Origin: an uncultured Pelagibacteraceae bacterium
Lineage (GTDB): Bacteria; Pseudomonadota; Alphaproteobacteria; Pelagibacterales; Pelagibacteraceae
Assembly: GCA_902634485.1 (NCBI GenBank)
Contig: CACPKA010000002.1
Coordinates: 17,169 to 81,168 of the forward strand
Length of the DNA: 64,000 nucleotides
Reading direction: 5' to 3'
How positions within the stretch are numbered: position 1 is the first letter of the stretch; every line of letters starts with the position of its first letter. Under the pieces are notes generated by a model. That model saw nothing but the letters and a program-made list of their open reading frames with translations, was not told the DNA's origin and ran no database searches. The translations under genes and the position numbers were made by a program. Shown here in pieces: positions 1 to 64,000 of the stretch.

Positions 1-701
1 TGTTGCTCTGCACCTTTGTTACCAGATAGCATAAGAGCTAAATAATATGTGTTAGCTACAGCAATATCAGCTTCTCCAGCAGCTACCGCCATAATTTGAG
101 CTCTATCGTTTCCAGTAGATTCTCTAGCCATATTAGCAACAACTCCCTTTGCCCATTCAGCTGTAGCTTTTTTTCCATTATTTGCAATTAATGAAGCTAC
201 AAGAGATTTATTGTAAATATTACTTGATTTTCTAATTACTAATCTACCTTTCCATTTTGGATCTGCTAGACCTTCATAAGTCATTCCGGATAATTCAGCA
301 CCAGTAACTCTTTCTGGCGAGTAATAAATTATTCTTGCTCTTTTCGCTACCCCAACCCAGTGTGATGTTCTAAAGTTTTTTGGAACAGATGATTTAATTG
401 TCGCTGAAGTTAATCCACTTTGCGTCATACCTTTTGCTTGAAAAGCACCACATCTTCCAGCATCAGCTGTGATGTAAAGGTCTGCTGCAGAATCAGAACC
501 TTCTTCGATCATTCTTTTTTCTAAGGCTCCCGATTTACCGTTGATTAAATTTACTTTAATTCCAGTTGCTGCTGTAAACTTGTCGTAAAGTTCAGCATCA
601 GCTTTATAGTGTCTTGCGTTAAAAATATTTACTTCATTTGCTATTGCAAAGGTTGAAATTAACAAAGACAAAATTAAAGATAAAATAGATATTTTTTTCA
701 T
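1..701 (-). CDS. Iron(III)-type ABC transporter substrate-binding protein (3' end truncated by window edge)
   Basis: Hand translation from CAT at 699-701: MKKISILSLILSLLISTFAIANEVNIFNARHYKADAELYDKFTAATGIKVNLINGKSGA..., a signal peptide followed by an FbpA/FutA-like 'NARHYKADAELY' start; not in ORF track because it runs off the edge. Confidence 0.85.
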   Translation of the reverse strand, partial: MKKISILSLILSLLISTFAIANEVNIFNARHYKADAELYDKFTAATGIKVNLINGKSGALEKRMIEEGSDSAADLYITADAGRCGAFQAKGMTQSGLTSATIKSSVPKNFRTSHWVGVAKRARIIYYSPERVTGAELSGMTYEGLADPKWKGRLVIRKSSNIYNKSLVASLIANNGKKATAEWAKGVVANMARESTGNDRAQIMAVAAGEADIAVANTYYLALMLSGNKGAEQ

Positions 702-736
702 ATTTTACTTCCTTTTTTTTGTTATATTAATGAAAA

Positions 737-767
737 TGAGAACTATTCTCAATGATAATAGTTATCA
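737..767. promoter_or_regulatory. Tandem iron-regulator-like palindromes (Fur-like / TGA-N9-TCA boxes)
   Basis: TGAGAACTATTCTCA (737-751) and TGATAATAGTTATCA (753-767), two 15-bp inverted repeats just upstream of the iron SBP start. Confidence 0.7.
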
Positions 768-792
768 ATCGCACTTTTTGTCGCAGGTTGTA

Positions 793-1686
793 TTAAAACT
801 CCCACTCAGAGATCTTACTGTAAAGAAAATTTCTAAAAGCTTGTACCCTCGCAACATTTTTTAAAGATTGGGGGTACACGAAGTGAGCTTCAGTTATTGG
901 GCCTTCGCATTTAGATGGAAGAACTTTTAACAAATTTTTTGATTGAAAAACTAAATAATCAGGCAAAGCTGCTAAACCTACTCCACTCTCTACCGCTAGC
1001 AAGAGTCCCATTACACTGTTAACTTTCATAATTGGTTTTCTTTTTTTTGAATCTTTCATGCCAATTTTTAAAGCCCAATCTGGGTTGTAAACAGGAGACG
1101 GAGCACCTTTTCCAAATGATATAAATCTATGATTATTAAGATCATTGATTGTTTTGGGCATTCCATATTTTTCAAGATACTTATTGGAGCCATAAATATG
1201 ATAGTGAATATCAATCAATTTTCTCTGTATATAATTTAATTGCTTTGGTCTTCTCATAAAGATACCGATATCTGCTTGCCTGGTACTTAAGTCTAATTCT
1301 TTATCATCAAAAATTAATTCAACTTCAATTTCAGGATTTAAAGTCATAAATTCTTGAATTCTAGGAGTAAGCCAGTGAGTACCAAAGCTTCTCACAGTTG
1401 TAATTATTATCTTTCCTGAGGGTTTATTTTTTTGGTCTCCTAAAGAAGTCTCAACCTCTTTAAGCTTGCTAATAACATCATGCGCTGTTTTGTAAACATA
1501 TTCTCCATTTTCAGTAAGTGTTAGTCCTCTAGCATGTCTTTCAAATAGTTTTACGTTTAATTCTTCCTCTAAAGACTGTATTTGTCTACTGATAGCAGAT
1601 TGACTTATGTTAAGAGTAACTGTTGCACTTGTAAAACTTCCAGCTTCAGCAACAGCATAAAAAATTTTTAGCTTATCCCAATCCAT
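793..1686 (-). CDS. LysR-family transcriptional regulator
   Basis: N-terminal wHTH 'MDWDKLKIFYAVAEAGSFTSATVTLNISQSAISRQIQSLEEELNVKLFER'. Confidence 0.95.
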   Translation of the reverse strand: MDWDKLKIFYAVAEAGSFTSATVTLNISQSAISRQIQSLEEELNVKLFERHARGLTLTENGEYVYKTAHDVISKLKEVETSLGDQKNKPSGKIIITTVRSFGTHWLTPRIQEFMTLNPEIEVELIFDDKELDLSTRQADIGIFMRRPKQLNYIQRKLIDIHYHIYGSNKYLEKYGMPKTINDLNNHRFISFGKGAPSPVYNPDWALKIGMKDSKKRKPIMKVNSVMGLLLAVESGVGLAALPDYLVFQSKNLLKVLPSKCEGPITEAHFVYPQSLKNVARVQAFRNFLYSKISEWEF

Positions 1687-2690
1687 TATTTGTTTAAGTC
1701 TACTATATATCTACCAGATGTTTCGCCTTTAAGCATTTTTGGATAAACATTTAGGAGATCTTCCAAGCTAATTTCTTTAATTGATTGACCTAATAAATCA
1801 AAATTAATTAATTTTGATGCCTCTCTCCATAAAAAATCTCTTCTTTTTATAGATGTGTTAACTGAGTTAATCCCCCAAAGTTTTACTCCTCTTATAATAA
1901 AAGGCATTACACTTGTATTTAATTTTATATCCACAGCATTTCCACACGCAGCTACAATTCCAGTTTCTTTTGTTTGGGCTAAGATATTTGCTAACACTTG
2001 ACCTCCTACAGTGTCAACTGCTCCATCCCACAAACCCTTATCCAAAGGTCTTGGATCTTTCATTAATTCGCTTGTATTTATTATGTTTTTTGCACCAATA
2101 GATTTTAAATATTCTTTGTTACTTTCTTTTCCAGTAACAGCAGTCACATTACATCCAAGCTTATTTAAAACCATTACAGCTATACTTCCGACTCCACCCG
2201 ATGCACCAGTTACAATTACATTTTCAACCTTTTCACCAAGTAAAAGTTCCTCTCTTGTAGATTTTGCTGTGAAAGAACATGATAGCGCTGTAAGTCCTGC
2301 AGTGCCCAAAATCATTGCTTGTTTTGATGTTAGTTCTTTTGGTTTTTTTACTAAAAAATCTCCATTAACTTTTGCATACTGAGAAAAACCACCGTAAAAA
2401 ATTTCCCCCACTCTCCAGCCTGTTAATATTATTTCATCTCCTGGTTTAAATTTTTCACTTTGACTTTCTTCAACTTTGCCTGAAAAATCTATTCCTGGTA
2501 TATGTGGAAATTCTTTGACTAACCGTGCACCATTTTTTAATATTAAAGCATCTTTAAAATTTAATCCTGAATATTCAACTTTGACTAAAACATCTCCATG
2601 TTTTAAAAAAGTTTTATTTACAGTTTTTATTTCTCTATTAAAATTTTCGCCTTCTTGATTTATAACTAAGGCCTTGAAACTTTCTGACAT
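1686..2690 (-). CDS. acuI: YhdH/AcuI-family (acrylyl-CoA reductase-like) NADPH oxidoreductase
   Basis: MDR fold: 'SGLNFKDALILKNG', 'HIPGIDFSGKV', 'VTGASGGVGSIAVMVLNKLG', 'SGRYIVDL'. Confidence 0.8.
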   Translation of the reverse strand: MSESFKALVINQEGENFNREIKTVNKTFLKHGDVLVKVEYSGLNFKDALILKNGARLVKEFPHIPGIDFSGKVEESQSEKFKPGDEIILTGWRVGEIFYGGFSQYAKVNGDFLVKKPKELTSKQAMILGTAGLTALSCSFTAKSTREELLLGEKVENVIVTGASGGVGSIAVMVLNKLGCNVTAVTGKESNKEYLKSIGAKNIINTSELMKDPRPLDKGLWDGAVDTVGGQVLANILAQTKETGIVAACGNAVDIKLNTSVMPFIIRGVKLWGINSVNTSIKRRDFLWREASKLINFDLLGQSIKEISLEDLLNVYPKMLKGETSGRYIVDLNK

Positions 2691-2705
2691 AAGTTAATAT
2701 AAACT

Positions 2706-3308
2706 TTATTTTGCAATAAATCTCAAGTATCTATTCTGATAACTTAAATCTTCTTTGAACTTACCTAAATAATAATTGGTAACAGTTGTGGCTTGTTCTT
2801 TTTTAATTCCCCTCATGGTCATACACTGGTGAGTTGAATCTATACTTACAGCAACTCCTTTTGCATCCAATGATTCCATTAGTGTATTTGCAATCTGCAT
2901 CGTAAGTCTTTCTTGTGTTTGAAGTCTTTTTGAAAACACCTCAACTACTCTTGCTAATTTGCTTAAACCTACAACTCTATCTTTTGGGATATAAGCTACA
3001 TGAGCAACTCCTATAATTGGTGCCATATGATGTTCGCAATGACTTTGAACTGAAATATTCTTTTGAACAACCATGTCGTCATATCCATTTACATCTCCAA
3101 AAGTTTTATTTAAAATTTCTTTAGGGTCTTCTTTGTAACCTTTAAAATATTCTTTAAAAGCTTTAACAACCCTTTTTGGTGTTTCTAACAATCCTTCTCT
3201 AGAAGGATCTTCTCCTAACCATTGTAAAATTTTTATAAATGCTTCTTCCGCCTCCTTATCTGAGACAGAGTCTATATTTTTTTGATTTTCATTTTTTACT
3301 AATTTCAT
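2706..3308 (-). CDS. folE: GTP cyclohydrolase I
   Basis: 'SHCEHHMAPIIGVAHVAYIP', 'RLQTQERLTMQIA' motifs. Confidence 0.97.
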   Translation of the reverse strand: MKLVKNENQKNIDSVSDKEAEEAFIKILQWLGEDPSREGLLETPKRVVKAFKEYFKGYKEDPKEILNKTFGDVNGYDDMVVQKNISVQSHCEHHMAPIIGVAHVAYIPKDRVVGLSKLARVVEVFSKRLQTQERLTMQIANTLMESLDAKGVAVSIDSTHQCMTMRGIKKEQATTVTNYYLGKFKEDLSYQNRYLRFIAK

Positions 3309-3386
3309 GCCGTGCTTTTATATATATAAATCGTTATTTTTAAAATATTTATTATAATCATATATATGTTACATAATTACACATGT

Positions 3387-3854
3387 ATGTTTAAAAAAAG
3401 AGAAAATATAGCTGATATAGAAGAAGGTGCTTTATTATCACCAAAATTTGATAATGATGGGCTAATACCAGTTGTGACAATGTGTCAAAAAACTAAAGAA
3501 ATTTTAATGCATGGATATATGAATGTCGAAGCATTAAGACTAACTATTGAAACAAAAGAAGCTCATTACTGGAGTAGATCTAGAAATGAAATATGGCACA
3601 AAGGAAAAACTAGTGGTTTTGTCCAAAAAGTTAAAGAAATTAGAATAGATGATGATCAAGATTCTTTATGGTTAACTGTAGATATCGGAGAAGGATCAAG
3701 TTGTCACGTGGGTTATAGATCTTGTTTTTATAGATCAGTACCACTTGGAAAAATTGATAACGCTAGAAATATAAAAATGAAGTTTGAAGAAAAAGAAAAA
3801 AAATTTGATCCTGAAGAAGTTTATAAAGGACATTCTAATCCTACAAAAATTTGA
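3387..3854 (+). CDS. hisI: Phosphoribosyl-AMP cyclohydrolase
   Basis: 'LMHGYMNVEALRLTIETKEAHYWSRSRNEIWHKG', 'SCHVGYRSCFYR'; internal ATG at 3387 preferred over the track start 3366. Confidence 0.93.
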   Translation: MFKKRENIADIEEGALLSPKFDNDGLIPVVTMCQKTKEILMHGYMNVEALRLTIETKEAHYWSRSRNEIWHKGKTSGFVQKVKEIRIDDDQDSLWLTVDIGEGSSCHVGYRSCFYRSVPLGKIDNARNIKMKFEEKEKKFDPEEVYKGHSNPTKI

Positions 3855-4228
3855 TGTCTGAAAAACAAAAAAATGTCTTAGGAGAAGAGTTAGAAGAATG
3901 TTCTAAAGATCCTTTAACAGGTTGGTTTAGAGACGGTTGTTGTAATACAGATGAAAATGATCATGGATTACATACAGTTTGTGTAAAAGTAAATAATGAA
4001 TTTTTGGAATGGTGTAAGGAAGCAGGTAATGATTTAATAACGCCTCACCCTGAATTTGGATTTCCAGGACTTAAGGATGGAGATAATTGGTGTGTATGCG
4101 CAGGATGGGTTGCTAGAGCAATTGATGCTGGCAAAGGATGTTCTGTTTATTTAAAAAAAACTCACGAAAATACTCTTAAAGTTGTTCCTATAGAAAAATT
4201 AAAAAAATTAGCTATAGATCTTTCTTAA
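3851..4228 (+). CDS. DUF2237 family protein
   Basis: 'LEECSKDPLTGWFRDGCCNTDENDHGLHTVC' ... 'GDNWCVCAGWVARA'; overlaps hisI stop. Confidence 0.85.
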   Translation: MMSEKQKNVLGEELEECSKDPLTGWFRDGCCNTDENDHGLHTVCVKVNNEFLEWCKEAGNDLITPHPEFGFPGLKDGDNWCVCAGWVARAIDAGKGCSVYLKKTHENTLKVVPIEKLKKLAIDLS

Positions 4229-5848
4229 TTACATATTGCCGTATTTAGGACCTCCTCCTCCTTCAGGAGTAACCCAATTAATATTTTGTGAAGGTTCTTT
4301 AATATCACAAGTTTTGCAGTGAATACAATTTTGAGAATTAATTACAAACTTTTTTAAATTATTTTCTACCTGAATTTCATAAACTCCTACAGGGCAATAT
4401 CTTTGCGCAGGTTCATCAAATTTTTCAAGTGTATAACTTATAGGTAGATTGTGATCTTTTAATTTTAAATGTACAGGTTGATTATCGGTATGGTTAGTTC
4501 CAGTAAGATATACTGAACTAGTTTTATCAAAAGTTATAATATTGTCTGGTTTTGGATATTCTATTTTAGGCATTTCATTTGAAGGTTTTAAAGATTCATG
4601 ATCAGCATGTTTGTGTTTAAGGGTAAATGGTAATTTTCCTCTAAATAAAATTTGATCTATGCCTGTAAAAATTATTCCTAATATTAAACCCCAGTTAAAA
4701 CTTGGTTTGACATTTCTTGCAGCGTATAGCTCTTTATAAACCCAGCTTTTTTTAAATTTATCCTCATAAGAAGATAAACTTTTATTTTCTTTTAAATTTT
4801 CAATTATTGTTTCAGCAGCTATCATTCCACTTTTCATTGCAGTATGGGACCCTTTAATTTTCGGCATATTTAATGTACCTGCATCACAACCAACTAATAA
4901 TGCACCCGGCATATACATTTTTGGCAAACTTTGTAAACCTCCTTCTATAAGAGCTCTAGCTCCGTAAGAAATTCTTTTTCCACCTTCAATCATTTTTTTA
5001 ATTGCTGGATGAGTTTTAAATCTTTGAAACTCGTCAAATGGTGACAGATGAGGATTTTTATAATCTAAACCTATTACATAGCCTAAAAAAACCTGCTTAT
5101 TTTCTGCATGATAAATAAAGCTTCCTCCATAAGTATTATTATCTAATGGCCAACCCACCGTATGCATTGCCAGTCCTTCTTCATGTTTTTCATCATTAAT
5201 TTCCCATATTTCTTTAAAACCTATTCCGTATTGCTGAGGATCTTTTGCTTTGTTTAATTCAAATTTATTTATCAGCTGTTTTCCTAAATGCCCTCTACAT
5301 CCTTCTGCAAATACAGTTACTTTCGCATGCAATTCCATGCCTGGTTCAAAACTATCTTTCTTATTTCCTTCTTTATCTAAACCCATATCTTGAGTTGCAA
5401 CTCCTTTAACTGAACCATCTTCGTTATATAAAATTTCACTTGCAGGAAAACCTGGAAATATTTCTACACCTAGACTTTCAGCCTGTTCAGCTAACCATCT
5501 GCATAAATTGGCTAAACTAATTATATAGTTTTTATGATTTTGCTGAACTTTAGGAAGTAACCAAGTGGGCCAACTCAATGATTTTGTTTTTCCTAAAAAA
5601 AGAAATTTTTCTTTAGTAATTTTAGTTTTAATTGGAGCATTTAATTCTTTCCAGTTAGGAATTAATTCATCTAAGGCTTTTGTTTCAAAAACATTGCCTG
5701 ACAATATATGTGCACCTACTTCAGATGCTTTTTCTAGAAGGCAGACATTAATATCTCGATTCAACTGTTTTAACTTAATAGCAGTTGAAAGACCTGATGG
5801 TCCGCCCCCTACGATGACTACATCGTATTCCATCACTTCTCTGGACAT
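4229..5848 (-). CDS. Electron transfer flavoprotein-ubiquinone oxidoreductase
   Basis: FAD motif 'DVVIVGGGPSGLSTAIKL', C-terminal Fe-S 'CIHCKTCDIKEPSQNINWVTPEGGGGPKYGNM'. Confidence 0.97.
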   Translation of the reverse strand: MSREVMEYDVVIVGGGPSGLSTAIKLKQLNRDINVCLLEKASEVGAHILSGNVFETKALDELIPNWKELNAPIKTKITKEKFLFLGKTKSLSWPTWLLPKVQQNHKNYIISLANLCRWLAEQAESLGVEIFPGFPASEILYNEDGSVKGVATQDMGLDKEGNKKDSFEPGMELHAKVTVFAEGCRGHLGKQLINKFELNKAKDPQQYGIGFKEIWEINDEKHEEGLAMHTVGWPLDNNTYGGSFIYHAENKQVFLGYVIGLDYKNPHLSPFDEFQRFKTHPAIKKMIEGGKRISYGARALIEGGLQSLPKMYMPGALLVGCDAGTLNMPKIKGSHTAMKSGMIAAETIIENLKENKSLSSYEDKFKKSWVYKELYAARNVKPSFNWGLILGIIFTGIDQILFRGKLPFTLKHKHADHESLKPSNEMPKIEYPKPDNIITFDKTSSVYLTGTNHTDNQPVHLKLKDHNLPISYTLEKFDEPAQRYCPVGVYEIQVENNLKKFVINSQNCIHCKTCDIKEPSQNINWVTPEGGGGPKYGNM

Positions 5849-5872
5849 AATATTATTTTTTTACAGTATTTG

Positions 5873-6826
5873 TTATTTTTGTATAGTGTTTAATTTGTTC
5901 AATTCTTCTAAAAATTGGGGAAGAGCTTCAAACAAATCAGCTTCTAAGCCATAATCTGCAACGCTAAAAATTGGTGCTTCACCATCTTTGTTAATAGCGA
6001 CAATAATTTTGCTTTCTTTCATTCCTGCTAAATGCTGAATAGCTCCTGAAATTCCAACAGCAATATATAAATCTGGGACAACAACCTTTCCTGTTTGTCC
6101 CACTTGATGATCATTAGTTATATACCCCGCATCAACAGCTGCTCGTGATGCTCCAATTGCAGCATTTAGTTTATCTGCAATGGCAGTAATTAATTTAAAA
6201 TTGTCTCCACTGCCCATTCCTCTACCTCCAGAAATTACAACTCTAGCAGTTCCAAGCTCAGGTCTATCTGATTTAACTTCTTCTCTTTTTATAAACTTAG
6301 TTAAATCTGAAGTTTCACCTTTTTCAACTTTTACAATTTCAGCGGAACCTCCGCTTGTTGCCGCTGGATCAAAAGATGTTGGTCTAATCGTTATACATTT
6401 TTTTGTATCTGTGCTTTTTACAGTAGCAAATGCATTTCCTGCATAAATGGGTCTTAAAAAAGTATCTGTTGAAATTACTTGAATTATATCACTCACTTGA
6501 GATGTATCTAATAGAGCTGCAATTCTTGGCATTAGATTTTTACCAAATGTATTAGCTGAACAAACAATATGTGAATAATTGTCAGAATTTTTTATTACAG
6601 CTGGTGTAAAATTCTCAGCTAAATAATTTTCATAAATTGCATCATCAACTAGGATTATTTTTTTTACATTAGGTACTTCAGAAATAGATTTTGCTACTGA
6701 TTCACATAAATGTCCAATTACTAGAACATGTAAATCTTGATCAATCTGAGATGCAGCTGTAATCGCATTTAAAGTAAATGGTTTAACCTCTTTGTTGTTA
6801 TGTTCTGCTATTAAAAGTACTGACAT
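5873..6826 (-). CDS. etfA: Electron transfer flavoprotein alpha subunit
   Basis: 'RVVISGGRGMGSGDNFKLI', 'VGQTGKVVVPDLYIAVGISGAIQHLAGM'. Confidence 0.97.
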   Translation of the reverse strand: MSVLLIAEHNNKEVKPFTLNAITAASQIDQDLHVLVIGHLCESVAKSISEVPNVKKIILVDDAIYENYLAENFTPAVIKNSDNYSHIVCSANTFGKNLMPRIAALLDTSQVSDIIQVISTDTFLRPIYAGNAFATVKSTDTKKCITIRPTSFDPAATSGGSAEIVKVEKGETSDLTKFIKREEVKSDRPELGTARVVISGGRGMGSGDNFKLITAIADKLNAAIGASRAAVDAGYITNDHQVGQTGKVVVPDLYIAVGISGAIQHLAGMKESKIIVAINKDGEAPIFSVADYGLEADLFEALPQFLEELNKLNTIQK

Positions 6827-7575
6827 TATATTACTTTTGCCTCATTTTTTAATTTTTGAACTAACTCTTCAACACTTGCAACCTTAATACCCGCTTTTCT
6901 CTTTGGTGGTTCTTCGACTTTAATTTGTTCTATTCTTGGTTTTGTATCAACTCCTAAATCAGAGGCATTAATTTGTTCTAAGGGTTTTTTCTTTGCCTTC
7001 ATTATGTTTGGTAATGAAGCATATCTTGGTTCATTTAATCTTAGATCGCATGTTACTATTGAAGGTATATTTGTCTCAATAGTCTCTAAACCTTCGTCAA
7101 CCTCTCTTGTAACTTCTAAAGATTTTTCTTTAACTTCTATTTTTGATGCAAATGTTGCTTGAGGCCAGTTAAGTAATGCTGCTAGCATTTGACCAGTTTG
7201 ATTACAATCATCATCTATAGCTTGTTTTCCCATAAAAACTAAATCTGGTTTTTCTTTTTCCACAATTTTTAGTAAAATTTTTGAAACTGCTAAAGGTTCA
7301 ATTATTCCTTCTACCTTTACATGAATTCCTCTATCGGCTCCTACAGCTAAAGCTTTTCTTACAGTTTCTTGTGCTTTATCTTCTCCAATTGTAACTGCAA
7401 CCACTTCTTTGGCTTTGCCAGATTCTTTTATTTTAACAGCTTCTTCAATTGCATTATCATCTGGAGGATTGGTTGACATTTTAACATTGTCAGTAACAAC
7501 ACCTGTATTATCCTCTTTAACTCTAATTTGAACGTTGTAATCAATTACTCTTTTTACTGCTACTAATATTTTCAT
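6826..7575 (-). CDS. etfB: Electron transfer flavoprotein beta subunit
   Basis: '[18 protein letters not shown]', '[22 protein letters not shown]', '[24 protein letters not shown]'. Confidence 0.97.
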
Positions 7576-10007
7576 TATGCTCTTAACAATTTATTTTCTG
7601 GGTCGTACGGACTTTCATCCAATATAGTAGCGTCGTGCATTTTTCCTAAAATATCAATTTTTAATTTTTGTCCTGTTGTCGCAAGTTCAGGTTTTATCAT
7701 TCCTAATGCTATTGATTTATTTAGTCTAAAACCAAAATCTCCTCCTGTCGCCCTACCAACAACTTTATCATTTTCATAAATAGGATTGTTACCAAGAACA
7801 TCAGCATCTGTTACATTGTGAATTTCCATAGTTACTAATTTGTTTGAAAATCCTTTTTCTCTCCATTTATTTAAAGCATCTAAACCAATAAATTTACCTT
7901 TATTAGGATGTATAAATCTTTCTAATCCTGACTCGTAAGGTGAATATTCAATAGACAACTCTGTTCCAACTAGCTTATATGATTTTTCAACACGCAAACT
8001 ATTCATTGCTCTTATTCCGAATGGTTTTAACCCTAAATCTTTTCCATGATCCATTAATTTATCAAATATATGATTTTGATATTCTAAAGGGTGGTGAATT
8101 TCCCAACCTAGCTCTCCAACAAAATTTACTCTTATAGCTGTGCAAGGGGCATATCCAATATCTACTTTTTTAGAGCTGAGCCATTTAAAATTTTCGTTTG
8201 AAAAATCATCTTTTGAAACTTTATTCATTAATTCTCTAGCTTTGGGTCCTGCAACCACCAAAACTCCTACAGAATTTGTTAAATTTTCAAATTGAACTGA
8301 TCCATCTTTTGGCATCCATTTTAAAATCCAATCGTGATCGAGCCTTTGAAAAGCACCCGCTGATACTAAATAAAAACTATCTTCAGACTCTTTCATAATA
8401 GTAAATTCAGAATGCACTCCTCCTTTTGTATTTAAAGCATGACATAAGTTTACTCTTCCAATTTTTTTAGGGAGTTTGTTTGCAACTAAATAATCAAGAA
8501 ATTCTTCTGCTTTTGGGCCTTTAATTCTACATTTTGCAAATGCAGTCATATCTAATAGACCAACATTTTCTTTAACATTTTTACATTCTTTTTCAACTGC
8601 TTTAAACCACTTTGATCTTCTAAATGACCAATCATCTTTTTGTTCCATTCCGTCAGTTGCAAAAAAATTTGCTCTCTCCCATCCAAATTTTTGTCCAAAG
8701 ACAGCACCTAATTTTTTCATTCTATCGTAACAAGGAGCTGTTCTCAGTGGTCTAGCAGCTTCTCTTTCTTCGTCAGGATAATGTATAATAAAAACATTTC
8801 TATAAGCCTCTTCATTTTTTTCTTTTAAGTAAGATTTAGAACAATAATCTCCATATCTTCTAGGTTCAACTCCAAGCATATCTACGGTTGGTTCTCCATC
8901 TACAATCCATTCTGCAAGTTGCCAACCAGCTCCTCCTGCAGCTGTAATACCAAAACTGTGACCTTCGTTAATCCAAAAATTTTTTAAACCCCAAGCTGGT
9001 CCAACAATTGGATTTCCATCTGGTGTATAACAAATTGCTCCATTATAAACTTTCTTTACACCCACTTCACCAAAAGCTGGTACACGATGAATAGCACCTT
9101 CTATATGAGGTCCCAATCTTTCTAAATCTTCTTGAAATAATTCATACTCTGAGTCTTTTGAAGGTCCATCTAAATAACAGCAAGGTGCACCATCTTCATA
9201 AGGACCAAGTATCAATCCTCCAGCTTCTTCTCTCATATACCATCTGCTATCACTATCTCTTAAAACTCCCATTTCGGGAAGCCCATCTTTTTTTCTTTTT
9301 TGAATTTCTGGATGTGGTTCGGTTACAATATATTGATGTTCAACAGGTATAACTGGTATGTCTAGACCAACCATTTTTCCTGTTTGTCTTGCAAAGTTTC
9401 CTGAACAAGATACAACGTGTTCGCATTCTATAGTTCCTTTATCTGTTTCAACTACCCATCCACCTTTAGTTTGTTTAATTCCTTTGACTGTTGTGTTTCT
9501 ATAAATTTCTGCTCCTCTATTTCTTGCACCTGTTGCAAGCGCTTGTGTTAAATCAGCTGGCTGAATATACCCATCTTCAGGATGTTGGATTGCTCCAATT
9601 AAATCTGAAGTATTACACAAAGGCCAAATTTCTTTTACTTGTTCAGGAGTTAAAAATTTATACTTAACCCCTATGGTTTGGGCAACTCCGGCATACTGAT
9701 GATACTCATCCATTCTATCTTTTGTACTTGCAAGTCTAATATTTGATACAATGCTAAAACCTACATTTTTCCCAGTTTCTTCTTCTAAAGTTTTATAGAA
9801 ATCAACTGCATATTTATGAAGCTGTCCCACCGAATAGCTCATATTAAAAAGTGGCAACAATCCTGCTGCGTGCCAAGTAGAGCCCGATGTAAGTTCTTTT
9901 CTTTCTACAAGAACAACATCAGACCATCCTTTTTTTGCTAAATGATAGAGCATACTTACTCCAACGACTCCACCTCCAACAACAACAACTTTAGATTTTG
10001 ATTTCAT
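7575..10007 (-). CDS. Dimethylglycine/sarcosine dehydrogenase-like FAD oxidoreductase fused to GcvT aminomethyltransferase domain
   Basis: N-terminal DAO domain '[45 protein letters not shown]'; C-terminal GcvT domain '...[13 protein letters not shown]...', '[13 protein letters not shown]'. Confidence 0.9.
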
Positions 10008-10059
10008 AATGCGATTCCTACAAGATTTTATAGATAATTAAAGTTTAATTTTAACGTTA

Positions 10060-10557
10060 TCAAATTGAAGAACCTAAAGAAATAGGGTTAGAAACCATTG
10101 TAGTCAACCAACAGTCTTTTAAAGGTCCGTCTTCATAATATTTTTCTACAACCCATCTAAACTTATAATAATTCTTATCTTTTCCAAGAATTGTTACTTC
10201 AAAACCAAGCTTGTTATTGGATCTAGAAATCTCAACTATTTTGTTATCAATATGATTTAATAACATTTTATAACTTTTGCTTTTAAGCATATTAATAAAT
10301 TTAGGAAGTGGTCCCGTATATTTTTTATTCGAAGGGTGGGCAAATTCCCAAGTTTGTTTAATACCATTGTCTATATTTGGTTCATCATTTTTTTTTAAAC
10401 TATTTAATTGTATCAAAATAACTTGATCTGGCTCAATTACCGTACTTGGTTTTATTAAATCTGCTTTCGCAGTAGTTACAATAAACAACACCGCCATAAA
10501 CAAGATAACAATTAAATAAATCAAACTATACAAAGAGTATTTAAAAAATTTCTTCAT
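10060..10557 (-). CDS. DUF4864-like protein with N-terminal TM/signal segment
   Basis: 'FAHPSNKKYTGPLPKFINMLKSKSYKMLLNH' pattern. Confidence 0.6.
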   Translation of the reverse strand: MKKFFKYSLYSLIYLIVILFMAVLFIVTTAKADLIKPSTVIEPDQVILIQLNSLKKNDEPNIDNGIKQTWEFAHPSNKKYTGPLPKFINMLKSKSYKMLLNHIDNKIVEISRSNNKLGFEVTILGKDKNYYKFRWVVEKYYEDGPLKDCWLTTMVSNPISLGSSI

Positions 10558-11207
10558 AAACGTATAAAACTACTTTTAATTGCTTTTTGCCATTTTTTTT
10601 TATCCTCTGCGTCAAATATTAATTCGATATCACTTTCAGACAAAGTCCATCTTTCCATTTCTATTTCACCATCTAGTTGTTCAGCATTCCAGGCTGAAAG
10701 CCCTAATACAACTAAACTTTTTCTTGGTCCTTTTTTTTCTGCTATTTTAACTAAAGTTTCTAAATCATTACTTGTAGATAATTTATTATATTGTTTAGTA
10801 CTATAATTTTTATAGTCTTTTGAGTGTAAAATTAATATTTTATTTTTATCTACCGGTCCTCCCCAATATATAGGAATTTGAAAATCATAAAGTTCTTTTT
10901 TATTTATTGAACTGTCTTCAACTTTGCTTATTAAAGAGCCAAGTCTAATTTTTCCTAGTGGTTTATTTACAACAATGCCCAATGCACCTCCTTCGTCGTG
11001 CTCTAACATTAATATTACAGTTTTTTCAAATCTAGAGTCTCTAATTTTTCTTGTAGCTATTAATAAAAAATCTTCAACACTATCATAATGTTTTCCTTTA
11101 AAATAATCTTTTGGAAATTTATAATGTTTTGGTAGATCTATTGCTTTAGAAGAATACGGTATAGTTAATATTGTTATAAAAAAAAAAAAAATTGAAATTT
11201 TTTTCAT
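10554..11207 (-). CDS. YqgE/AlgH family protein (DUF179) with N-terminal signal peptide
   Basis: 'FEKTVILMLEHDEGGALGIVVNKPLGKIRLGSLI', 'IYWGGPVDKNKILILHS', 'LGLSAWNAEQLDGEI'. Confidence 0.9.
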   Translation of the reverse strand: MKKISIFFFFITILTIPYSSKAIDLPKHYKFPKDYFKGKHYDSVEDFLLIATRKIRDSRFEKTVILMLEHDEGGALGIVVNKPLGKIRLGSLISKVEDSSINKKELYDFQIPIYWGGPVDKNKILILHSKDYKNYSTKQYNKLSTSNDLETLVKIAEKKGPRKSLVVLGLSAWNAEQLDGEIEMERWTLSESDIELIFDAEDKKKWQKAIKSSFIRL

Positions 11208-11773
11208 ATATTTGAAGCTGTTTGTCTTACATCTTCTAAAAATTTTTTTCTTTTTTCATCACTTACAAATGGTACAGCAAAAAATCTTTTATAAATAACA
11301 TCTGTTATTCCACATATATTAAAAACTCCTCTTCGCAGTCTTTTAGTTGGCATATTTAAAAAAAAAGTTCTAATGGCAAACTGTGGAGATCCATAAGTGC
11401 AAAAAACAATCGCTTTCTTCCCTTTTAAATTGCCTATAGGATATCCATAATTTCCAAATAATTTTTTAAATTTAAATGCCCATGGTGGTGCTAAAACTTT
11501 ATCAATCCAACCCTCAAGAATTGCTGGCATTCTAAAATTCCATATTGGGGCAATTAAAACAATTATATGAGAATTTTCTATTCGTTTTTGGTGATCAAGC
11601 ACTATTTCGTCTGGTTTCTCACCCGCAAAAACTGGATTAAATTTTTCTTTATAAAGATCTACAAGATCTACCTGGTGTCCTTTTTCCTCTACTGTTTTAA
11701 TAAAAGTGTCTCTAATTGAGGCATTAAAAGATTTTTCGTTGTAATGTCCATAAACTAAAAAAATTTTTTTCAT
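11204..11773 (-). CDS. NAD(P)H dehydrogenase (quinone)-like flavodoxin-fold protein
   Basis: 'KKIFLVYGHYNEKSFNASIRDTF', 'IVLIAPIWNFRMPAILEGWIDKVL'. Confidence 0.85.
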   Translation of the reverse strand: MKKIFLVYGHYNEKSFNASIRDTFIKTVEEKGHQVDLVDLYKEKFNPVFAGEKPDEIVLDHQKRIENSHIIVLIAPIWNFRMPAILEGWIDKVLAPPWAFKFKKLFGNYGYPIGNLKGKKAIVFCTYGSPQFAIRTFFLNMPTKRLRRGVFNICGITDVIYKRFFAVPFVSDEKRKKFLEDVRQTASNI

Positions 11774-12178
11774 TTAATTGTATTTTGAAGCTATATAAAA
11801 ACCAATAAACATTGATAATACAAAAATAATTGAGCTAATATTTAATAAAGCTAAAGAAGTAATTGCAGGTCCCGGACACAAACCTACCAATCCCCAACCT
11901 GAACCAAAAAAAATAGAACCAATAATTAGTTTTTTATCTATTTCTTTATTTGTTGGAATTGAAAAACTTGGTAAAAATAATGGTTTATTATTGTTTTTAA
12001 ACAAGTGAAATATTGGTGTTGAGATAATAAGCGCCCCAATCATTACAAAAGCAAGTGAGGGGTCCCAATCCCTAAAAATATTTAAAAAACCTAATACTTT
12101 TTCTGGGTTAATCATTTCAGAAATTACCAAACCAATACCAAAAATTATTCCACAAACTAGTGACACTATCTTGCTCAT
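11774..12178 (-). CDS. YeeE/YedE-type membrane protein (second half)
   Basis: 'GIIFGIGLVISEMINPEKVLGFLNIFRDWDPSLAFVMIGAL', 'GSGWGLVGLCPGPAI'. Confidence 0.88.
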   Translation of the reverse strand: MSKIVSLVCGIIFGIGLVISEMINPEKVLGFLNIFRDWDPSLAFVMIGALIISTPIFHLFKNNNKPLFLPSFSIPTNKEIDKKLIIGSIFFGSGWGLVGLCPGPAITSLALLNISSIIFVLSMFIGFYIASKYN

Positions 12179-12594
12179 AATACTCCTGTGATTGAAACAG
12201 TTAATATTCCAATTAACATAAAAGTTATTGTTGCAATGATTGATCTTAATGAAAAACGACTAATTCCACTAATTCCATGTCCGCTTGTGCAACCATTACT
12301 TAATCTTGTCCCAAAACCAACCAGGGCCCCAGCTGCAACTAATAAAATTATAGAATTAGAAATTGATATATTGATTTCCTTACCAAAAATTAGGTTATAA
12401 AATACAGGTCCTAGTATTAATCCAAACAAAAATAAAAAATTATCAACCCGTCTATCTTTTGAAACTATAACGCTACTTGCTATGCCACTAATACCAATCA
12501 GACGACCATTAAGTGTAAAAAATAATGCCACTGACAATCCTATTAATAGACCACCTGATAATGCAGATATTGGAGTAAAATTTACTATATTCAT
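12175..12594 (-). CDS. YeeE/YedE-type membrane protein (first half)
   Basis: 'ALSGGLLIGLSVALFFTLNGRLIGISGIAS', 'GFGTRLSNGCTSGHGISGISRFSLRSIIAT'. Confidence 0.88.
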   Translation of the reverse strand: MNIVNFTPISALSGGLLIGLSVALFFTLNGRLIGISGIASSVIVSKDRRVDNFLFLFGLILGPVFYNLIFGKEINISISNSIILLVAAGALVGFGTRLSNGCTSGHGISGISRFSLRSIIATITFMLIGILTVSITGVL

Positions 12595-13170
12595 CTAATT
12601 CCAAATTTTATTTAAAATTCTTTCCCTTCCACATGCTTTTTTATATCTCAAATAATTCGCAAATTTTTCTATATAAAAATTTTGATGCTTTTCTTCAGCT
12701 TTATAAAATTTATCAAATTTTCTGACATATGTTACTATTTTTTTATCAAATTTTTTTTCTAATTTTATTATAGATTTTTCTATTAAATCCTTTTGTTTTT
12801 GGCTTTGATAAAATGCAACAGATCTATAACTATAACCTTTATCACAAAATTGGCCATATTCATCAAAAGGATCTATATTTCTCCAAAAATGATTTAATAG
12901 TTCAATAAAATTAGTTTTATTTTTATCAAAAATAATTTCTACTACTTCAAAATGTCCAGTATTTTCATAAGTTACTTCCTCATAAGTTGGGTTTGCTGTT
13001 GTTCCTCCCGAATAACCAGAAATTACTTCTAAAACACCTTTTTTTTTTTCAAAAGACTCTTCCATACACCAAAAACATCCGCCTGCAAAATATACTTTTC
13101 CTAGATCTTGGCTAAATACCGATGTTTGTAAAAACAAAAATAAAACCACTAACGTATATTTTTTTGTCAT
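12595..13170 (-). CDS. msrA: Peptide-methionine (S)-S-oxide reductase
   Basis: 'VYFAGGCFWCMEESFEKKKGVLEVISGYSGG' and 'HQNFYIE'. Confidence 0.95.
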   Translation of the reverse strand: MTKKYTLVVLFLFLQTSVFSQDLGKVYFAGGCFWCMEESFEKKKGVLEVISGYSGGTTANPTYEEVTYENTGHFEVVEIIFDKNKTNFIELLNHFWRNIDPFDEYGQFCDKGYSYRSVAFYQSQKQKDLIEKSIIKLEKKFDKKIVTYVRKFDKFYKAEEKHQNFYIEKFANYLRYKKACGRERILNKIWN

Positions 13171-13171
13171 T

Positions 13172-13732
13172 TTAGTTCCAATTTACCCTAAACATTGCTT
13201 CATTTCTTCTAAGCATAGGCAATGTAAAAGGACTATTGTAAGTGGCTCTTATTGGAGGACTTACAATCAAAATGTTATCTTTTTTTAATTCTCTTTCCAA
13301 ATACTCTTTATGTTTAATGAAATTTTTGTCTGATGCTCTTCCTGAGTATCTAATTACCGCATAGTAACCACCTTTAATAATAACTATTTCTAAATCGTTT
13401 CTTAATGGATTTGGCACATTATCTTTATTAAATTTTAATGGTAAATAAAATTGCATGGTCATGTTTCCATCTTTTTGCATTTGAGTAACAGGTGTTGTCA
13501 TTTTAATTTCTTCATTTGTCTTATTATTTCCTGATATGTAATCAAATAACATTCGAAAACTATTATTTTGATTAGTTTTAACAACTTGAACTGCTAATCG
13601 ATCAGAATATTTTCTTATTTCATAAATATCGTTAGATTCTACTATATTATATTTAGATTCCTCATTTGCCATAGCACTAGAATATGAAAAAAGCGTTATA
13701 GAGTAAAATAGAAATAATATGATTTTTTTCAC
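13172..13732 (-). CDS. SOUL heme-binding family protein
   Basis: 'YNIVESNDIYEIRKYSDRLAVQV', 'IKMTTPVTQ', 'RNEAMFRVNWN'. Confidence 0.85.
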   Translation of the reverse strand: MKKIILFLFYSITLFSYSSAMANEESKYNIVESNDIYEIRKYSDRLAVQVVKTNQNNSFRMLFDYISGNNKTNEEIKMTTPVTQMQKDGNMTMQFYLPLKFNKDNVPNPLRNDLEIVIIKGGYYAVIRYSGRASDKNFIKHKEYLERELKKDNILIVSPPIRATYNSPFTLPMLRRNEAMFRVNWN

Positions 13733-14199
13733 TAATTTTTAAGTACAGGAAAAACAGGGTTAGATTTTTGAAATAATTTCTGGTATTCTTGTTTAATACA
13801 TTTGTTCTCTATGTATTGAATATTAGCTTCTTCAGAAATTTTTTTAGCCTCCTCACTTTGAATTCCATACTGTAACCATAAAGTTTTAGCTCCTAGTTTA
13901 ACAGCTTCTCTAGCAAAAACAGGTGTTTCTTTTGATGGTCGAAATACATCAACTATATCTACTTTTTCAGAAATATTATCTAAACTTTCAACTACAATTT
14001 CTCCATTTATTACTTCTCCTTTGGCAAAAGGATTTACTGGTATTACTTTATAGCCAAAATCTTGCATATATTTCATAACAACATTAGCTGGCTTTCTTTT
14101 TAAATTTTTAGGATCTTCTCCTTTTTTTTCTGAACTTACTCCAATCATTGCAATTATTTTAGAATTTTTAAGAATTTCTTTTATTTGCTCATCTTTCAT
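13732..14199 (-). CDS. CoA-binding domain protein (YccU-like)
   Basis: 'IAMIGVSSEKKGEDPKNLKRKPANVVMKYMQDFGYKVIPVNPFAKGEVINGE', 'DIVDVFRPSKETP'. Confidence 0.9.
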   Translation of the reverse strand: MKDEQIKEILKNSKIIAMIGVSSEKKGEDPKNLKRKPANVVMKYMQDFGYKVIPVNPFAKGEVINGEIVVESLDNISEKVDIVDVFRPSKETPVFAREAVKLGAKTLWLQYGIQSEEAKKISEEANIQYIENKCIKQEYQKLFQKSNPVFPVLKN

Positions 14200-14969
14200 T
14201 TATTTTTCCACTTAGGATTTCTTTTTTGTAAAAATGCAGATATACCCTCATGAGCATCAACTGACATCATGTTTAAAGTCATCATTCTACTTGTGTATGC
14301 ATAAGCTTTTCTTAATGGCATTTCTAGCTGTTTATAAAATGCTTGCTTTCCAATTTTTATTGTTAAGTTTGATTTAGAAGCAATTATTTTAGCTATTTTT
14401 AAAACTTCTTTATTAAGTTTTGATTTTGAATAATAATCATTAATTAAACCAATCTCTTTAGCAAAATTAGCTTTTATTGGTTCGCCAGTTAAAAGCATTT
14501 TCATCATTCTTTTCCTATGAATTTTTCTACTTACTGCAACCATAGGAGTACTGCAAAATAAACCAATATTTACACCTGGTGTAGCAAACATTGCATCACT
14601 CGTGCTGTAAGCTAAATCACAACTTGCTACTAACTGACATCCAGCCGCATAAGCTGCTCCATGAACTTTTGCAATTACTGGTTTTCTACCTTCTACAATT
14701 TGGAGCATTACTGTTGAACAAAGGTTGAATAATTTTAAATATTTCGATCTCTCTTTTAATCCTCTTACTTCTTTTAGATTATGACCTGCGCTAAATCCCT
14801 TTCCTGCTCCTTCTAAAATTATTACTTTTGTAGAATTATCTTTGTCTAGTTTTTTAAAAGTATTTAAAAGTGAATTTAGTGTTTTAAAAGATAACGAATT
14901 ATAAGTTTTAGGGTCATTAATAATTACTTTTTTAACTCCAGAGCCTAAGTTTTTTATTGAAATGTTCAT
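14196..14969 (-). CDS. Enoyl-CoA hydratase/isomerase family protein
   Basis: 'VIILEGAGKGFSAGHNLKEV', 'KPVIAKVHGAAYAAGCQLVASCDLAYST'. Confidence 0.92.
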   Translation of the reverse strand: MNISIKNLGSGVKKVIINDPKTYNSLSFKTLNSLLNTFKKLDKDNSTKVIILEGAGKGFSAGHNLKEVRGLKERSKYLKLFNLCSTVMLQIVEGRKPVIAKVHGAAYAAGCQLVASCDLAYSTSDAMFATPGVNIGLFCSTPMVAVSRKIHRKRMMKMLLTGEPIKANFAKEIGLINDYYSKSKLNKEVLKIAKIIASKSNLTIKIGKQAFYKQLEMPLRKAYAYTSRMMTLNMMSVDAHEGISAFLQKRNPKWKNK

Positions 14970-14974
14970 ATATT

Positions 14975-15334
14975 TTATAATTTTTCTCCATTAAAAACTG
15001 GAATGTTCTTATATTCAAAAGTATCCACATTGTCGATACAGGCCACATTATATTCATAATTTTCAGGATTAGTATAAGATCTATGATGAGTGTAAATGCC
15101 ACAGTTTTTGCAGAAGAAATGTTCGGCCAGATGTTTCTTACCAAATTTATAAACTGTTAATTGATCTTGACCTTTTTTAATTTTTAAATTTTCTAATTTA
15201 ATTTTAGCCATTATATAACCTCTTCTTTTGCATAAAGAACAATTACATCTTACTAGTTCCTCAAATCCATTTTCTAAATTAAGTTCAATTTCAACTTTTT
15301 TACAATGACAGGTTAATATTTCTATTTTGCTCAA
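14975..15334 (-). CDS. GFA/CENP-V-type zinc protein
   Basis: Cys pattern 'CHCKKVEIEL...RCNCSLCKRRG...HFFCKNCGIYTHH'. Confidence 0.9.
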   Translation of the reverse strand: MSKIEILTCHCKKVEIELNLENGFEELVRCNCSLCKRRGYIMAKIKLENLKIKKGQDQLTVYKFGKKHLAEHFFCKNCGIYTHHRSYTNPENYEYNVACIDNVDTFEYKNIPVFNGEKL

Positions 15335-15336
15335 AA

Positions 15337-16275
15337 CTATTTTCTTATTTTTAATTCGTATTTTTTTCTCATTTTTTGTAAATTTAGCAAATACTCATCT
15401 CTAATTTTTGCAATTGTGGCAACAGATTTTCCTTTAGCTTGCTTTCTAGTGCCTGATATTACTCTATTTGATAGCTTTTTTGAAAGTTTTGGAGCTTTTA
15501 ACTTAGTCCATGGAAGTTTTAAAGCAGGACCAAATTGTTTTAGCATGTGCTTCATGCCAGCACTTCCACCAGCTAAATGAAATGTAAGAAAAGTACCCAT
15601 CAATGACCATCTCATTCCTGGTCCATCTTCAATAGCTCTATCCAAATCTTTAGTTGATGCATAACCTTCATTTACAATATGTAATGCCTCTCTCCAAAGT
15701 GCTTCTTGCAATCTATCAGATAGAAAGCCTGGCAATTCTTTTTTTAACATTATTGGATTCATCGAAATAGACTCATAAAATTTCTTAGCTTTGTTTAAAG
15801 TTTTAATGCTTGTTTTTTTTCCTGGAACTATTTCAACTCCTGGAAGCATATAAACAGGATTGAAAGGATGCGCAATTATAGCTCGAGATGGATTTTTACA
15901 TTTAGAATAAATTTTTGATGGTAAAAGACCTGAAGAACTTGATGAAATGATTGCATTATGTTTAGAGTATTTTCCTATAATTTCCATTAATTTAGTTTTT
16001 AATTTATAATTTTCTGGGGCACACTCTTGAATAAAATCAGCATCTTTTAAAGCCTCTGATAAAGAAGTAACGTAGCTAAAGTTTTTAAGTTTTATTTTTT
16101 TTTTTTTAAATAATTTTTTTACGAATGGCGATGCTCTTTTAATTTCAGTTATTACTTTTTTTTTAAGTTTTGAGTCTTTATCATAAACAATTACTTTTTG
16201 GTTATGTGCTAAAAGTCTTACAACCCAACCAGATCCTATTACTCCAGCACCAATTACAGCAATTTTTTTTATCAT
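15337..16275 (-). CDS. 3-hydroxyacyl-CoA dehydrogenase superfamily; L-carnitine dehydrogenase-like
   Basis: NAD motif 'IGAGVIGSGWV'; 'SSSSGLLPSKIY', 'HPFNPVYMLPGVEIVPG', 'PGFLSDRLQEALWREALHIVNEG', 'GPGMRWSLMGTFLTFHLAGGSAGMKHMLKQFGPALKLPWTKL'. Confidence 0.78.
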   Translation of the reverse strand: MIKKIAVIGAGVIGSGWVVRLLAHNQKVIVYDKDSKLKKKVITEIKRASPFVKKLFKKKKIKLKNFSYVTSLSEALKDADFIQECAPENYKLKTKLMEIIGKYSKHNAIISSSSSGLLPSKIYSKCKNPSRAIIAHPFNPVYMLPGVEIVPGKKTSIKTLNKAKKFYESISMNPIMLKKELPGFLSDRLQEALWREALHIVNEGYASTKDLDRAIEDGPGMRWSLMGTFLTFHLAGGSAGMKHMLKQFGPALKLPWTKLKAPKLSKKLSNRVISGTRKQAKGKSVATIAKIRDEYLLNLQKMRKKYELKIRK

Positions 16276-17127
16276 TTAATCAGCTAATCCATCTGATCTA
16301 GCTACATTTCTCTCTAAGTGAATTGGTAATACTTTTCCATATATTGCTTTTGAATGTTCGGGTGTATTTACTCTCCACGGATCCATTACATAAGCAGGTA
16401 TACACATATATCTTGAAAGTTTGCCTTCAATTTTTGTAACTCTGTGCAATGTAAAACGTCCTTTAAATATTTGTAAATCTCCTGGCTCTAATTTTAACTG
16501 ACGCACTCTTGTTCGATCTCCATTTATTACTTTTTTAACTTCTTCAAAATTTTCATTTCCTGGTGCACGAATATTCGGACAGTACTCAAATATTCCTCCT
16601 TTTTCGGGTTTTTGTATCATTAAACTTAAAGTAAATTCACAACTATCAAAATGCCAAGGAAGGACTCCTTCTGGCTTCATAACATTGTATGCATGACAAG
16701 CTAAAGGATCTGCCCATCTATAAATTGGAGAAACACCTAAACACGCAGAAACAAATCTTAAAAGTTCTTCTGTTTCGTAAAGATATTTCATTTCAGAATT
16801 TTTTGGGAAACAATCTGAATTTAAATATCCGTTATATCTACTCATAAAAGTTCTTTTTGGATGATCTTTTGGTAGTTTTGGGTCATCTTCGGCATAAAGA
16901 TAAGGATTTATGCTTTCTTTTGACATGTAAACTTCTCCTAATTGTTTTTTTAATTCTAAATTCATTATTTCTAAAGACTTAGGTAAGATAAAATTAGGTA
17001 TTGTAGAACAACTAAATTGATCTAGTTCTTCTTTACATTTTTTAATTAAATTTTTAACTGTTGGAGAGTTTAAGTCATAAATTGGATACTTTTCTAAATC
17101 TACTATTGACTTAAGTCTTTCGATCAC
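16276..17127 (-). CDS. 2OG-Fe(II) oxygenase (phytanoyl-CoA dioxygenase-like)
   Basis: HxD in 'PWHFDSCEFTLSLMIQ', distal His/Arg 'TLHRVTKIEGKLSRYMCIPAYV'. Confidence 0.75.
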   Translation of the reverse strand: MIERLKSIVDLEKYPIYDLNSPTVKNLIKKCKEELDQFSCSTIPNFILPKSLEIMNLELKKQLGEVYMSKESINPYLYAEDDPKLPKDHPKRTFMSRYNGYLNSDCFPKNSEMKYLYETEELLRFVSACLGVSPIYRWADPLACHAYNVMKPEGVLPWHFDSCEFTLSLMIQKPEKGGIFEYCPNIRAPGNENFEEVKKVINGDRTRVRQLKLEPGDLQIFKGRFTLHRVTKIEGKLSRYMCIPAYVMDPWRVNTPEHSKAIYGKVLPIHLERNVARSDGLAD

Positions 17128-17498
17128 TTCAATTCTCCATCCTCTCTCATTTTTGCTCTAATTTTAGTTGCTGAAATTTTTTGTATTTCTTCAGGCATAA
17201 CTATCTCTTCTATTTTATAACCAACTCCTCTTCCGTAGCAAATGTTGGTTATATTGGGCACTAAAACAATTTTAAATCTTCCTTCGTATTTTGGATTTAA
17301 TCTTTCTTCTATTTTTTTCTTTACCGTTTCAAAATCAAAAGGATTATCATCAACTCCTTGCACATCTCTAATCTGAATACAAACTTGACCAGTTTTTTTT
17401 ATAATTTCTTCAAATAAAGCGTAATGGCCATCATGAAAAGGCTGCCATCTTCCTAGCATTTGTGCTGTTGGTTTTTTATTATCCCATTGATAGGACAT
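17124..17498 (-). CDS. HIGH-superfamily nucleotidyltransferase (cytidylyl/adenylyltransferase-like)
   Basis: 'GRWQPFHDGHYALFEEII' (HxGH-like) and C-terminal 'ISATKIR'. Confidence 0.88.
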   Translation of the reverse strand: MSYQWDNKKPTAQMLGRWQPFHDGHYALFEEIIKKTGQVCIQIRDVQGVDDNPFDFETVKKKIEERLNPKYEGRFKIVLVPNITNICYGRGVGYKIEEIVMPEEIQKISATKIRAKMREDGELK

Positions 17499-17905
17499 TA
17501 TTTTAAATCCTCCGCAATTTTAGATGCCCACACTTTAGCATCTTGTGTTGTAACATGAAAATTAAATTTTTCAGGTTTTACAAACATTTGGTTTGTGTCT
17601 TCAAATCTTCCTTCTTTAATAGTATCCACCCAAACAATATAGTCTGCAGGAAATAGCTTTCTAGCTTCTGGTGTTGGACAAATAAAATCAGCTATAACAA
17701 TATTTCCTTCCTTTTTTAATTTAATTGCTGCTTCAGACATTCTTTTTGCCTGCCTTTTTCTACCTTCCGCAGAAAAATCCCAATCATTGGCTGTTTTTCT
17801 AATTTCATCCGCATTTAATCTTTTTGATTTAATTAATGTAGCTAACTCGTTTGCTAAAGTTGTTTTCCCTGCACCAGGCAATCCCATAATTAAAATTACT
17901 TTCAT
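17498..17905 (-). CDS. APS-kinase-like P-loop kinase
   Basis: Walker A 'GLPGAGKTT'; 'LNADEIRKTANDWDFSAEGRKRQAKRMSEAAIKLKKEGNIVIADFICPTPEARKLF' mirrors the APS kinase layout. Confidence 0.85.
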   Translation of the reverse strand: MKVILIMGLPGAGKTTLANELATLIKSKRLNADEIRKTANDWDFSAEGRKRQAKRMSEAAIKLKKEGNIVIADFICPTPEARKLFPADYIVWVDTIKEGRFEDTNQMFVKPEKFNFHVTTQDAKVWASKIAEDLK

Positions 17906-19140
17906 TAAATACTTTCTAAAGGATGATGGGACATAAGTTCAAGATTATTTTCACCAACTAAATATTGTTGTTCAAGTTTAACCCCTTCTTTACCACCTAC
18001 TTTTCCAATATAGCTTTCCAACGTGATGGTCATATTTTTTTCAAAATAACCTTCTCTTTGTCCTCCATCAGTTGGATATTTTATTTGAGGCCACTCATCA
18101 CACAAACCAATACCATGAAGCATGCATGAATATCTATTTCCATAATATTGCTCAGGTAATTTCCAAGATTTTTCCGTAAATTCTAAAAAAGATGTTCCTT
18201 GTTTAATTAATCTACAATTATGATTTATTTGTTCCATTGCCATAGAATATAATTTTTTTTGACTATCACTAAATTTATGACCTTCAACAAATGTTCTTGA
18301 TATATCTGCACAGTACCCATATGGACCAACCATATCGGTATCAAAAGAAACAATTTCTCCTTTTTGTATTACTTTATTGCCACTTTCTTGCATCCATGGA
18401 TTTGTTCTTTCGCCAGAAGATAAAATTCTACATTCAATCCATTCGCCTCCATGTTCAATATTAGTTTTATGTAAAATTGACCAAAGCTCATCTTCAGTCA
18501 TGCCAGCTTTTAATTCGTTACGCATTTTAGCTACACCAATTTCAGCTACATCTATTGCAGCTTTCATACATTTTAATTCTTCGGGAGATTTAATAACTCT
18601 TGCTTGTTCTAAAATTAATTTAGCATCTACAACTTTAATATCTGCTTTATTTAAAGCTGTTACTGCAGGTCCATTTAAAACATCTATAGCTATTTTTTTA
18701 TTTTTAAAATAATTATTTGATAAGTCTTTAATTTCATTAACCCACTTTTTTAATTGTGAACTTGCTTGATCTCCATTACTAAAGTAATCCCAGGTTATTG
18801 ATGGTCTTATTTCGTCTATTAAATTTAAATGGCTAGATAATCCTTCGCAATTAAAATATTCATATAAAATTGTAGGTCCATTAACTGGCACAAAACAATA
18901 ACGAGTTAAGTTATGCATATTATAAACACTCATGTTTACAGTGTCTAAAGCATATCTAATATTTACGGGATCAAATAACATACAAGCTTCTAAATTATTT
19001 TTTTCTAACTCTTTTTTAACCCTGTCTAGTCTATAAGATCTAAGTTTATCAAAATTAATTTCATCTTCACTTAATCTTTTTTTAGTAATAAAATTTGAAT
19101 TAGACTTTGAATCTGGGTTTATCTTTCTTTTAAATCTCAT
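17905..19140 (-). CDS. M24 (pita-bread) family protein, DddP-like (putative DMSP lyase or relative)
   Basis: 'MLFDPVNIRYALDTVNM', 'NIEHGGEWIECRILSSGERTNPWMQESG', 'SFDTDMVGPYGYCADISRTF', 'YSCMLHGIGLCDEWPQIKYP', 'LESYIGKVGGKEGVKLEQQ'. Confidence 0.75.
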   Translation of the reverse strand: MRFKRKINPDSKSNSNFITKKRLSEDEINFDKLRSYRLDRVKKELEKNNLEACMLFDPVNIRYALDTVNMSVYNMHNLTRYCFVPVNGPTILYEYFNCEGLSSHLNLIDEIRPSITWDYFSNGDQASSQLKKWVNEIKDLSNNYFKNKKIAIDVLNGPAVTALNKADIKVVDAKLILEQARVIKSPEELKCMKAAIDVAEIGVAKMRNELKAGMTEDELWSILHKTNIEHGGEWIECRILSSGERTNPWMQESGNKVIQKGEIVSFDTDMVGPYGYCADISRTFVEGHKFSDSQKKLYSMAMEQINHNCRLIKQGTSFLEFTEKSWKLPEQYYGNRYSCMLHGIGLCDEWPQIKYPTDGGQREGYFEKNMTITLESYIGKVGGKEGVKLEQQYLVGENNLELMSHHPLESI

Positions 19141-19141
19141 A

Positions 19142-20335
19142 TCAAACTATATTCGTTGCTACCCATTTGTGAAAATGATGCGTAGGATTATCCATAATTG
19201 GTGAAAAGTTACCTCCATTATATGATGGAGAGTTTCTACCTTCTTGCATGCCTTCAATAATATGTACATCTTCTATCTGCACATCTCTCCATAATTTATG
19301 ATTTTGTTTTCTTAAAAATTTATATTTTTTTGAATTAGCGGCTTTATCACCCACATAATATATTTCCATATGTTCAATAGTGTATTTATGGTTAACCGGC
19401 TCTAACCAATAAGCATAATAATGATCTTTGTGTACCCCTAACATTACGTTTGGAAATAATGCAACATATTCTGCTATATGTTCTTTATCTTTGGGCCAAT
19501 TAGGAAAACAAGGAAATTTTTCTTTTCCTTTAAGTCTTGGATTGTAAACAGTTGTTCCTTGACCAGCAAAGCGATTTGGTAATCCTTGTATGTGGTAATG
19601 ATCTTCGATTTTTGAATAAGAATTTAATCCTGGGTGCACCCATGGTAAGTGATAACTCTCACAATAATTTTCAATTGCAAACTTCCAATTACAATTAGCT
19701 CTTAATTGAAAATATCCATAATCATTAGAATGTGAAATTAGTTTTCTATCTTTCTCTGGCCAAAATTTCTTCCATCTATCGCTAAGTGGTTTAATATATT
19801 TCGCAAATGGAATTTCGTTATTACCTATATTTATCATTATTAAATCTAACCAGACGGCTGATCTAATTTCTTTTAAACCACTATCTGATTTATTAAAATC
19901 TTTTGTAGTATGTTTGTTCATACCTCCAATATGTGGAGTAGCAATTAAATTGCCTTCTGTACTATAAGCCCATGAATGATAAGGACATCTTATTGCATTT
20001 TTAATATTGCATGGTTTTTGTAATATTTTATAGCCTCGATGGCTACATACATTATGAAAAACTCTTATTTTATTTTTTTTATCTCTTAAAATTATAATTG
20101 GCAAATCGAGCAAATTAAAAGGTTTTGCATCACCTTTGTTTGGTACTGAGCTTGCTACTCCAACAACTATCCATTTATCTTCGAACAGTTTTTTTCTTTC
20201 AATTTTTGTATATTCTTGGCTTGTATAGCATTCGTTTGGTAAACCGTGTGATTCTTCTATTGGTTTACTAACAACATCCAGCTTTGCCTTGCTGATTAAC
20301 TTATATACCTCTCCATTGCTCTTGCCATTAATCAT
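19142..20335 (-). CDS. Rieske-type ring-hydroxylating/demethylating oxygenase alpha subunit
   Basis: Rieske 'CSHRGYKILQKPCNIKNAIRCPYHSW'; mononuclear Fe motif 'NYCESYHLPWVHPGL'. Track start is 20371 (MLIKAWPVVRFYM); internal ATG at 20335 (MINGKSNGE) preferred. Confidence 0.92.
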   Translation of the reverse strand: MINGKSNGEVYKLISKAKLDVVSKPIEESHGLPNECYTSQEYTKIERKKLFEDKWIVVGVASSVPNKGDAKPFNLLDLPIIILRDKKNKIRVFHNVCSHRGYKILQKPCNIKNAIRCPYHSWAYSTEGNLIATPHIGGMNKHTTKDFNKSDSGLKEIRSAVWLDLIMINIGNNEIPFAKYIKPLSDRWKKFWPEKDRKLISHSNDYGYFQLRANCNWKFAIENYCESYHLPWVHPGLNSYSKIEDHYHIQGLPNRFAGQGTTVYNPRLKGKEKFPCFPNWPKDKEHIAEYVALFPNVMLGVHKDHYYAYWLEPVNHKYTIEHMEIYYVGDKAANSKKYKFLRKQNHKLWRDVQIEDVHIIEGMQEGRNSPSYNGGNFSPIMDNPTHHFHKWVATNIV

Positions 20336-20391
20336 ATAAAATCTTACCACTGGCCAAGCTTTTATCAACACATTTCAAATAGTCTCATGTA

Positions 20392-21165
20392 ATGAATTTT
20401 GTAGACAGAATTTTTAAAATAGATAATTATCCTGCAATGAATTTTTCAATAGAAATAGGTCCCCATACTGACCTTGAAACGTTACCTACAATTAAGGACG
20501 TTTATATTACAATGTTGCCTGGAGGAGATTATACAGAAACTGCACAAAAAGCTGGTGATTTAGTAAAAAAAGGTTTTAATCCTATCCCCCATTTTCCAGC
20601 TAGATCAATTGTAGATGAGGCTCAACTAAATGACTATGTTTCTCGCTGTAAAAACCTTGGGGTTAAACAAGCTTTAGTAATTGGAGGTAGTAGAGAACCT
20701 CTAGGAATATTTGATAGTTCTATACAGATTTTAGAGACAGGGTATTTCGAAGGCTTAAAGATAGGAATCGCTGGACATCCTGAGGGGAGTCCTGATATAT
20801 CCGATTCAAATTTAGAAAAAGCTATGAAAGATAAAAAGCCTTATGCTGATTATATAGTAACTCAATGGTTGCTAGATTCTCAAAAAATCATAGATTTTAT
20901 TTCTAAACAATCTATACCAGTTCATGTTGGAATTACTGGGCCACTTAAAATAACTAGCCTAATTAAATTTGCTAATATTGTTGGTGCAAAAAATTCCTTA
21001 AATTTTCTTAAATCTAATTTTAGTAAGGCACTAGATTTAATGAAACCTAAAGACCCTAATGAATTAATTGGGAAAGTAAAAGATTTTTCGAAAAACTTCC
21101 ACATTTATACATTCGGCGGCTTGAAGGAAACTAACAAGTGGTTGAAGGAGAATAATTATGTCTAA
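20392..21165 (+). CDS. Methylenetetrahydrofolate reductase-like protein
   Basis: 'MNFSIEIGPHTDLETLPTIKDVYITMLPGGDYTETAQKAGDLVKKGFNPIPHFPARSI', 'QALVIGGSRE', 'PVHVGITGPLKI'. Confidence 0.85.
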   Translation: MNFVDRIFKIDNYPAMNFSIEIGPHTDLETLPTIKDVYITMLPGGDYTETAQKAGDLVKKGFNPIPHFPARSIVDEAQLNDYVSRCKNLGVKQALVIGGSREPLGIFDSSIQILETGYFEGLKIGIAGHPEGSPDISDSNLEKAMKDKKPYADYIVTQWLLDSQKIIDFISKQSIPVHVGITGPLKITSLIKFANIVGAKNSLNFLKSNFSKALDLMKPKDPNELIGKVKDFSKNFHIYTFGGLKETNKWLKENNYV

Positions 21166-22516
21166 TGAGTTTGATTATACTAAGTTAAAACAGACTACTT
21201 CAGTAGATCAATCTGATCGTGAAGTCCCATATAACTTAAGACAAAGCGGTCCAACTAAAGTTGAAATGTTAATATCGACTAGGGTACGAAAATCACCTTA
21301 TTGGCATTTATCAATGCAAGCCGGATGTTGGAGAGCGACAGTATATAATCGTATTTATCATCCAAGAGGATATGTAAAACCAGAAGATGGTGGAGCAATG
21401 GTTGAGTATGATGCAATTGTAAATCATGTAACTATGTGGAACGTAGCAGTTGAAAGACAAATAAGAGTCAAAGGTCCCGATGCGGAAAAATTTACTGATT
21501 ATGTAATAACAAGAGATGCAACTAAAATTTCACCAATGAGAGCCAGATATGTAATATTATGCAATGCTTATGGCGGGGTTTTAAATGACCCAATTCTTCT
21601 TAGAATTTCAAAAGATGAGTTTTGGTTTTCTTTGTCAGATTCTGATATTGGAATGTATCTTCAGGGTGTTAACTCTGATGGAAGATTTAATTGTACAATA
21701 GAGGAAATTGATGCGTGTCCAGTACAAATACAAGGGCCAAAATCTAAAGCTTTAATGAAAGATCTTTGTGGAGATCAATTTGATTTAGACAACATGCCTT
21801 TTTATGGACTAGCAGAAGCTAAAATTGGAGGAAGAAGTTGCGTTATTTCTCAATCTGGTTTTTCTGGCGAAGCTGGCTACGAAATATATTTAAGAAATGC
21901 AACTTTGTATGCTGATGATATGTGGAATGCTGTCCTTGAAGCAGGAAAAAAACATAATTTGATGGTTATAGCTCCTGCACACCATAGAAGAATACAAGCA
22001 GGAATTCTCTCATGGGGACAAGATATGGATCAACAACATAATCCTTTTCAATGTAACTTAGGTTATCAAGTTTCATTATCTGGTAAAGGTGAATGGAATA
22101 AAAAAACTGACTATATAGGTAAAGCTGTTTTAGAAAAAATGGGAGCTGAAATAAAAGCTGGTAAAAAACCTTATAAACTTCAATTAGTGGGTTTTGAACT
22201 TGGTGGAAAACCAATAGAAGATTATGCTCCTGATTTTTGGCTTATTTCAAATGCTGATGGTGGAGATCCAGTTGGTTTCATTACATCACCTTGGTATCAT
22301 CCTGAGAAGAAAAAAAATATAGCTATGGGATATGTTCCATTTGATGGAACCTTAAATGCAAACGGTTTTCCTAAAGGAAAAGTGGGTACTAAATATAAAA
22401 TTCACTTACCAGAAAAATATTCTGAAACTCCTGGTGAGCCTGTAGATGCTGTTGTTGTAGATATACCTTTTAAAGAGTCTTATAACGCTAATACAAGAGA
22501 AGTTGTAAAAGGATAA
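21158..22516 (+). CDS. GcvT-family tetrahydrofolate-dependent demethylase, DmdA-like
   Basis: 'MWNVAVERQIRVKGPDAEKFTDYVITRDATKISPMRARYVILCNAYGGVLNDPILLRISKDEFWFSLSDSDI', 'QSGFSGEAGYEIYL'. Confidence 0.85.
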   Translation: MSNEFDYTKLKQTTSVDQSDREVPYNLRQSGPTKVEMLISTRVRKSPYWHLSMQAGCWRATVYNRIYHPRGYVKPEDGGAMVEYDAIVNHVTMWNVAVERQIRVKGPDAEKFTDYVITRDATKISPMRARYVILCNAYGGVLNDPILLRISKDEFWFSLSDSDIGMYLQGVNSDGRFNCTIEEIDACPVQIQGPKSKALMKDLCGDQFDLDNMPFYGLAEAKIGGRSCVISQSGFSGEAGYEIYLRNATLYADDMWNAVLEAGKKHNLMVIAPAHHRRIQAGILSWGQDMDQQHNPFQCNLGYQVSLSGKGEWNKKTDYIGKAVLEKMGAEIKAGKKPYKLQLVGFELGGKPIEDYAPDFWLISNADGGDPVGFITSPWYHPEKKKNIAMGYVPFDGTLNANGFPKGKVGTKYKIHLPEKYSETPGEPVDAVVVDIPFKESYNANTREVVKG

Positions 22517-22521
22517 AAATT

Positions 22522-22544
22522 TTTGGGGGATAAACTCCCCCAAA
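22522..22544. terminator. Perfect 9-bp hairpin between the DmdA-like gene and the Yip1 gene
   Basis: TTTGGGGGA-TAAAC-TCCCCCAAA, 6 bp after the stop at 22516; no downstream T-tract on + strand, so terminator function uncertain. Confidence 0.55.
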
Positions 22545-22552
22545 TTAAAAAA

Positions 22553-23098
22553 ATGTTTGCTGAATTTTTAAATATAGTTTTCTCGTCAATAAAATTAGAC
22601 AAAAATCTCTATAGAAATAGTAAAAATTTTGGAGAAGCCGCTATTTATTTTGCTGGTCTTATAATGATACTTGATGGAGTGGCTGGCGCAGTGGCAGCAA
22701 ATACATTCGTAAAAACATCAATCGGTATTGCGGGACTATCAGCTATTTTAACATGGTTTGTGTGGGCATTATTTATTTATGTCATTGGTGTAAAAATTTT
22801 CCCAGACAGAGAGACAAATGTTCCTTTTAAAAAAGTTTTGATTGGTGTCGGATACGCACATGCTCCGGGATTATTAAGATTTTTTGCTGTTACACCAGAA
22901 ATAGTAATACCAATCATTTTTATCACTCAATTTTGGATTTTCGCTTCGTTAATAATATCTACAAAGCAAATTTTAAATTTAAAATCTAATTTTAAATCCT
23001 TTGGTGTAATTTTTTTATCTTTTTTAATAATTGCTATTGTTTCAGTTTCTTTTGTAATAAGTAGAATGGAAGCTTTGCAAATAAACAGTTTCAGTTAA
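22553..23098 (+). CDS. Yip1-domain membrane protein
   Basis: Multiple TM segments, 'YAHAPGLLRFFA'; the track's TTG start 22523 lies inside the hairpin, so ATG 22553 (MFAEFLNIVF) preferred. Confidence 0.75.
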   Translation: MFAEFLNIVFSSIKLDKNLYRNSKNFGEAAIYFAGLIMILDGVAGAVAANTFVKTSIGIAGLSAILTWFVWALFIYVIGVKIFPDRETNVPFKKVLIGVGYAHAPGLLRFFAVTPEIVIPIIFITQFWIFASLIISTKQILNLKSNFKSFGVIFLSFLIIAIVSVSFVISRMEALQINSFS

Positions 23099-23271
23099 AC
23101 AGGAAAAATAGTTTTTGAAGTTTTGCATGAATTGCAAATTTTAAAACCTATTAAAATTAAATTTTGATTAACACTTTCGTTTTTTTTTTTACATTCTTCA
23201 CACAAACTATTAAATTCTTTTAAATTTTTTTCTATTTTCTTTTTATTTTTTATTTGCTTAATCATTGTCAT
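23095..23271 (-). CDS. Small 58-aa double-CxxC (zinc-ribbon-like) protein
   Basis: Hand translation: MTMIKQIKNKKKIEKNLKEFNSLCEECKKKNESVNQNLILIGFKICNSCKTSKTIFPV*; ATG overlaps the stop of the upstream DUF3726-like gene. Confidence 0.7.
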   Translation of the reverse strand: MTMIKQIKNKKKIEKNLKEFNSLCEECKKKNESVNQNLILIGFKICNSCKTSKTIFPV

Positions 23272-23869
23272 TTAACCCTGCACCAGCAGCATTTTTTTTT
23301 AAACTTTCATTTTCTTCAACAAAGGTGTCTTCCGATAAACTGTATAGTTCTTTCCATTCTATTTCTGAAAACATATCTTTGTTTTCTAATATACTTACAG
23401 ATGTAGATTTACTTTCTTTGATTATTTCATTTTTAAAGAAATTAGTGTTGATAGTTAAATTAAAATTTAAGAGAAATTGATTATTATCTAATTTTAATAG
23501 TAATCTTTTTCCAATAATTTCTGAAGCTCTACTTGCAAATGGTAGAAAAAGTAAAGGATAGCCCATATTCTCAAATTTTATTTCATTTAAATTCTCTAAA
23601 TTTTTAATTTGATCTAAAAAGTTCGTTCCAGTTGAAATAGGACAAAATTTAAAATTTGTTTTTTTGTTTTCATTATTTATTAATATTAAGTTATCAAATT
23701 TTTCATTTTTTTTTTTTTTCAAATATTCATTAAGGTTTTTAATCCCTGGTAAACCAAACATTTCTAATAAACGAATATTTTTACCAGCTTCTTCAGAAAT
23801 GCCCCATGAAAATCCTGCAGCTTTGCATGATCTTTTTGAAACTGTTTCTATTTCGCTGAATGATTTCAT
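23258..23869 (-). CDS. DUF3726-like protein
   Basis: 'SFSEIETVSKRSCKAAGFSWGISEEAGKNIRLLEMFGLPG' pattern. Confidence 0.65.
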   Translation of the reverse strand: MKSFSEIETVSKRSCKAAGFSWGISEEAGKNIRLLEMFGLPGIKNLNEYLKKKKNEKFDNLILINNENKKTNFKFCPISTGTNFLDQIKNLENLNEIKFENMGYPLLFLPFASRASEIIGKRLLLKLDNNQFLLNFNLTINTNFFKNEIIKESKSTSVSILENKDMFSEIEWKELYSLSEDTFVEENESLKKNAAGAGLNDND

Positions 23870-25531
23870 CTAATTCGGTGAACTATATATCCATTGATCA
23901 TCATAATTTTTTAACTCTAAAGGTAATGGAGCGCCTTGAAACATGCAAATTCTCAACCATTTGTCAGATCTTGGATCAAATTTTACAGCTCCAAAAAATG
24001 AGAGCTTTAATCTGAGCATATCAATTGGCATAACAGAATGGCTAATAGTATTGTCTTGAATTTCTGAATAAGGACAAATCTCAGCTATAAAAGCTCTTCT
24101 TACTACATGTCTAAAATTATTATTAATAGAAAGAAATTTATCAATAGTGTTACTATTTTTTGAAACCAAAAGTATTTTATAAAGATTATTAATGTCTCTT
24201 GCTATAGCTAAAGGTTGTTCTAAGTCGCTTCCATTTTCTTTATATCTATTAGCTAGTCTTGGCTCTTCTTTATTTTTAGAAATAAACCAAAAATTTTGAT
24301 CATTTTCTTTTTTAGAGAAATCTATTTTTAATATTTCAGGATATTTTTTTTCTATTATTTTTCTTAATTCCTCAACAGTTCTATTAGTTGGAATGTTAAA
24401 ATATTTTTCTTCATCTGAACTCATCTGATTAACTAACGGATCGATGATATTATCATAAGGTTCCATCATTAAAGAAACTAAGTATTCGATACATTCATCG
24501 CACAAATTTTTTTCTATCCATAAATAAAGCCTGTTAAATAAATAAATTGAAGAACGATCAAATTCTTTTTCAATAAAAAAAATAAATTTATTCAAATCAT
24601 TTAATAAATTTTTAATTTTTTTTTTTTGATATTCGTTATCAGTATTCCATGAGGTAATATTTTTAATTGATTTTTTTAAACAATTTAAAAATAAATTAAA
24701 ATCTATCTCATTTACATTTTCAATTTCTCTAATATTTTTTAATGCTGTTTCCCTTGCGAGAATCCAATTGTTTAAAAGTGATGGATGGTTAACTATAAAT
24801 GGTGCCATTCCTAAGCCTGTTGAATTTCCAATTCCTAGATTTCTGCAAATATTTTTATCTAAATTAACTGCTGTTTTTGGGTTTTTGTGTTTAGCAATAT
24901 GATTGACTTGATCAAATGTAAATTGTCTTACCAAGTATACTAGCATCATTTCCAATCTAAATGGTCCATATATTTCTTTTCTATTTTTAATTCTAAAACG
25001 ATCAGCAAGTCCAAATTTGCCAGATCCATATACTGCTGTCGTTCTATATAAATATCCTACCTGTGATAAAAAATTAATATCAGGTTGATTGCCATTACTT
25101 AAATTTTCAACTACATGATCAAATGCGCGTATTGATTTATTTGCTCTTGATAAAGTTAATTCCTTATAAGACAGCCTTCCTATTTCTTGCTTCGGAACTT
25201 CAAATTTTAATCTCTCAATATCTTTTTTTGAAGGAATTCCATCAAATAATGTAAAAGCCGCATCCCATTTTGTTGCAATGACTCTGTCAGATCTTTCATT
25301 TTTTTTTAATTCATTTGAATAACAAATTAAAGAGTAAACTCTTTTGTCTTTACTTAAAGAATAAACAGCTGTTCCATAACCTAATTCATCTAATTCGAAA
25401 AGATCTTGTTTAAATTTCCAGTTTTTAAATTCTTTTAGAAAACTTCTTAAAAAAGAAAGCTTTGACTGATGAAAAGATCCTAGTCTAGATAATTTCATAA
25501 TTTTGTTTGGATCTCTAAGGTTTACTTTCAC
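23870..25531 (-). CDS. Conserved hypothetical protein, 553 aa
   Basis: Long ORF with ATG/stop overlap to neighbours; no family recognised. Confidence 0.8.
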   Translation of the reverse strand: MKVNLRDPNKIMKLSRLGSFHQSKLSFLRSFLKEFKNWKFKQDLFELDELGYGTAVYSLSKDKRVYSLICYSNELKKNERSDRVIATKWDAAFTLFDGIPSKKDIERLKFEVPKQEIGRLSYKELTLSRANKSIRAFDHVVENLSNGNQPDINFLSQVGYLYRTTAVYGSGKFGLADRFRIKNRKEIYGPFRLEMMLVYLVRQFTFDQVNHIAKHKNPKTAVNLDKNICRNLGIGNSTGLGMAPFIVNHPSLLNNWILARETALKNIREIENVNEIDFNLFLNCLKKSIKNITSWNTDNEYQKKKIKNLLNDLNKFIFFIEKEFDRSSIYLFNRLYLWIEKNLCDECIEYLVSLMMEPYDNIIDPLVNQMSSDEEKYFNIPTNRTVEELRKIIEKKYPEILKIDFSKKENDQNFWFISKNKEEPRLANRYKENGSDLEQPLAIARDINNLYKILLVSKNSNTIDKFLSINNNFRHVVRRAFIAEICPYSEIQDNTISHSVMPIDMLRLKLSFFGAVKFDPRSDKWLRICMFQGAPLPLELKNYDDQWIYSSPN

Positions 25532-26526
25532 TAGTTTATTCCTTTATAAAAATTGTACCAATTATTACCCAAAATATCGTTAACTTCTTCATTTTTAAAA
25601 CCAATTTTTTTTAAACCTGTTTGAAGATTTTTAAAACCCCTAGCATCCCTAAACCAATCAGGTTGAATAGGAAATCCAGATTTTTTTTTTGATCCTTCTC
25701 CATATTTTTTTATTTTAGCCCAAGTACCATTTCTCATCCATTCTACTACGCTATTCGGATGCTCTATACATAAATCAGATCCTATGCCTATATTTTTTAC
25801 TCCGATAATTTCAGCTGTTCTTGCAGTCATTTCACAGAAACTATCTAAGGTGCATTTAGATCCGTTTTTTAAATGATGAGGATACAAAGAAAGTCCTAAC
25901 ATTCCTCCACTGCTTGCTAGAGATTTCAATAAATCTTCAGATTTGTTTCTGATTGCTTTATGCCAAAAAGATGGATTTGCATGAGTTATCGCAATAGGTT
26001 TTTCGCTAATTTCTATTGCATCTAATGTACTTTTTTCAGCTGAATGAGACATGTCAATAACAATGCCAACTCTGTTCATTTCCTTAATTGCCTCTCTTCC
26101 AAAATTGGTTACTCCACTATCATTTTTTTCATAACACCCTGTAGCAAGTAACGATTGATTGTTGTATGTCAGTTGCATAAATCTGCATCCTTGTTCATGA
26201 ACTTTTTCAATCAATTTAATATCATCTTCAACTGGAGAACAGTTTTGAAATCCAAAAAATATTGCTGTCTTTCCATCTTTTTTCGCTTTTTCAATATCTA
26301 AGTAGCTTTTTCCTAAAAAAATTAGGTCGGAATTTTCTTTAAAATGATTGTTCCACATGTTTAAAACTTTTTGAAGCTCATCAAAATCTTCATGATAAAC
26401 TATTGTAACATGCACAGCATCTAATCCAGCTTCCCTATTAATTTTAAAAATTTTTCTAGACCAATTACAATATTGCAAATTATCAATTTTATAATTCATA
26501 AAAGTATTTTTATCATCGAGGATCAA
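25531..26526 (-). CDS. M19-type (membrane/renal) dipeptidase-like protein
   Basis: 'GVTNFGREAIKEMNRVGIVIDMSHSAEKSTLDAIEISEKPIAITHANPSFW', 'IGIGSDLC'. Confidence 0.9.
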   Translation of the reverse strand: MILDDKNTFMNYKIDNLQYCNWSRKIFKINREAGLDAVHVTIVYHEDFDELQKVLNMWNNHFKENSDLIFLGKSYLDIEKAKKDGKTAIFFGFQNCSPVEDDIKLIEKVHEQGCRFMQLTYNNQSLLATGCYEKNDSGVTNFGREAIKEMNRVGIVIDMSHSAEKSTLDAIEISEKPIAITHANPSFWHKAIRNKSEDLLKSLASSGGMLGLSLYPHHLKNGSKCTLDSFCEMTARTAEIIGVKNIGIGSDLCIEHPNSVVEWMRNGTWAKIKKYGEGSKKKSGFPIQPDWFRDARGFKNLQTGLKKIGFKNEEVNDILGNNWYNFYKGIN

Positions 26527-26637
26527 AATAAGCCAAATAATTTTAATATAAATGGTTGTAAAGTCTATTTTTATTGAAATTTACATTTAATTTTGAAATA
26601 ACAGTTTTAGTGTTAAAATAGTAAATCTTTAATATAT

Positions 26638-27123
26638 ATGAAAAAATCAAAAAAAGTTTCCATAATAATGGGAAGCCAATCTGACTATAAAACAATGAAA
26701 CATTGTCAAAATGTTCTTAAAATACTAGGGGTAAGTTTTGAAACAAAAATAATTTCTGCTCACAGAACGCCTCATAGAATGTTTCTTTATGCAAAAAAAG
26801 TGGAAAAAAATAATATTGCAGTAATAATTGCTGGTGCTGGTGGTTCTGCTCATTTACCTGGAATGATTGCCTCTTTATGTTCTTTGCCAGTTTTAGGAGT
26901 TCCTATAGAAAGTAAAAAACTTAAGGGTCTCGATAGTGTTTTATCTATCGTTCAAATGCCTAAAGGAATTCCAGTAGGAACATTGGCAATTGGAGAAAAT
27001 GGTGCGATTAATGCTGCTTTATTAGCAACATCAATAGTTGCAAATACTGATAATAAAATAAAGAAAAAACTAAATCAGTGGAGAACTAAACAAACTCTAT
27101 CTGTTAAAAAAAAACCAAAGTAA
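26638..27123 (+). CDS. purE: N5-carboxyaminoimidazole ribonucleotide mutase
   Basis: '[15 protein letters not shown]', 'SAHRTPHRM', '[17 protein letters not shown]', 'VLGVPIESK'. Confidence 0.98.
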
Positions 27124-27130
27124 CTGATGC

Positions 27131-28177
27131 ATGCATAAACCAACTTTAGGTATTATAGGAGGGGGTCAATTAGGGAGTATGCTTGCAACATCTGCAAAAA
27201 AATTAGATATTAAGACTGTCATCTTTTGTGACGATATAAATGCACCAGCACAAAATTTTTCTGATGTTTTTATTCATGGAAATTATAATGATAAAAATAA
27301 AATTAATGAATTTATTGAAAAAGTGGATGTCATAACTTTTGAATTTGAGAACATACCTTTTGAGACATTAAATGAAATTAATAAAAGCAAACCAGTTCTA
27401 CCAAAACCCTCCGTTAATAGAATTATTCAGCATCGTCTAGCAGAAAAAGATTTTATAAATAAATTAAATATTAGAACTACTCAATACACTTCTATAGAAA
27501 GTAAATCAGAAATAGAAACTGTACAAAATCTATTACCTGGTTTGATTAAAACCGTAACTCTTGGTTATGATGGTAAAGGACAGCACCGAGTAAATTCGAT
27601 AAAAGATCTTGATCATTTAAATATTGATTTTTCAAAACAATATATTTTAGAGAAATTAGTTAAATTAAAAAAAGAATTTTCTATAATTATTACTAGATTT
27701 GGCGATAAAAAATATGAAGTTTATGAACCAATTGAAAATTTTCACGAAGATCAGATATTAAAATACTCAATAATTCCAGCTGACTTAAGTGAAAAAATTT
27801 TAAAACAATCTAAATTATGGGCAACCGAACTTTCAGAAGCATTAAAATATATCGGAACATTATGTGTGGAATTTTTTTTAGATAGGAATAATAATCTCTA
27901 TGTTAACGAAATAGCTCCTCGAGTACATAATTCAGGTCATTTAACAATAAATGCATATAATGTTAGTCAATTTGAAAACCATGTAAGAGCAGTGTGTGGA
28001 TTAGAACAAATACAAATTAAAAAAATTTGTAATGCAAAAATGAAAAATTTAATAGGTGATCAAATTAATGAATACAGAAAGAAAAAATTTTCTAAAAACG
28101 AATTTTTTTTCGATTATTTAAAAAAAGAAGTTAAATTAAAAAGAAAAATGGGTCATCTGACTATATTAAAAAAATAA
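27131..28177 (+). CDS. purK: N5-carboxyaminoimidazole ribonucleotide synthase
   Basis: 'LGIIGGGQLGSMLA', 'TLGYDGKGQHRV', 'NEIAPRVHNSGHLTINA'. Confidence 0.97.
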   Translation: MHKPTLGIIGGGQLGSMLATSAKKLDIKTVIFCDDINAPAQNFSDVFIHGNYNDKNKINEFIEKVDVITFEFENIPFETLNEINKSKPVLPKPSVNRIIQHRLAEKDFINKLNIRTTQYTSIESKSEIETVQNLLPGLIKTVTLGYDGKGQHRVNSIKDLDHLNIDFSKQYILEKLVKLKKEFSIIITRFGDKKYEVYEPIENFHEDQILKYSIIPADLSEKILKQSKLWATELSEALKYIGTLCVEFFLDRNNNLYVNEIAPRVHNSGHLTINAYNVSQFENHVRAVCGLEQIQIKKICNAKMKNLIGDQINEYRKKKFSKNEFFFDYLKKEVKLKRKMGHLTILKK

Positions 28178-30412
28178 TTATTTTTGTTTTTTAGCTTTTT
28201 CTAAAGTTCTTGTTATAAATCTTGGTGTTAAAGTTTTTATTGGGTTAACAGTTGTTTTAAGTTTTTTTGGAGGACCTTTAATTTTAAAACTTACTCCAAA
28301 AACTCCTTCTCCTTTTTGGTTTCCAACTAATATATCGCCTAAAATTTTTATCTTTCCAATAATTCTATTTATTGTAGTTGCTGGTACCATTGTCCCTCTA
28401 AGGCTAATTAGCTTATCACTTTCTATGTAACCACTCATTAAGATAGATAGTGCGGGTCCTAGTGCATAAATCTCATCAATTGTCATAAGTTTATTCTTGT
28501 TGTTAAAATTCATTTCAAACTCATCAAATCTTATTCCTTCACCTGTCATAAGATCGGCAATACCTTGTAATGAAGCCAATGATAATAACTTGGTAAGAGC
28601 TGGCATTTCTTTAACTTTAAAATTAAAAATATTTAATGTCGAATTAGACAAATTATTTTCGCTAACTGAATAAAAATCAATTTTTCCTCCTTTAAAACCC
28701 TTAATAAAATTATAATGTTTAACAAAAGGTTCGGCATTATCAGAATAAAATGATGTAATTTTTTTTTTATTTTTCAATGTCTTAACATCAAGTTTAAACT
28801 TTCCATTTTTCTCAAACTCAGCTTTAAGTGTTAAATTATGAACTTTATTATTTCTAATTTTTAGCTTACCAAGTAAGTTTTTTGCAGCGCTTTCTTCATA
28901 TAAAAAAACTTTATTTAAATTAATACTTAACAATATTTCATCTTTTGAATTAAAATTATCAAAAAAATTTTTATCACTATCTGAAAGTAGGATATCATTG
29001 ATAAGATTATAGCTATCAAACGAAGAACCAGATAATCTATAATGATTATTGCTCTGTGCACCCAAAAGTATTTTTTTTATTGTAAATTCATTTTTTTTAT
29101 TATTATCATTTAAATAATCCACTGTTATTCTCTTTAGGTCTGCTATTTTGAAATTACTATTTAAATTTAAATCATTAATTTTTAAAAAATTTTGATCTTC
29201 AGTGTAAGTGATTTCTTTAAGCTTAAATTTATTTTTATGGTAACGGCCATCTATTTTTAAAATTGATTTTTTGTTTATTTTTTTACTGTAATTAATGGAT
29301 TTAATTTTTATTGGATTATTATTAAAACCAAGAATTGTAATAAAATCATAGCTATTATTTTGTTTATTGATTTTATATACAATTTCATCAAAAGATGTGT
29401 CAAAAGAATATTCGCTTTTTCCTTCTATATATAAATTTTTATTTACATATTTTAACTCTATTAAATTATTCTTTAGTGAAACAGTATTATTATAATTGCT
29501 AAAATAATTTTTAAGTGAATTAGTTTCTGGATTTAAAATTATATTATTTAAATCTATTTTTGATGAATATTCGAGTGCTTTAATTTTTTTCTTATGCACT
29601 GTGAAAGAAAATTTATTTTTTGTTTTAAAAGTTATATCTTGATCATTAATAAAGTTTAAATCTTTTTCGAATATATCTTTAATTAATTTTGAATTTATAG
29701 TATTTTTTTTTGTTACAATATTTCCTGTTATTTTTTTTTTACCATCAGAACCTTGAGTTATGATTATTTCATCAGATAAAAATTTTATTTTCTTATAAGA
29801 GAAATTTGTTTTTTTTATTGAAATTTCATTTTGTTTATATGTAAAATCAAAATTAACATTGCCAAAATTATATTTTTCACTGTATTTTATTTTTGCATCT
29901 TTGATTTGACCTTCAAATTTATAATCGGAAATTTTTCCATTTTCGTCAAATTTTAGTGAACTATTAATGCTGACATAGCCATCTTTTAGAAACATATTAT
30001 AAATAATAAATGATGGCTGTTCTAATGCTGCAATAGAAATTAAGTCTCTAATTTTATTGTTTTTTGTCTTAAACTCAAATTCTTCAATTATGAAATTATC
30101 TTTAAAATATGATCTTATATCTATTTTAGCATCTACATTTTTAAGTTTTATTTTTTTTTTATCTGAAATTAATATTGGATTTTTAGTGCTAATTCTTATT
30201 TTTGGACTAGTGAGATCATCTAAACTAAGAAAAACTTTCACTTTTTTTATTTCTAAATTTAAATTTTGATTATAGTTTTTAACGTGATTAACAATTAAAT
30301 TGTTAAATCTCTTAGTTTCTAAGCCAAATTGAGAAAGTGTTAGTATTAATAATGAAAAAATAAGTAATAGACTTATTATAGAATAAAATAAAAATTTAAA
30401 GAATTTAAACAT
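28178..30412 (-). CDS. AsmA/YhdP-like large envelope protein
   Basis: N-terminal TM, long beta-rich repeats, C-terminal 'LLSLASLQGIADLMTGEGIRFDEFEMNF...GPALSILMSGYIE'. Confidence 0.75.
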   Translation of the reverse strand: MFKFFKFLFYSIISLLLIFSLLILTLSQFGLETKRFNNLIVNHVKNYNQNLNLEIKKVKVFLSLDDLTSPKIRISTKNPILISDKKKIKLKNVDAKIDIRSYFKDNFIIEEFEFKTKNNKIRDLISIAALEQPSFIIYNMFLKDGYVSINSSLKFDENGKISDYKFEGQIKDAKIKYSEKYNFGNVNFDFTYKQNEISIKKTNFSYKKIKFLSDEIIITQGSDGKKKITGNIVTKKNTINSKLIKDIFEKDLNFINDQDITFKTKNKFSFTVHKKKIKALEYSSKIDLNNIILNPETNSLKNYFSNYNNTVSLKNNLIELKYVNKNLYIEGKSEYSFDTSFDEIVYKINKQNNSYDFITILGFNNNPIKIKSINYSKKINKKSILKIDGRYHKNKFKLKEITYTEDQNFLKINDLNLNSNFKIADLKRITVDYLNDNNKKNEFTIKKILLGAQSNNHYRLSGSSFDSYNLINDILLSDSDKNFFDNFNSKDEILLSINLNKVFLYEESAAKNLLGKLKIRNNKVHNLTLKAEFEKNGKFKLDVKTLKNKKKITSFYSDNAEPFVKHYNFIKGFKGGKIDFYSVSENNLSNSTLNIFNFKVKEMPALTKLLSLASLQGIADLMTGEGIRFDEFEMNFNNKNKLMTIDEIYALGPALSILMSGYIESDKLISLRGTMVPATTINRIIGKIKILGDILVGNQKGEGVFGVSFKIKGPPKKLKTTVNPIKTLTPRFITRTLEKAKKQK

Positions 30413-31503
30413 TTAAATTATAAAGATTGCTTTCTAAAAACTCATCCAAATCTCCATCTAAAATTTTATCTGGATTTGAGCTTTCATGGTTAGTTCTGTT
30501 GTCTTTTACCATTCTATATGGGTGTAAGACATAAGATCTTATTTGATGTCCCCATCCAATTTCTGATTTAGAATTTTCTAAATTTTCGTTTTCTTTCTTT
30601 CTTTTTCTTAATTCAAATTCGTAAAGTCGAGCTTTAAGCATATTCATACATGTTTCTTTATTTTTGTGTTGTGATCTTTCATTCTGACATTGAACAACTA
30701 TTTTCGATGGAATATGTGTAATTCTAACAGCGCTATCCGTAGTATTAACATGTTGTCCTCCTGCACCGCTGGATCTATAAGTGTCAATTCTTAAATCTTT
30801 CTCAATAATTTCTATATCTATATTGTCATCAATAACTGGATATACCCAAACACTAGCAAAACTTGTATGTCTTCTAGCGCCTGAATCAAATGGAGAAATT
30901 CTTACTAACCTATGTATGCCGGACTCGGATTTTAAAAAACCAAAAACATACTCTCCCAAAATTTTAATAGTTGATGATTTTATACCTGCTTCTTCTCCTT
31001 TGTGTTCGCTAATTATATTAAATTTAAATTCTTTGCTTGATGACCATTTCATATACATTCTTCTAAGCATTTCAGCCCAATCTTGACTTTCAGTTCCACC
31101 AGCACCTGCATGAATTTCTATATAACAATCTAAGACATCAGTATCATTTGACAAAAAACATTTTGTCTCATTTTTTTTAGTTTTAATTAATAATTCATTA
31201 ATATTTTTAAATGTTTCATTAATTACTGAAGTATTATTTTCTTCAGTAGCTAAATTAAATAATTCATAAATTTCATTTGATTGCCTTGTAGAAAAATCAT
31301 AAGAGTTTATTAAATCTTCATGAAATTTTTTTTCTTTAATTATTTTTTGAGCTCTATTTTTATCTTGCCAAAAGTTGTCTTCTAGCATTTTAGAGTTATT
31401 TTTTTCTAATTTTGAATGAATATTATTTTTTTCAAAGATACTCCTTAACTCTGGAGTTAATTTTATCAATTTCTTGTTTTATGATTAGAAAATTATTGTC
31501 CAT
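30405..31503 (-). CDS. prfB: Peptide chain release factor 2, expressed via programmed +1 frameshift
   Basis: 'RIDTYRSSGAGGQHVNTTDSAVRITHIPSKIVVQCQNERSQHKNK'. Frame 0 ATG at 31503 (MDNNFLIIKQEIDKINSRVKEYL) hits in-frame TGA at 31434-31432, preceded by AAGGAG TAT CTT; +1 frame continues EKNNIHSKL... Confidence 0.95.
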
Positions 31504-33842
31504 TAGTAGAACTTTAATATATTATTATTGTTTAATCTATCATTAATATTTCCATAAGAAATTACTTTATTATTTACTTTTTCTTTTTTAAAAGCTTCTA
31601 TAATTGTTTCTTTAGATCCAAACTTGGCTTTTTTTCCTGATTGAGATTCGATCACCATCATTGAAATTTCTGGAGGGACTTTAAATGGACGAGCATCCTT
31701 TTTCTTAATAGCTTTTTTTACAAAATCTTTAAAGATCGGCATTGCAGTTTTAGCTCCCGTTTCAAAGCGTCCTAGAGGTTTTGGCTCATCCATTCCAACA
31801 TAAACACCGATTACTAATTTAGAAGTGTATCCAATAAACCAAGTATCGGTATTTTTGTTTGTGGTTCCAGTTTTTCCTGCTAAGTCCAAATTTAAATTTC
31901 TTAAACCTTTTCCTGTACCTCTTTTGATAGCACCCTCAAGAATAGATGTTATTTGATAAGCTGTTTGTGGTGAAATAACTTGTGTAAAATTATCAGAAAT
32001 TTTTGGCATCTTTTCACTAATATAAGAAATTTGATCACATTTATTACATAATCTAGTTTCTGTATTAAAAAAAGTAATTCCTTCGGAATCTTGAATCCGA
32101 TCAATTAATATAGGATTAATTTTTTTTCCTCCATTTACAAAAGAACAGTAAGCTGAAGTTAGTTTTAATAATGTAGTTTCTGCTGATCCAAGTGAAATAG
32201 ATAAAAGTTCTTTTGGACTTTCATAAATTCCCATATCTTTTGAAAATTTTATTATTTTTTTTACACCTATCGCTTGTGCAATTCTAACCGTCATTAAATT
32301 TCTTGATTTTTCCAAACCCATTCTAAGTGTAGAAACGCCATAAAATTTTTTTCCATAATTTTCTGGTTTCCACATTTTTAAATCAGATCCCTGCTCTAAT
32401 ACTAATGGCGCATCTAAAACTAAACTATTTGGCGAAAAATTATTTTCTAATGCTAAAGCATATATAAAAGGTTTAAAAGCAGATCCCGGTTGCCTTAGAG
32501 CTTGGGATGCTCTATTAAATTCACTTTTTTTAAAACTAAAACCTCCTGATAAAGCATAAACTCTTCCAGTAAAAGGATCCATTGCTACTATACCTCCATT
32601 GATTTTTGGAAGTTGTTTCAATTCATAATTATTGTTTTTAATTTTTTTTACGTAAATAATGTCTCCAATTTTAAAGATTTCGCTAAAATCTTTTTTTGTC
32701 CAAATTATATTTTCATATTCAATAATGCCTTCATTGTCATCTATTGTTTTAATCAATGTTTCAAATTTATTAATTTCTTTTACCTGTGCAAGTTCCCAAC
32801 CAATAGACTTTTCCAGCATGAATTTTTCTAAATCATTTTTCCAATTTTTATTATTTTTTTTATTGGTTAACGGACCTCTCCAACCCTTTCTTCTATCATA
32901 AACTTCTAAACCTTTTCTTAAAGATGAAGTGGCCAAATTTTGTAATTCAATATCTAAGGGTGTTTTAATATTAAATCCTTGGTTATAAACTTTTTCAAAT
33001 CCAAATTTATCTACTACATATTTTCTAACATCTTCAACATAATATCTTGTGTCTTCTAGATAAATTTTTTTTCTTTTACTTAATTTAATTTTTTTATTTA
33101 CATATTTAATATATTCTTCAGAATTTAAATAATTATTATCATGTAAATTTTTCAATACTAAATTTCTTCTAAATGTTGCAAGTTCTTCATTTTTATAAGG
33201 ATTGTATTTACTTGGTGCTTTGGGAAGCGCTGCAAGTAATGCGGCTTCCTCATAGTCCAAATCACTAATTGGTTTATTAAAATACTCCAAACTTGCTGAA
33301 GCTATACCATAAGCTCCTTGACCTAGATAAATTTGGTTTAAGTAAAGTTCTAAAATTCTTTTTTTTGACAAAGCTCTTTCTATTCTGAAAGCTAGAATTG
33401 CTTCTTTAATTTTTCTATTAAGACTCACCTCATTACTAAGTAAAAAATTTTTAGCAACTTGTTGAGTTATCGTAGATGCACCTTCTAATCTTTTAGAGTT
33501 TATTAAATTTGAAACATTATTTACCGTAGCTCTAATTACCCCTTTCGCATCAACCCCAGGGTGAGAGAAAAAATTTTTATCTTCTGCTGATAAAAAAGCC
33601 TTTATTACTTTTTCTGGAATTGCATCATAAGGAACAAATATCCTTTTTTCCTTAGAAAAATCACTAACTAGCTTACCTTCTCCAGAATATAACTTGCTTG
33701 AAACTGGAGGTTTATAGCTTTTTAAAAATTTGTAATCGGGTAGTTTGTTCGAAAATGCCCATAAAATAGCTATTACAACTACTGATCCTATTAACAAGCT
33801 TGATGATAAGATTATAAATAATTTTTTAACTAAATTGTTCAT
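31503..33842 (-). CDS. mrcA: Penicillin-binding protein 1A (bifunctional transglycosylase/transpeptidase)
   Basis: 'FLSAEDKNFFSHPGVD', 'EGASTITQQVAKNFLLSNE', 'RQPGSAFKPFIYALAL', 'LAGKTGTTNKNTDTWFIGYT'. Confidence 0.97.
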   Translation of the reverse strand: MNNLVKKLFIILSSSLLIGSVVVIAILWAFSNKLPDYKFLKSYKPPVSSKLYSGEGKLVSDFSKEKRIFVPYDAIPEKVIKAFLSAEDKNFFSHPGVDAKGVIRATVNNVSNLINSKRLEGASTITQQVAKNFLLSNEVSLNRKIKEAILAFRIERALSKKRILELYLNQIYLGQGAYGIASASLEYFNKPISDLDYEEAALLAALPKAPSKYNPYKNEELATFRRNLVLKNLHDNNYLNSEEYIKYVNKKIKLSKRKKIYLEDTRYYVEDVRKYVVDKFGFEKVYNQGFNIKTPLDIELQNLATSSLRKGLEVYDRRKGWRGPLTNKKNNKNWKNDLEKFMLEKSIGWELAQVKEINKFETLIKTIDDNEGIIEYENIIWTKKDFSEIFKIGDIIYVKKIKNNNYELKQLPKINGGIVAMDPFTGRVYALSGGFSFKKSEFNRASQALRQPGSAFKPFIYALALENNFSPNSLVLDAPLVLEQGSDLKMWKPENYGKKFYGVSTLRMGLEKSRNLMTVRIAQAIGVKKIIKFSKDMGIYESPKELLSISLGSAETTLLKLTSAYCSFVNGGKKINPILIDRIQDSEGITFFNTETRLCNKCDQISYISEKMPKISDNFTQVISPQTAYQITSILEGAIKRGTGKGLRNLNLDLAGKTGTTNKNTDTWFIGYTSKLVIGVYVGMDEPKPLGRFETGAKTAMPIFKDFVKKAIKKKDARPFKVPPEISMMVIESQSGKKAKFGSKETIIEAFKKEKVNNKVISYGNINDRLNNNNILKFY

Positions 33843-33930
33843 TTTAGTTTTATTTAACTAATGAATTTGTTAAAGTTAAGGCATCAAAATTTAACAGAAT
33901 TTATTAAATGAAACTAATAATCAAAAAAAT

Positions 33931-35694
33931 ATGGAAAAAAATTTATATATTGATGCATCGCATCCTAATGAAACTAGAGTTGTTCTTAAATCAAATGGAA
34001 ACATTGAAGATTATGAATATGAAGGTATAAAAAATAATCTCATTAAAAATAACATATATCTAGGAAAAGTAAGTCGCGTCGAACCATCATTGCAAGCTGC
34101 CTTTGTTGATTTTGGAAGAGAAAGGCACGGTTTCCTATCTTTTAATGATATACAGTCTGATTATTACCAAATACCACAAAGTGATTTAGAAAAAATAAAA
34201 CAAGAAGAGGAGTTAGCAAGAGAAAAGCTTTTAAAAGAAAGCGAACAATTGGAGGAAAAAAATTTAAATGAAGGAAATTTAAATGATGACGATCCAGCAG
34301 AAAGTAAAAACGAAAATTTTGAAAATGGTGAAAATATAAATCTAGAAAAAAAATATCCAAAAAAAAGATATAAAATACAAGAAGTTATAAAACCTAATCA
34401 GGTAATTCTTGTGCAAGTTTTAAAAGATGAAAGAGGGTTAAAAGGTGCAGCCTTAAGTACTTTTATATCTATAGCAGGAAAATATATTGTTTTAATGCCT
34501 AATACACCCAAAGGGGGCGGAATATCTAGAAAAATTTTTAATCCATCGGAAAGAAAAAAAATTAGAACTATTTTAAATCAAATCGAAATTCCTAAAGAAA
34601 TGGGAATAATAGTAAGAACGGCAGGATCACACAAAACTAAAAATGATATAGATTATGACCTTCAAAACTTATTGAAAATTTGGAATTCAATTAAAGAAAC
34701 TGCAATGAATTCCATGGCACCATCCTTAGTCCATCATGAAAGTGAAATTATTAAAAGAACTTTAAGAGATATGTGTGATGAAGATACAAAAAATATAATT
34801 GTCGAAGGTAACGAAGGATATCAAAAAGCAAAAAATTTTATGAAATTGCTAATGCCAAAATATGTAAAAAGAGTAAAAAAATATAGAGATAAAATTCCAT
34901 TATTTGTAAAAGAAGATATTGAGCTTAAACTAAACGAAATTTTTGAAACTCAAGTAAAACTTGCTTCTGGCGGATATTTAGTAATTAATCCAACTGAAGC
35001 TCTTGTTTCAATAGATGTAAACTCAGGAAAATCTATTAAACAAAAAAATATTGAAAGTACTGCTGTAAATACTAATCTTGAAGCTGCTGATGAAATATCT
35101 AGACAAATAAAAATTAGAGATCTATCAGGGCTTATAATTATTGATTTCATAGACATGCATAATTTTGGAAATAGAAGATTAATTGAAAGAAAATTAAAAG
35201 AAAAATGCAGATCTGATAGAGCAAGAATTCAAATAGGAAGAATAAGTACTTTTGGCCTGCTTGAAATGTCTAGACAAAGATTAAGGGAGAGCGCAGTTAA
35301 ATGGAATATAGCTTTAACAAATGAGTCTTTTGCTCTTAAACTTTTAAAAACTGTTGAATTAAAATCAATTAGCAATAAATCAAAGATAGTTAAAATTAGA
35401 ACCTGCGATAAAATTTGTAGCTTTATAAATGATAACTTTTTGGAAGATATTAAATACTTCGAAAAAAAAAATAAAATAAAAATTGAAATTGCTAATGATA
35501 ATACTTTAATTATCCCAGATCATGTAATTGAATTTCAAAATAAGTCAAAAAAAATTATCGAGAAAATAGAAACTATTACAACGTTAAAAAAATTAGAAAT
35601 TGTGAATGAAAAAATTAAAAGCCAGAAGCTTCCTAATAAAAAATTTAAAAAGAAAAAATTTTATAAAAAAAAATACTTTAAGAAAAATAATTAA
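33931..35694 (+). CDS. rne: Ribonuclease E/G
   Basis: '[29 protein letters not shown]', '[18 protein letters not shown]', 'LIIIDFIDM', '[12 protein letters not shown]'. Confidence 0.96.
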
Positions 35695-36470
35695 ATCAAA
35701 CCATCTTTGGGAGAAGATGGACTGCCATAAGTAGCTAAGTTAATTCTACCAGAAAGATATGATTGTCTTCCAGATAATACCGCATATTTCATGGCTTGAG
35801 CCATCTTATAAGGATCTTTAGCTTTGGCTATTGCAGTATTCACTAAAACTCCATCGCATCCTAACTCCATAGCTATTGAAGCGTCTGAAGCTTGACCGAT
35901 ACCAGCGTCAATAATTAATGGTAATTTTGTTTGTCTCCTTATTATTTGTATATTTATTTTATTTTGAATTCCAAGACCTGATCCAATTGGAGCGGCTAGA
36001 GGCATTATAGCTGAAGCGCCTGCATTTTCTAATCGTTTTGCCATTAAAGGATCGTCAGTGCAGTAAACCATAACTTTAAATCCTTCTTTTGCTAACACTT
36101 CTGTTGAGTTTAATGTTTCAATTATATCTGGATATAAAGTTTTTTTATCTCCTAAAACTTCTAATTTAACTAATTTCCAACCTCCAATTTCTCTAGCTAA
36201 TCTTAAAGTTCTTAAAGCTTCATCTGAATTAAAACATCCTGCTGTATTTGGTAAATAAGTTATTTTTTTTGGATCTATGTAGTCCATTAGTAATGGTTTT
36301 TTTTTATCAACTATATTCACTCTTCTTACTGCCACTGTAACAATATCTGCTCCAGATACTGCTACTGCCTTTGCGCATTGAGACATGCTTTTATACTTCC
36401 CTGTTCCTACAATTAAACGAGATTTAAATTTTTTGTTTGCTATTACAAATTTATCATTTTTTTTCATCAA
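35691..36470 (-). CDS. thiG: Thiazole synthase
   Basis: '[10 protein letters not shown]', 'VTVAVRR', '[32 protein letters not shown]'. Confidence 0.97.
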
Positions 36471-36685
36471 CCTCCTCCAATAAAATGGACTATTTCAATT
36501 TTATCATTTTTCTTTATTATAATTTTATTTATTGATTTTTTATTCACTATCTTTTGATTTAATTCAATTGCAACCTTATTTATTGGAAGTTTCATTTTTT
36601 TAATAAGATTAAGTAAAGTAATTTTATCTAATATTTTAATGTATTTACCATTTAATTTAATTTTTATTTTATTTATTTTTTTCAT
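36467..36685 (-). CDS. thiS: Sulfur carrier protein ThiS
   Basis: Small ubiquitin-like ORF ending 'IVHFIGGG', overlaps thiG. Confidence 0.9.
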
Positions 36686-36701
36686 AATATATAAAGAGTT
36701 A

Positions 36702-37148
36702 ATGAAAAATAATATTATTGTTATTAATGGACCAAATCTTAATCTATTAGGAGAGAGAGAACAATCACAATATGGTACTATTAAATATGAAGATTTAAAA
36801 AATGAGTGCCTAAAATATTCTAAAGAATTAGGAATTAATGTTGATTTTAAACAATCAAATATTGAAGGTGAAATAGTTACTGAAATACAAAATGCAAGAA
36901 AAAATTACCAAGGGTTGATAATAAATGCCGCAGGATTTACCCATACTTCTGTTGCTATACGCGATGCAATAACTATTTTTAAAAAACCTTCTATAGAACT
37001 ACATATATCGAACATATATAAAAGAGAGGAATTTAGGCATAAATCTATGATTAGCGATGTTGTTACTGGAATAATTTGTGGACTTGGATCAAATGGTTAT
37101 ATTTTGGCCATAAATGCAATGCAAAATTTGCTAAAAAATGGAAATTGA
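36702..37148 (+). CDS. aroQ: Type II 3-dehydroquinate dehydratase
   Basis: 'IIVINGPNLNLLGEREQSQYG', 'INAAGFTHTSVAIRDAI', 'IELHISNIYKREEFRHKS'; start ATG 36702 rather than 36639. Confidence 0.97.
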   Translation: MKNNIIVINGPNLNLLGEREQSQYGTIKYEDLKNECLKYSKELGINVDFKQSNIEGEIVTEIQNARKNYQGLIINAAGFTHTSVAIRDAITIFKKPSIELHISNIYKREEFRHKSMISDVVTGIICGLGSNGYILAINAMQNLLKNGN

Positions 37149-37494
37149 CAAAAAAATAATTCAAAAGTTAATTGAGACACTAGAAGATTTAAAAAAATCT
37201 ACTAAAGGAATGGATTTAAATCTTGCTGAAGTTAAGAAAGAAAAAGAAATTGAAATTCCAAAAAATGTTGTAAAAAGTCCAATAGTAGGAACTGCCTATT
37301 TGTCACCTGAGCCTGGAGCTAAACCTTTTGTATCTTCTGGAAAAAAAATTAAAAAAGGTGATACTGTTATGATTGTGGAAGCTATGAAAACAATGAACCA
37401 TGTTCCTTCTACTATGGATGGTATAGTAAAAAAAATTAGTGTTGAAGATGGTCAGCCTGTTGAATATGACCAAATCCTTATTGTTCTAGAATAA
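37138..37494 (+). CDS. accB: Acetyl-CoA carboxylase biotin carboxyl carrier protein
   Basis: Biotinyl motif 'VEAMKTMNHV'. Confidence 0.97.
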   Translation: MEIDKKIIQKLIETLEDLKKSTKGMDLNLAEVKKEKEIEIPKNVVKSPIVGTAYLSPEPGAKPFVSSGKKIKKGDTVMIVEAMKTMNHVPSTMDGIVKKISVEDGQPVEYDQILIVLE

Positions 37495-38831
37495 TGTTTA
37501 AAAAAATATTGATAGCAAACAGAGGTGAAATTGCTGTTAGAATAATTAGAGCATGTAAAGAATGGGGCATTGAAACTGTAGCTGTTCATTCTAATGTAGA
37601 CAAAGACAGCATGCACGTAAGGCTAGCAGACGAAAGTGTTTGCATTGGGTCTCACCAACCATCAAGTAGTTATTTAAATATACCTTCTATATTGTCTGCA
37701 ATTGAATTAACTAATGCTGAAGCTGTTCATCCTGGTTATGGTTTTTTATCTGAAAATGCGAATTTTGCAAAAATTCTTGAAGAAAATAATATAAAATTTA
37801 TTGGACCATCTTCAAAATTAATTAAAATGATGGGAGATAAAATTGAGGCAAAAAAAATTGCAAAAAATTATGGTTTGCCAGTTATAGAAGGTTCAGAAGG
37901 TGGAGTTTCAGATTTAAAAGAAGGAAAAGAAATATCAAAAAAAATAGGTTTCCCAATTCTTATAAAAGCTGCTGGTGGTGGTGGAGGAAAAGGAATGAAG
38001 ATAGTTCATGATGAAAAAAAATTTGATTTATCTTTTTCTTCTGCAAAAACTGAAGCGATGAAATACTTTGGTAACGACGAAGTATATATAGAAAAATTTT
38101 TTCAAAATCCAAGACATATAGAAGTACAAGTATTATCTGGAAAAAATAGAACTATTCATTTGCATGAAAGAGATTGCTCTGTTCAAAGAAGACATCAAAA
38201 ACTTATTGAAGAAACACCAAGTCCAGTTTTGACAGACAAAATAAGAAAAGACCTATTTGAAAAAACAGTTAATATGGTAAGCAAAATTGGTTATGAAGGA
38301 GCTGGAACTGTAGAGTTTATTTATGAAGATGGAAAATTCTTTTTTTTAGAGATGAATACAAGAGTACAAGTTGAACATCCTGTAACTGAAGTTGTAACAG
38401 GAATAGATATTATAAAAGAGCAGATATTTATAGCTCATTCAGGAAATACAGCTTTAACTCAAGAAGATATAAAACCAAGAGGTCATGCTATAGAGTGTAG
38501 AATTAATGCTGAAGATCCTAGCAAGAATTTTCAGCCTTCTCCTGGAACAATAAGCTTTTGCCACCAACCTTCTGGCTTTAGAACAAGAGTTGATGGTTCA
38601 ATTTATCAAGGATATAAAGTTACACCGTATTACGACAGCATGGTCTGTAAACTAATTTGCCATGGCAGAAATAGAACTGAAGCAATTCAAAGAATGGCTA
38701 GATCATTAGATGAATTTGTAATTGAAGGAATAACTACAACGATAGAATTGCACAAAAAACTTTTATCGCATAAAAAATTTGTAGAATCTGATTTTAATGT
38801 TAGTTGGTTAGATAATGAAAAGATTATTTAA
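37494..38831 (+). CDS. accC: Acetyl-CoA carboxylase biotin carboxylase subunit
   Basis: 'KILIANRGEIAVRIIRACKEWGI', 'AAGGGGGKGMKIV', 'FLEMNTRVQVEHPVTE'. Confidence 0.98.
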   Translation: MFKKILIANRGEIAVRIIRACKEWGIETVAVHSNVDKDSMHVRLADESVCIGSHQPSSSYLNIPSILSAIELTNAEAVHPGYGFLSENANFAKILEENNIKFIGPSSKLIKMMGDKIEAKKIAKNYGLPVIEGSEGGVSDLKEGKEISKKIGFPILIKAAGGGGGKGMKIVHDEKKFDLSFSSAKTEAMKYFGNDEVYIEKFFQNPRHIEVQVLSGKNRTIHLHERDCSVQRRHQKLIEETPSPVLTDKIRKDLFEKTVNMVSKIGYEGAGTVEFIYEDGKFFFLEMNTRVQVEHPVTEVVTGIDIIKEQIFIAHSGNTALTQEDIKPRGHAIECRINAEDPSKNFQPSPGTISFCHQPSGFRTRVDGSIYQGYKVTPYYDSMVCKLICHGRNRTEAIQRMARSLDEFVIEGITTTIELHKKLLSHKKFVESDFNVSWLDNEKII

Positions 38832-38834
38832 TAT

Positions 38835-39245
38835 CTAAAAGCATTTTGTTAGCCAAATATCATAAATGGGGTGATCAAATGGTTTAATTGAAGGGCTAGA
38901 AGAAAAAGTCCAACCATTAAAAACAAATACCTCATCATTACTTTTGTTGCTTAAATCCTTTACCTGTAAATAAGCTGTTATTTCTGGATTATCATCAAAT
39001 TCTGAATTTTTACATTTTAATGCTTTAATAATTAAGTCTTTAAATTTTTTTTCTTTTCCTATCTCCAGCTCTAATTTACTGTTTTTTGAACTTACTTTAT
39101 CTAATATTTTTATTTCTACAAATTTTTCACTTTCAATAATTTTTGATTTTACATGAGTATAAAAGTTAAATAAAACAAAACAAATAAACAAAATAGTTAA
39201 ATAAAATTTATTTTTTCCAAGTTTTATATTTTTTTTTGAATTCAT
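38835..39245 (-). CDS. DUF2155-like protein
   Basis: 'VFNGWTFSSSPSIKPFDHPIYDIWLTKC' C-terminal motif. Confidence 0.85.
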   Translation of the reverse strand: MNSKKNIKLGKNKFYLTILFICFVLFNFYTHVKSKIIESEKFVEIKILDKVSSKNSKLELEIGKEKKFKDLIIKALKCKNSEFDDNPEITAYLQVKDLSNKSNDEVFVFNGWTFSSSPSIKPFDHPIYDIWLTKCF

Positions 39246-39567
39246 TAGTGTTTTTATTTGGATGATAAGAATTGCTGGTTCCAGTCATGTTCGATAAATG
39301 ATCTTTCTGCCAGTCGTATTTTTTTAATTCATGTAAATTTTCTATCTTATTTTTTGTATGATGCATCCAAGAATACCACTCATATGAAATTTTAGTGGCA
39401 TCAATTTCGTCTCTGTAAATTACCCATCTTTTACCATTTTTGTTTTCATAATATTTATTTCCATAAGAGTCTACTCCAACCAACTTTCCATATAAAATAG
39501 TTTGGATTCTTGTTCCAAGCGTTTGCTGATTCCACCAGATGAATATTTGTTTTACAAATGTCAACAT
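39208..39567 (-). CDS. NDUFA12-family complex I accessory protein
   Basis: 'GVDSYGNKYYENKNGKRWVIY', 'PYEWYSWMHHT'-like 'ISYEWYSWMHHT'. Confidence 0.92.
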   Translation of the reverse strand: MLTFVKQIFIWWNQQTLGTRIQTILYGKLVGVDSYGNKYYENKNGKRWVIYRDEIDATKISYEWYSWMHHTKNKIENLHELKKYDWQKDHLSNMTGTSNSYHPNKNTNEFKKKYKTWKK

Positions 39568-39580
39568 TTTTTTTCTTTTT

Positions 39581-39605
39581 TTTTTACAATTTAAAATTGT
39601 AAAAA
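39581..39605. repeat. 25-bp palindrome in divergent intergenic region
   Basis: TTTTTACAATTT-A-AAATTGTAAAAA, 12-bp perfect arms. Confidence 0.7.
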
Positions 39606-39681
39606 TTAAATTAGACTAAAATTTCTAAATGTATATAAATTAATTATTAGAAGACTCAAAAATTTTATTAAAGGATCCATA

Positions 39682-40509
39682 ATGGCAAAATATCTAGTAG
39701 AAACTTACTATACATGCAGTTTTAAGGTAACTCATTATCTTGAAAACATTGATGAAAAAGAACTGACAAATCTAGAAAAGAGAGATGACGGAAAATTTGA
39801 AATACTGGATGTTAAACTGGATAATAGAAAAACTAAAAATTTAAATAAAACCGTAAATCAAATAAGTAACGATTCAGAAAAAAATAGTAATTTAAAAAAT
39901 GAATCGCTAAATCCAAAAATTATAACTAACGATAATAATCAAAAATTTATTAAAAAACTTAATGAAAGTGTTGGAAAGAGGTTAAGTATGCCTGATAGAA
40001 GAAAAGGATATATTCAAAAAGCCTCTATTGGAAACCACAAAGTTTATTTACACACTGGAGAGTATGAAGATGGAAAGATAGGAGAAATATTTATTGATAC
40101 AAGTAAAGAAGGAGAGTTGGTAAAAGCATTAATGAACAATTTTGCTATAGCGATATCTTTAGGTCTGCAATATGGGGTCCCATTGGACGAGTACGTAAAT
40201 GCTTATGTTGATACTAAATTTGAACCATCTGGAAAAGTAAATGGTAATGATCGTATATTAAGTGCATCCTCTATTTTAGATTATATATTTAGAGAATTAG
40301 CCATATCTTATTTAAATAGAGAAGATCTAGCCCATACACCTTCTATAGGAAGCAAAAATCTAAACAAAGAAGAAGAGGATTTTGATGATCAAAATAAATT
40401 TTTAAAAATAGTAAAGGATATTACTAGTAAAGGATTTGTAAGAAATGATTATAAAAAAAATCTAGTTGATTTATCAGATATAAAAATTAACCTTAAAGGA
40501 AAAAAATAA
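39682..40509 (+). CDS. TSCPD-domain protein resembling the C-terminal domain of B12-dependent (class II) ribonucleotide reductase
   Basis: '[82 protein letters not shown]', '[22 protein letters not shown]'. Confidence 0.85.
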
Positions 40510-40511
40510 TT

Positions 40512-42296
40512 CTACTTTTTTTTGTTTAAAGCCAAATTTAACTCTTTCAATTGATTGGGGCTTACTTCTGAAGGCGCATTCATCATTAAATCTTCAGCAT
40601 TCTGATTCATAGGAAACATAGTTACTTCTCTAATATTTTTTTCATTAGCAAGCAGCATAACAATTCTATCTATACCTGGAGCTATACCTCCGTGTGGTGG
40701 TGCTCCATAACTTAATGCATTTATCATGCCAGAAAACTTTTGATCGACTTCATTTTTTTCATATCCTGCAATTGAAAATAATTTATACATAAGTTCTGGT
40801 ATATGGTTTCTAATTGCACCAGAAGATAGCTCTACTCCATTACATACAATATCATATTGATAAGCTTTTATATTTAATGGATTATTATAATCAATTTTAT
40901 TTATATCGCCTTGTGGCATTGAAAATGGATTATGGCTAAATTTTATTTTTTTTGTTGATTTATCTTCTTCAAACATTGGGTAATCAACTATCCAACAAAA
41001 GGCAAACTCATCTTCATTTATAATTCCTAGTTCTTTTCCAATCTTGTCTCTTGCTAAAGAAATTATATTTTCTAAATCATTGATTTTTCCACATGAAAAA
41101 AAAATACTATCACCAATCTCTGCTTTGGTAATTTTCATAATCTCTTTAAGAGATTCCTCAGAAAATAATTTTCCTACTGGTCCCTTTGCTGAAATGTTAT
41201 TATTTTTTTCAAAAGTAAAATAAGCAAGGCCAGAAGCTCCTTGCTCTTTAGCCCATTTATCAATTCCATCAAAAAAACTTCTTGGTTTATCCTTTGTGTT
41301 TTTTGTGAGTATTGCTCTTACTAAAGATCCTGAATTTACAAGTTTTTTGAAAATTTCGAATTTTACATCATCTCTTTTAAAAACATTTGTAAGATCTGAA
41401 ATTATTAAGGGATTTCTCAAATCTGGCTTATCAGTACCATAATACAACATTGCATCTTCATACTTAATCTGAGGAAATTTTTCGTATTTTAATTTTTTGT
41501 TTGAAAATTTTTTAAAAATATTAACAAACAATTTTTCCACTACTTCAAAAACATCTTCTTGTTCAATAAAAGACATTTCTAAATCTAATTGATAAAATTC
41601 GCCTGGGCTTCTGTCTGCTCGAGCATCCTCATCTCTAAAACAAGGTGCAATCTGAAAATATTTATCAAAACCAGCAACCATAATTAATTGTTTAAATTGT
41701 TGAGGGGCTTGAGGTAATGCATAAAATTTTCCTGGATTTAATCTACTTGGAACTAAAAAATCTCTTGCACCTTCAGGACTTGAAGATGTAAGTATAGGCG
41801 TTTGAAATTCTAAAAATCCATACTTTGTCATTTCTGTTCTAATAAACTCTATTACTTTTGATCTTAAAATAATATTTTCATGAATTTTTTTTCTTCTTAA
41901 ATCTAAAAATCTATATTTCAATCTTAGTTCTTCTGAATATTCTTGGTCAGTAAAAATTGGCATAGGTAATTCTTTACACTCTCCAAGAATTTCAAAAGAT
42001 TCAATCTTAACTTCAATTTGACCTGTTTTTAATTCTGAATTAATTGTATCTTTTGATCGCTCTACAACCTTCCCTTCAATTTTAATAACTGTTTCTAATT
42101 GAAGTTTTTCTAATTTACTAAAAAAATTTTTATTTTTATCTACAACACATTGCGTTAAACCATAATTATCTCTTAAGTCTATAAATAACAAATTCCCATG
42201 GTCACGTTTTTTATTTACCCATCCAGATAGGATAATCTTTTCATTGTTATTTTTTAAATTTAATTCGTTACAATTATGTGTTCTATATTTGTGCAA
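40512..42296 (-). CDS. aspS: Aspartyl-tRNA synthetase
   Basis: 'GWVNKKRDHGNLLFIDLRD', 'APQQFKQLIMVAGFDKYFQIAPCFRDEDARADRSPGEFYQLDLEMSF', 'GGIAPGIDRIVMLL'. Confidence 0.98.
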   Translation of the reverse strand: MHKYRTHNCNELNLKNNNEKIILSGWVNKKRDHGNLLFIDLRDNYGLTQCVVDKNKNFFSKLEKLQLETVIKIEGKVVERSKDTINSELKTGQIEVKIESFEILGECKELPMPIFTDQEYSEELRLKYRFLDLRRKKIHENIILRSKVIEFIRTEMTKYGFLEFQTPILTSSSPEGARDFLVPSRLNPGKFYALPQAPQQFKQLIMVAGFDKYFQIAPCFRDEDARADRSPGEFYQLDLEMSFIEQEDVFEVVEKLFVNIFKKFSNKKLKYEKFPQIKYEDAMLYYGTDKPDLRNPLIISDLTNVFKRDDVKFEIFKKLVNSGSLVRAILTKNTKDKPRSFFDGIDKWAKEQGASGLAYFTFEKNNNISAKGPVGKLFSEESLKEIMKITKAEIGDSIFFSCGKINDLENIISLARDKIGKELGIINEDEFAFCWIVDYPMFEEDKSTKKIKFSHNPFSMPQGDINKIDYNNPLNIKAYQYDIVCNGVELSSGAIRNHIPELMYKLFSIAGYEKNEVDQKFSGMINALSYGAPPHGGIAPGIDRIVMLLANEKNIREVTMFPMNQNAEDLMMNAPSEVSPNQLKELNLALNKKK

Positions 42297-42297
42297 T

Positions 42298-42972
42298 TTA
42301 AACCTTTAATGCTTCTTTTATAATTTTAAAATCAATAGATTTTTTTTTTTTTAAACTGATTTCATCAAGTTTATATACAAATTCATATATTTTTCCATAT
42401 GATCTATCAATATGTTTAATAATAAAATCAATAAGTTTTTTTTCGACTTTAATTTGTCTATCAGAAAAATTTTTTAATAGAATAGCAAACATCAATTCAT
42501 CATCTGGTTTGTCAATTTTGGCAAAAATACAATTTTTTGCTCTTGATATAAAATCTGTAAGTTTAAATTTAAATTCATTAATTGGAATTAATGAATTAAT
42601 CAAAATATATTTATTATCCTGATCAGCAACATTAAACAATGTATACATTAATTTTTCATCTATATTTTCATCAAAATCGTCTAAAATTAAATTTTCAAAA
42701 ATTTTAAACTCTCTCAATACTTCATTATTAAAATCTTTTGCTTTAATTTTATAAGCTTTATATTTTTTTTGAAAAATATTTGATAAGTGGGTTTTTCCAC
42801 TATATTTTTCTCCATGAACATTTAAAATGTTTTTTTCCCATTTTGGCCATTTTTCTATCAAACTGTAAGCAAAAAAATTACTTTTGTTTACATAAAAATC
42901 ATCATTTTTATAATTCTGTTTTAGATCAAATTTTAATAACAACTGATTTAAATCATTCATTTTATTGTCCAA
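42298..42972 (-). CDS. DnaA-related regulatory inactivator (HdaA-like)
   Basis: 'NVHGEKYSGKTHLSNIF', 'LILDDFDE', 'RSYGKIYEFVYKLDEISL' as in DnaA/Hda AAA+ domain. Confidence 0.8.
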   Translation of the reverse strand: MDNKMNDLNQLLLKFDLKQNYKNDDFYVNKSNFFAYSLIEKWPKWEKNILNVHGEKYSGKTHLSNIFQKKYKAYKIKAKDFNNEVLREFKIFENLILDDFDENIDEKLMYTLFNVADQDNKYILINSLIPINEFKFKLTDFISRAKNCIFAKIDKPDDELMFAILLKNFSDRQIKVEKKLIDFIIKHIDRSYGKIYEFVYKLDEISLKKKKSIDFKIIKEALKV

Positions 42973-44036
42973 ATTTGGTTATCCCTTTCAATGTTTAAAC
43001 CTTTTGATTTTACATCATTAAAAAACTTATCAGGAGATCCGTTATAAATTATTTTATATGAAATATTTTTATTATTAAAAGATAAAACAATAAAATTTGA
43101 GACTAAATCTAAGCTTCTTAATGTATTTTCAAATATTTTAACCTGATTATAATTTTTCGAAGAAAGCGATACAGTCAATGGTAACTGAATTGAAGTGTTT
43201 ATCAAATTTATTTTTTTCCATTCATCTTCATATAAATTTTTTAGACTAAAAATTAACTCGTCTACAGAATTTAAATTATTCAAATCAATCTTTTTTTTAT
43301 TAATATTAAAAATTTTATAATTTTGATTCAAATATAGTTTCGACAAAATATTTATATTATCTTTATTTTTATAAATAATTAATATTATATAATTTTCTAG
43401 ATCATACTTTTTTACAATCTTTTCAAAATCGTAGTCTTCTAGTAATTCGATATTTTTTTCAAAAAATTGTAAATCTTCAATTTCATTACTTGGAAGAACG
43501 TAGTTAAGTAAATGATAATTTTTAGTATTTTTTTTCCAATTACTGTAAACTAAATTTTTTTCAAAATATACTATTTCATTTTTACGATTATCAATTATTA
43601 TTGGTAAAAGCATTAAATCTATTTTTTTTGGAATTGATGGAAATATATTTTTTGATTCAAAATATTTATAAGTATTTTTTTTATTAAAATTTACATTAAA
43701 TTTTGCGTAATACTTACTTTCTAAAAATTTTTCATCACTTACATTGAAAGAATCAATCAAACTTTTAATTGTCGATAAATTTGTTTTTCTTATTTTTTTT
43801 TTATCTTTAGATACAATAATTGTTGAAATTAATTGTAAAAAAGCTGCTTCAAAAGCTTTATCAAATACTTTTTTTTTATTAAAATCTAAATTAAAATCTT
43901 CAGAAATTTCTATTTCGTTTATTTTAAATGAACTAGCATTTGATTTAGATATCAATGACGTGTTAAGAAATATAAAAGTTATAATTAATGATACAAAAAA
44001 AATAAAAATGGTTTTAGATATATATTTAAAAATCAT
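42957..44036 (-). CDS. DUF2066-like envelope protein
   Basis: Signal/TM, 'INEIEISEDFNLDFNKKKVFDKAFEAAFLQLIS' and position next to purM. Confidence 0.65.
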   Translation of the reverse strand: MIFKYISKTIFIFFVSLIITFIFLNTSLISKSNASSFKINEIEISEDFNLDFNKKKVFDKAFEAAFLQLISTIIVSKDKKKIRKTNLSTIKSLIDSFNVSDEKFLESKYYAKFNVNFNKKNTYKYFESKNIFPSIPKKIDLMLLPIIIDNRKNEIVYFEKNLVYSNWKKNTKNYHLLNYVLPSNEIEDLQFFEKNIELLEDYDFEKIVKKYDLENYIILIIYKNKDNINILSKLYLNQNYKIFNINKKKIDLNNLNSVDELIFSLKNLYEDEWKKINLINTSIQLPLTVSLSSKNYNQVKIFENTLRSLDLVSNFIVLSFNNKNISYKIIYNGSPDKFFNDVKSKGLNIERDNQIWTIK

Positions 44037-44053
44037 AATTAATTTAAATAATA

Positions 44054-45082
44054 ATGAAAAAAGGTAAATTTACATATGAAAAAAGTGGCGTTAATATTGC
44101 GGCTGCAGACAAATTTGTAAGATATATATCCAATATTTCGAAAAATAATAAAGAAAATAGTAAATTTAAAAATATTGGAGGTTTTGGATCAATTTCAAAT
44201 ATTCCAAACAATATAAAAAAACCTAAAATAGTTGCTAGCACCGATGGAGTTGGCACTAAAATTGAGATAGCAAATATTCTTAACAAATACGATACAATTG
44301 GCATTGATTTAGTAGCAATGTGTGTGAACGATTTAATTGTTCAAGGAGCAAAACCACTTTTATTTTTAGATTATATATCCATAAACAAAATTGATTTAAA
44401 AAAATTAAAAAAAATTATTAAAGGAATTATAAAAGGATGTAAAATTGCAGGATGTGAGCTGGTTGGAGGAGAGACAGCAGAAATGCCAGACACATACGAA
44501 AAAGGGAAATTTGATATTGCAGGATTTTCTGTAGGTATAGTAGATCAAAAAAAAATTTTAACAAATAAAATAAAAGAAAATAATTTAATTTTAGCAGTTC
44601 CATCAAATGGTATTCATTCTAATGGTTATTCTTTGGTAAGATATATTTTAAAGAAAAAAAAAATTAATATTAAAAAAAATAACTTCTTAAAAAAAGAATT
44701 AATTAGACCAACAAAAATTTATGTAAACGAGGTTTTAAAATTAATAAAACATAATTTAATTAATGGTTGTGCTAATATTACTGGTGGAGGTATATCGGAC
44801 AATATTAAAAGAATAATGCCTGATGGATTAACGGCAAATATTAATCTAGGAAAAATTAAAACGACTAGAATATTTGATTGGATTAAAAAAAATAAAATAT
44901 CTGATAAAGAAATGTTAAAAACATTTAATTGTGGAATGGGTTTCTGTATTATAATAAAAAAACAAAATCTGAAAAAAATAAATAAATTTTTTGATAAAAA
45001 TTTTAAACCATATATTGTAGGAAAAATAATTAAAGGAGATAAAAAGATTAAATTAGATGAAAAAATTAATTGGTCTCGATAA
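44054..45082 (+). CDS. purM: Phosphoribosylformylglycinamidine cyclo-ligase
   Basis: 'YEKSGVNIAAADKFV', 'VASTDGVGTKIEIA', 'GGETAEMPDTY', 'NITGGGISDNIKRIMP'. Confidence 0.97.
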   Translation: MKKGKFTYEKSGVNIAAADKFVRYISNISKNNKENSKFKNIGGFGSISNIPNNIKKPKIVASTDGVGTKIEIANILNKYDTIGIDLVAMCVNDLIVQGAKPLLFLDYISINKIDLKKLKKIIKGIIKGCKIAGCELVGGETAEMPDTYEKGKFDIAGFSVGIVDQKKILTNKIKENNLILAVPSNGIHSNGYSLVRYILKKKKINIKKNNFLKKELIRPTKIYVNEVLKLIKHNLINGCANITGGGISDNIKRIMPDGLTANINLGKIKTTRIFDWIKKNKISDKEMLKTFNCGMGFCIIIKKQNLKKINKFFDKNFKPYIVGKIIKGDKKIKLDEKINWSR

Positions 45083-45641
45083 AAATAAAACTGCAGTTTT
45101 TATCTCTGGAAATGGTTCAAATTTAAGAAATTTAATAAAATTTTCAAAAAATAAAAATTCTCCAATTATTATAGATTTAGTAATTTCTAATAATAAAAAT
45201 GCAAAAGGATTACTTTATACTTATCGAAAAAAAATAGAAAATAAAGTAATAAACTTTAGAAATCAAAAGTTATCTGAAAAAAAAATTTTAAAAATATTAA
45301 GCAAAAAAAAAATTAAATTGATTTGTTTGGCTGGATTTATGAAAATTTTATCAAAGAAATTTATTCAAAAGTTTGGTGGAATAATATTAAATATCCATCC
45401 ATCTTTGCTACCAAAGTATAAAGGTTTAAATACTCATAAACGTGCTTTATTAAATAACGAAAAATATTCAGGTTGCACTGTGCACTATGTTACTTCTAAA
45501 TTAGACTCTGGAAAAATAATAATACAAAAAAAAGTTAAAATATCTAAATATGAAAATGAAATAACTTTAAAAAAAAAAATTCTTAAACTTGAACATGCAA
45601 TCTATCCTGAAGCTATAAAAAAAATTATTGCTGATCTTTGA
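45057..45641 (+). CDS. purN: Phosphoribosylglycinamide formyltransferase
   Basis: 'AVFISGNGSNLRNLI', 'LAGFMKILSKKF', 'NIHPSLLPKYKG', 'CTVHYVT'; 26-bp overlap with purM. Confidence 0.97.
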   Translation: MKKLIGLDKNKTAVFISGNGSNLRNLIKFSKNKNSPIIIDLVISNNKNAKGLLYTYRKKIENKVINFRNQKLSEKKILKILSKKKIKLICLAGFMKILSKKFIQKFGGIILNIHPSLLPKYKGLNTHKRALLNNEKYSGCTVHYVTSKLDSGKIIIQKKVKISKYENEITLKKKILKLEHAIYPEAIKKIIADL

Positions 45642-46041
45642 AAAAAAAGCTGATTTCTATTTTTGCATTTTCTAAACTATCAGATCCATGGACAGAATTT
45701 TTATCAATTGAAATTCCATATTCCTTTCTAATTGTACCTTCATCAGCTTTTTTAGGATCAGTTGCTCCCATTAATTTTCTATTTTCCTTAACGGCATCAT
45801 TTTTTTCAAGAATCATTACGATAATAGGCCCAGAAGACAAATAATCACATAAATCAGAGTAAAAAGGTTTAGTTTCATGTACTTTATAGAACAGTTCTGC
45901 CTCACTTTTAGTTAATTGAATTTTTTTTTCTTTAGCTATTTTAAACCCATTACTTATAAATTCTTCTTTAATTTTATTTTCTAAGGCTCTTTCAATAGCA
46001 TCTGGCTTAATAATTGACAAAGTTTTTTCTAAATCACTCAT
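45625..46041 (-). CDS. ndk: Nucleoside-diphosphate kinase
   Basis: 'EKTLSIIKPDAIER', 'NSVHGSDSLENAKIEISFFF'; start MSDLEK at 46041. Confidence 0.97.
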   Translation of the reverse strand: MSDLEKTLSIIKPDAIERALENKIKEEFISNGFKIAKEKKIQLTKSEAELFYKVHETKPFYSDLCDYLSSGPIIVMILEKNDAVKENRKLMGATDPKKADEGTIRKEYGISIDKNSVHGSDSLENAKIEISFFFKDQQ

Positions 46042-47497
46042 AATTATCCTCCACAAACTGATTTAATAATCTTACTCCATAACCAGTTGCACCACCAGAA
46101 TTTAACGCACCAGCATATTTTGAGAAAGCCATTCCAGCTATATCAAGATGAGCCCAAGGCGTTTTATTAATGATAAATCTTTGTAAAAATTGTGCAGCAG
46201 TTGTAGAACCTGCTCCACCAACATAGTTTATATTTTGCATGTCAGCATTTTTTGAATTCATTAGTTTGTCATAATTTTTATGTAGAGGTAGCCTCCATAC
46301 TTTTTCATCAACTTTTTCTCCAGCATCAAAAATTTGTTTTGAAAGTTTGTCATTGTTTGAAAACAAGCCTGCATATTCTGATCCTAAACAAACAATTATT
46401 GCGCCTGTTAGTGTAGCTAAGTCTACCATTAGCTGAGGTTTATATTTTTTTTCAGTAAAAGTTAAAGCATCAGCTAAAACTAATCTTCCTTCTGCATCAG
46501 TATTTAAAACTTCTATTGTCTTACCGCTGTATGATTTTACTATATCACCAGGTCTTTGTGCATTTCCACCAGGCATATTCTCAACTAAACCAACAACACC
46601 AACAGCATTTATTTTTGCTTTTCTTATAGCAAAGTTTTTCATTAATCCTACTACGACTGCTGAACCTGCCATATCATAAGTCATATCTTCCATAAATCTC
46701 GCAGGTTTTAAAGATATGCCTCCAGTGTCAAAACAAACTCCTTTACCAACAAAACCTAAAGGTTTTGATTTAGATTTAGATCCCTTCCACTCTATAGTTA
46801 CAAGATAAGATCCTCTTATGCTACCTTGACCAACTCCTAATAAAGCATTCATACCTAATTTTTTCATTTTTTTCTCATTATAAACATTAACTTTGAGTCC
46901 ATATTTTTTTAATTTGAGAAGTCTTTTAGCATACTCATCTGGGTGCAAAATATTTCCAGGCTCAGAAACTAAATCTCTTGTGTAAAAAGTTCCCTCTTCT
47001 AACGCCTTAAATTTTAATTTATTTTTTAAAAATAAACTAGTTTGTTTTCCAATTAAACTTATAGTTATTATATTTTTTGTTTTCTTTGATTTATATATAT
47101 TAAACTCGTAAGACTTTAATTTAAGCCCATGCATAAATCTACCTATGAAATCTTTTCCTGGTTTAGTTTTTAAAGTAGAGGTAACTATTGAAACATCTTT
47201 AAATGAGTTTTTTTTTATGAAATTATAAAATTCTGCACCTAAATTTTCTACATCGAAGCCTTTAAGATCTTTTTTTATAGATATTAAAACAAGAGTGGTT
47301 TTTTCATTAATATTTAATGAAATAATATTTTCTTTAATATTTTTTTTATTTTTTAAAATTTTTTCCACATACAAAATTTGACTATTAGATAAAAAAACTT
47401 TTGTATTTTTTATTTCAAATTTATCTTCAGTAAACAAAGCAATTACACCTGAATTGCTTGATTTAGCCTTATTTTTATACAGAACTTGAACAGTCAT
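46034..47497 (-). CDS. pepA: Leucyl aminopeptidase (M17)
   Basis: 'GKGVCFDTGGISLKP', 'VLNTDAEGRLVLADAL'; start MTVQVLYKNK at 47497, not 47557. Confidence 0.97.
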   Translation of the reverse strand: MTVQVLYKNKAKSSNSGVIALFTEDKFEIKNTKVFLSNSQILYVEKILKNKKNIKENIISLNINEKTTLVLISIKKDLKGFDVENLGAEFYNFIKKNSFKDVSIVTSTLKTKPGKDFIGRFMHGLKLKSYEFNIYKSKKTKNIITISLIGKQTSLFLKNKLKFKALEEGTFYTRDLVSEPGNILHPDEYAKRLLKLKKYGLKVNVYNEKKMKKLGMNALLGVGQGSIRGSYLVTIEWKGSKSKSKPLGFVGKGVCFDTGGISLKPARFMEDMTYDMAGSAVVVGLMKNFAIRKAKINAVGVVGLVENMPGGNAQRPGDIVKSYSGKTIEVLNTDAEGRLVLADALTFTEKKYKPQLMVDLATLTGAIIVCLGSEYAGLFSNNDKLSKQIFDAGEKVDEKVWRLPLHKNYDKLMNSKNADMQNINYVGGAGSTTAAQFLQRFIINKTPWAHLDIAGMAFSKYAGALNSGGATGYGVRLLNQFVEDNYE

Positions 47498-47556
47498 TGA
47501 TTTTAAAATATATACTTGTAGTTGAACGTATATAATTACTATTAACCAGAATTTCA

Positions 47557-48711
47557 ATGAAAAAATTGATATTTAAAAAATTTGCAAAAGATGTATTTCA
47601 ATTTTTTTTGCTAGTATCTATTAGCTTTTCCTTGATTGTTTGGGTCATCCAGGCAGTCAATTTTTTAGATATAGTCACTGAGGACGGTCATGGATTTAGA
47701 GTTTATTTCCTATACACTTTACTTAGTCTTCCAAAAATATTCAGTAAAATTCTTCCATTCATTTATTTTATTAGCTTGTTCTACATAATTTTAAAATATG
47801 AGAATGATAATGAGTTAATTATTTTTTGGACTATAGGAATAAAAAAAATTGAATTTATTAATGTATTATTAAAATTTTCAATTTTTTATCTAATTTTACA
47901 ACTATTTTTTACTACTTTTTTAGTTCCTTTTACATTGGATAAAGCAAGGTCATATATAAGAACGTCAAATGTAGATCTTTTTTCTTCATTAATTCAAGAA
48001 AAAAAATTTATAGATGGAGTAAAAAATTTAACAATTTTTGTTGAAGAAAAAAATCGGAATGGAGATTTAAAAAATATTTTTTTAAAAGAAAAGATTAATG
48101 TTAATGAGTACCAAACAATAATTGCAAAAGCTGGAAAAATAAAGAAATATGATTCAAAAAGTTCGTTATTATTATATGATGGAAAAATAATTAACAACAA
48201 TAATGAAAGTATAAATTCTTTTGAATTTTCAAAAACAGAATTTAATCTTTCAAAATTTTCAACAAAAACAACTACACATCCAAAAATTCAAGAGATTGGT
48301 TCTTTTGATGTTTTGGTATGTATAATAAGATTAAAAAATCTAAATAATTATTTTTTTTCTAATTTTTTTAAATCAGATAAAAAAATTAATAATTGTATTA
48401 ATGAAAATTTAAAAGATACATTTCAAGAAATTTTTAAAAGATTTATTTCTCCTTTTTATTTACTTGCCTTATCTCTAATTGCTTGCTTAATTATAATTAA
48501 GTCTAAAGATGATTATGAATATTTTAAATATAAATTTAGTTTATTTGTAATTGGTGTAGTAACAATAATTATTTCAGAAATATCGATAAAATACTCCTCT
48601 TCTGAATTATCTCAAAATATACATATTTTTTCTTTACCAATTTTGATTTTAATTACTATTTATTTATATTTAAAAATAAAACTTAGAAAACCCAAATTAA
48701 TGACTGAATGA
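47557..48711 (+). CDS. lptF: LPS export permease LptF
   Basis: YjgP/YjgQ family architecture, first of lptF-lptG-lptD order. Confidence 0.92.
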   Translation: MKKLIFKKFAKDVFQFFLLVSISFSLIVWVIQAVNFLDIVTEDGHGFRVYFLYTLLSLPKIFSKILPFIYFISLFYIILKYENDNELIIFWTIGIKKIEFINVLLKFSIFYLILQLFFTTFLVPFTLDKARSYIRTSNVDLFSSLIQEKKFIDGVKNLTIFVEEKNRNGDLKNIFLKEKINVNEYQTIIAKAGKIKKYDSKSSLLLYDGKIINNNNESINSFEFSKTEFNLSKFSTKTTTHPKIQEIGSFDVLVCIIRLKNLNNYFFSNFFKSDKKINNCINENLKDTFQEIFKRFISPFYLLALSLIACLIIIKSKDDYEYFKYKFSLFVIGVVTIIISEISIKYSSSELSQNIHIFSLPILILITIYLYLKIKLRKPKLMTE

Positions 48712-49787
48712 TTGTAAATACTTATAAAAAATATATTTTATCTCTATTCTTAAAAACTTTAGCAGAAGTACTTGTTATATTTTTTTCATTAATAATTATA
48801 GTTAATCTTTTTGAGGAGATTAATTTTTTAAAAAATCACAATGTTGGAAGTTATTATCCTTTATTTTTATCACTACTAAACACTCCATCAATTATTTTTG
48901 ACATATTGCCATTTATTTTTTTGATTTCGACTTTGTTGTTTTTTATAAAATTAATTAATAAAAATGAACTATCTATTTTTAAATATACTGGAATAACAAA
49001 TAGTCAAATTCTGAAAATAATAGTTTTTTTTTCATTTATATTAGGAATATTTTTAATATTCGGTTTTTATACTTTTTCATCTAAATTAAAAAGCCAATAT
49101 TTATTAAAAAAAAATCAATTTACATCTGATGATAAGTATTTAGCTGTTATAACTGAGAATGGTCTTTGGATTCGAGATGAAGTAAATAACACTATAAACA
49201 TTGTTAATGCTGATAAAATAAATAAGGATTTATTAATAAATGTATCAATAACCCAATTTGACAAAAATTTTAATTTACAACAAGTTATCGAAAGTAAAGA
49301 GGTAAATATTAAATCAAAAAAATGGGCTATTAATAGCGCATCAATAACCAAAAAAAATTCAACAAAGCAAGTTTACTCACTTAATTTTGATAGCAATTTT
49401 GATATTGAAATAATAAATAATTTATTTTCTAACCTATCGTCAATGTCTTTGATGCAATTAAATAAGTTAAAGAAAGATTACAATAAGTTGGGATATTCCA
49501 CCGTAGGTATAAAAGTTTATGAAAATAAAATCTTATCAGTGCCTATTTATCTTGCAATAATGACCCTTTTATCAGGAATAATTATGTTTAATTCAAAATA
49601 CAAAAAAAGCAAAATTTTTAACATTATTTTAGGAATCTCTCTATCGGTAATTATATATTATGTAAATTATTTTTCAGCACTATTGGGAGAAACTGGAAAA
49701 ATACCTATAATTTTGTCAGTATGGTTGCCATTAATTATTTTAATTATAATTAGCTTAATTGGATTAGTAAGATTAAATGAAAAATAA
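48708..49787 (+). CDS. lptG: LPS export permease LptG
   Basis: YjgP/YjgQ family, start overlaps lptF stop. Confidence 0.92.
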   Translation: MIVNTYKKYILSLFLKTLAEVLVIFFSLIIIVNLFEEINFLKNHNVGSYYPLFLSLLNTPSIIFDILPFIFLISTLLFFIKLINKNELSIFKYTGITNSQILKIIVFFSFILGIFLIFGFYTFSSKLKSQYLLKKNQFTSDDKYLAVITENGLWIRDEVNNTINIVNADKINKDLLINVSITQFDKNFNLQQVIESKEVNIKSKKWAINSASITKKNSTKQVYSLNFDSNFDIEIINNLFSNLSSMSLMQLNKLKKDYNKLGYSTVGIKVYENKILSVPIYLAIMTLLSGIIMFNSKYKKSKIFNIILGISLSVIIYYVNYFSALLGETGKIPIILSVWLPLIILIIISLIGLVRLNEK

Positions 49788-52407
49788 AAAAATTTTTCTA
49801 TTATTGATTATTGTTTATTCCTTATTTATTGGAAGTAAAATTTTTGCAGATGAAATATTTTTTGAAACTCCCGAAATAGAAACTTTTGAAAATGGAAATA
49901 TAATTAAAGCAAATAAGGGTGGAAAAGCAGTGATCGATAAATCTACAGAAATAATTGCTGATAGTTTTGAATATAATAAAAATACTAAAATACTTACTGC
50001 CAATGGTAATGCAAGCGGATTCGATCTTTTAAATAATGTTATAATTAAAGCAGACAAATTGCTATATGATAAATTTAATTTTATTTTTACCGCTAAAGGA
50101 AAGTCTGAAGCTGTAAATAATCAAAATAAAATTTCTATTAAAGCGGACGAACTTGAATATAATAAAAAAAAAACAAAGTATATTGCAAAAAATAATGTAA
50201 AAGTTGACGATAAGGATAATAATATTTTTACAGAAGCTGAAAAAATAACTTATTTACCTAAAGAAGAAAAAATTTTTACTGAAGGAATTACAAAAATAAT
50301 TATTGAAAATGCATATACTATAAATTCTAAAAATGTTCTTTGGTTAAGAAATAAAAAACAATTTTCTTCAGATAATTTTACTACTTTCGAAGATACAGAA
50401 AAAAATTTTTACACTTCTGAAAACTTTAGATATCAAAGTGAAAAAAAGCTACTTAGAGGAAAAAATGTTACTATGAAATCAAATAATGAAGATGAATACT
50501 TTTTTTCTGACGTTCTGATTGATATTGAAACAAACGAAATTCATGGTAAAGATCTAGAGGTAAATTTTAAGAAAGATTCATTTGGCAATATAGATAATGA
50601 GCCAAGATTAAAAGGTAATAAAGCCTCTTCAAATAAAAATATTACAACTGTTTCCAAAGGAGTCTTTACTACTTGTAAAAAAAGAGAAAATGAAAAGTGT
50701 CCTCCTTGGGTTGTCGAAGCTAAAGAGGCTAAGCATGATAAAAATAAAAAAACTATTTATTATAAAAATGCATGGTTAAAAATTTATGATGTACCAGTAC
50801 TTTACTATCCATATTTCTTTCATCCAGACCCCTCTGTAAAACGCCAATCAGGTTTTTTAACACCTCAGATAGGCGACTCTCAGACACTTGGGTCCTCTGC
50901 CTATATACCTTATTTTTATGTAATATCTGATAAACAAGATTTAACTTTGAAACCTAGAATTTTTACAGATAATAAATTTTCAATGCAAACTGAATATAGA
51001 AAGGTAAGTAAAAAAGCTAATCATATTTTTGATGTTAGTTTAACTCAAGGTCATGACTCATCAAAAAGCGATAAAAATGATTCTAGAAGTCACTTTTTTT
51101 CAAATTCAATTATTGATTTAGAATTTTCAACTTTCGATATAAGTAACCTTGAAATTCAACTACAAAAAGCCTCGAATGATACGTATTTAAAATTATTTAA
51201 TTTAGAATCTCCTCTTTTTGGAAATGAGAGAAATTCTTCTGAAGTTTCTATTTTAAATTCTTTTATTAATTTAACAGCAAGCAAAGAAGATTTAGATTTT
51301 AATGCTTCGCTAGAGGTTTATGAAAAATTAGATGCAGCAAATAGTGATAGATATGAATTTATTCTTCCTAATTATAATTTAAACAAAAAAATAAATAAAT
51401 TTAATTCATTAGATGGCAATTTAACTTTTAGTTCTACTGGATCACAACATATATACGACACCGATATATTAGAAACTCAAATAATTAATGATTTATTATT
51501 TAAATCAAATGATAAATATCTATCGAATGGTATTAAAAATAATTATAATTTATTGTTAAAAAATGTGAATTCTGATGGCAATAATTCATCTAAAATTTCT
51601 AACAAGTTAAAAAGTGAAGTACTTTCGTCTTTTATTTTTGAAACTTCATATCCATTGCTTAGCGAGGGCATAAAATTTGATAACTATTTAACTCCAAAAA
51701 TGTCTTTACGGTATAGCCCCAATAAAATGAAAAATTTAAAAAAAGAAGATAGAAGAATTGATATAAATAATATTTTTTCAATAGATAGAATTGGTTTTTC
51801 AAATACAGTTGAAACCGGCCAATCAATTACTATTGGAGGAGAATATAAAAAAACTAGAAAAACTGAAGATCTTCCAGAAGATGTTTTAGAAATTGGTCTT
51901 GCAACTGTATTCCGTGATGAAATTAATGAAAGAATGCCAGAGTCTAGTTCTTTGGGAAATAAATCTTCAAATGTTGTCGGATATTTGGGAGTTACGCCTA
52001 ACAATTTCTTTAACTCTAGCTATAATTTTGCTTTAGATAATAATTTAGATAAATTTAAGTATCACGACATTACTGCTCAATTTACAGTAAATAATTTTGT
52101 AACATCATTTAAATACATCGAAGAGAAAGACAATGTTGGAGATGAAAATTATATTCAGAATACTACTGCTTATAATTTTGATGAAAATAACTCTATTTCA
52201 TTTTCTACTAGAAAAAATAAAAAAATTGACTTAACAGAATTTTATGATTTAGTTTACCAATACAAAAATGACTGTCTAACAGCTTCAATAGAATATAATA
52301 AAGAATTTTATAGAGATAGCGACATAGAGCCGACAGAGCAGCTTTTCTTTTCTTTAACCATAGTCCCTCTAGGGTCATATGAAACAAAAAATGTACTTCC
52401 AAAATAA
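49777..52407 (+). CDS. lptD: LPS assembly outer-membrane protein LptD
   Basis: Signal peptide; OstA repeats 'ADSFEYNKNTKILTANGNA'; 'VPVLYYPYFFHPDPSVKRQSGFLTPQIGDS'. Confidence 0.95.
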   Translation: MKNKKIFLLLIIVYSLFIGSKIFADEIFFETPEIETFENGNIIKANKGGKAVIDKSTEIIADSFEYNKNTKILTANGNASGFDLLNNVIIKADKLLYDKFNFIFTAKGKSEAVNNQNKISIKADELEYNKKKTKYIAKNNVKVDDKDNNIFTEAEKITYLPKEEKIFTEGITKIIIENAYTINSKNVLWLRNKKQFSSDNFTTFEDTEKNFYTSENFRYQSEKKLLRGKNVTMKSNNEDEYFFSDVLIDIETNEIHGKDLEVNFKKDSFGNIDNEPRLKGNKASSNKNITTVSKGVFTTCKKRENEKCPPWVVEAKEAKHDKNKKTIYYKNAWLKIYDVPVLYYPYFFHPDPSVKRQSGFLTPQIGDSQTLGSSAYIPYFYVISDKQDLTLKPRIFTDNKFSMQTEYRKVSKKANHIFDVSLTQGHDSSKSDKNDSRSHFFSNSIIDLEFSTFDISNLEIQLQKASNDTYLKLFNLESPLFGNERNSSEVSILNSFINLTASKEDLDFNASLEVYEKLDAANSDRYEFILPNYNLNKKINKFNSLDGNLTFSSTGSQHIYDTDILETQIINDLLFKSNDKYLSNGIKNNYNLLLKNVNSDGNNSSKISNKLKSEVLSSFIFETSYPLLSEGIKFDNYLTPKMSLRYSPNKMKNLKKEDRRIDINNIFSIDRIGFSNTVETGQSITIGGEYKKTRKTEDLPEDVLEIGLATVFRDEINERMPESSSLGNKSSNVVGYLGVTPNNFFNSSYNFALDNNLDKFKYHDITAQFTVNNFVTSFKYIEEKDNVGDENYIQNTTAYNFDENNSISFSTRKNKKIDLTEFYDLVYQYKNDCLTASIEYNKEFYRDSDIEPTEQLFFSLTIVPLGSYETKNVLPK

Positions 52408-53334
52408 ATGAGATTTTTAATAATAATATTTTTTTTTAATATTTTTCTTTCTAACTTTGTTTTTGCAATGGAATCATTTGTAGTTTTAAAAGTAAATAAC
52501 CAAATAATTACAAATGTAGATATAGATGATGAATACAGATATCTAATTACACTGAGTCCCGGTTTACAAGAAGTAGAACAAAAAAAAGTAATGAATCTTG
52601 CAAAAGAGTCAATAATAAGGGAAAAAATAAAAATTAATGAATTAGTTAAACATTTTGACTTAGACGTAGAAAATAAATTTATTGATCGAATTATTACTAA
52701 TTTTTATAAAAAGCTAGGTATGCAAAGTAAAACGGAGTTTAAAAATTATTTAAATAAAAATAATTTAAAATATGAAGATATTAAAAAAAAGATATCTATA
52801 GAAGCTGCTTGGAATGATCTAATTTATAAAAAATTTTCTAAAAGAATTGAAATTGATGAAGAAGGAATTAAAAAAAAAATAAATAAAATAATATCTGAAA
52901 CTGAAGAACAGAATGTATATAAATTATCAGAAATCCTTTTTACATCTGAAAACTATGATGATCTTCAAAAAAAATACAAAGTAATAAAAAATAGTATTAT
53001 AGAAATAGGTTTTAATAATACTGCTAATATTCATAGTATATCTGATAGTGCTAAATTGGGTGGAAACGTAGGATGGATAAATGAGTCACAGCTTAATGAA
53101 ACTATTATAAACGAAATTAAAGGGTTAAATATTAACGAATACACAAAACCTATCACTATTCCTGGTGGTTTTTTAATTGTTAAATTAGAAAATAAAAAAA
53201 AAGAAAAAAATAACATAAATTTTGATGAAGAATTTAATAAGCTGATATCAAGAGAAACTAATTCACAACTTAAACAATTTTCAGAAATATATTTTAAAAA
53301 AGTTAAAAAAAATTCAGTAATAGATGAGAAATAA
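52408..53334 (+). CDS. surA: SurA-like peptidyl-prolyl isomerase
   Basis: Signal peptide, 'VVLKVNNQIITNVDIDDEYRY', parvulin-like 'GGNVGWINESQLN'. Confidence 0.88.
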   Translation: MRFLIIIFFFNIFLSNFVFAMESFVVLKVNNQIITNVDIDDEYRYLITLSPGLQEVEQKKVMNLAKESIIREKIKINELVKHFDLDVENKFIDRIITNFYKKLGMQSKTEFKNYLNKNNLKYEDIKKKISIEAAWNDLIYKKFSKRIEIDEEGIKKKINKIISETEEQNVYKLSEILFTSENYDDLQKKYKVIKNSIIEIGFNNTANIHSISDSAKLGGNVGWINESQLNETIINEIKGLNINEYTKPITIPGGFLIVKLENKKKEKNNINFDEEFNKLISRETNSQLKQFSEIYFKKVKKNSVIDEK

Positions 53335-54304
53335 ACCAATTATAATCGTTTCGGGTGAGCCATATAGTGTTTTCTTAGAAATTTTTTTTAAAACATTTAA
53401 AAAAAAAATTTATCAAAAATGCAAGAATCCATTAATTTTGATTGGATCACAAAAAATAATAATGATGCAAATGAAAAAATTAGGATTTTCACTTAAAATT
53501 AATTTGATTAAACCAGATTTGCTCCAAAAATATAAACTAGATAATAAAAAAATAAATTTAATAGATGTTAATTTAAATTTCAAAAAACCTTTCGGAAAAA
53601 TAACTTCAAAATCTTCCAAATATATAAATGAATGTTTTAATATAGGTATAAATATAATGAAAAAAAAATTAGGATATGCATTAATAAATGGACCTATCTC
53701 AAAAAAATATTTTCTTAAAGGAAGGTTTGAAGGAATTACAGAATATTTAGCCTATAAAACTTATAAACAAAAAAATGTGGCCATGTTGATTTATAACAAA
53801 TTATTATCAGTCTGTCCGGTTACGACTCATATACCTTTGAAAAATGTTCATAAAAAGATTTCTTCAAAACTAATATTAGATAAAATTATTTTAATAAATG
53901 AATTTTATAAAAAAAAAATTGGAAAAAATCCTAAAATTGCAGTCACAGGTTTAAATCCTCATTGCGAATCTAACTTGATTGATAGTGAGGAAAAAAAAAT
54001 AATTTATCCTGCAATAAAAATGGCTTTAAAACGTAAAATAAATTTGAAAGGCCCCTTTCCTGCAGATACTTTATTTATGAAAAATAATATAAATAAATTT
54101 AATGTTGTTGTTGGCATGTATCATGACCAGGTAATAACTGCTCTAAAAACTATACACAATTTTAACGCAATAAATATAACATTAGGATTACCCTTCATAA
54201 GAATTTCCCCTGACCATGGTACAAATAATCAAATGTTAGGAAAAAATAAGTCTGACCCTACAAGTTTAATAGAGGCTATTAATTTTCTTAAAAAAACTAA
54301 ATGA
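53324..54304 (+). CDS. pdxA: 4-hydroxythreonine-4-phosphate dehydrogenase
   Basis: 'KIAVTGLNPHCESN', 'GPFPADTLF', 'GMYHDQVITALK', 'ISPDHGTNNQMLG'. Confidence 0.95.
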   Translation: MRNKPIIIVSGEPYSVFLEIFFKTFKKKIYQKCKNPLILIGSQKIIMMQMKKLGFSLKINLIKPDLLQKYKLDNKKINLIDVNLNFKKPFGKITSKSSKYINECFNIGINIMKKKLGYALINGPISKKYFLKGRFEGITEYLAYKTYKQKNVAMLIYNKLLSVCPVTTHIPLKNVHKKISSKLILDKIILINEFYKKKIGKNPKIAVTGLNPHCESNLIDSEEKKIIYPAIKMALKRKINLKGPFPADTLFMKNNINKFNVVVGMYHDQVITALKTIHNFNAINITLGLPFIRISPDHGTNNQMLGKNKSDPTSLIEAINFLKKTK

Positions 54305-55092
54305 AATTTAAGCCAAAAAAAAGTTTAGGACAAAATTTTTTATCAGACCAAAATATAATTAATTCAATAATAAGTACTGCAAATATTAACAAAGAAAGTA
54401 TTGTTTTAGAGATAGGACCAGGAACTGGCAATTTAACCAAATCTATTTTAAAAAAAAACCCAAAAAAATTAATTGTAGTTGAAAAAGATAAGGAGCTTTC
54501 AAATTTTCTTTATGAAAAATTTAATAACAAGATATCTGTTATAAATAAAGATATTTTAAATATTAAACTAAATAGTGAAAATAATGAAAATATTATTGTA
54601 TTTGGTAATTTGCCATATAACATTTCTACTGAAATATTAGTAAATTGGATAAAAGATAAAGATAAATTCAAATGTAGTAAAAAACTTATACTAATGTTTC
54701 AAAAAGAAGTTGCTGACAGAATATTAGCAAAAACAAATTCAAAAGCTTATGGAAGATTAACAGTATTTTCAAATTGGAAATATGAAATAAAAAAAGAATT
54801 TGATATTAGTCCTAACTGTTTTTTTCCTAAACCTAAAATTTTTAGTACTTTACTTACATTCACTCCGAAAAAAAAAATTTTTCGTATTAAAAATCCAGAA
54901 AATCTTGAAAAAATATCTAGAATTTTTTTTAATCAAAGAAGAAAAATGATCAAAAATCCTTTGAAACAAATATTTAAAAATCCAAAAATAGTTATTGATA
55001 AACTTGAATTAAATCAAAATCTTAGACCACAAAATTTAAATCCACTAACTTATTTTAAAATTACTGAAGAATTTGAAAATTTAATCAATTAA
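54301..55092 (+). CDS. ksgA: 16S rRNA dimethyladenosine transferase
   Basis: '[15 protein letters not shown]', '[12 protein letters not shown]', '[14 protein letters not shown]', '[13 protein letters not shown]'. Confidence 0.97.
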
Positions 55093-55713
55093 TTGATTAA
55101 CGTGTTTTTTTATTATATCAACATTGTATGTATTGCTGGTATTATTTATTTCTGATTTAATTATTTTATTAACTTCTTTATAACAACTATTTAGATCATC
55201 ATTTATAACTACATAATCATAGTCTACCCAGTGAAGAACATCTTTTCCAAATTGTCTCATTCTTTCTTCGGCAATAAGTTTATCTTTCATATCTCTATTA
55301 GATAACCTTTCAAATAAAACTTTTTTGCTGGGAGGTAAAATAAAAAAAGTTATAAGTTTATACTTAAGATTTTTTTCTTTTATTTGTTTTGTTCCTTGCC
55401 AATCAATATCAAAAATAACATTTTTACCTTTTTCAAGGCTATTAATAACTGGTGTTTTTGTTGTTCCATAAAAATTATTAAATACTCTTGCGTGCTCTAA
55501 AAATTCATCATTTTGTACTAATAATTTAAATTCTTCTTCATCTACAAAAAAATAATCTTTTGCATTAACTTCATTTTCTCTTGGTTTTCTTGTGGTATGT
55601 GAAACTGAGATCGTATAATTTTCGCTATCAGAAAGTAGTTTTGTAATAGTAGTTTTGCCAGCTCCTGACGGTGATGACAGAATAATCATTATTCCATCTT
55701 CTCTTGAGGACAT
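55081..55713 (-). CDS. gmk: Guanylate kinase
   Basis: '[19 protein letters not shown]', '[22 protein letters not shown]'. Confidence 0.97.
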
Positions 55714-55724
55714 TTAATTTATTA

Positions 55725-55964
55725 TTAGTTGTTTTTACTCTCTATAAATTTGATCGCATCACCAACAGTTAATATCTTTTCTGCTTCATTGTCTGAAATC
55801 TCTGAACCGAACTCTTCTTCAAAAGCCATTACCAATTCTACAGTATCTAGACTGTCTGCTCCCAAATCATCAATAAAACTAGATTCTTCTGTTACTTTTG
55901 CTTCATCTATACCTAAATGGTCTGCAACTATTTTTTTTACTTTGCTTGAAATATCATCTGACAT
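55725..55964 (-). CDS. acpP: Acyl carrier protein
   Basis: '[22 protein letters not shown]'. Confidence 0.98.
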
Positions 55965-56012
55965 TTTGTTCCTTTATGTTTTATTTTGTTAATAAATTAA
56001 TACTCAGCTTTG

Positions 56013-56747
56013 TCAACCCATATACATGCCACCATTAACATGTATTGTTTCACCTGTTATATATGATGCAGCGTCTGATGATAAAAAAGCAACAGTATTT
56101 GAGACATCTTCACCAGATCCCAGTCTTGACATAGGTATTCTCGAAGTTAAAACAGCTTTAACGCTTTCAACAATATTATCTGTCATTCTAGATTTAATAA
56201 ATCCTGGGGATACACAATTTACAGTAATATTTTTCCTAGCATATTCAATTGCTAAACTTTTTGACATTCCTATTATGCCTGCTTTAGAGGCAGAATAGTT
56301 TGCTTGCCCTAAATTTCCAGTATGGCCCACTACTGATGTAATATTGACTATTCTACCATACTTGTTTTTAAGCATTTTTTTTACAGCATGTTTGCAAAGT
56401 AAAAATGTGGATCCTAAATTTACGTCAATTACTTTTTTCCATTCATCGTCTTTCATTCTCAATGACAAATTATCCATATTTATTCCAGCATTATTAATTA
56501 ATATATCTAGACCTGATAGCTGTGATGAAACATTTTCAATGAATTCTTCTATTTTAGAATGATCAGAAATATCAAATTTTAAAACATTTATACTTGGAAA
56601 ATTTCTTTTAAGTACATCTAATTTTTCATTTTTTGTTCCTGTTGCTAATACATTTCCATTTAATGATATAAATTTTTTAACCAATTCTGCTCCTATGCCC
56701 CCTGTAGCACCGGTAATTAAAATTTTTTTATTTGTAAAATCAATCAT
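56013..56747 (-). CDS. fabG: 3-oxoacyl-ACP reductase
   Basis: 'ILITGATGGIGAELVKKF', 'NYSASKAGIIGMSKSLAIEYARKNITVNCVSPGFI'. Confidence 0.97.
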   Translation of the reverse strand: MIDFTNKKILITGATGGIGAELVKKFISLNGNVLATGTKNEKLDVLKRNFPSINVLKFDISDHSKIEEFIENVSSQLSGLDILINNAGINMDNLSLRMKDDEWKKVIDVNLGSTFLLCKHAVKKMLKNKYGRIVNITSVVGHTGNLGQANYSASKAGIIGMSKSLAIEYARKNITVNCVSPGFIKSRMTDNIVESVKAVLTSRIPMSRLGSGEDVSNTVAFLSSDAASYITGETIHVNGGMYMG

Positions 56748-57672
56748 GAATGTTTATTTTTTTAATATCATCTTCTGTATTTATAGAATCTACTATAACA
56801 TTTCTATCTATTCTTTTTACAAGTCCTGATAAAACTTTTCCTGGTCCAATTTCTATAAATTTATTTACACCTTTTTTAATCATTAAATTAACACTTTCCC
56901 TCCATCTAACTCTACTTTCAATTTGTTTAATTAACAAATTTTTTAAAGTTTCAGAATCGCTAACTTCTTGACTTGTTACATTGGATATTAATATATTTTT
57001 TGGGCTTTTAAAATCAGATTTTTTTATTTCATTATCCATTATTTTTGTTGCGTTGCTCATAAGTTTACAGTGAAATGGTGCACTTACTGATAATTTTATA
57101 CTTTTAATATTATTTTTTTTTAAATCTTGCATTAACAAATCTAAATCTTGATTTTTTCCACTTGCAACTAATTGTCCTTCTGAATTATCATTTGCAATAT
57201 AACATTTATAATTATTAATATTATCATTTATAATTTTCTCTATAATTTCAAGTTTGCTGCCTAAAATTGCAACCATTCCTCCCTCTCCCTTTGGTACAGC
57301 ATCTTGCATAGACTTACCTCTAACTTTTAAAAGTTTTAATGTTTCGGAAAAACTTAAAGCTTCTGCACAAGCTAAAGCTGTATACTCACCAAGAGAATGT
57401 CCAGCAAAGTAATTTGCTTTATTTAAATTTATATTATAATTTTTTTTAATTAATTGAAAAATAGAGAAGCCTACAAGAAAAATAGCTGGCTGAGTATTTG
57501 CAGTCAAATCTAATTCATTTTTTGGACCATTTAAAATTAAGTTGCTTAAAGAAAAGTTAAGAACTTCATCCGCTTCTTTAAATATTTCCTTCACAGAACT
57601 GAAATTATCATATAAATCTTTTGCCATTCCTACTGATTGGGATCCTTGCCCTGGAAAGATAACTGAAAACAT
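56740..57672 (-). CDS. fabD: Malonyl-CoA:ACP transacylase
   Basis: 'VIFPGQGSQSVGMAKDL', 'FAGHSLGEYTAL', 'APFHCKLM', 'FIEIGPGKVLSGLVKRI'. Confidence 0.97.
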   Translation of the reverse strand: MFSVIFPGQGSQSVGMAKDLYDNFSSVKEIFKEADEVLNFSLSNLILNGPKNELDLTANTQPAIFLVGFSIFQLIKKNYNINLNKANYFAGHSLGEYTALACAEALSFSETLKLLKVRGKSMQDAVPKGEGGMVAILGSKLEIIEKIINDNINNYKCYIANDNSEGQLVASGKNQDLDLLMQDLKKNNIKSIKLSVSAPFHCKLMSNATKIMDNEIKKSDFKSPKNILISNVTSQEVSDSETLKNLLIKQIESRVRWRESVNLMIKKGVNKFIEIGPGKVLSGLVKRIDRNVIVDSINTEDDIKKINIHD

Positions 57673-57738
57673 TAATATTTTTGTGTTGTAATTAAATAAT
57701 TATAATAGTATATCCTCACATTTTATAAAAGAATAATA

Positions 57739-58089
57739 ATGAATTTATACGAACACACAATAATTGCAAAACAGGATGTTAGCCCTGGTCAAATAAAACA
57801 GTTAATAGAAAAATATTCAAAAATAGTTGAAAAGTCAGAAGGCAGTATTGTTAAAACTGAAAATTGGGGTTTGTTGGACCTTTCCTACATTATAAATAAA
57901 AATAAAAAAGGTAATTACATTCATTTTAAAATAGAAGGTCAAAGTAAAGTTATTCTAGAATTAGAAAAAAGTGAAAAGATTGATAAAAATCTTCTAAAAT
58001 ATATGACAATAAAAGTCAAAAAATTTGATTTAGAAACAAATTATTTTCAAACAAATAAAGATAAAAACTCAGATAAAAATAAATTCTAA
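57739..58089 (+). CDS. rpsF: 30S ribosomal protein S6
   Basis: '[26 protein letters not shown]', '[21 protein letters not shown]'. Confidence 0.97.
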
Positions 58090-58364
58090 TGGTTAAAAAA
58101 AGAAAAAACACTGGAAAAAAAGGAAGACAAAGTAACTTCGCAAAGTTAAGTATTTTTCAACCACAAAAATATAAATTTAAAAGAAATTGCCCTTTGTCAG
58201 GAAAAGGTGCTCCTATAATTGATTATAAAAATATAAGACTACTTAAAAAATATGTATCTGAAAATGGAAAAATACTTCCTTCAAGAATAACTTCGGTAAG
58301 TCAAAAAAAACAAAGAGAACTATCTTTATCAATTAAACGAGCAAGAAATTTAGCTTTAATATAA
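58089..58364 (+). CDS. rpsR: 30S ribosomal protein S18
   Basis: '[59 protein letters not shown]'. Confidence 0.97.
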
Positions 58365-58819
58365 TGAAAGTAATTTTATTAGAAAATTTAGTAAAAATTG
58401 GATCAATAGGAGATATTATTGATGTTAAAAGAGGTTTTGCTAGAAATTATCTTATTGCTTCAAAAAAAGCATTATATGCTTCAAAAGAAAATATAAAAGA
58501 AGTTGATAAAATAAAGAAAGATTTAAACAAAAAGGATCTAGAAAAAAAGAAAATTGCAAAAGATATCTCTGAAAAAATAAATAAAAAAGAGTATCTATTT
58601 AAAAAACATAGCACTGAGAATAATGAACTTTACGGATCAGTTAAACCTACTGAAATTTCAAAAACAATTTCAGAATTAGAAAAATTAGATATTAAACCTT
58701 CAATGATACAACTCTTAAAAGAAATTAAATCCTTAGGAGATTTTAAGGTTAAAATAAATTTACATTCAGAGGTTCAGGCTGAAATTAATATTAAAGTAGA
58801 ACCATTAGAAAATATTTAA
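58364..58819 (+). CDS. rplI: 50S ribosomal protein L9
   Basis: '[37 protein letters not shown]'. Confidence 0.98.
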   Translation: MKVILLENLVKIGSIGDIIDVKRGFARNYLIASKKALYASKENIKEVDKIKKDLNKKDLEKKKIAKDISEKINKKEYLFKKHSTENNELYGSVKPTEISKTISELEKLDIKPSMIQLLKEIKSLGDFKVKINLHSEVQAEINIKVEPLENI

Positions 58820-58895
58820 TAACAAACTTATACAATTTTTTCCCCAATAAATAATATTGATTGTATTATTTAACTCTTAGTGTAATTTTTTATAT

Positions 58896-60314
58896 ATGAT
58901 CAACAAAAGATTAAATGTTGTTAAAAATAATTTTGAAGAACTTCCAAATAATATTGAAGCTGAACAATCTGTAATTGGTACAATATTAGTATCTAATGAA
59001 ATTTTTGATGAAATAAATACAATAATTTCAAATATTAACTTTTATGACCCAATGCATCAAAAAATATTTAGTGCAATTGAAAGCCTTATTTATAAAGGCA
59101 TGTTAGCGAATCCTATAACTTTAAAAAATTATTTTGAAAACGAAAAGGATGATATTAATGTTCCAGACTATTTGGTTAAAGTTACAAAGTTTTCTACTTC
59201 TTCTCGTCAAGCAATCGAATATTCAAAAATTATTTATGATATGTATGTGAGAAGAGAATTAATAAAAATATCCGAAAACACAATTGATACTGCTAAATTA
59301 AAAGATTTAAATGTTAGTGGACAAAATATAATTGAAAATTCTGAAAAGCTATTGTTTGACTTGGCTGAAAAAGGATCTTTTAACTCATCTCTCGTTAAAT
59401 TTGATGAAGCTTTAAAATTTACAATTGAAATGGCTTCAAATGCATACAAAAATGAAGAAGGTATAGTAGGTGTCCCTACTGGGCTTAGAGATTTAGATGA
59501 TAGACTCGGGGGTCTACACAAATCAGATTTAATAATTATAGCTGGAAGGCCTTCAATGGGAAAAACAGCTTTGGCTACCAATATAGCTTTTAATGCGGCA
59601 AAAAAAATTCAAGAGGCAAAAAAAAAGTCATCAATTGCCTTTTTTTCTCTTGAGATGTCCTCTGAGCAATTATCAACAAGAATATTAGCAGAACAATCAA
59701 GAATAAAATCAAATGATATCAGGAGAGGAAGAATATCAGATGAAGAATTTGATAAATTTATTGAAACTTCAAAAAATATTTCTGAACTACCTTTATATAT
59801 AGATGAAACCCCAGCTATTAGTATTGCTGCGGTAAGCAATAGAGCTAGAAGAATAAAAAGGCTATTTGGACTTGATATGATTGTGATTGATTACATACAG
59901 TTAATGAGAGCAACAAATACTAAAGACGGGAGAGTTCAGGAAATATCTGAAATAACTCAAGGACTAAAAGCCTTAGCTAAAGAACTAGCTGTTCCAGTTT
60001 TAGCTTTATCACAATTATCAAGAGCTGTTGAACAAAGAGATGATAAAAAACCTCAACTTTCAGATTTAAGAGAGTCTGGATCTATTGAGCAAGATGCAGA
60101 TGTAGTGATGTTTGTTTATAGAGAAGCATATTATCTTGAAAGAAAAGAGCCTAGAGCTGCAACTGTAGATCATGCAGAATGGCAGGCAAAAATGAATGAA
60201 ATATCAAATTTAGCTGAAATTATAATAAGTAAACAAAGACATGGTCCTACTGGCAATGTTAATTTAGAATTTGAGGCTATGTTTACTAAATTTAAAGATA
60301 TTCAAAATAACTAA
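58896..60314 (+). CDS. dnaB: Replicative DNA helicase
   Basis: 'LPNNIEAEQSVIGTILV', 'IIAGRPSMGKTALATNIAFNAA', 'ALSQLSRAVEQRDDKKPQLSDLRESGSIEQDADVVMFVYRE'. Confidence 0.98.
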   Translation: MINKRLNVVKNNFEELPNNIEAEQSVIGTILVSNEIFDEINTIISNINFYDPMHQKIFSAIESLIYKGMLANPITLKNYFENEKDDINVPDYLVKVTKFSTSSRQAIEYSKIIYDMYVRRELIKISENTIDTAKLKDLNVSGQNIIENSEKLLFDLAEKGSFNSSLVKFDEALKFTIEMASNAYKNEEGIVGVPTGLRDLDDRLGGLHKSDLIIIAGRPSMGKTALATNIAFNAAKKIQEAKKKSSIAFFSLEMSSEQLSTRILAEQSRIKSNDIRRGRISDEEFDKFIETSKNISELPLYIDETPAISIAAVSNRARRIKRLFGLDMIVIDYIQLMRATNTKDGRVQEISEITQGLKALAKELAVPVLALSQLSRAVEQRDDKKPQLSDLRESGSIEQDADVVMFVYREAYYLERKEPRAATVDHAEWQAKMNEISNLAEIIISKQRHGPTGNVNLEFEAMFTKFKDIQNN

Positions 60315-60339
60315 ATTAAAATATATATTTTCTTAGTAA

Positions 60340-62769
60340 ATGTTTTCACGTTTATATCAAAATATAATTTTAGACAAACCGAAACTGGTTATTGGAGTAC
60401 TATTTCTTTGTTTGATCACTTTTGGCTATTTTGCAAAAGATTTTAAATTAGATGCTTCGTCTGATACTTTGCTCATAGAGGGTGATCCAGATCTAGAATA
60501 TTTAAAAGAAATAAATAACAGATATGGAAATAGAGATTTTCTAGTATTAACTTATACTCCTCATTATGAAATCATAAACAAGCAATCTATATCTGAATTA
60601 ACTAATCTTAAAAGAGATATACAAAACTTGGATTGGGTAGAGAATGTTATAACTATTCTTGATATACCTTTATTGGATAATTCTGATGAAAATGTAACTG
60701 AAAAGCTTAAAAATTTTAAAACTCTTAAAGATAAAAACGTAGACAAAAAAAGAGGATTTGCTGAAATTCTTAGCAGTCCAGTATTTAGAAACTTTGTAAT
60801 TAGTGAAGATGGAAAATCGACGGGTATAATCGTTTACTTAAAAAAAGATATAAAATTATTAGAGCTAGAAAAAAAAGGCGGAAAAGAATTTGAAGATTAT
60901 AAAAACTATCTAAAGGAAAAAAACCATCAAAATATAAATGAGATAAGAAAAATAATTAACTCATACATATCCATAGGAGATAAGTATGAAAATCAAAACT
61001 ATAACCCTCCTCAAATTTTTTTAGGAGGTATTCCAATGATAGCTGACGACATGATATCTTTTATAAAAAATGATATTGTGGTTTTTGGGATAGGTGTTTT
61101 TGTTTTTATTGTTATTACCTTATGGTATGTATTTAGAAAGTTTATTTGGATATTAATTCCTATAAGTAGTTGTTTTTTTTCAGTAGTTATTATGACTGGT
61201 CTCTTAGGATTATTAGGATGGAAAGTCACTGTAATATCTTCAAATTTTATAGCACTGATGCTTATCTTGACAATGGCTATGAATATTCATTTATGTACTA
61301 GGTTTCTTCAATTAAGAAAAGATTTTCCTAATAAAAAAAATTCAGAATTAATATATTTATCTACTTCAAAAATGGTTTGGCCAATTATTTATACTGTTTT
61401 GACAACGATTTGTGCTTTTTTATCTTTGATATTTAGTGAAATAAAACCAATTATAGATTTTGGCTGGATGATGACTATGGGTTTAATAACTTCGTTTTTA
61501 ATTACGTTTACATTGCTACCTACTCTTCTTAACTTTTTTTCAAACAATAGTTCAAAAATAAAAGAACAAAAAAATTCTATATTTACTAATTTACTTGCTA
61601 GATTTACATTAAATAATAATAAAATAATATTCTCTTCAACCATCATTGTTATTTTTGTAAGTATTTTTGGAATAAGTAAATTAGAAGTAGAAAATAGTTT
61701 TATAAATTATTTTGATAAAGATACTGAAATTTATAAAGGTATGAAATTTATTGATGAAAAACTTGGAGGTACCACTCCATTAGAGATAATATTAAAATTT
61801 CCAAAAAGCAATAAAGAGAATAATGACGAAGAAACTGAGGAAGAGTTTGATGATTGGGATGATGAAGAAGGATCTGAAAAATATTGGTTTACAAAAAATA
61901 AAATTGATAAAATAAAAGATGTACATAATTATTTAGAAAACTTAGAACCTATTGGTAAAGTTCTCTCTTTTTCTTCTGTTTTAGAAATTGCTAAAAAACT
62001 TAATAACAATAAGGATCTTGGAACATTAGAAATGGGTGTTTTGTATACAAAAATACCTAAAACAATAAAAAAACAAATTGTAGATCCATATATATCTATT
62101 GAAAACGATGAGGCTAGAATAAATTTAAGAATAAAAGATTCGTTAAAAAATTTAAGAAGAAATGATCTTATAAACAAAATTAATTATGATCTAGAAAATA
62201 AGCTAGGACTGGAAAAAGATGAGTTTAAATTAGCTGGTGTTTTAATTTTGTTCAATAATTTATTGCAAAGTTTATTTAAATCCCAAATTTTAACATTGGG
62301 TTTTGTTATGCTTGGGATTTTTTTGATGTTTATAGTTCTTTTTAGAAATATAAAACTCTCTTTAATTGGAGTGGTTCCAAATTTTATTGCAGCATTTTTT
62401 ATTCTTGGAGTAATTGGAATATTAGAGATACCACTAGACATGATGACAATAACAATTGCTGCTATAACAATAGGAATAGCTGTAGATAATAGCATACATT
62501 ATATTTATAGATTTCAAGAAGAATTTAAGAAAAATAAAAAATACGATTCTACCGTCAAAGTTTGCCACTCTACTGTTGGTATAGCAATACTAAATACTTC
62601 TATTACAATTGTATTTGGATTTTCAATATTGGTATTATCAAATTTTATACCTACCATATATTTTGGAATTTTTACGGCTTTGGCTATGTTGTTTGCAATG
62701 ATATCGGTATTAACACTTTTGCCAGCTTTAATAATTTTGATTAAACCTTTTGCAATTAAAAATAGTTAA
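60340..62769 (+). CDS. RND/MMPL-superfamily exporter
   Basis: Two TM bundles separated by large periplasmic loops; 'DMMTITIAAITIGIAVDNSIHYIYRFQEEF'. Confidence 0.9.
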   Translation: MFSRLYQNIILDKPKLVIGVLFLCLITFGYFAKDFKLDASSDTLLIEGDPDLEYLKEINNRYGNRDFLVLTYTPHYEIINKQSISELTNLKRDIQNLDWVENVITILDIPLLDNSDENVTEKLKNFKTLKDKNVDKKRGFAEILSSPVFRNFVISEDGKSTGIIVYLKKDIKLLELEKKGGKEFEDYKNYLKEKNHQNINEIRKIINSYISIGDKYENQNYNPPQIFLGGIPMIADDMISFIKNDIVVFGIGVFVFIVITLWYVFRKFIWILIPISSCFFSVVIMTGLLGLLGWKVTVISSNFIALMLILTMAMNIHLCTRFLQLRKDFPNKKNSELIYLSTSKMVWPIIYTVLTTICAFLSLIFSEIKPIIDFGWMMTMGLITSFLITFTLLPTLLNFFSNNSSKIKEQKNSIFTNLLARFTLNNNKIIFSSTIIVIFVSIFGISKLEVENSFINYFDKDTEIYKGMKFIDEKLGGTTPLEIILKFPKSNKENNDEETEEEFDDWDDEEGSEKYWFTKNKIDKIKDVHNYLENLEPIGKVLSFSSVLEIAKKLNNNKDLGTLEMGVLYTKIPKTIKKQIVDPYISIENDEARINLRIKDSLKNLRRNDLINKINYDLENKLGLEKDEFKLAGVLILFNNLLQSLFKSQILTLGFVMLGIFLMFIVLFRNIKLSLIGVVPNFIAAFFILGVIGILEIPLDMMTITIAAITIGIAVDNSIHYIYRFQEEFKKNKKYDSTVKVCHSTVGIAILNTSITIVFGFSILVLSNFIPTIYFGIFTALAMLFAMISVLTLLPALIILIKPFAIKNS

Positions 62770-62771
62770 AT

Positions 62772-63317
62772 ATGCTGGAAGCTCTAAAAGAATTTTATAA
62801 TAATATAGTTGCTTTTGATTTGGTTTATTTAATAATTACTCTTTTATCTTTAATTAAATGTTTAAGAAAAGGTTTTGTATTAAGTATTCTTGAAGCAGCT
62901 AAATGGCTTTTGGCATATATTATTACTTTAATTATTTTTCCAAGAATAAAACCTTATGTGGATGGTGTTATAGAAAATGAATATATATTGGACATTATAT
63001 TGGGAGTTGGGATTTTTATTATAGTTATATTTTTTATACTTATTATAAACAAAGGATTAAGTCGGGCGGTAAAATTTTCAGGACTTGGAAAATTAGATAC
63101 AATATTTGGATTCTTTTTTGGTTTTTTTAGAGGATATATTATTAGTGTTTGTATATTTTCAACTATTAGTATCTTCTATAATTATAACAAATGGCCAATA
63201 AATATAAAATCATCTTGGAGCTTTTCATATGTTGAAAAAGGTAGTAATTACCTATTAAGAGAATTTCCAGATGAAAAAAAATATAAAGAAACTAAAGAAA
63301 AGATTAAAGATATATAA
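62772..63317 (+). CDS. cvpA: CvpA family membrane protein
   Basis: 'FDLVYLIITLLSLIKCLRKGFVLSILEAAKWLLAYI', 'DTIFGFFFGFFRGYII'; precedes purF. Confidence 0.93.
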   Translation: MLEALKEFYNNIVAFDLVYLIITLLSLIKCLRKGFVLSILEAAKWLLAYIITLIIFPRIKPYVDGVIENEYILDIILGVGIFIIVIFFILIINKGLSRAVKFSGLGKLDTIFGFFFGFFRGYIISVCIFSTISIFYNYNKWPINIKSSWSFSYVEKGSNYLLREFPDEKKYKETKEKIKDI

Positions 63318-64000
63318 TCCAAAATTGAAAGAAGAATGTGGAGTATTTGGCATCAGCAATAATCAAGATGCGTCTACACTTGCTGCTCTTGGATTGCATG
63401 CCTTACAACATAGGGGGCAAGAAGGATGCGGAATAGTTTCTTATGATGGAAAAAATTATCATTCAGAAAAAAGATTTGGATTAGTTGGAGATAATTTTAA
63501 TAAAGAAAAAGTTTTAAAAAATTTACCAGGAAACTTTGCTATTGGTCACAACAGATATAGTACAACTGGCGCTGCTACTTTAAGAAATGTTCAGCCTTTT
63601 TTTGCAGATACAAATGCTGGAGGTATTGTTGTTGCCCACAATGGTAACTTAACTAATGCAATAACTTTAAGAAAAAAATTGGTTGAAGAAGGTGCAATTT
63701 TTTACACAACATCTGATACAGAGACAATCGTTCAATTAATTGCAAAATCAAAAAGAGAGAAAAAAATTGATAAAATAATTGATGCACTTTTTCAAATACA
63801 GGGAGCTTATTCTCTTGTATTTTTAACAAAAAATACACTTATTGGAGTTAGAGACCCTTTTGGAATAAGGCCTTTGGTTATTGGAAAATTAAATAACTCT
63901 TACATCTTTGCTTCAGAGACTTGTGCTTTAGACATTATTGGTGCAAAATTTGTAAGAGAAGTAGAAAATGGAGAAATAGTTTCTATTGAAAATGGAAAAA
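63271..64000 (+). CDS. purF: Amidophosphoribosyltransferase (3' truncated)
   Basis: Hand translation MKKNIKKLKKRLKIYNPKLKEECGVFGISNNQDASTLAALGLHALQHRGQEGCGIVSYDG...IGHNRYSTTG...VAHNGNLTNA...VRDPFGIRPL; not in ORF track because it runs off the edge. Confidence 0.97.
   Translation, partial: MKKNIKKLKKRLKIYNPKLKEECGVFGISNNQDASTLAALGLHALQHRGQEGCGIVSYDGKNYHSEKRFGLVGDNFNKEKVLKNLPGNFAIGHNRYSTTGAATLRNVQPFFADTNAGGIVVAHNGNLTNAITLRKKLVEEGAIFYTTSDTETIVQLIAKSKREKKIDKIIDALFQIQGAYSLVFLTKNTLIGVRDPFGIRPLVIGKLNNSYIFASETCALDIIGAKFVREVENGEIVSIENGK

Follow-up and report, generated by a model that had tools for sequence, protein, structure and literature searches.

The operon around a dddP-like gene of SAR11

The window, a 64,000-nucleotide stretch of a Pelagibacteraceae genome that is 72.8% complete, carries a gene for a DddP-like M24 enzyme in a context of quaternary-ammonium (betaine) catabolism (Table 1). 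The gene is real and conserved; full-length copies, 69 to 91% identical, are present in dozens of Pelagibacteraceae genomes. It belongs to a run of six contiguous minus-strand genes that extends leftward from position 20371 with intergenic distances of −4 to +1 bp, in the order Rieske oxygenase, DddP-like protein, APS-kinase-like protein, nucleotidyltransferase-like protein, HalD-type 2OG oxygenase, and carnitine-dehydrogenase homolog.

Table 1 Features of the dddP-like locus, with positions counted from the first letter of the window.
Feature	Position	Strand	Remarks
FAD-GcvT fusion demethylase	7575-10007	−	810 aa; DMGDH/sarcosine-oxidase-alpha-like
Enoyl-CoA hydratase family protein	14196-14969	−	PRK08139, over cut-off
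GFA-family protein (glutathione-dependent formaldehyde-activating domain)	14975-15334	−	
L-Carnitine dehydrogenase homolog	15337-16275	−	NF005471, 353 bits, below cut-off of 414
HalD-family 2OG-Fe(II) oxygenase	16276-17127	−	HxD (HFD) facial triad, hydroxylase-type; strongest genomic association with the DddP-like gene
Nucleotidyltransferase-like small protein	17124-17498	−	124 aa
APS-kinase-like small P-loop protein	17498-17905	−	135 aa
DddP-like M24 enzyme, clade B	17905-19140	−	411 aa, ATG start; Tyr337/Asp348 pair and six carboxylate/His metal ligands
Rieske non-heme oxygenase, alpha subunit	19142-20371	−	CntA is best PDB match; 1-bp gap to the DddP-like gene
Distant methylenetetrahydrofolate-reductase-like protein	20392-21165	+	Divergent
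GcvT/DmdA-like folate-dependent methyltransferase	21158-22516	+	224 bits, against a DmdA cut-off of 410

The quaternary-amine Rieske oxygenases CntA and GbcA have Glu in place of Asp at the bridging position. The Rieske protein of the window has Glu there as well, its ENYCESYH segment aligning with DNYMECYH of the carnitine monooxygenase CntA; on the GbcA profile, it reaches 124 of 670 bits. The HalD Pfam domain was recognized in the 2OG oxygenase with 42 bits (cut-off, 26). Radical halogenases of the HalD/BesD family carry HxG/A for HxD, which lets halide bind the iron. The window protein shares the HalD domain with them but differs in its triad, which is HFD here and either HFD or HYD in every partner inspected, indicating a hydroxylase-type enzyme rather than a halogenase. 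The carnitine-dehydrogenase homolog would be expected to oxidize a β-hydroxy acid, and the GFA-family protein is consistent with formaldehyde arising from demethylation. The APS-kinase-like and nucleotidyltransferase-like genes are probably passengers outside the core pathway, since some other SAR11 groups lack them at the corresponding position. BKACE is encoded elsewhere in the genome; a complete carnitine route that includes it was rejected because it leaves the M24 enzyme without a role.

The initial annotation had placed the DddP-like gene beside a Rieske oxygenase and a DmdA-like gene. Both neighbors are present, but the second falls below the DmdA cut-off (Table 1) and is not DmdA; a bona fide dmdA, scoring 558 bits, is found on a different contig. 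Together with the methylenetetrahydrofolate-reductase-like gene, it forms a plus-strand pair that looks like a folate methyl-transfer unit; in several SAR11 groups, the pair keeps company with the DddP-like and Rieske genes. The FAD-GcvT fusion family, represented elsewhere in the window, recurs near DddP-like genes of other bacteria.

Fold and active-site residues of the DddP-like protein

In a search of PDB sequences, the best matches were DddP chains (4rzy, 4s01, 4s00, and 4b28; E values of 1e-80 to 6e-76), and the first non-DddP match was aminopeptidase P 2zsg (E value of 1e-18). Identity to the DddP of Ruegeria lacuscaerulensis was 36%. An AlphaFold2 model of the protein (pLDDT of 78, pTM of 0.81) returned DddP as its top structural match, with a TM-score of 0.85 and an E value of about 1e-38. 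In fold and sequence, the protein is thus clearly DddP-like, sharing with DddP (NF043017; PDB 4RZY and 4B28) the M24 pita-bread fold and the GGEWIE and RTNPW core.

In the alignment, the DddP metal ligands D295, D297, D307, H371, E406, and E421 correspond to D267, D269, D279, H342, E375, and E390 of the query, and Tyr366 and Asp377 of DddP correspond to Y337 and D348. The initial annotation had matched the Asp ligands, the Tyr-His-Asp segment, and two Glu residues to DddP, and every one of these matches was correct; they do not, however, single out DddP. In an alignment of about 90 proteins, the six metal ligands and Tyr366 were kept in practically all, and among the other proteins of clade B, the group that holds the SAR11 proteins, Tyr366 was found in 51 of 51 and Asp377 in 40 of 51. 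These residues are therefore general to the DddP-like family, with exceptions for Asp377, and are not diagnostic of DddP. One clade B subgroup (L210, L216, L217, L220, L221, and L222) has Gly in place of Asp377 and keeps the metal ligands, so the same base is not usable by all DddP-like proteins.

The evidence for lyase chemistry fits hydrolase chemistry too, and a hydrolase akin to creatinase, ectoine hydrolase, or prolidase, which would cut an amide, amidine, or peptide to supply the hydroxylase and the demethylases with a methylated amino acid, is possible though improbable. The M24 family is mainly hydrolytic; creatinase and the ectoine hydrolase DoeA, which act on nitrogenous metabolites or osmolytes, were among the structural matches of the model, and Rhizobium relatives annotated as "Xaa-Pro peptidase family" lie beside genes of proline/hydroxyproline catabolism. 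The active site points elsewhere, in that the catalytic His of the HExP motif of peptidase 2zsg is replaced by Asp348, while Asp297, which is absent from methionine aminopeptidases (PMC4108388), is kept. Creatinase, DoeA, and prolidase share the pita-bread fold at only 14 to 21% identity in the fold search, with TM-scores below that to DddP (about 0.65 to 0.7 for prolidases, at E values of about 1e-20), and creatinase and prolidase matches were far weaker (about 1e-18 to 1e-21) than the match to DddP. DddP itself is without Val-Pro activity (review, PMC5395565). Residues and fold together disfavor an ordinary prolidase or creatinase. The initial annotation had named a firm placement with Xaa-Pro/creatinase enzymes as telling against its own proposal, and no such placement emerged: the model fits DddP better (TM-score of 0.85) than it fits prolidases (about 0.7), and Asp stands at the HExP His position.

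Relationship to DddP

The curated cut-off for DddP is 600 bits (NCBIfam NF043017), and the DddP-like protein scored 345.3 bits (E value of 4.7e-103). Across the class Alphaproteobacteria, 82 of 385 genomes yielded DddP-family proteins, and just 12 of these exceeded 600 bits; the DddP-like group of Alphaproteobacteria is large and mostly not DddP. Its members in Rhizobium and Sinorhizobium, named "Xaa-Pro peptidase family protein," and on a Pseudomonas MPC6 plasmid are 39 to 48% identical to the query, and those clade B proteins that entered the alignment have the same set of active-site residues; the MPC6 plasmid copies are similar by search and lay outside the tree sampling. The neighbors of these relatives include betaine transporters, Rieske and MTTB proteins, HalD, and FrhB.

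A quick tree resolved two clades, of which A contained 4RZY and B contained the SAR11 proteins. In a more careful tree, built without the own-genome M24 outgroup, whose branches were very long, the clade A branch with the solved DddP 4RZY had support of 100/99 and the DddP-like protein fell outside it; the SAR11 proteins and their sister group were joined with support of 100/99. Fungal and Oceanimonas DddPs were outside the sampling. Constraining SAR11, the sister group, and clade A to form one clade cost 31 log-likelihood units (p-AU of 0.018), a weak rejection of a group named after the first tree was seen, and we therefore regard it as moderate evidence. Trp95, which we take to be the sulfur-binding Trp of DddP, was present in 22 of 22 clade A proteins; all 17 SAR11 and sister-group proteins had Tyr or Phe instead, the aromatic character being kept. 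In DddP, the sulfur of DMSP is bound by one Trp and one Tyr (review, PMC5395565).

These results bear on whether the protein is a functional DMSP (and DMSOP) lyase, that is, a divergent DddP through which SAR11 could release DMS in addition to the DddK and DddQ route. The import systems of SAR11 accept both betaines and DMSP, and the protein has the complete set of DddP catalytic residues, so it may still cleave DMSP. Among solved folds, that of DddP is the closest by a wide margin, and a search for cupin DMSP lyases (PF16867) found none in the 72.8%-complete genome. A confirmed DMSP lyase of Fusarium shares only 32% identity with RdDddP (PMC4108388), so sequence distance alone, at the 36% seen here, is compatible with DMSP cleavage. 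Set against this are the score of 345 rather than 600 bits, the position outside the solved-DddP clade, the Tyr or Phe for Trp95, a neighborhood of betaine enzymes rather than DMSP/acrylate genes, and the wide occurrence of DddP-like relatives in soil rhizobia. On balance, we consider a DMSP lyase unlikely. The initial annotation had offered two possibilities, a true DMSP lyase and a sister enzyme acting on another onium substrate; the first has lost ground on these counts, and the second is favored.

Genomic company in SAR11 and other bacteria

Among 197 Pelagibacteraceae genomes, a HalD-type protein (at least 75% identity) was found in 32 of the 35 with the DddP-like gene and in 2 of the 162 without it (P value of 5e-31, which is optimistic because related genomes were counted as independent). 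Two of the three exceptions, which have the DddP-like gene without a close HalD protein, have more distant HalD homologs. The HalD and DddP-like genes are more than 100 kb apart in two genomes (G043 and G166) and on different contigs in two others (G127 and G152); since the co-occurrence persists in these four genomes without adjacency, linkage alone is no full explanation for it.

Adjacency recurs in distant bacteria. Other Alphaproteobacteria had six HalD/DddP-like pairs that are direct neighbors on the same strand within 300 bp, against 0.1 expected, and a Pseudomonas plasmid carries HalD, DddP-like, and FrhB genes consecutively. Most clade B members lack a HalD neighbor, so the pairing may be limited to some subclades. 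In at least 8 genomes, a DddP-like gene scoring below 500 bits has an MTTB-family methyltransferase gene within 300 bp, against 0.42 expected. Other SAR11 clusters carry various combinations of an OpuA/ProW betaine transporter, BHMT, a FAD-GcvT demethylase, a class II aldolase, and an FrhB-like protein. Rhizobium relatives adjoin a Rieske oxygenase, a FAD-binding oxidoreductase, a betaine transporter, and hydroxyproline catabolism genes, and a Terrarubrum relative adjoins BMT, MTTB, and a mandelate-racemase-family gene. No single substrate fits all of these contexts, as some relatives lie with hydroxyproline genes and others with glycine-betaine genes. We found no description of M24 proteins in betaine or hydroxyproline-betaine operons in the open literature searched, which did not include the 2015 RlDddP structure paper of Wang and the 2016 SAR11 DddK paper of Sun.

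Several neighborhoods had further features. A 766-aa autotransporter-domain protein is encoded inside an otherwise metabolic operon (L038:9665-11965), and unclassified open reading frames of similar size occupy the same place in L042, L044, and other SAR11 genomes. Five DddP-like genes lie in one 17-kb stretch of a 2.7-Mb alphaproteobacterial genome (L193 in G282, positions 1 to 14828), a local expansion of the family that also holds an MTTB gene and a mandelate-racemase-family gene. On a Paracoccus yeei plasmid (L241:7836-15312), the gene of a protein annotated as DddP has a mandelate racemase/muconate lactonizing enzyme gene and a hydantoinase pair as neighbors, company in which a DMSP lyase would not be expected.

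That the DddP-like gene is unconnected with onium metabolism and merely shares a variable SAR11 genome island with its neighbors, some of which (the APS-kinase-like, nucleotidyltransferase, and autotransporter genes) look like unrelated passengers, is very improbable, because the association with HalD survives distance and the adjacency to betaine enzymes recurs in distant bacteria with statistical excess.

Proposed function of the DddP-like protein

We propose, with a probability of about one half, that the protein belongs to a sister clade of DddP and is a dimetal lyase with the M24 fold, which cleaves a carbon-heteroatom (or carbon-carbon) bond as part of a betaine catabolic operon and acts in sequence with the HalD-type 2OG hydroxylase. 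The combination of DddP-like parts, a hydroxylase partner, and demethylase company suggests such a betaine-type lyase, and the substrate is probably a nitrogen-containing osmolyte. From the gene, its residues, its clade, its operon, and the co-occurrence and adjacencies described above, we infer the substrate class, the order of the steps, and the bond broken.

For DddP, it has been proposed that the dimetal site holds the carboxylate, that Asp377 takes the alpha proton, and that DMS then leaves (PMC4108388, PMC5395565). By analogy, a betaine imported through an OpuA-type transporter would be hydroxylated by the HalD-type oxygenase and passed to the M24 enzyme, where its carboxylate would sit on the dimetal site and its onium group in an aromatic pocket that may be formed by Tyr73 and Tyr337. 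Asp348 would act as the base, giving an enediolate either through the expulsion of a beta group or through a retro-aldol break. The smaller betaine or methylated amine would then go to the neighboring demethylases (Rieske oxygenase, BHMT, and FAD-GcvT protein, with MTTB in other bacteria).

A more specific version of this proposal, which we offer as a long shot, is that the DddP-like M24 enzyme and its HalD-type hydroxylase partner make up an undescribed module in which N-trimethylated amino acids are hydroxylated in a first step and cleaved in a second. Nitrogen in quaternary form does not allow a PLP Schiff base, so in such a module a dimetal enolate enzyme would carry out the retro-aldol cleavage (or beta-elimination). 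The products would be glycine betaine or another small betaine, bound for the adjacent demethylases, and an aldehyde, bound for an aldehyde dehydrogenase; betaine-lipid head groups (homoserine betaine) are candidate substrates. Versions of the module would be common to SAR11, its sister group, other Alphaproteobacteria, and a Pseudomonas plasmid.

Implications for surveys of DddP and for SAR11

Among the bacterial genes for DMSP lyases, that of DddP is often described as the most abundant in seawater. A polar metagenome survey recruited DddP at an E value of 1e-30 and reported it in Pelagibacterales (PMC8520302); with an E value of 4.7e-103 on the NCBIfam DddP model, the DddP-like protein passes that threshold easily. 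A sediment survey, in which candidates were compared with ratified enzymes, found DddP prominent in Pseudomonas and Mesorhizobium (PMC7039863). Plasmids of Pseudomonas and Mesorhizobium carry DddP-like relatives with less than 60% identity to the query; the survey's own sequences need not be of clade B.

Should the clade lack DMSP lyase activity, DddP counts in surveys may in part measure the breakdown of betaines instead of the production of DMS; should it have the activity, SAR11 gains a further source of DMS. The DddP-like gene of the window should not be counted as a DMS-producing gene from its sequence alone. The pairing with HalD is a concrete lead to an uncharacterized osmolyte pathway in the most abundant bacterial group of the ocean.
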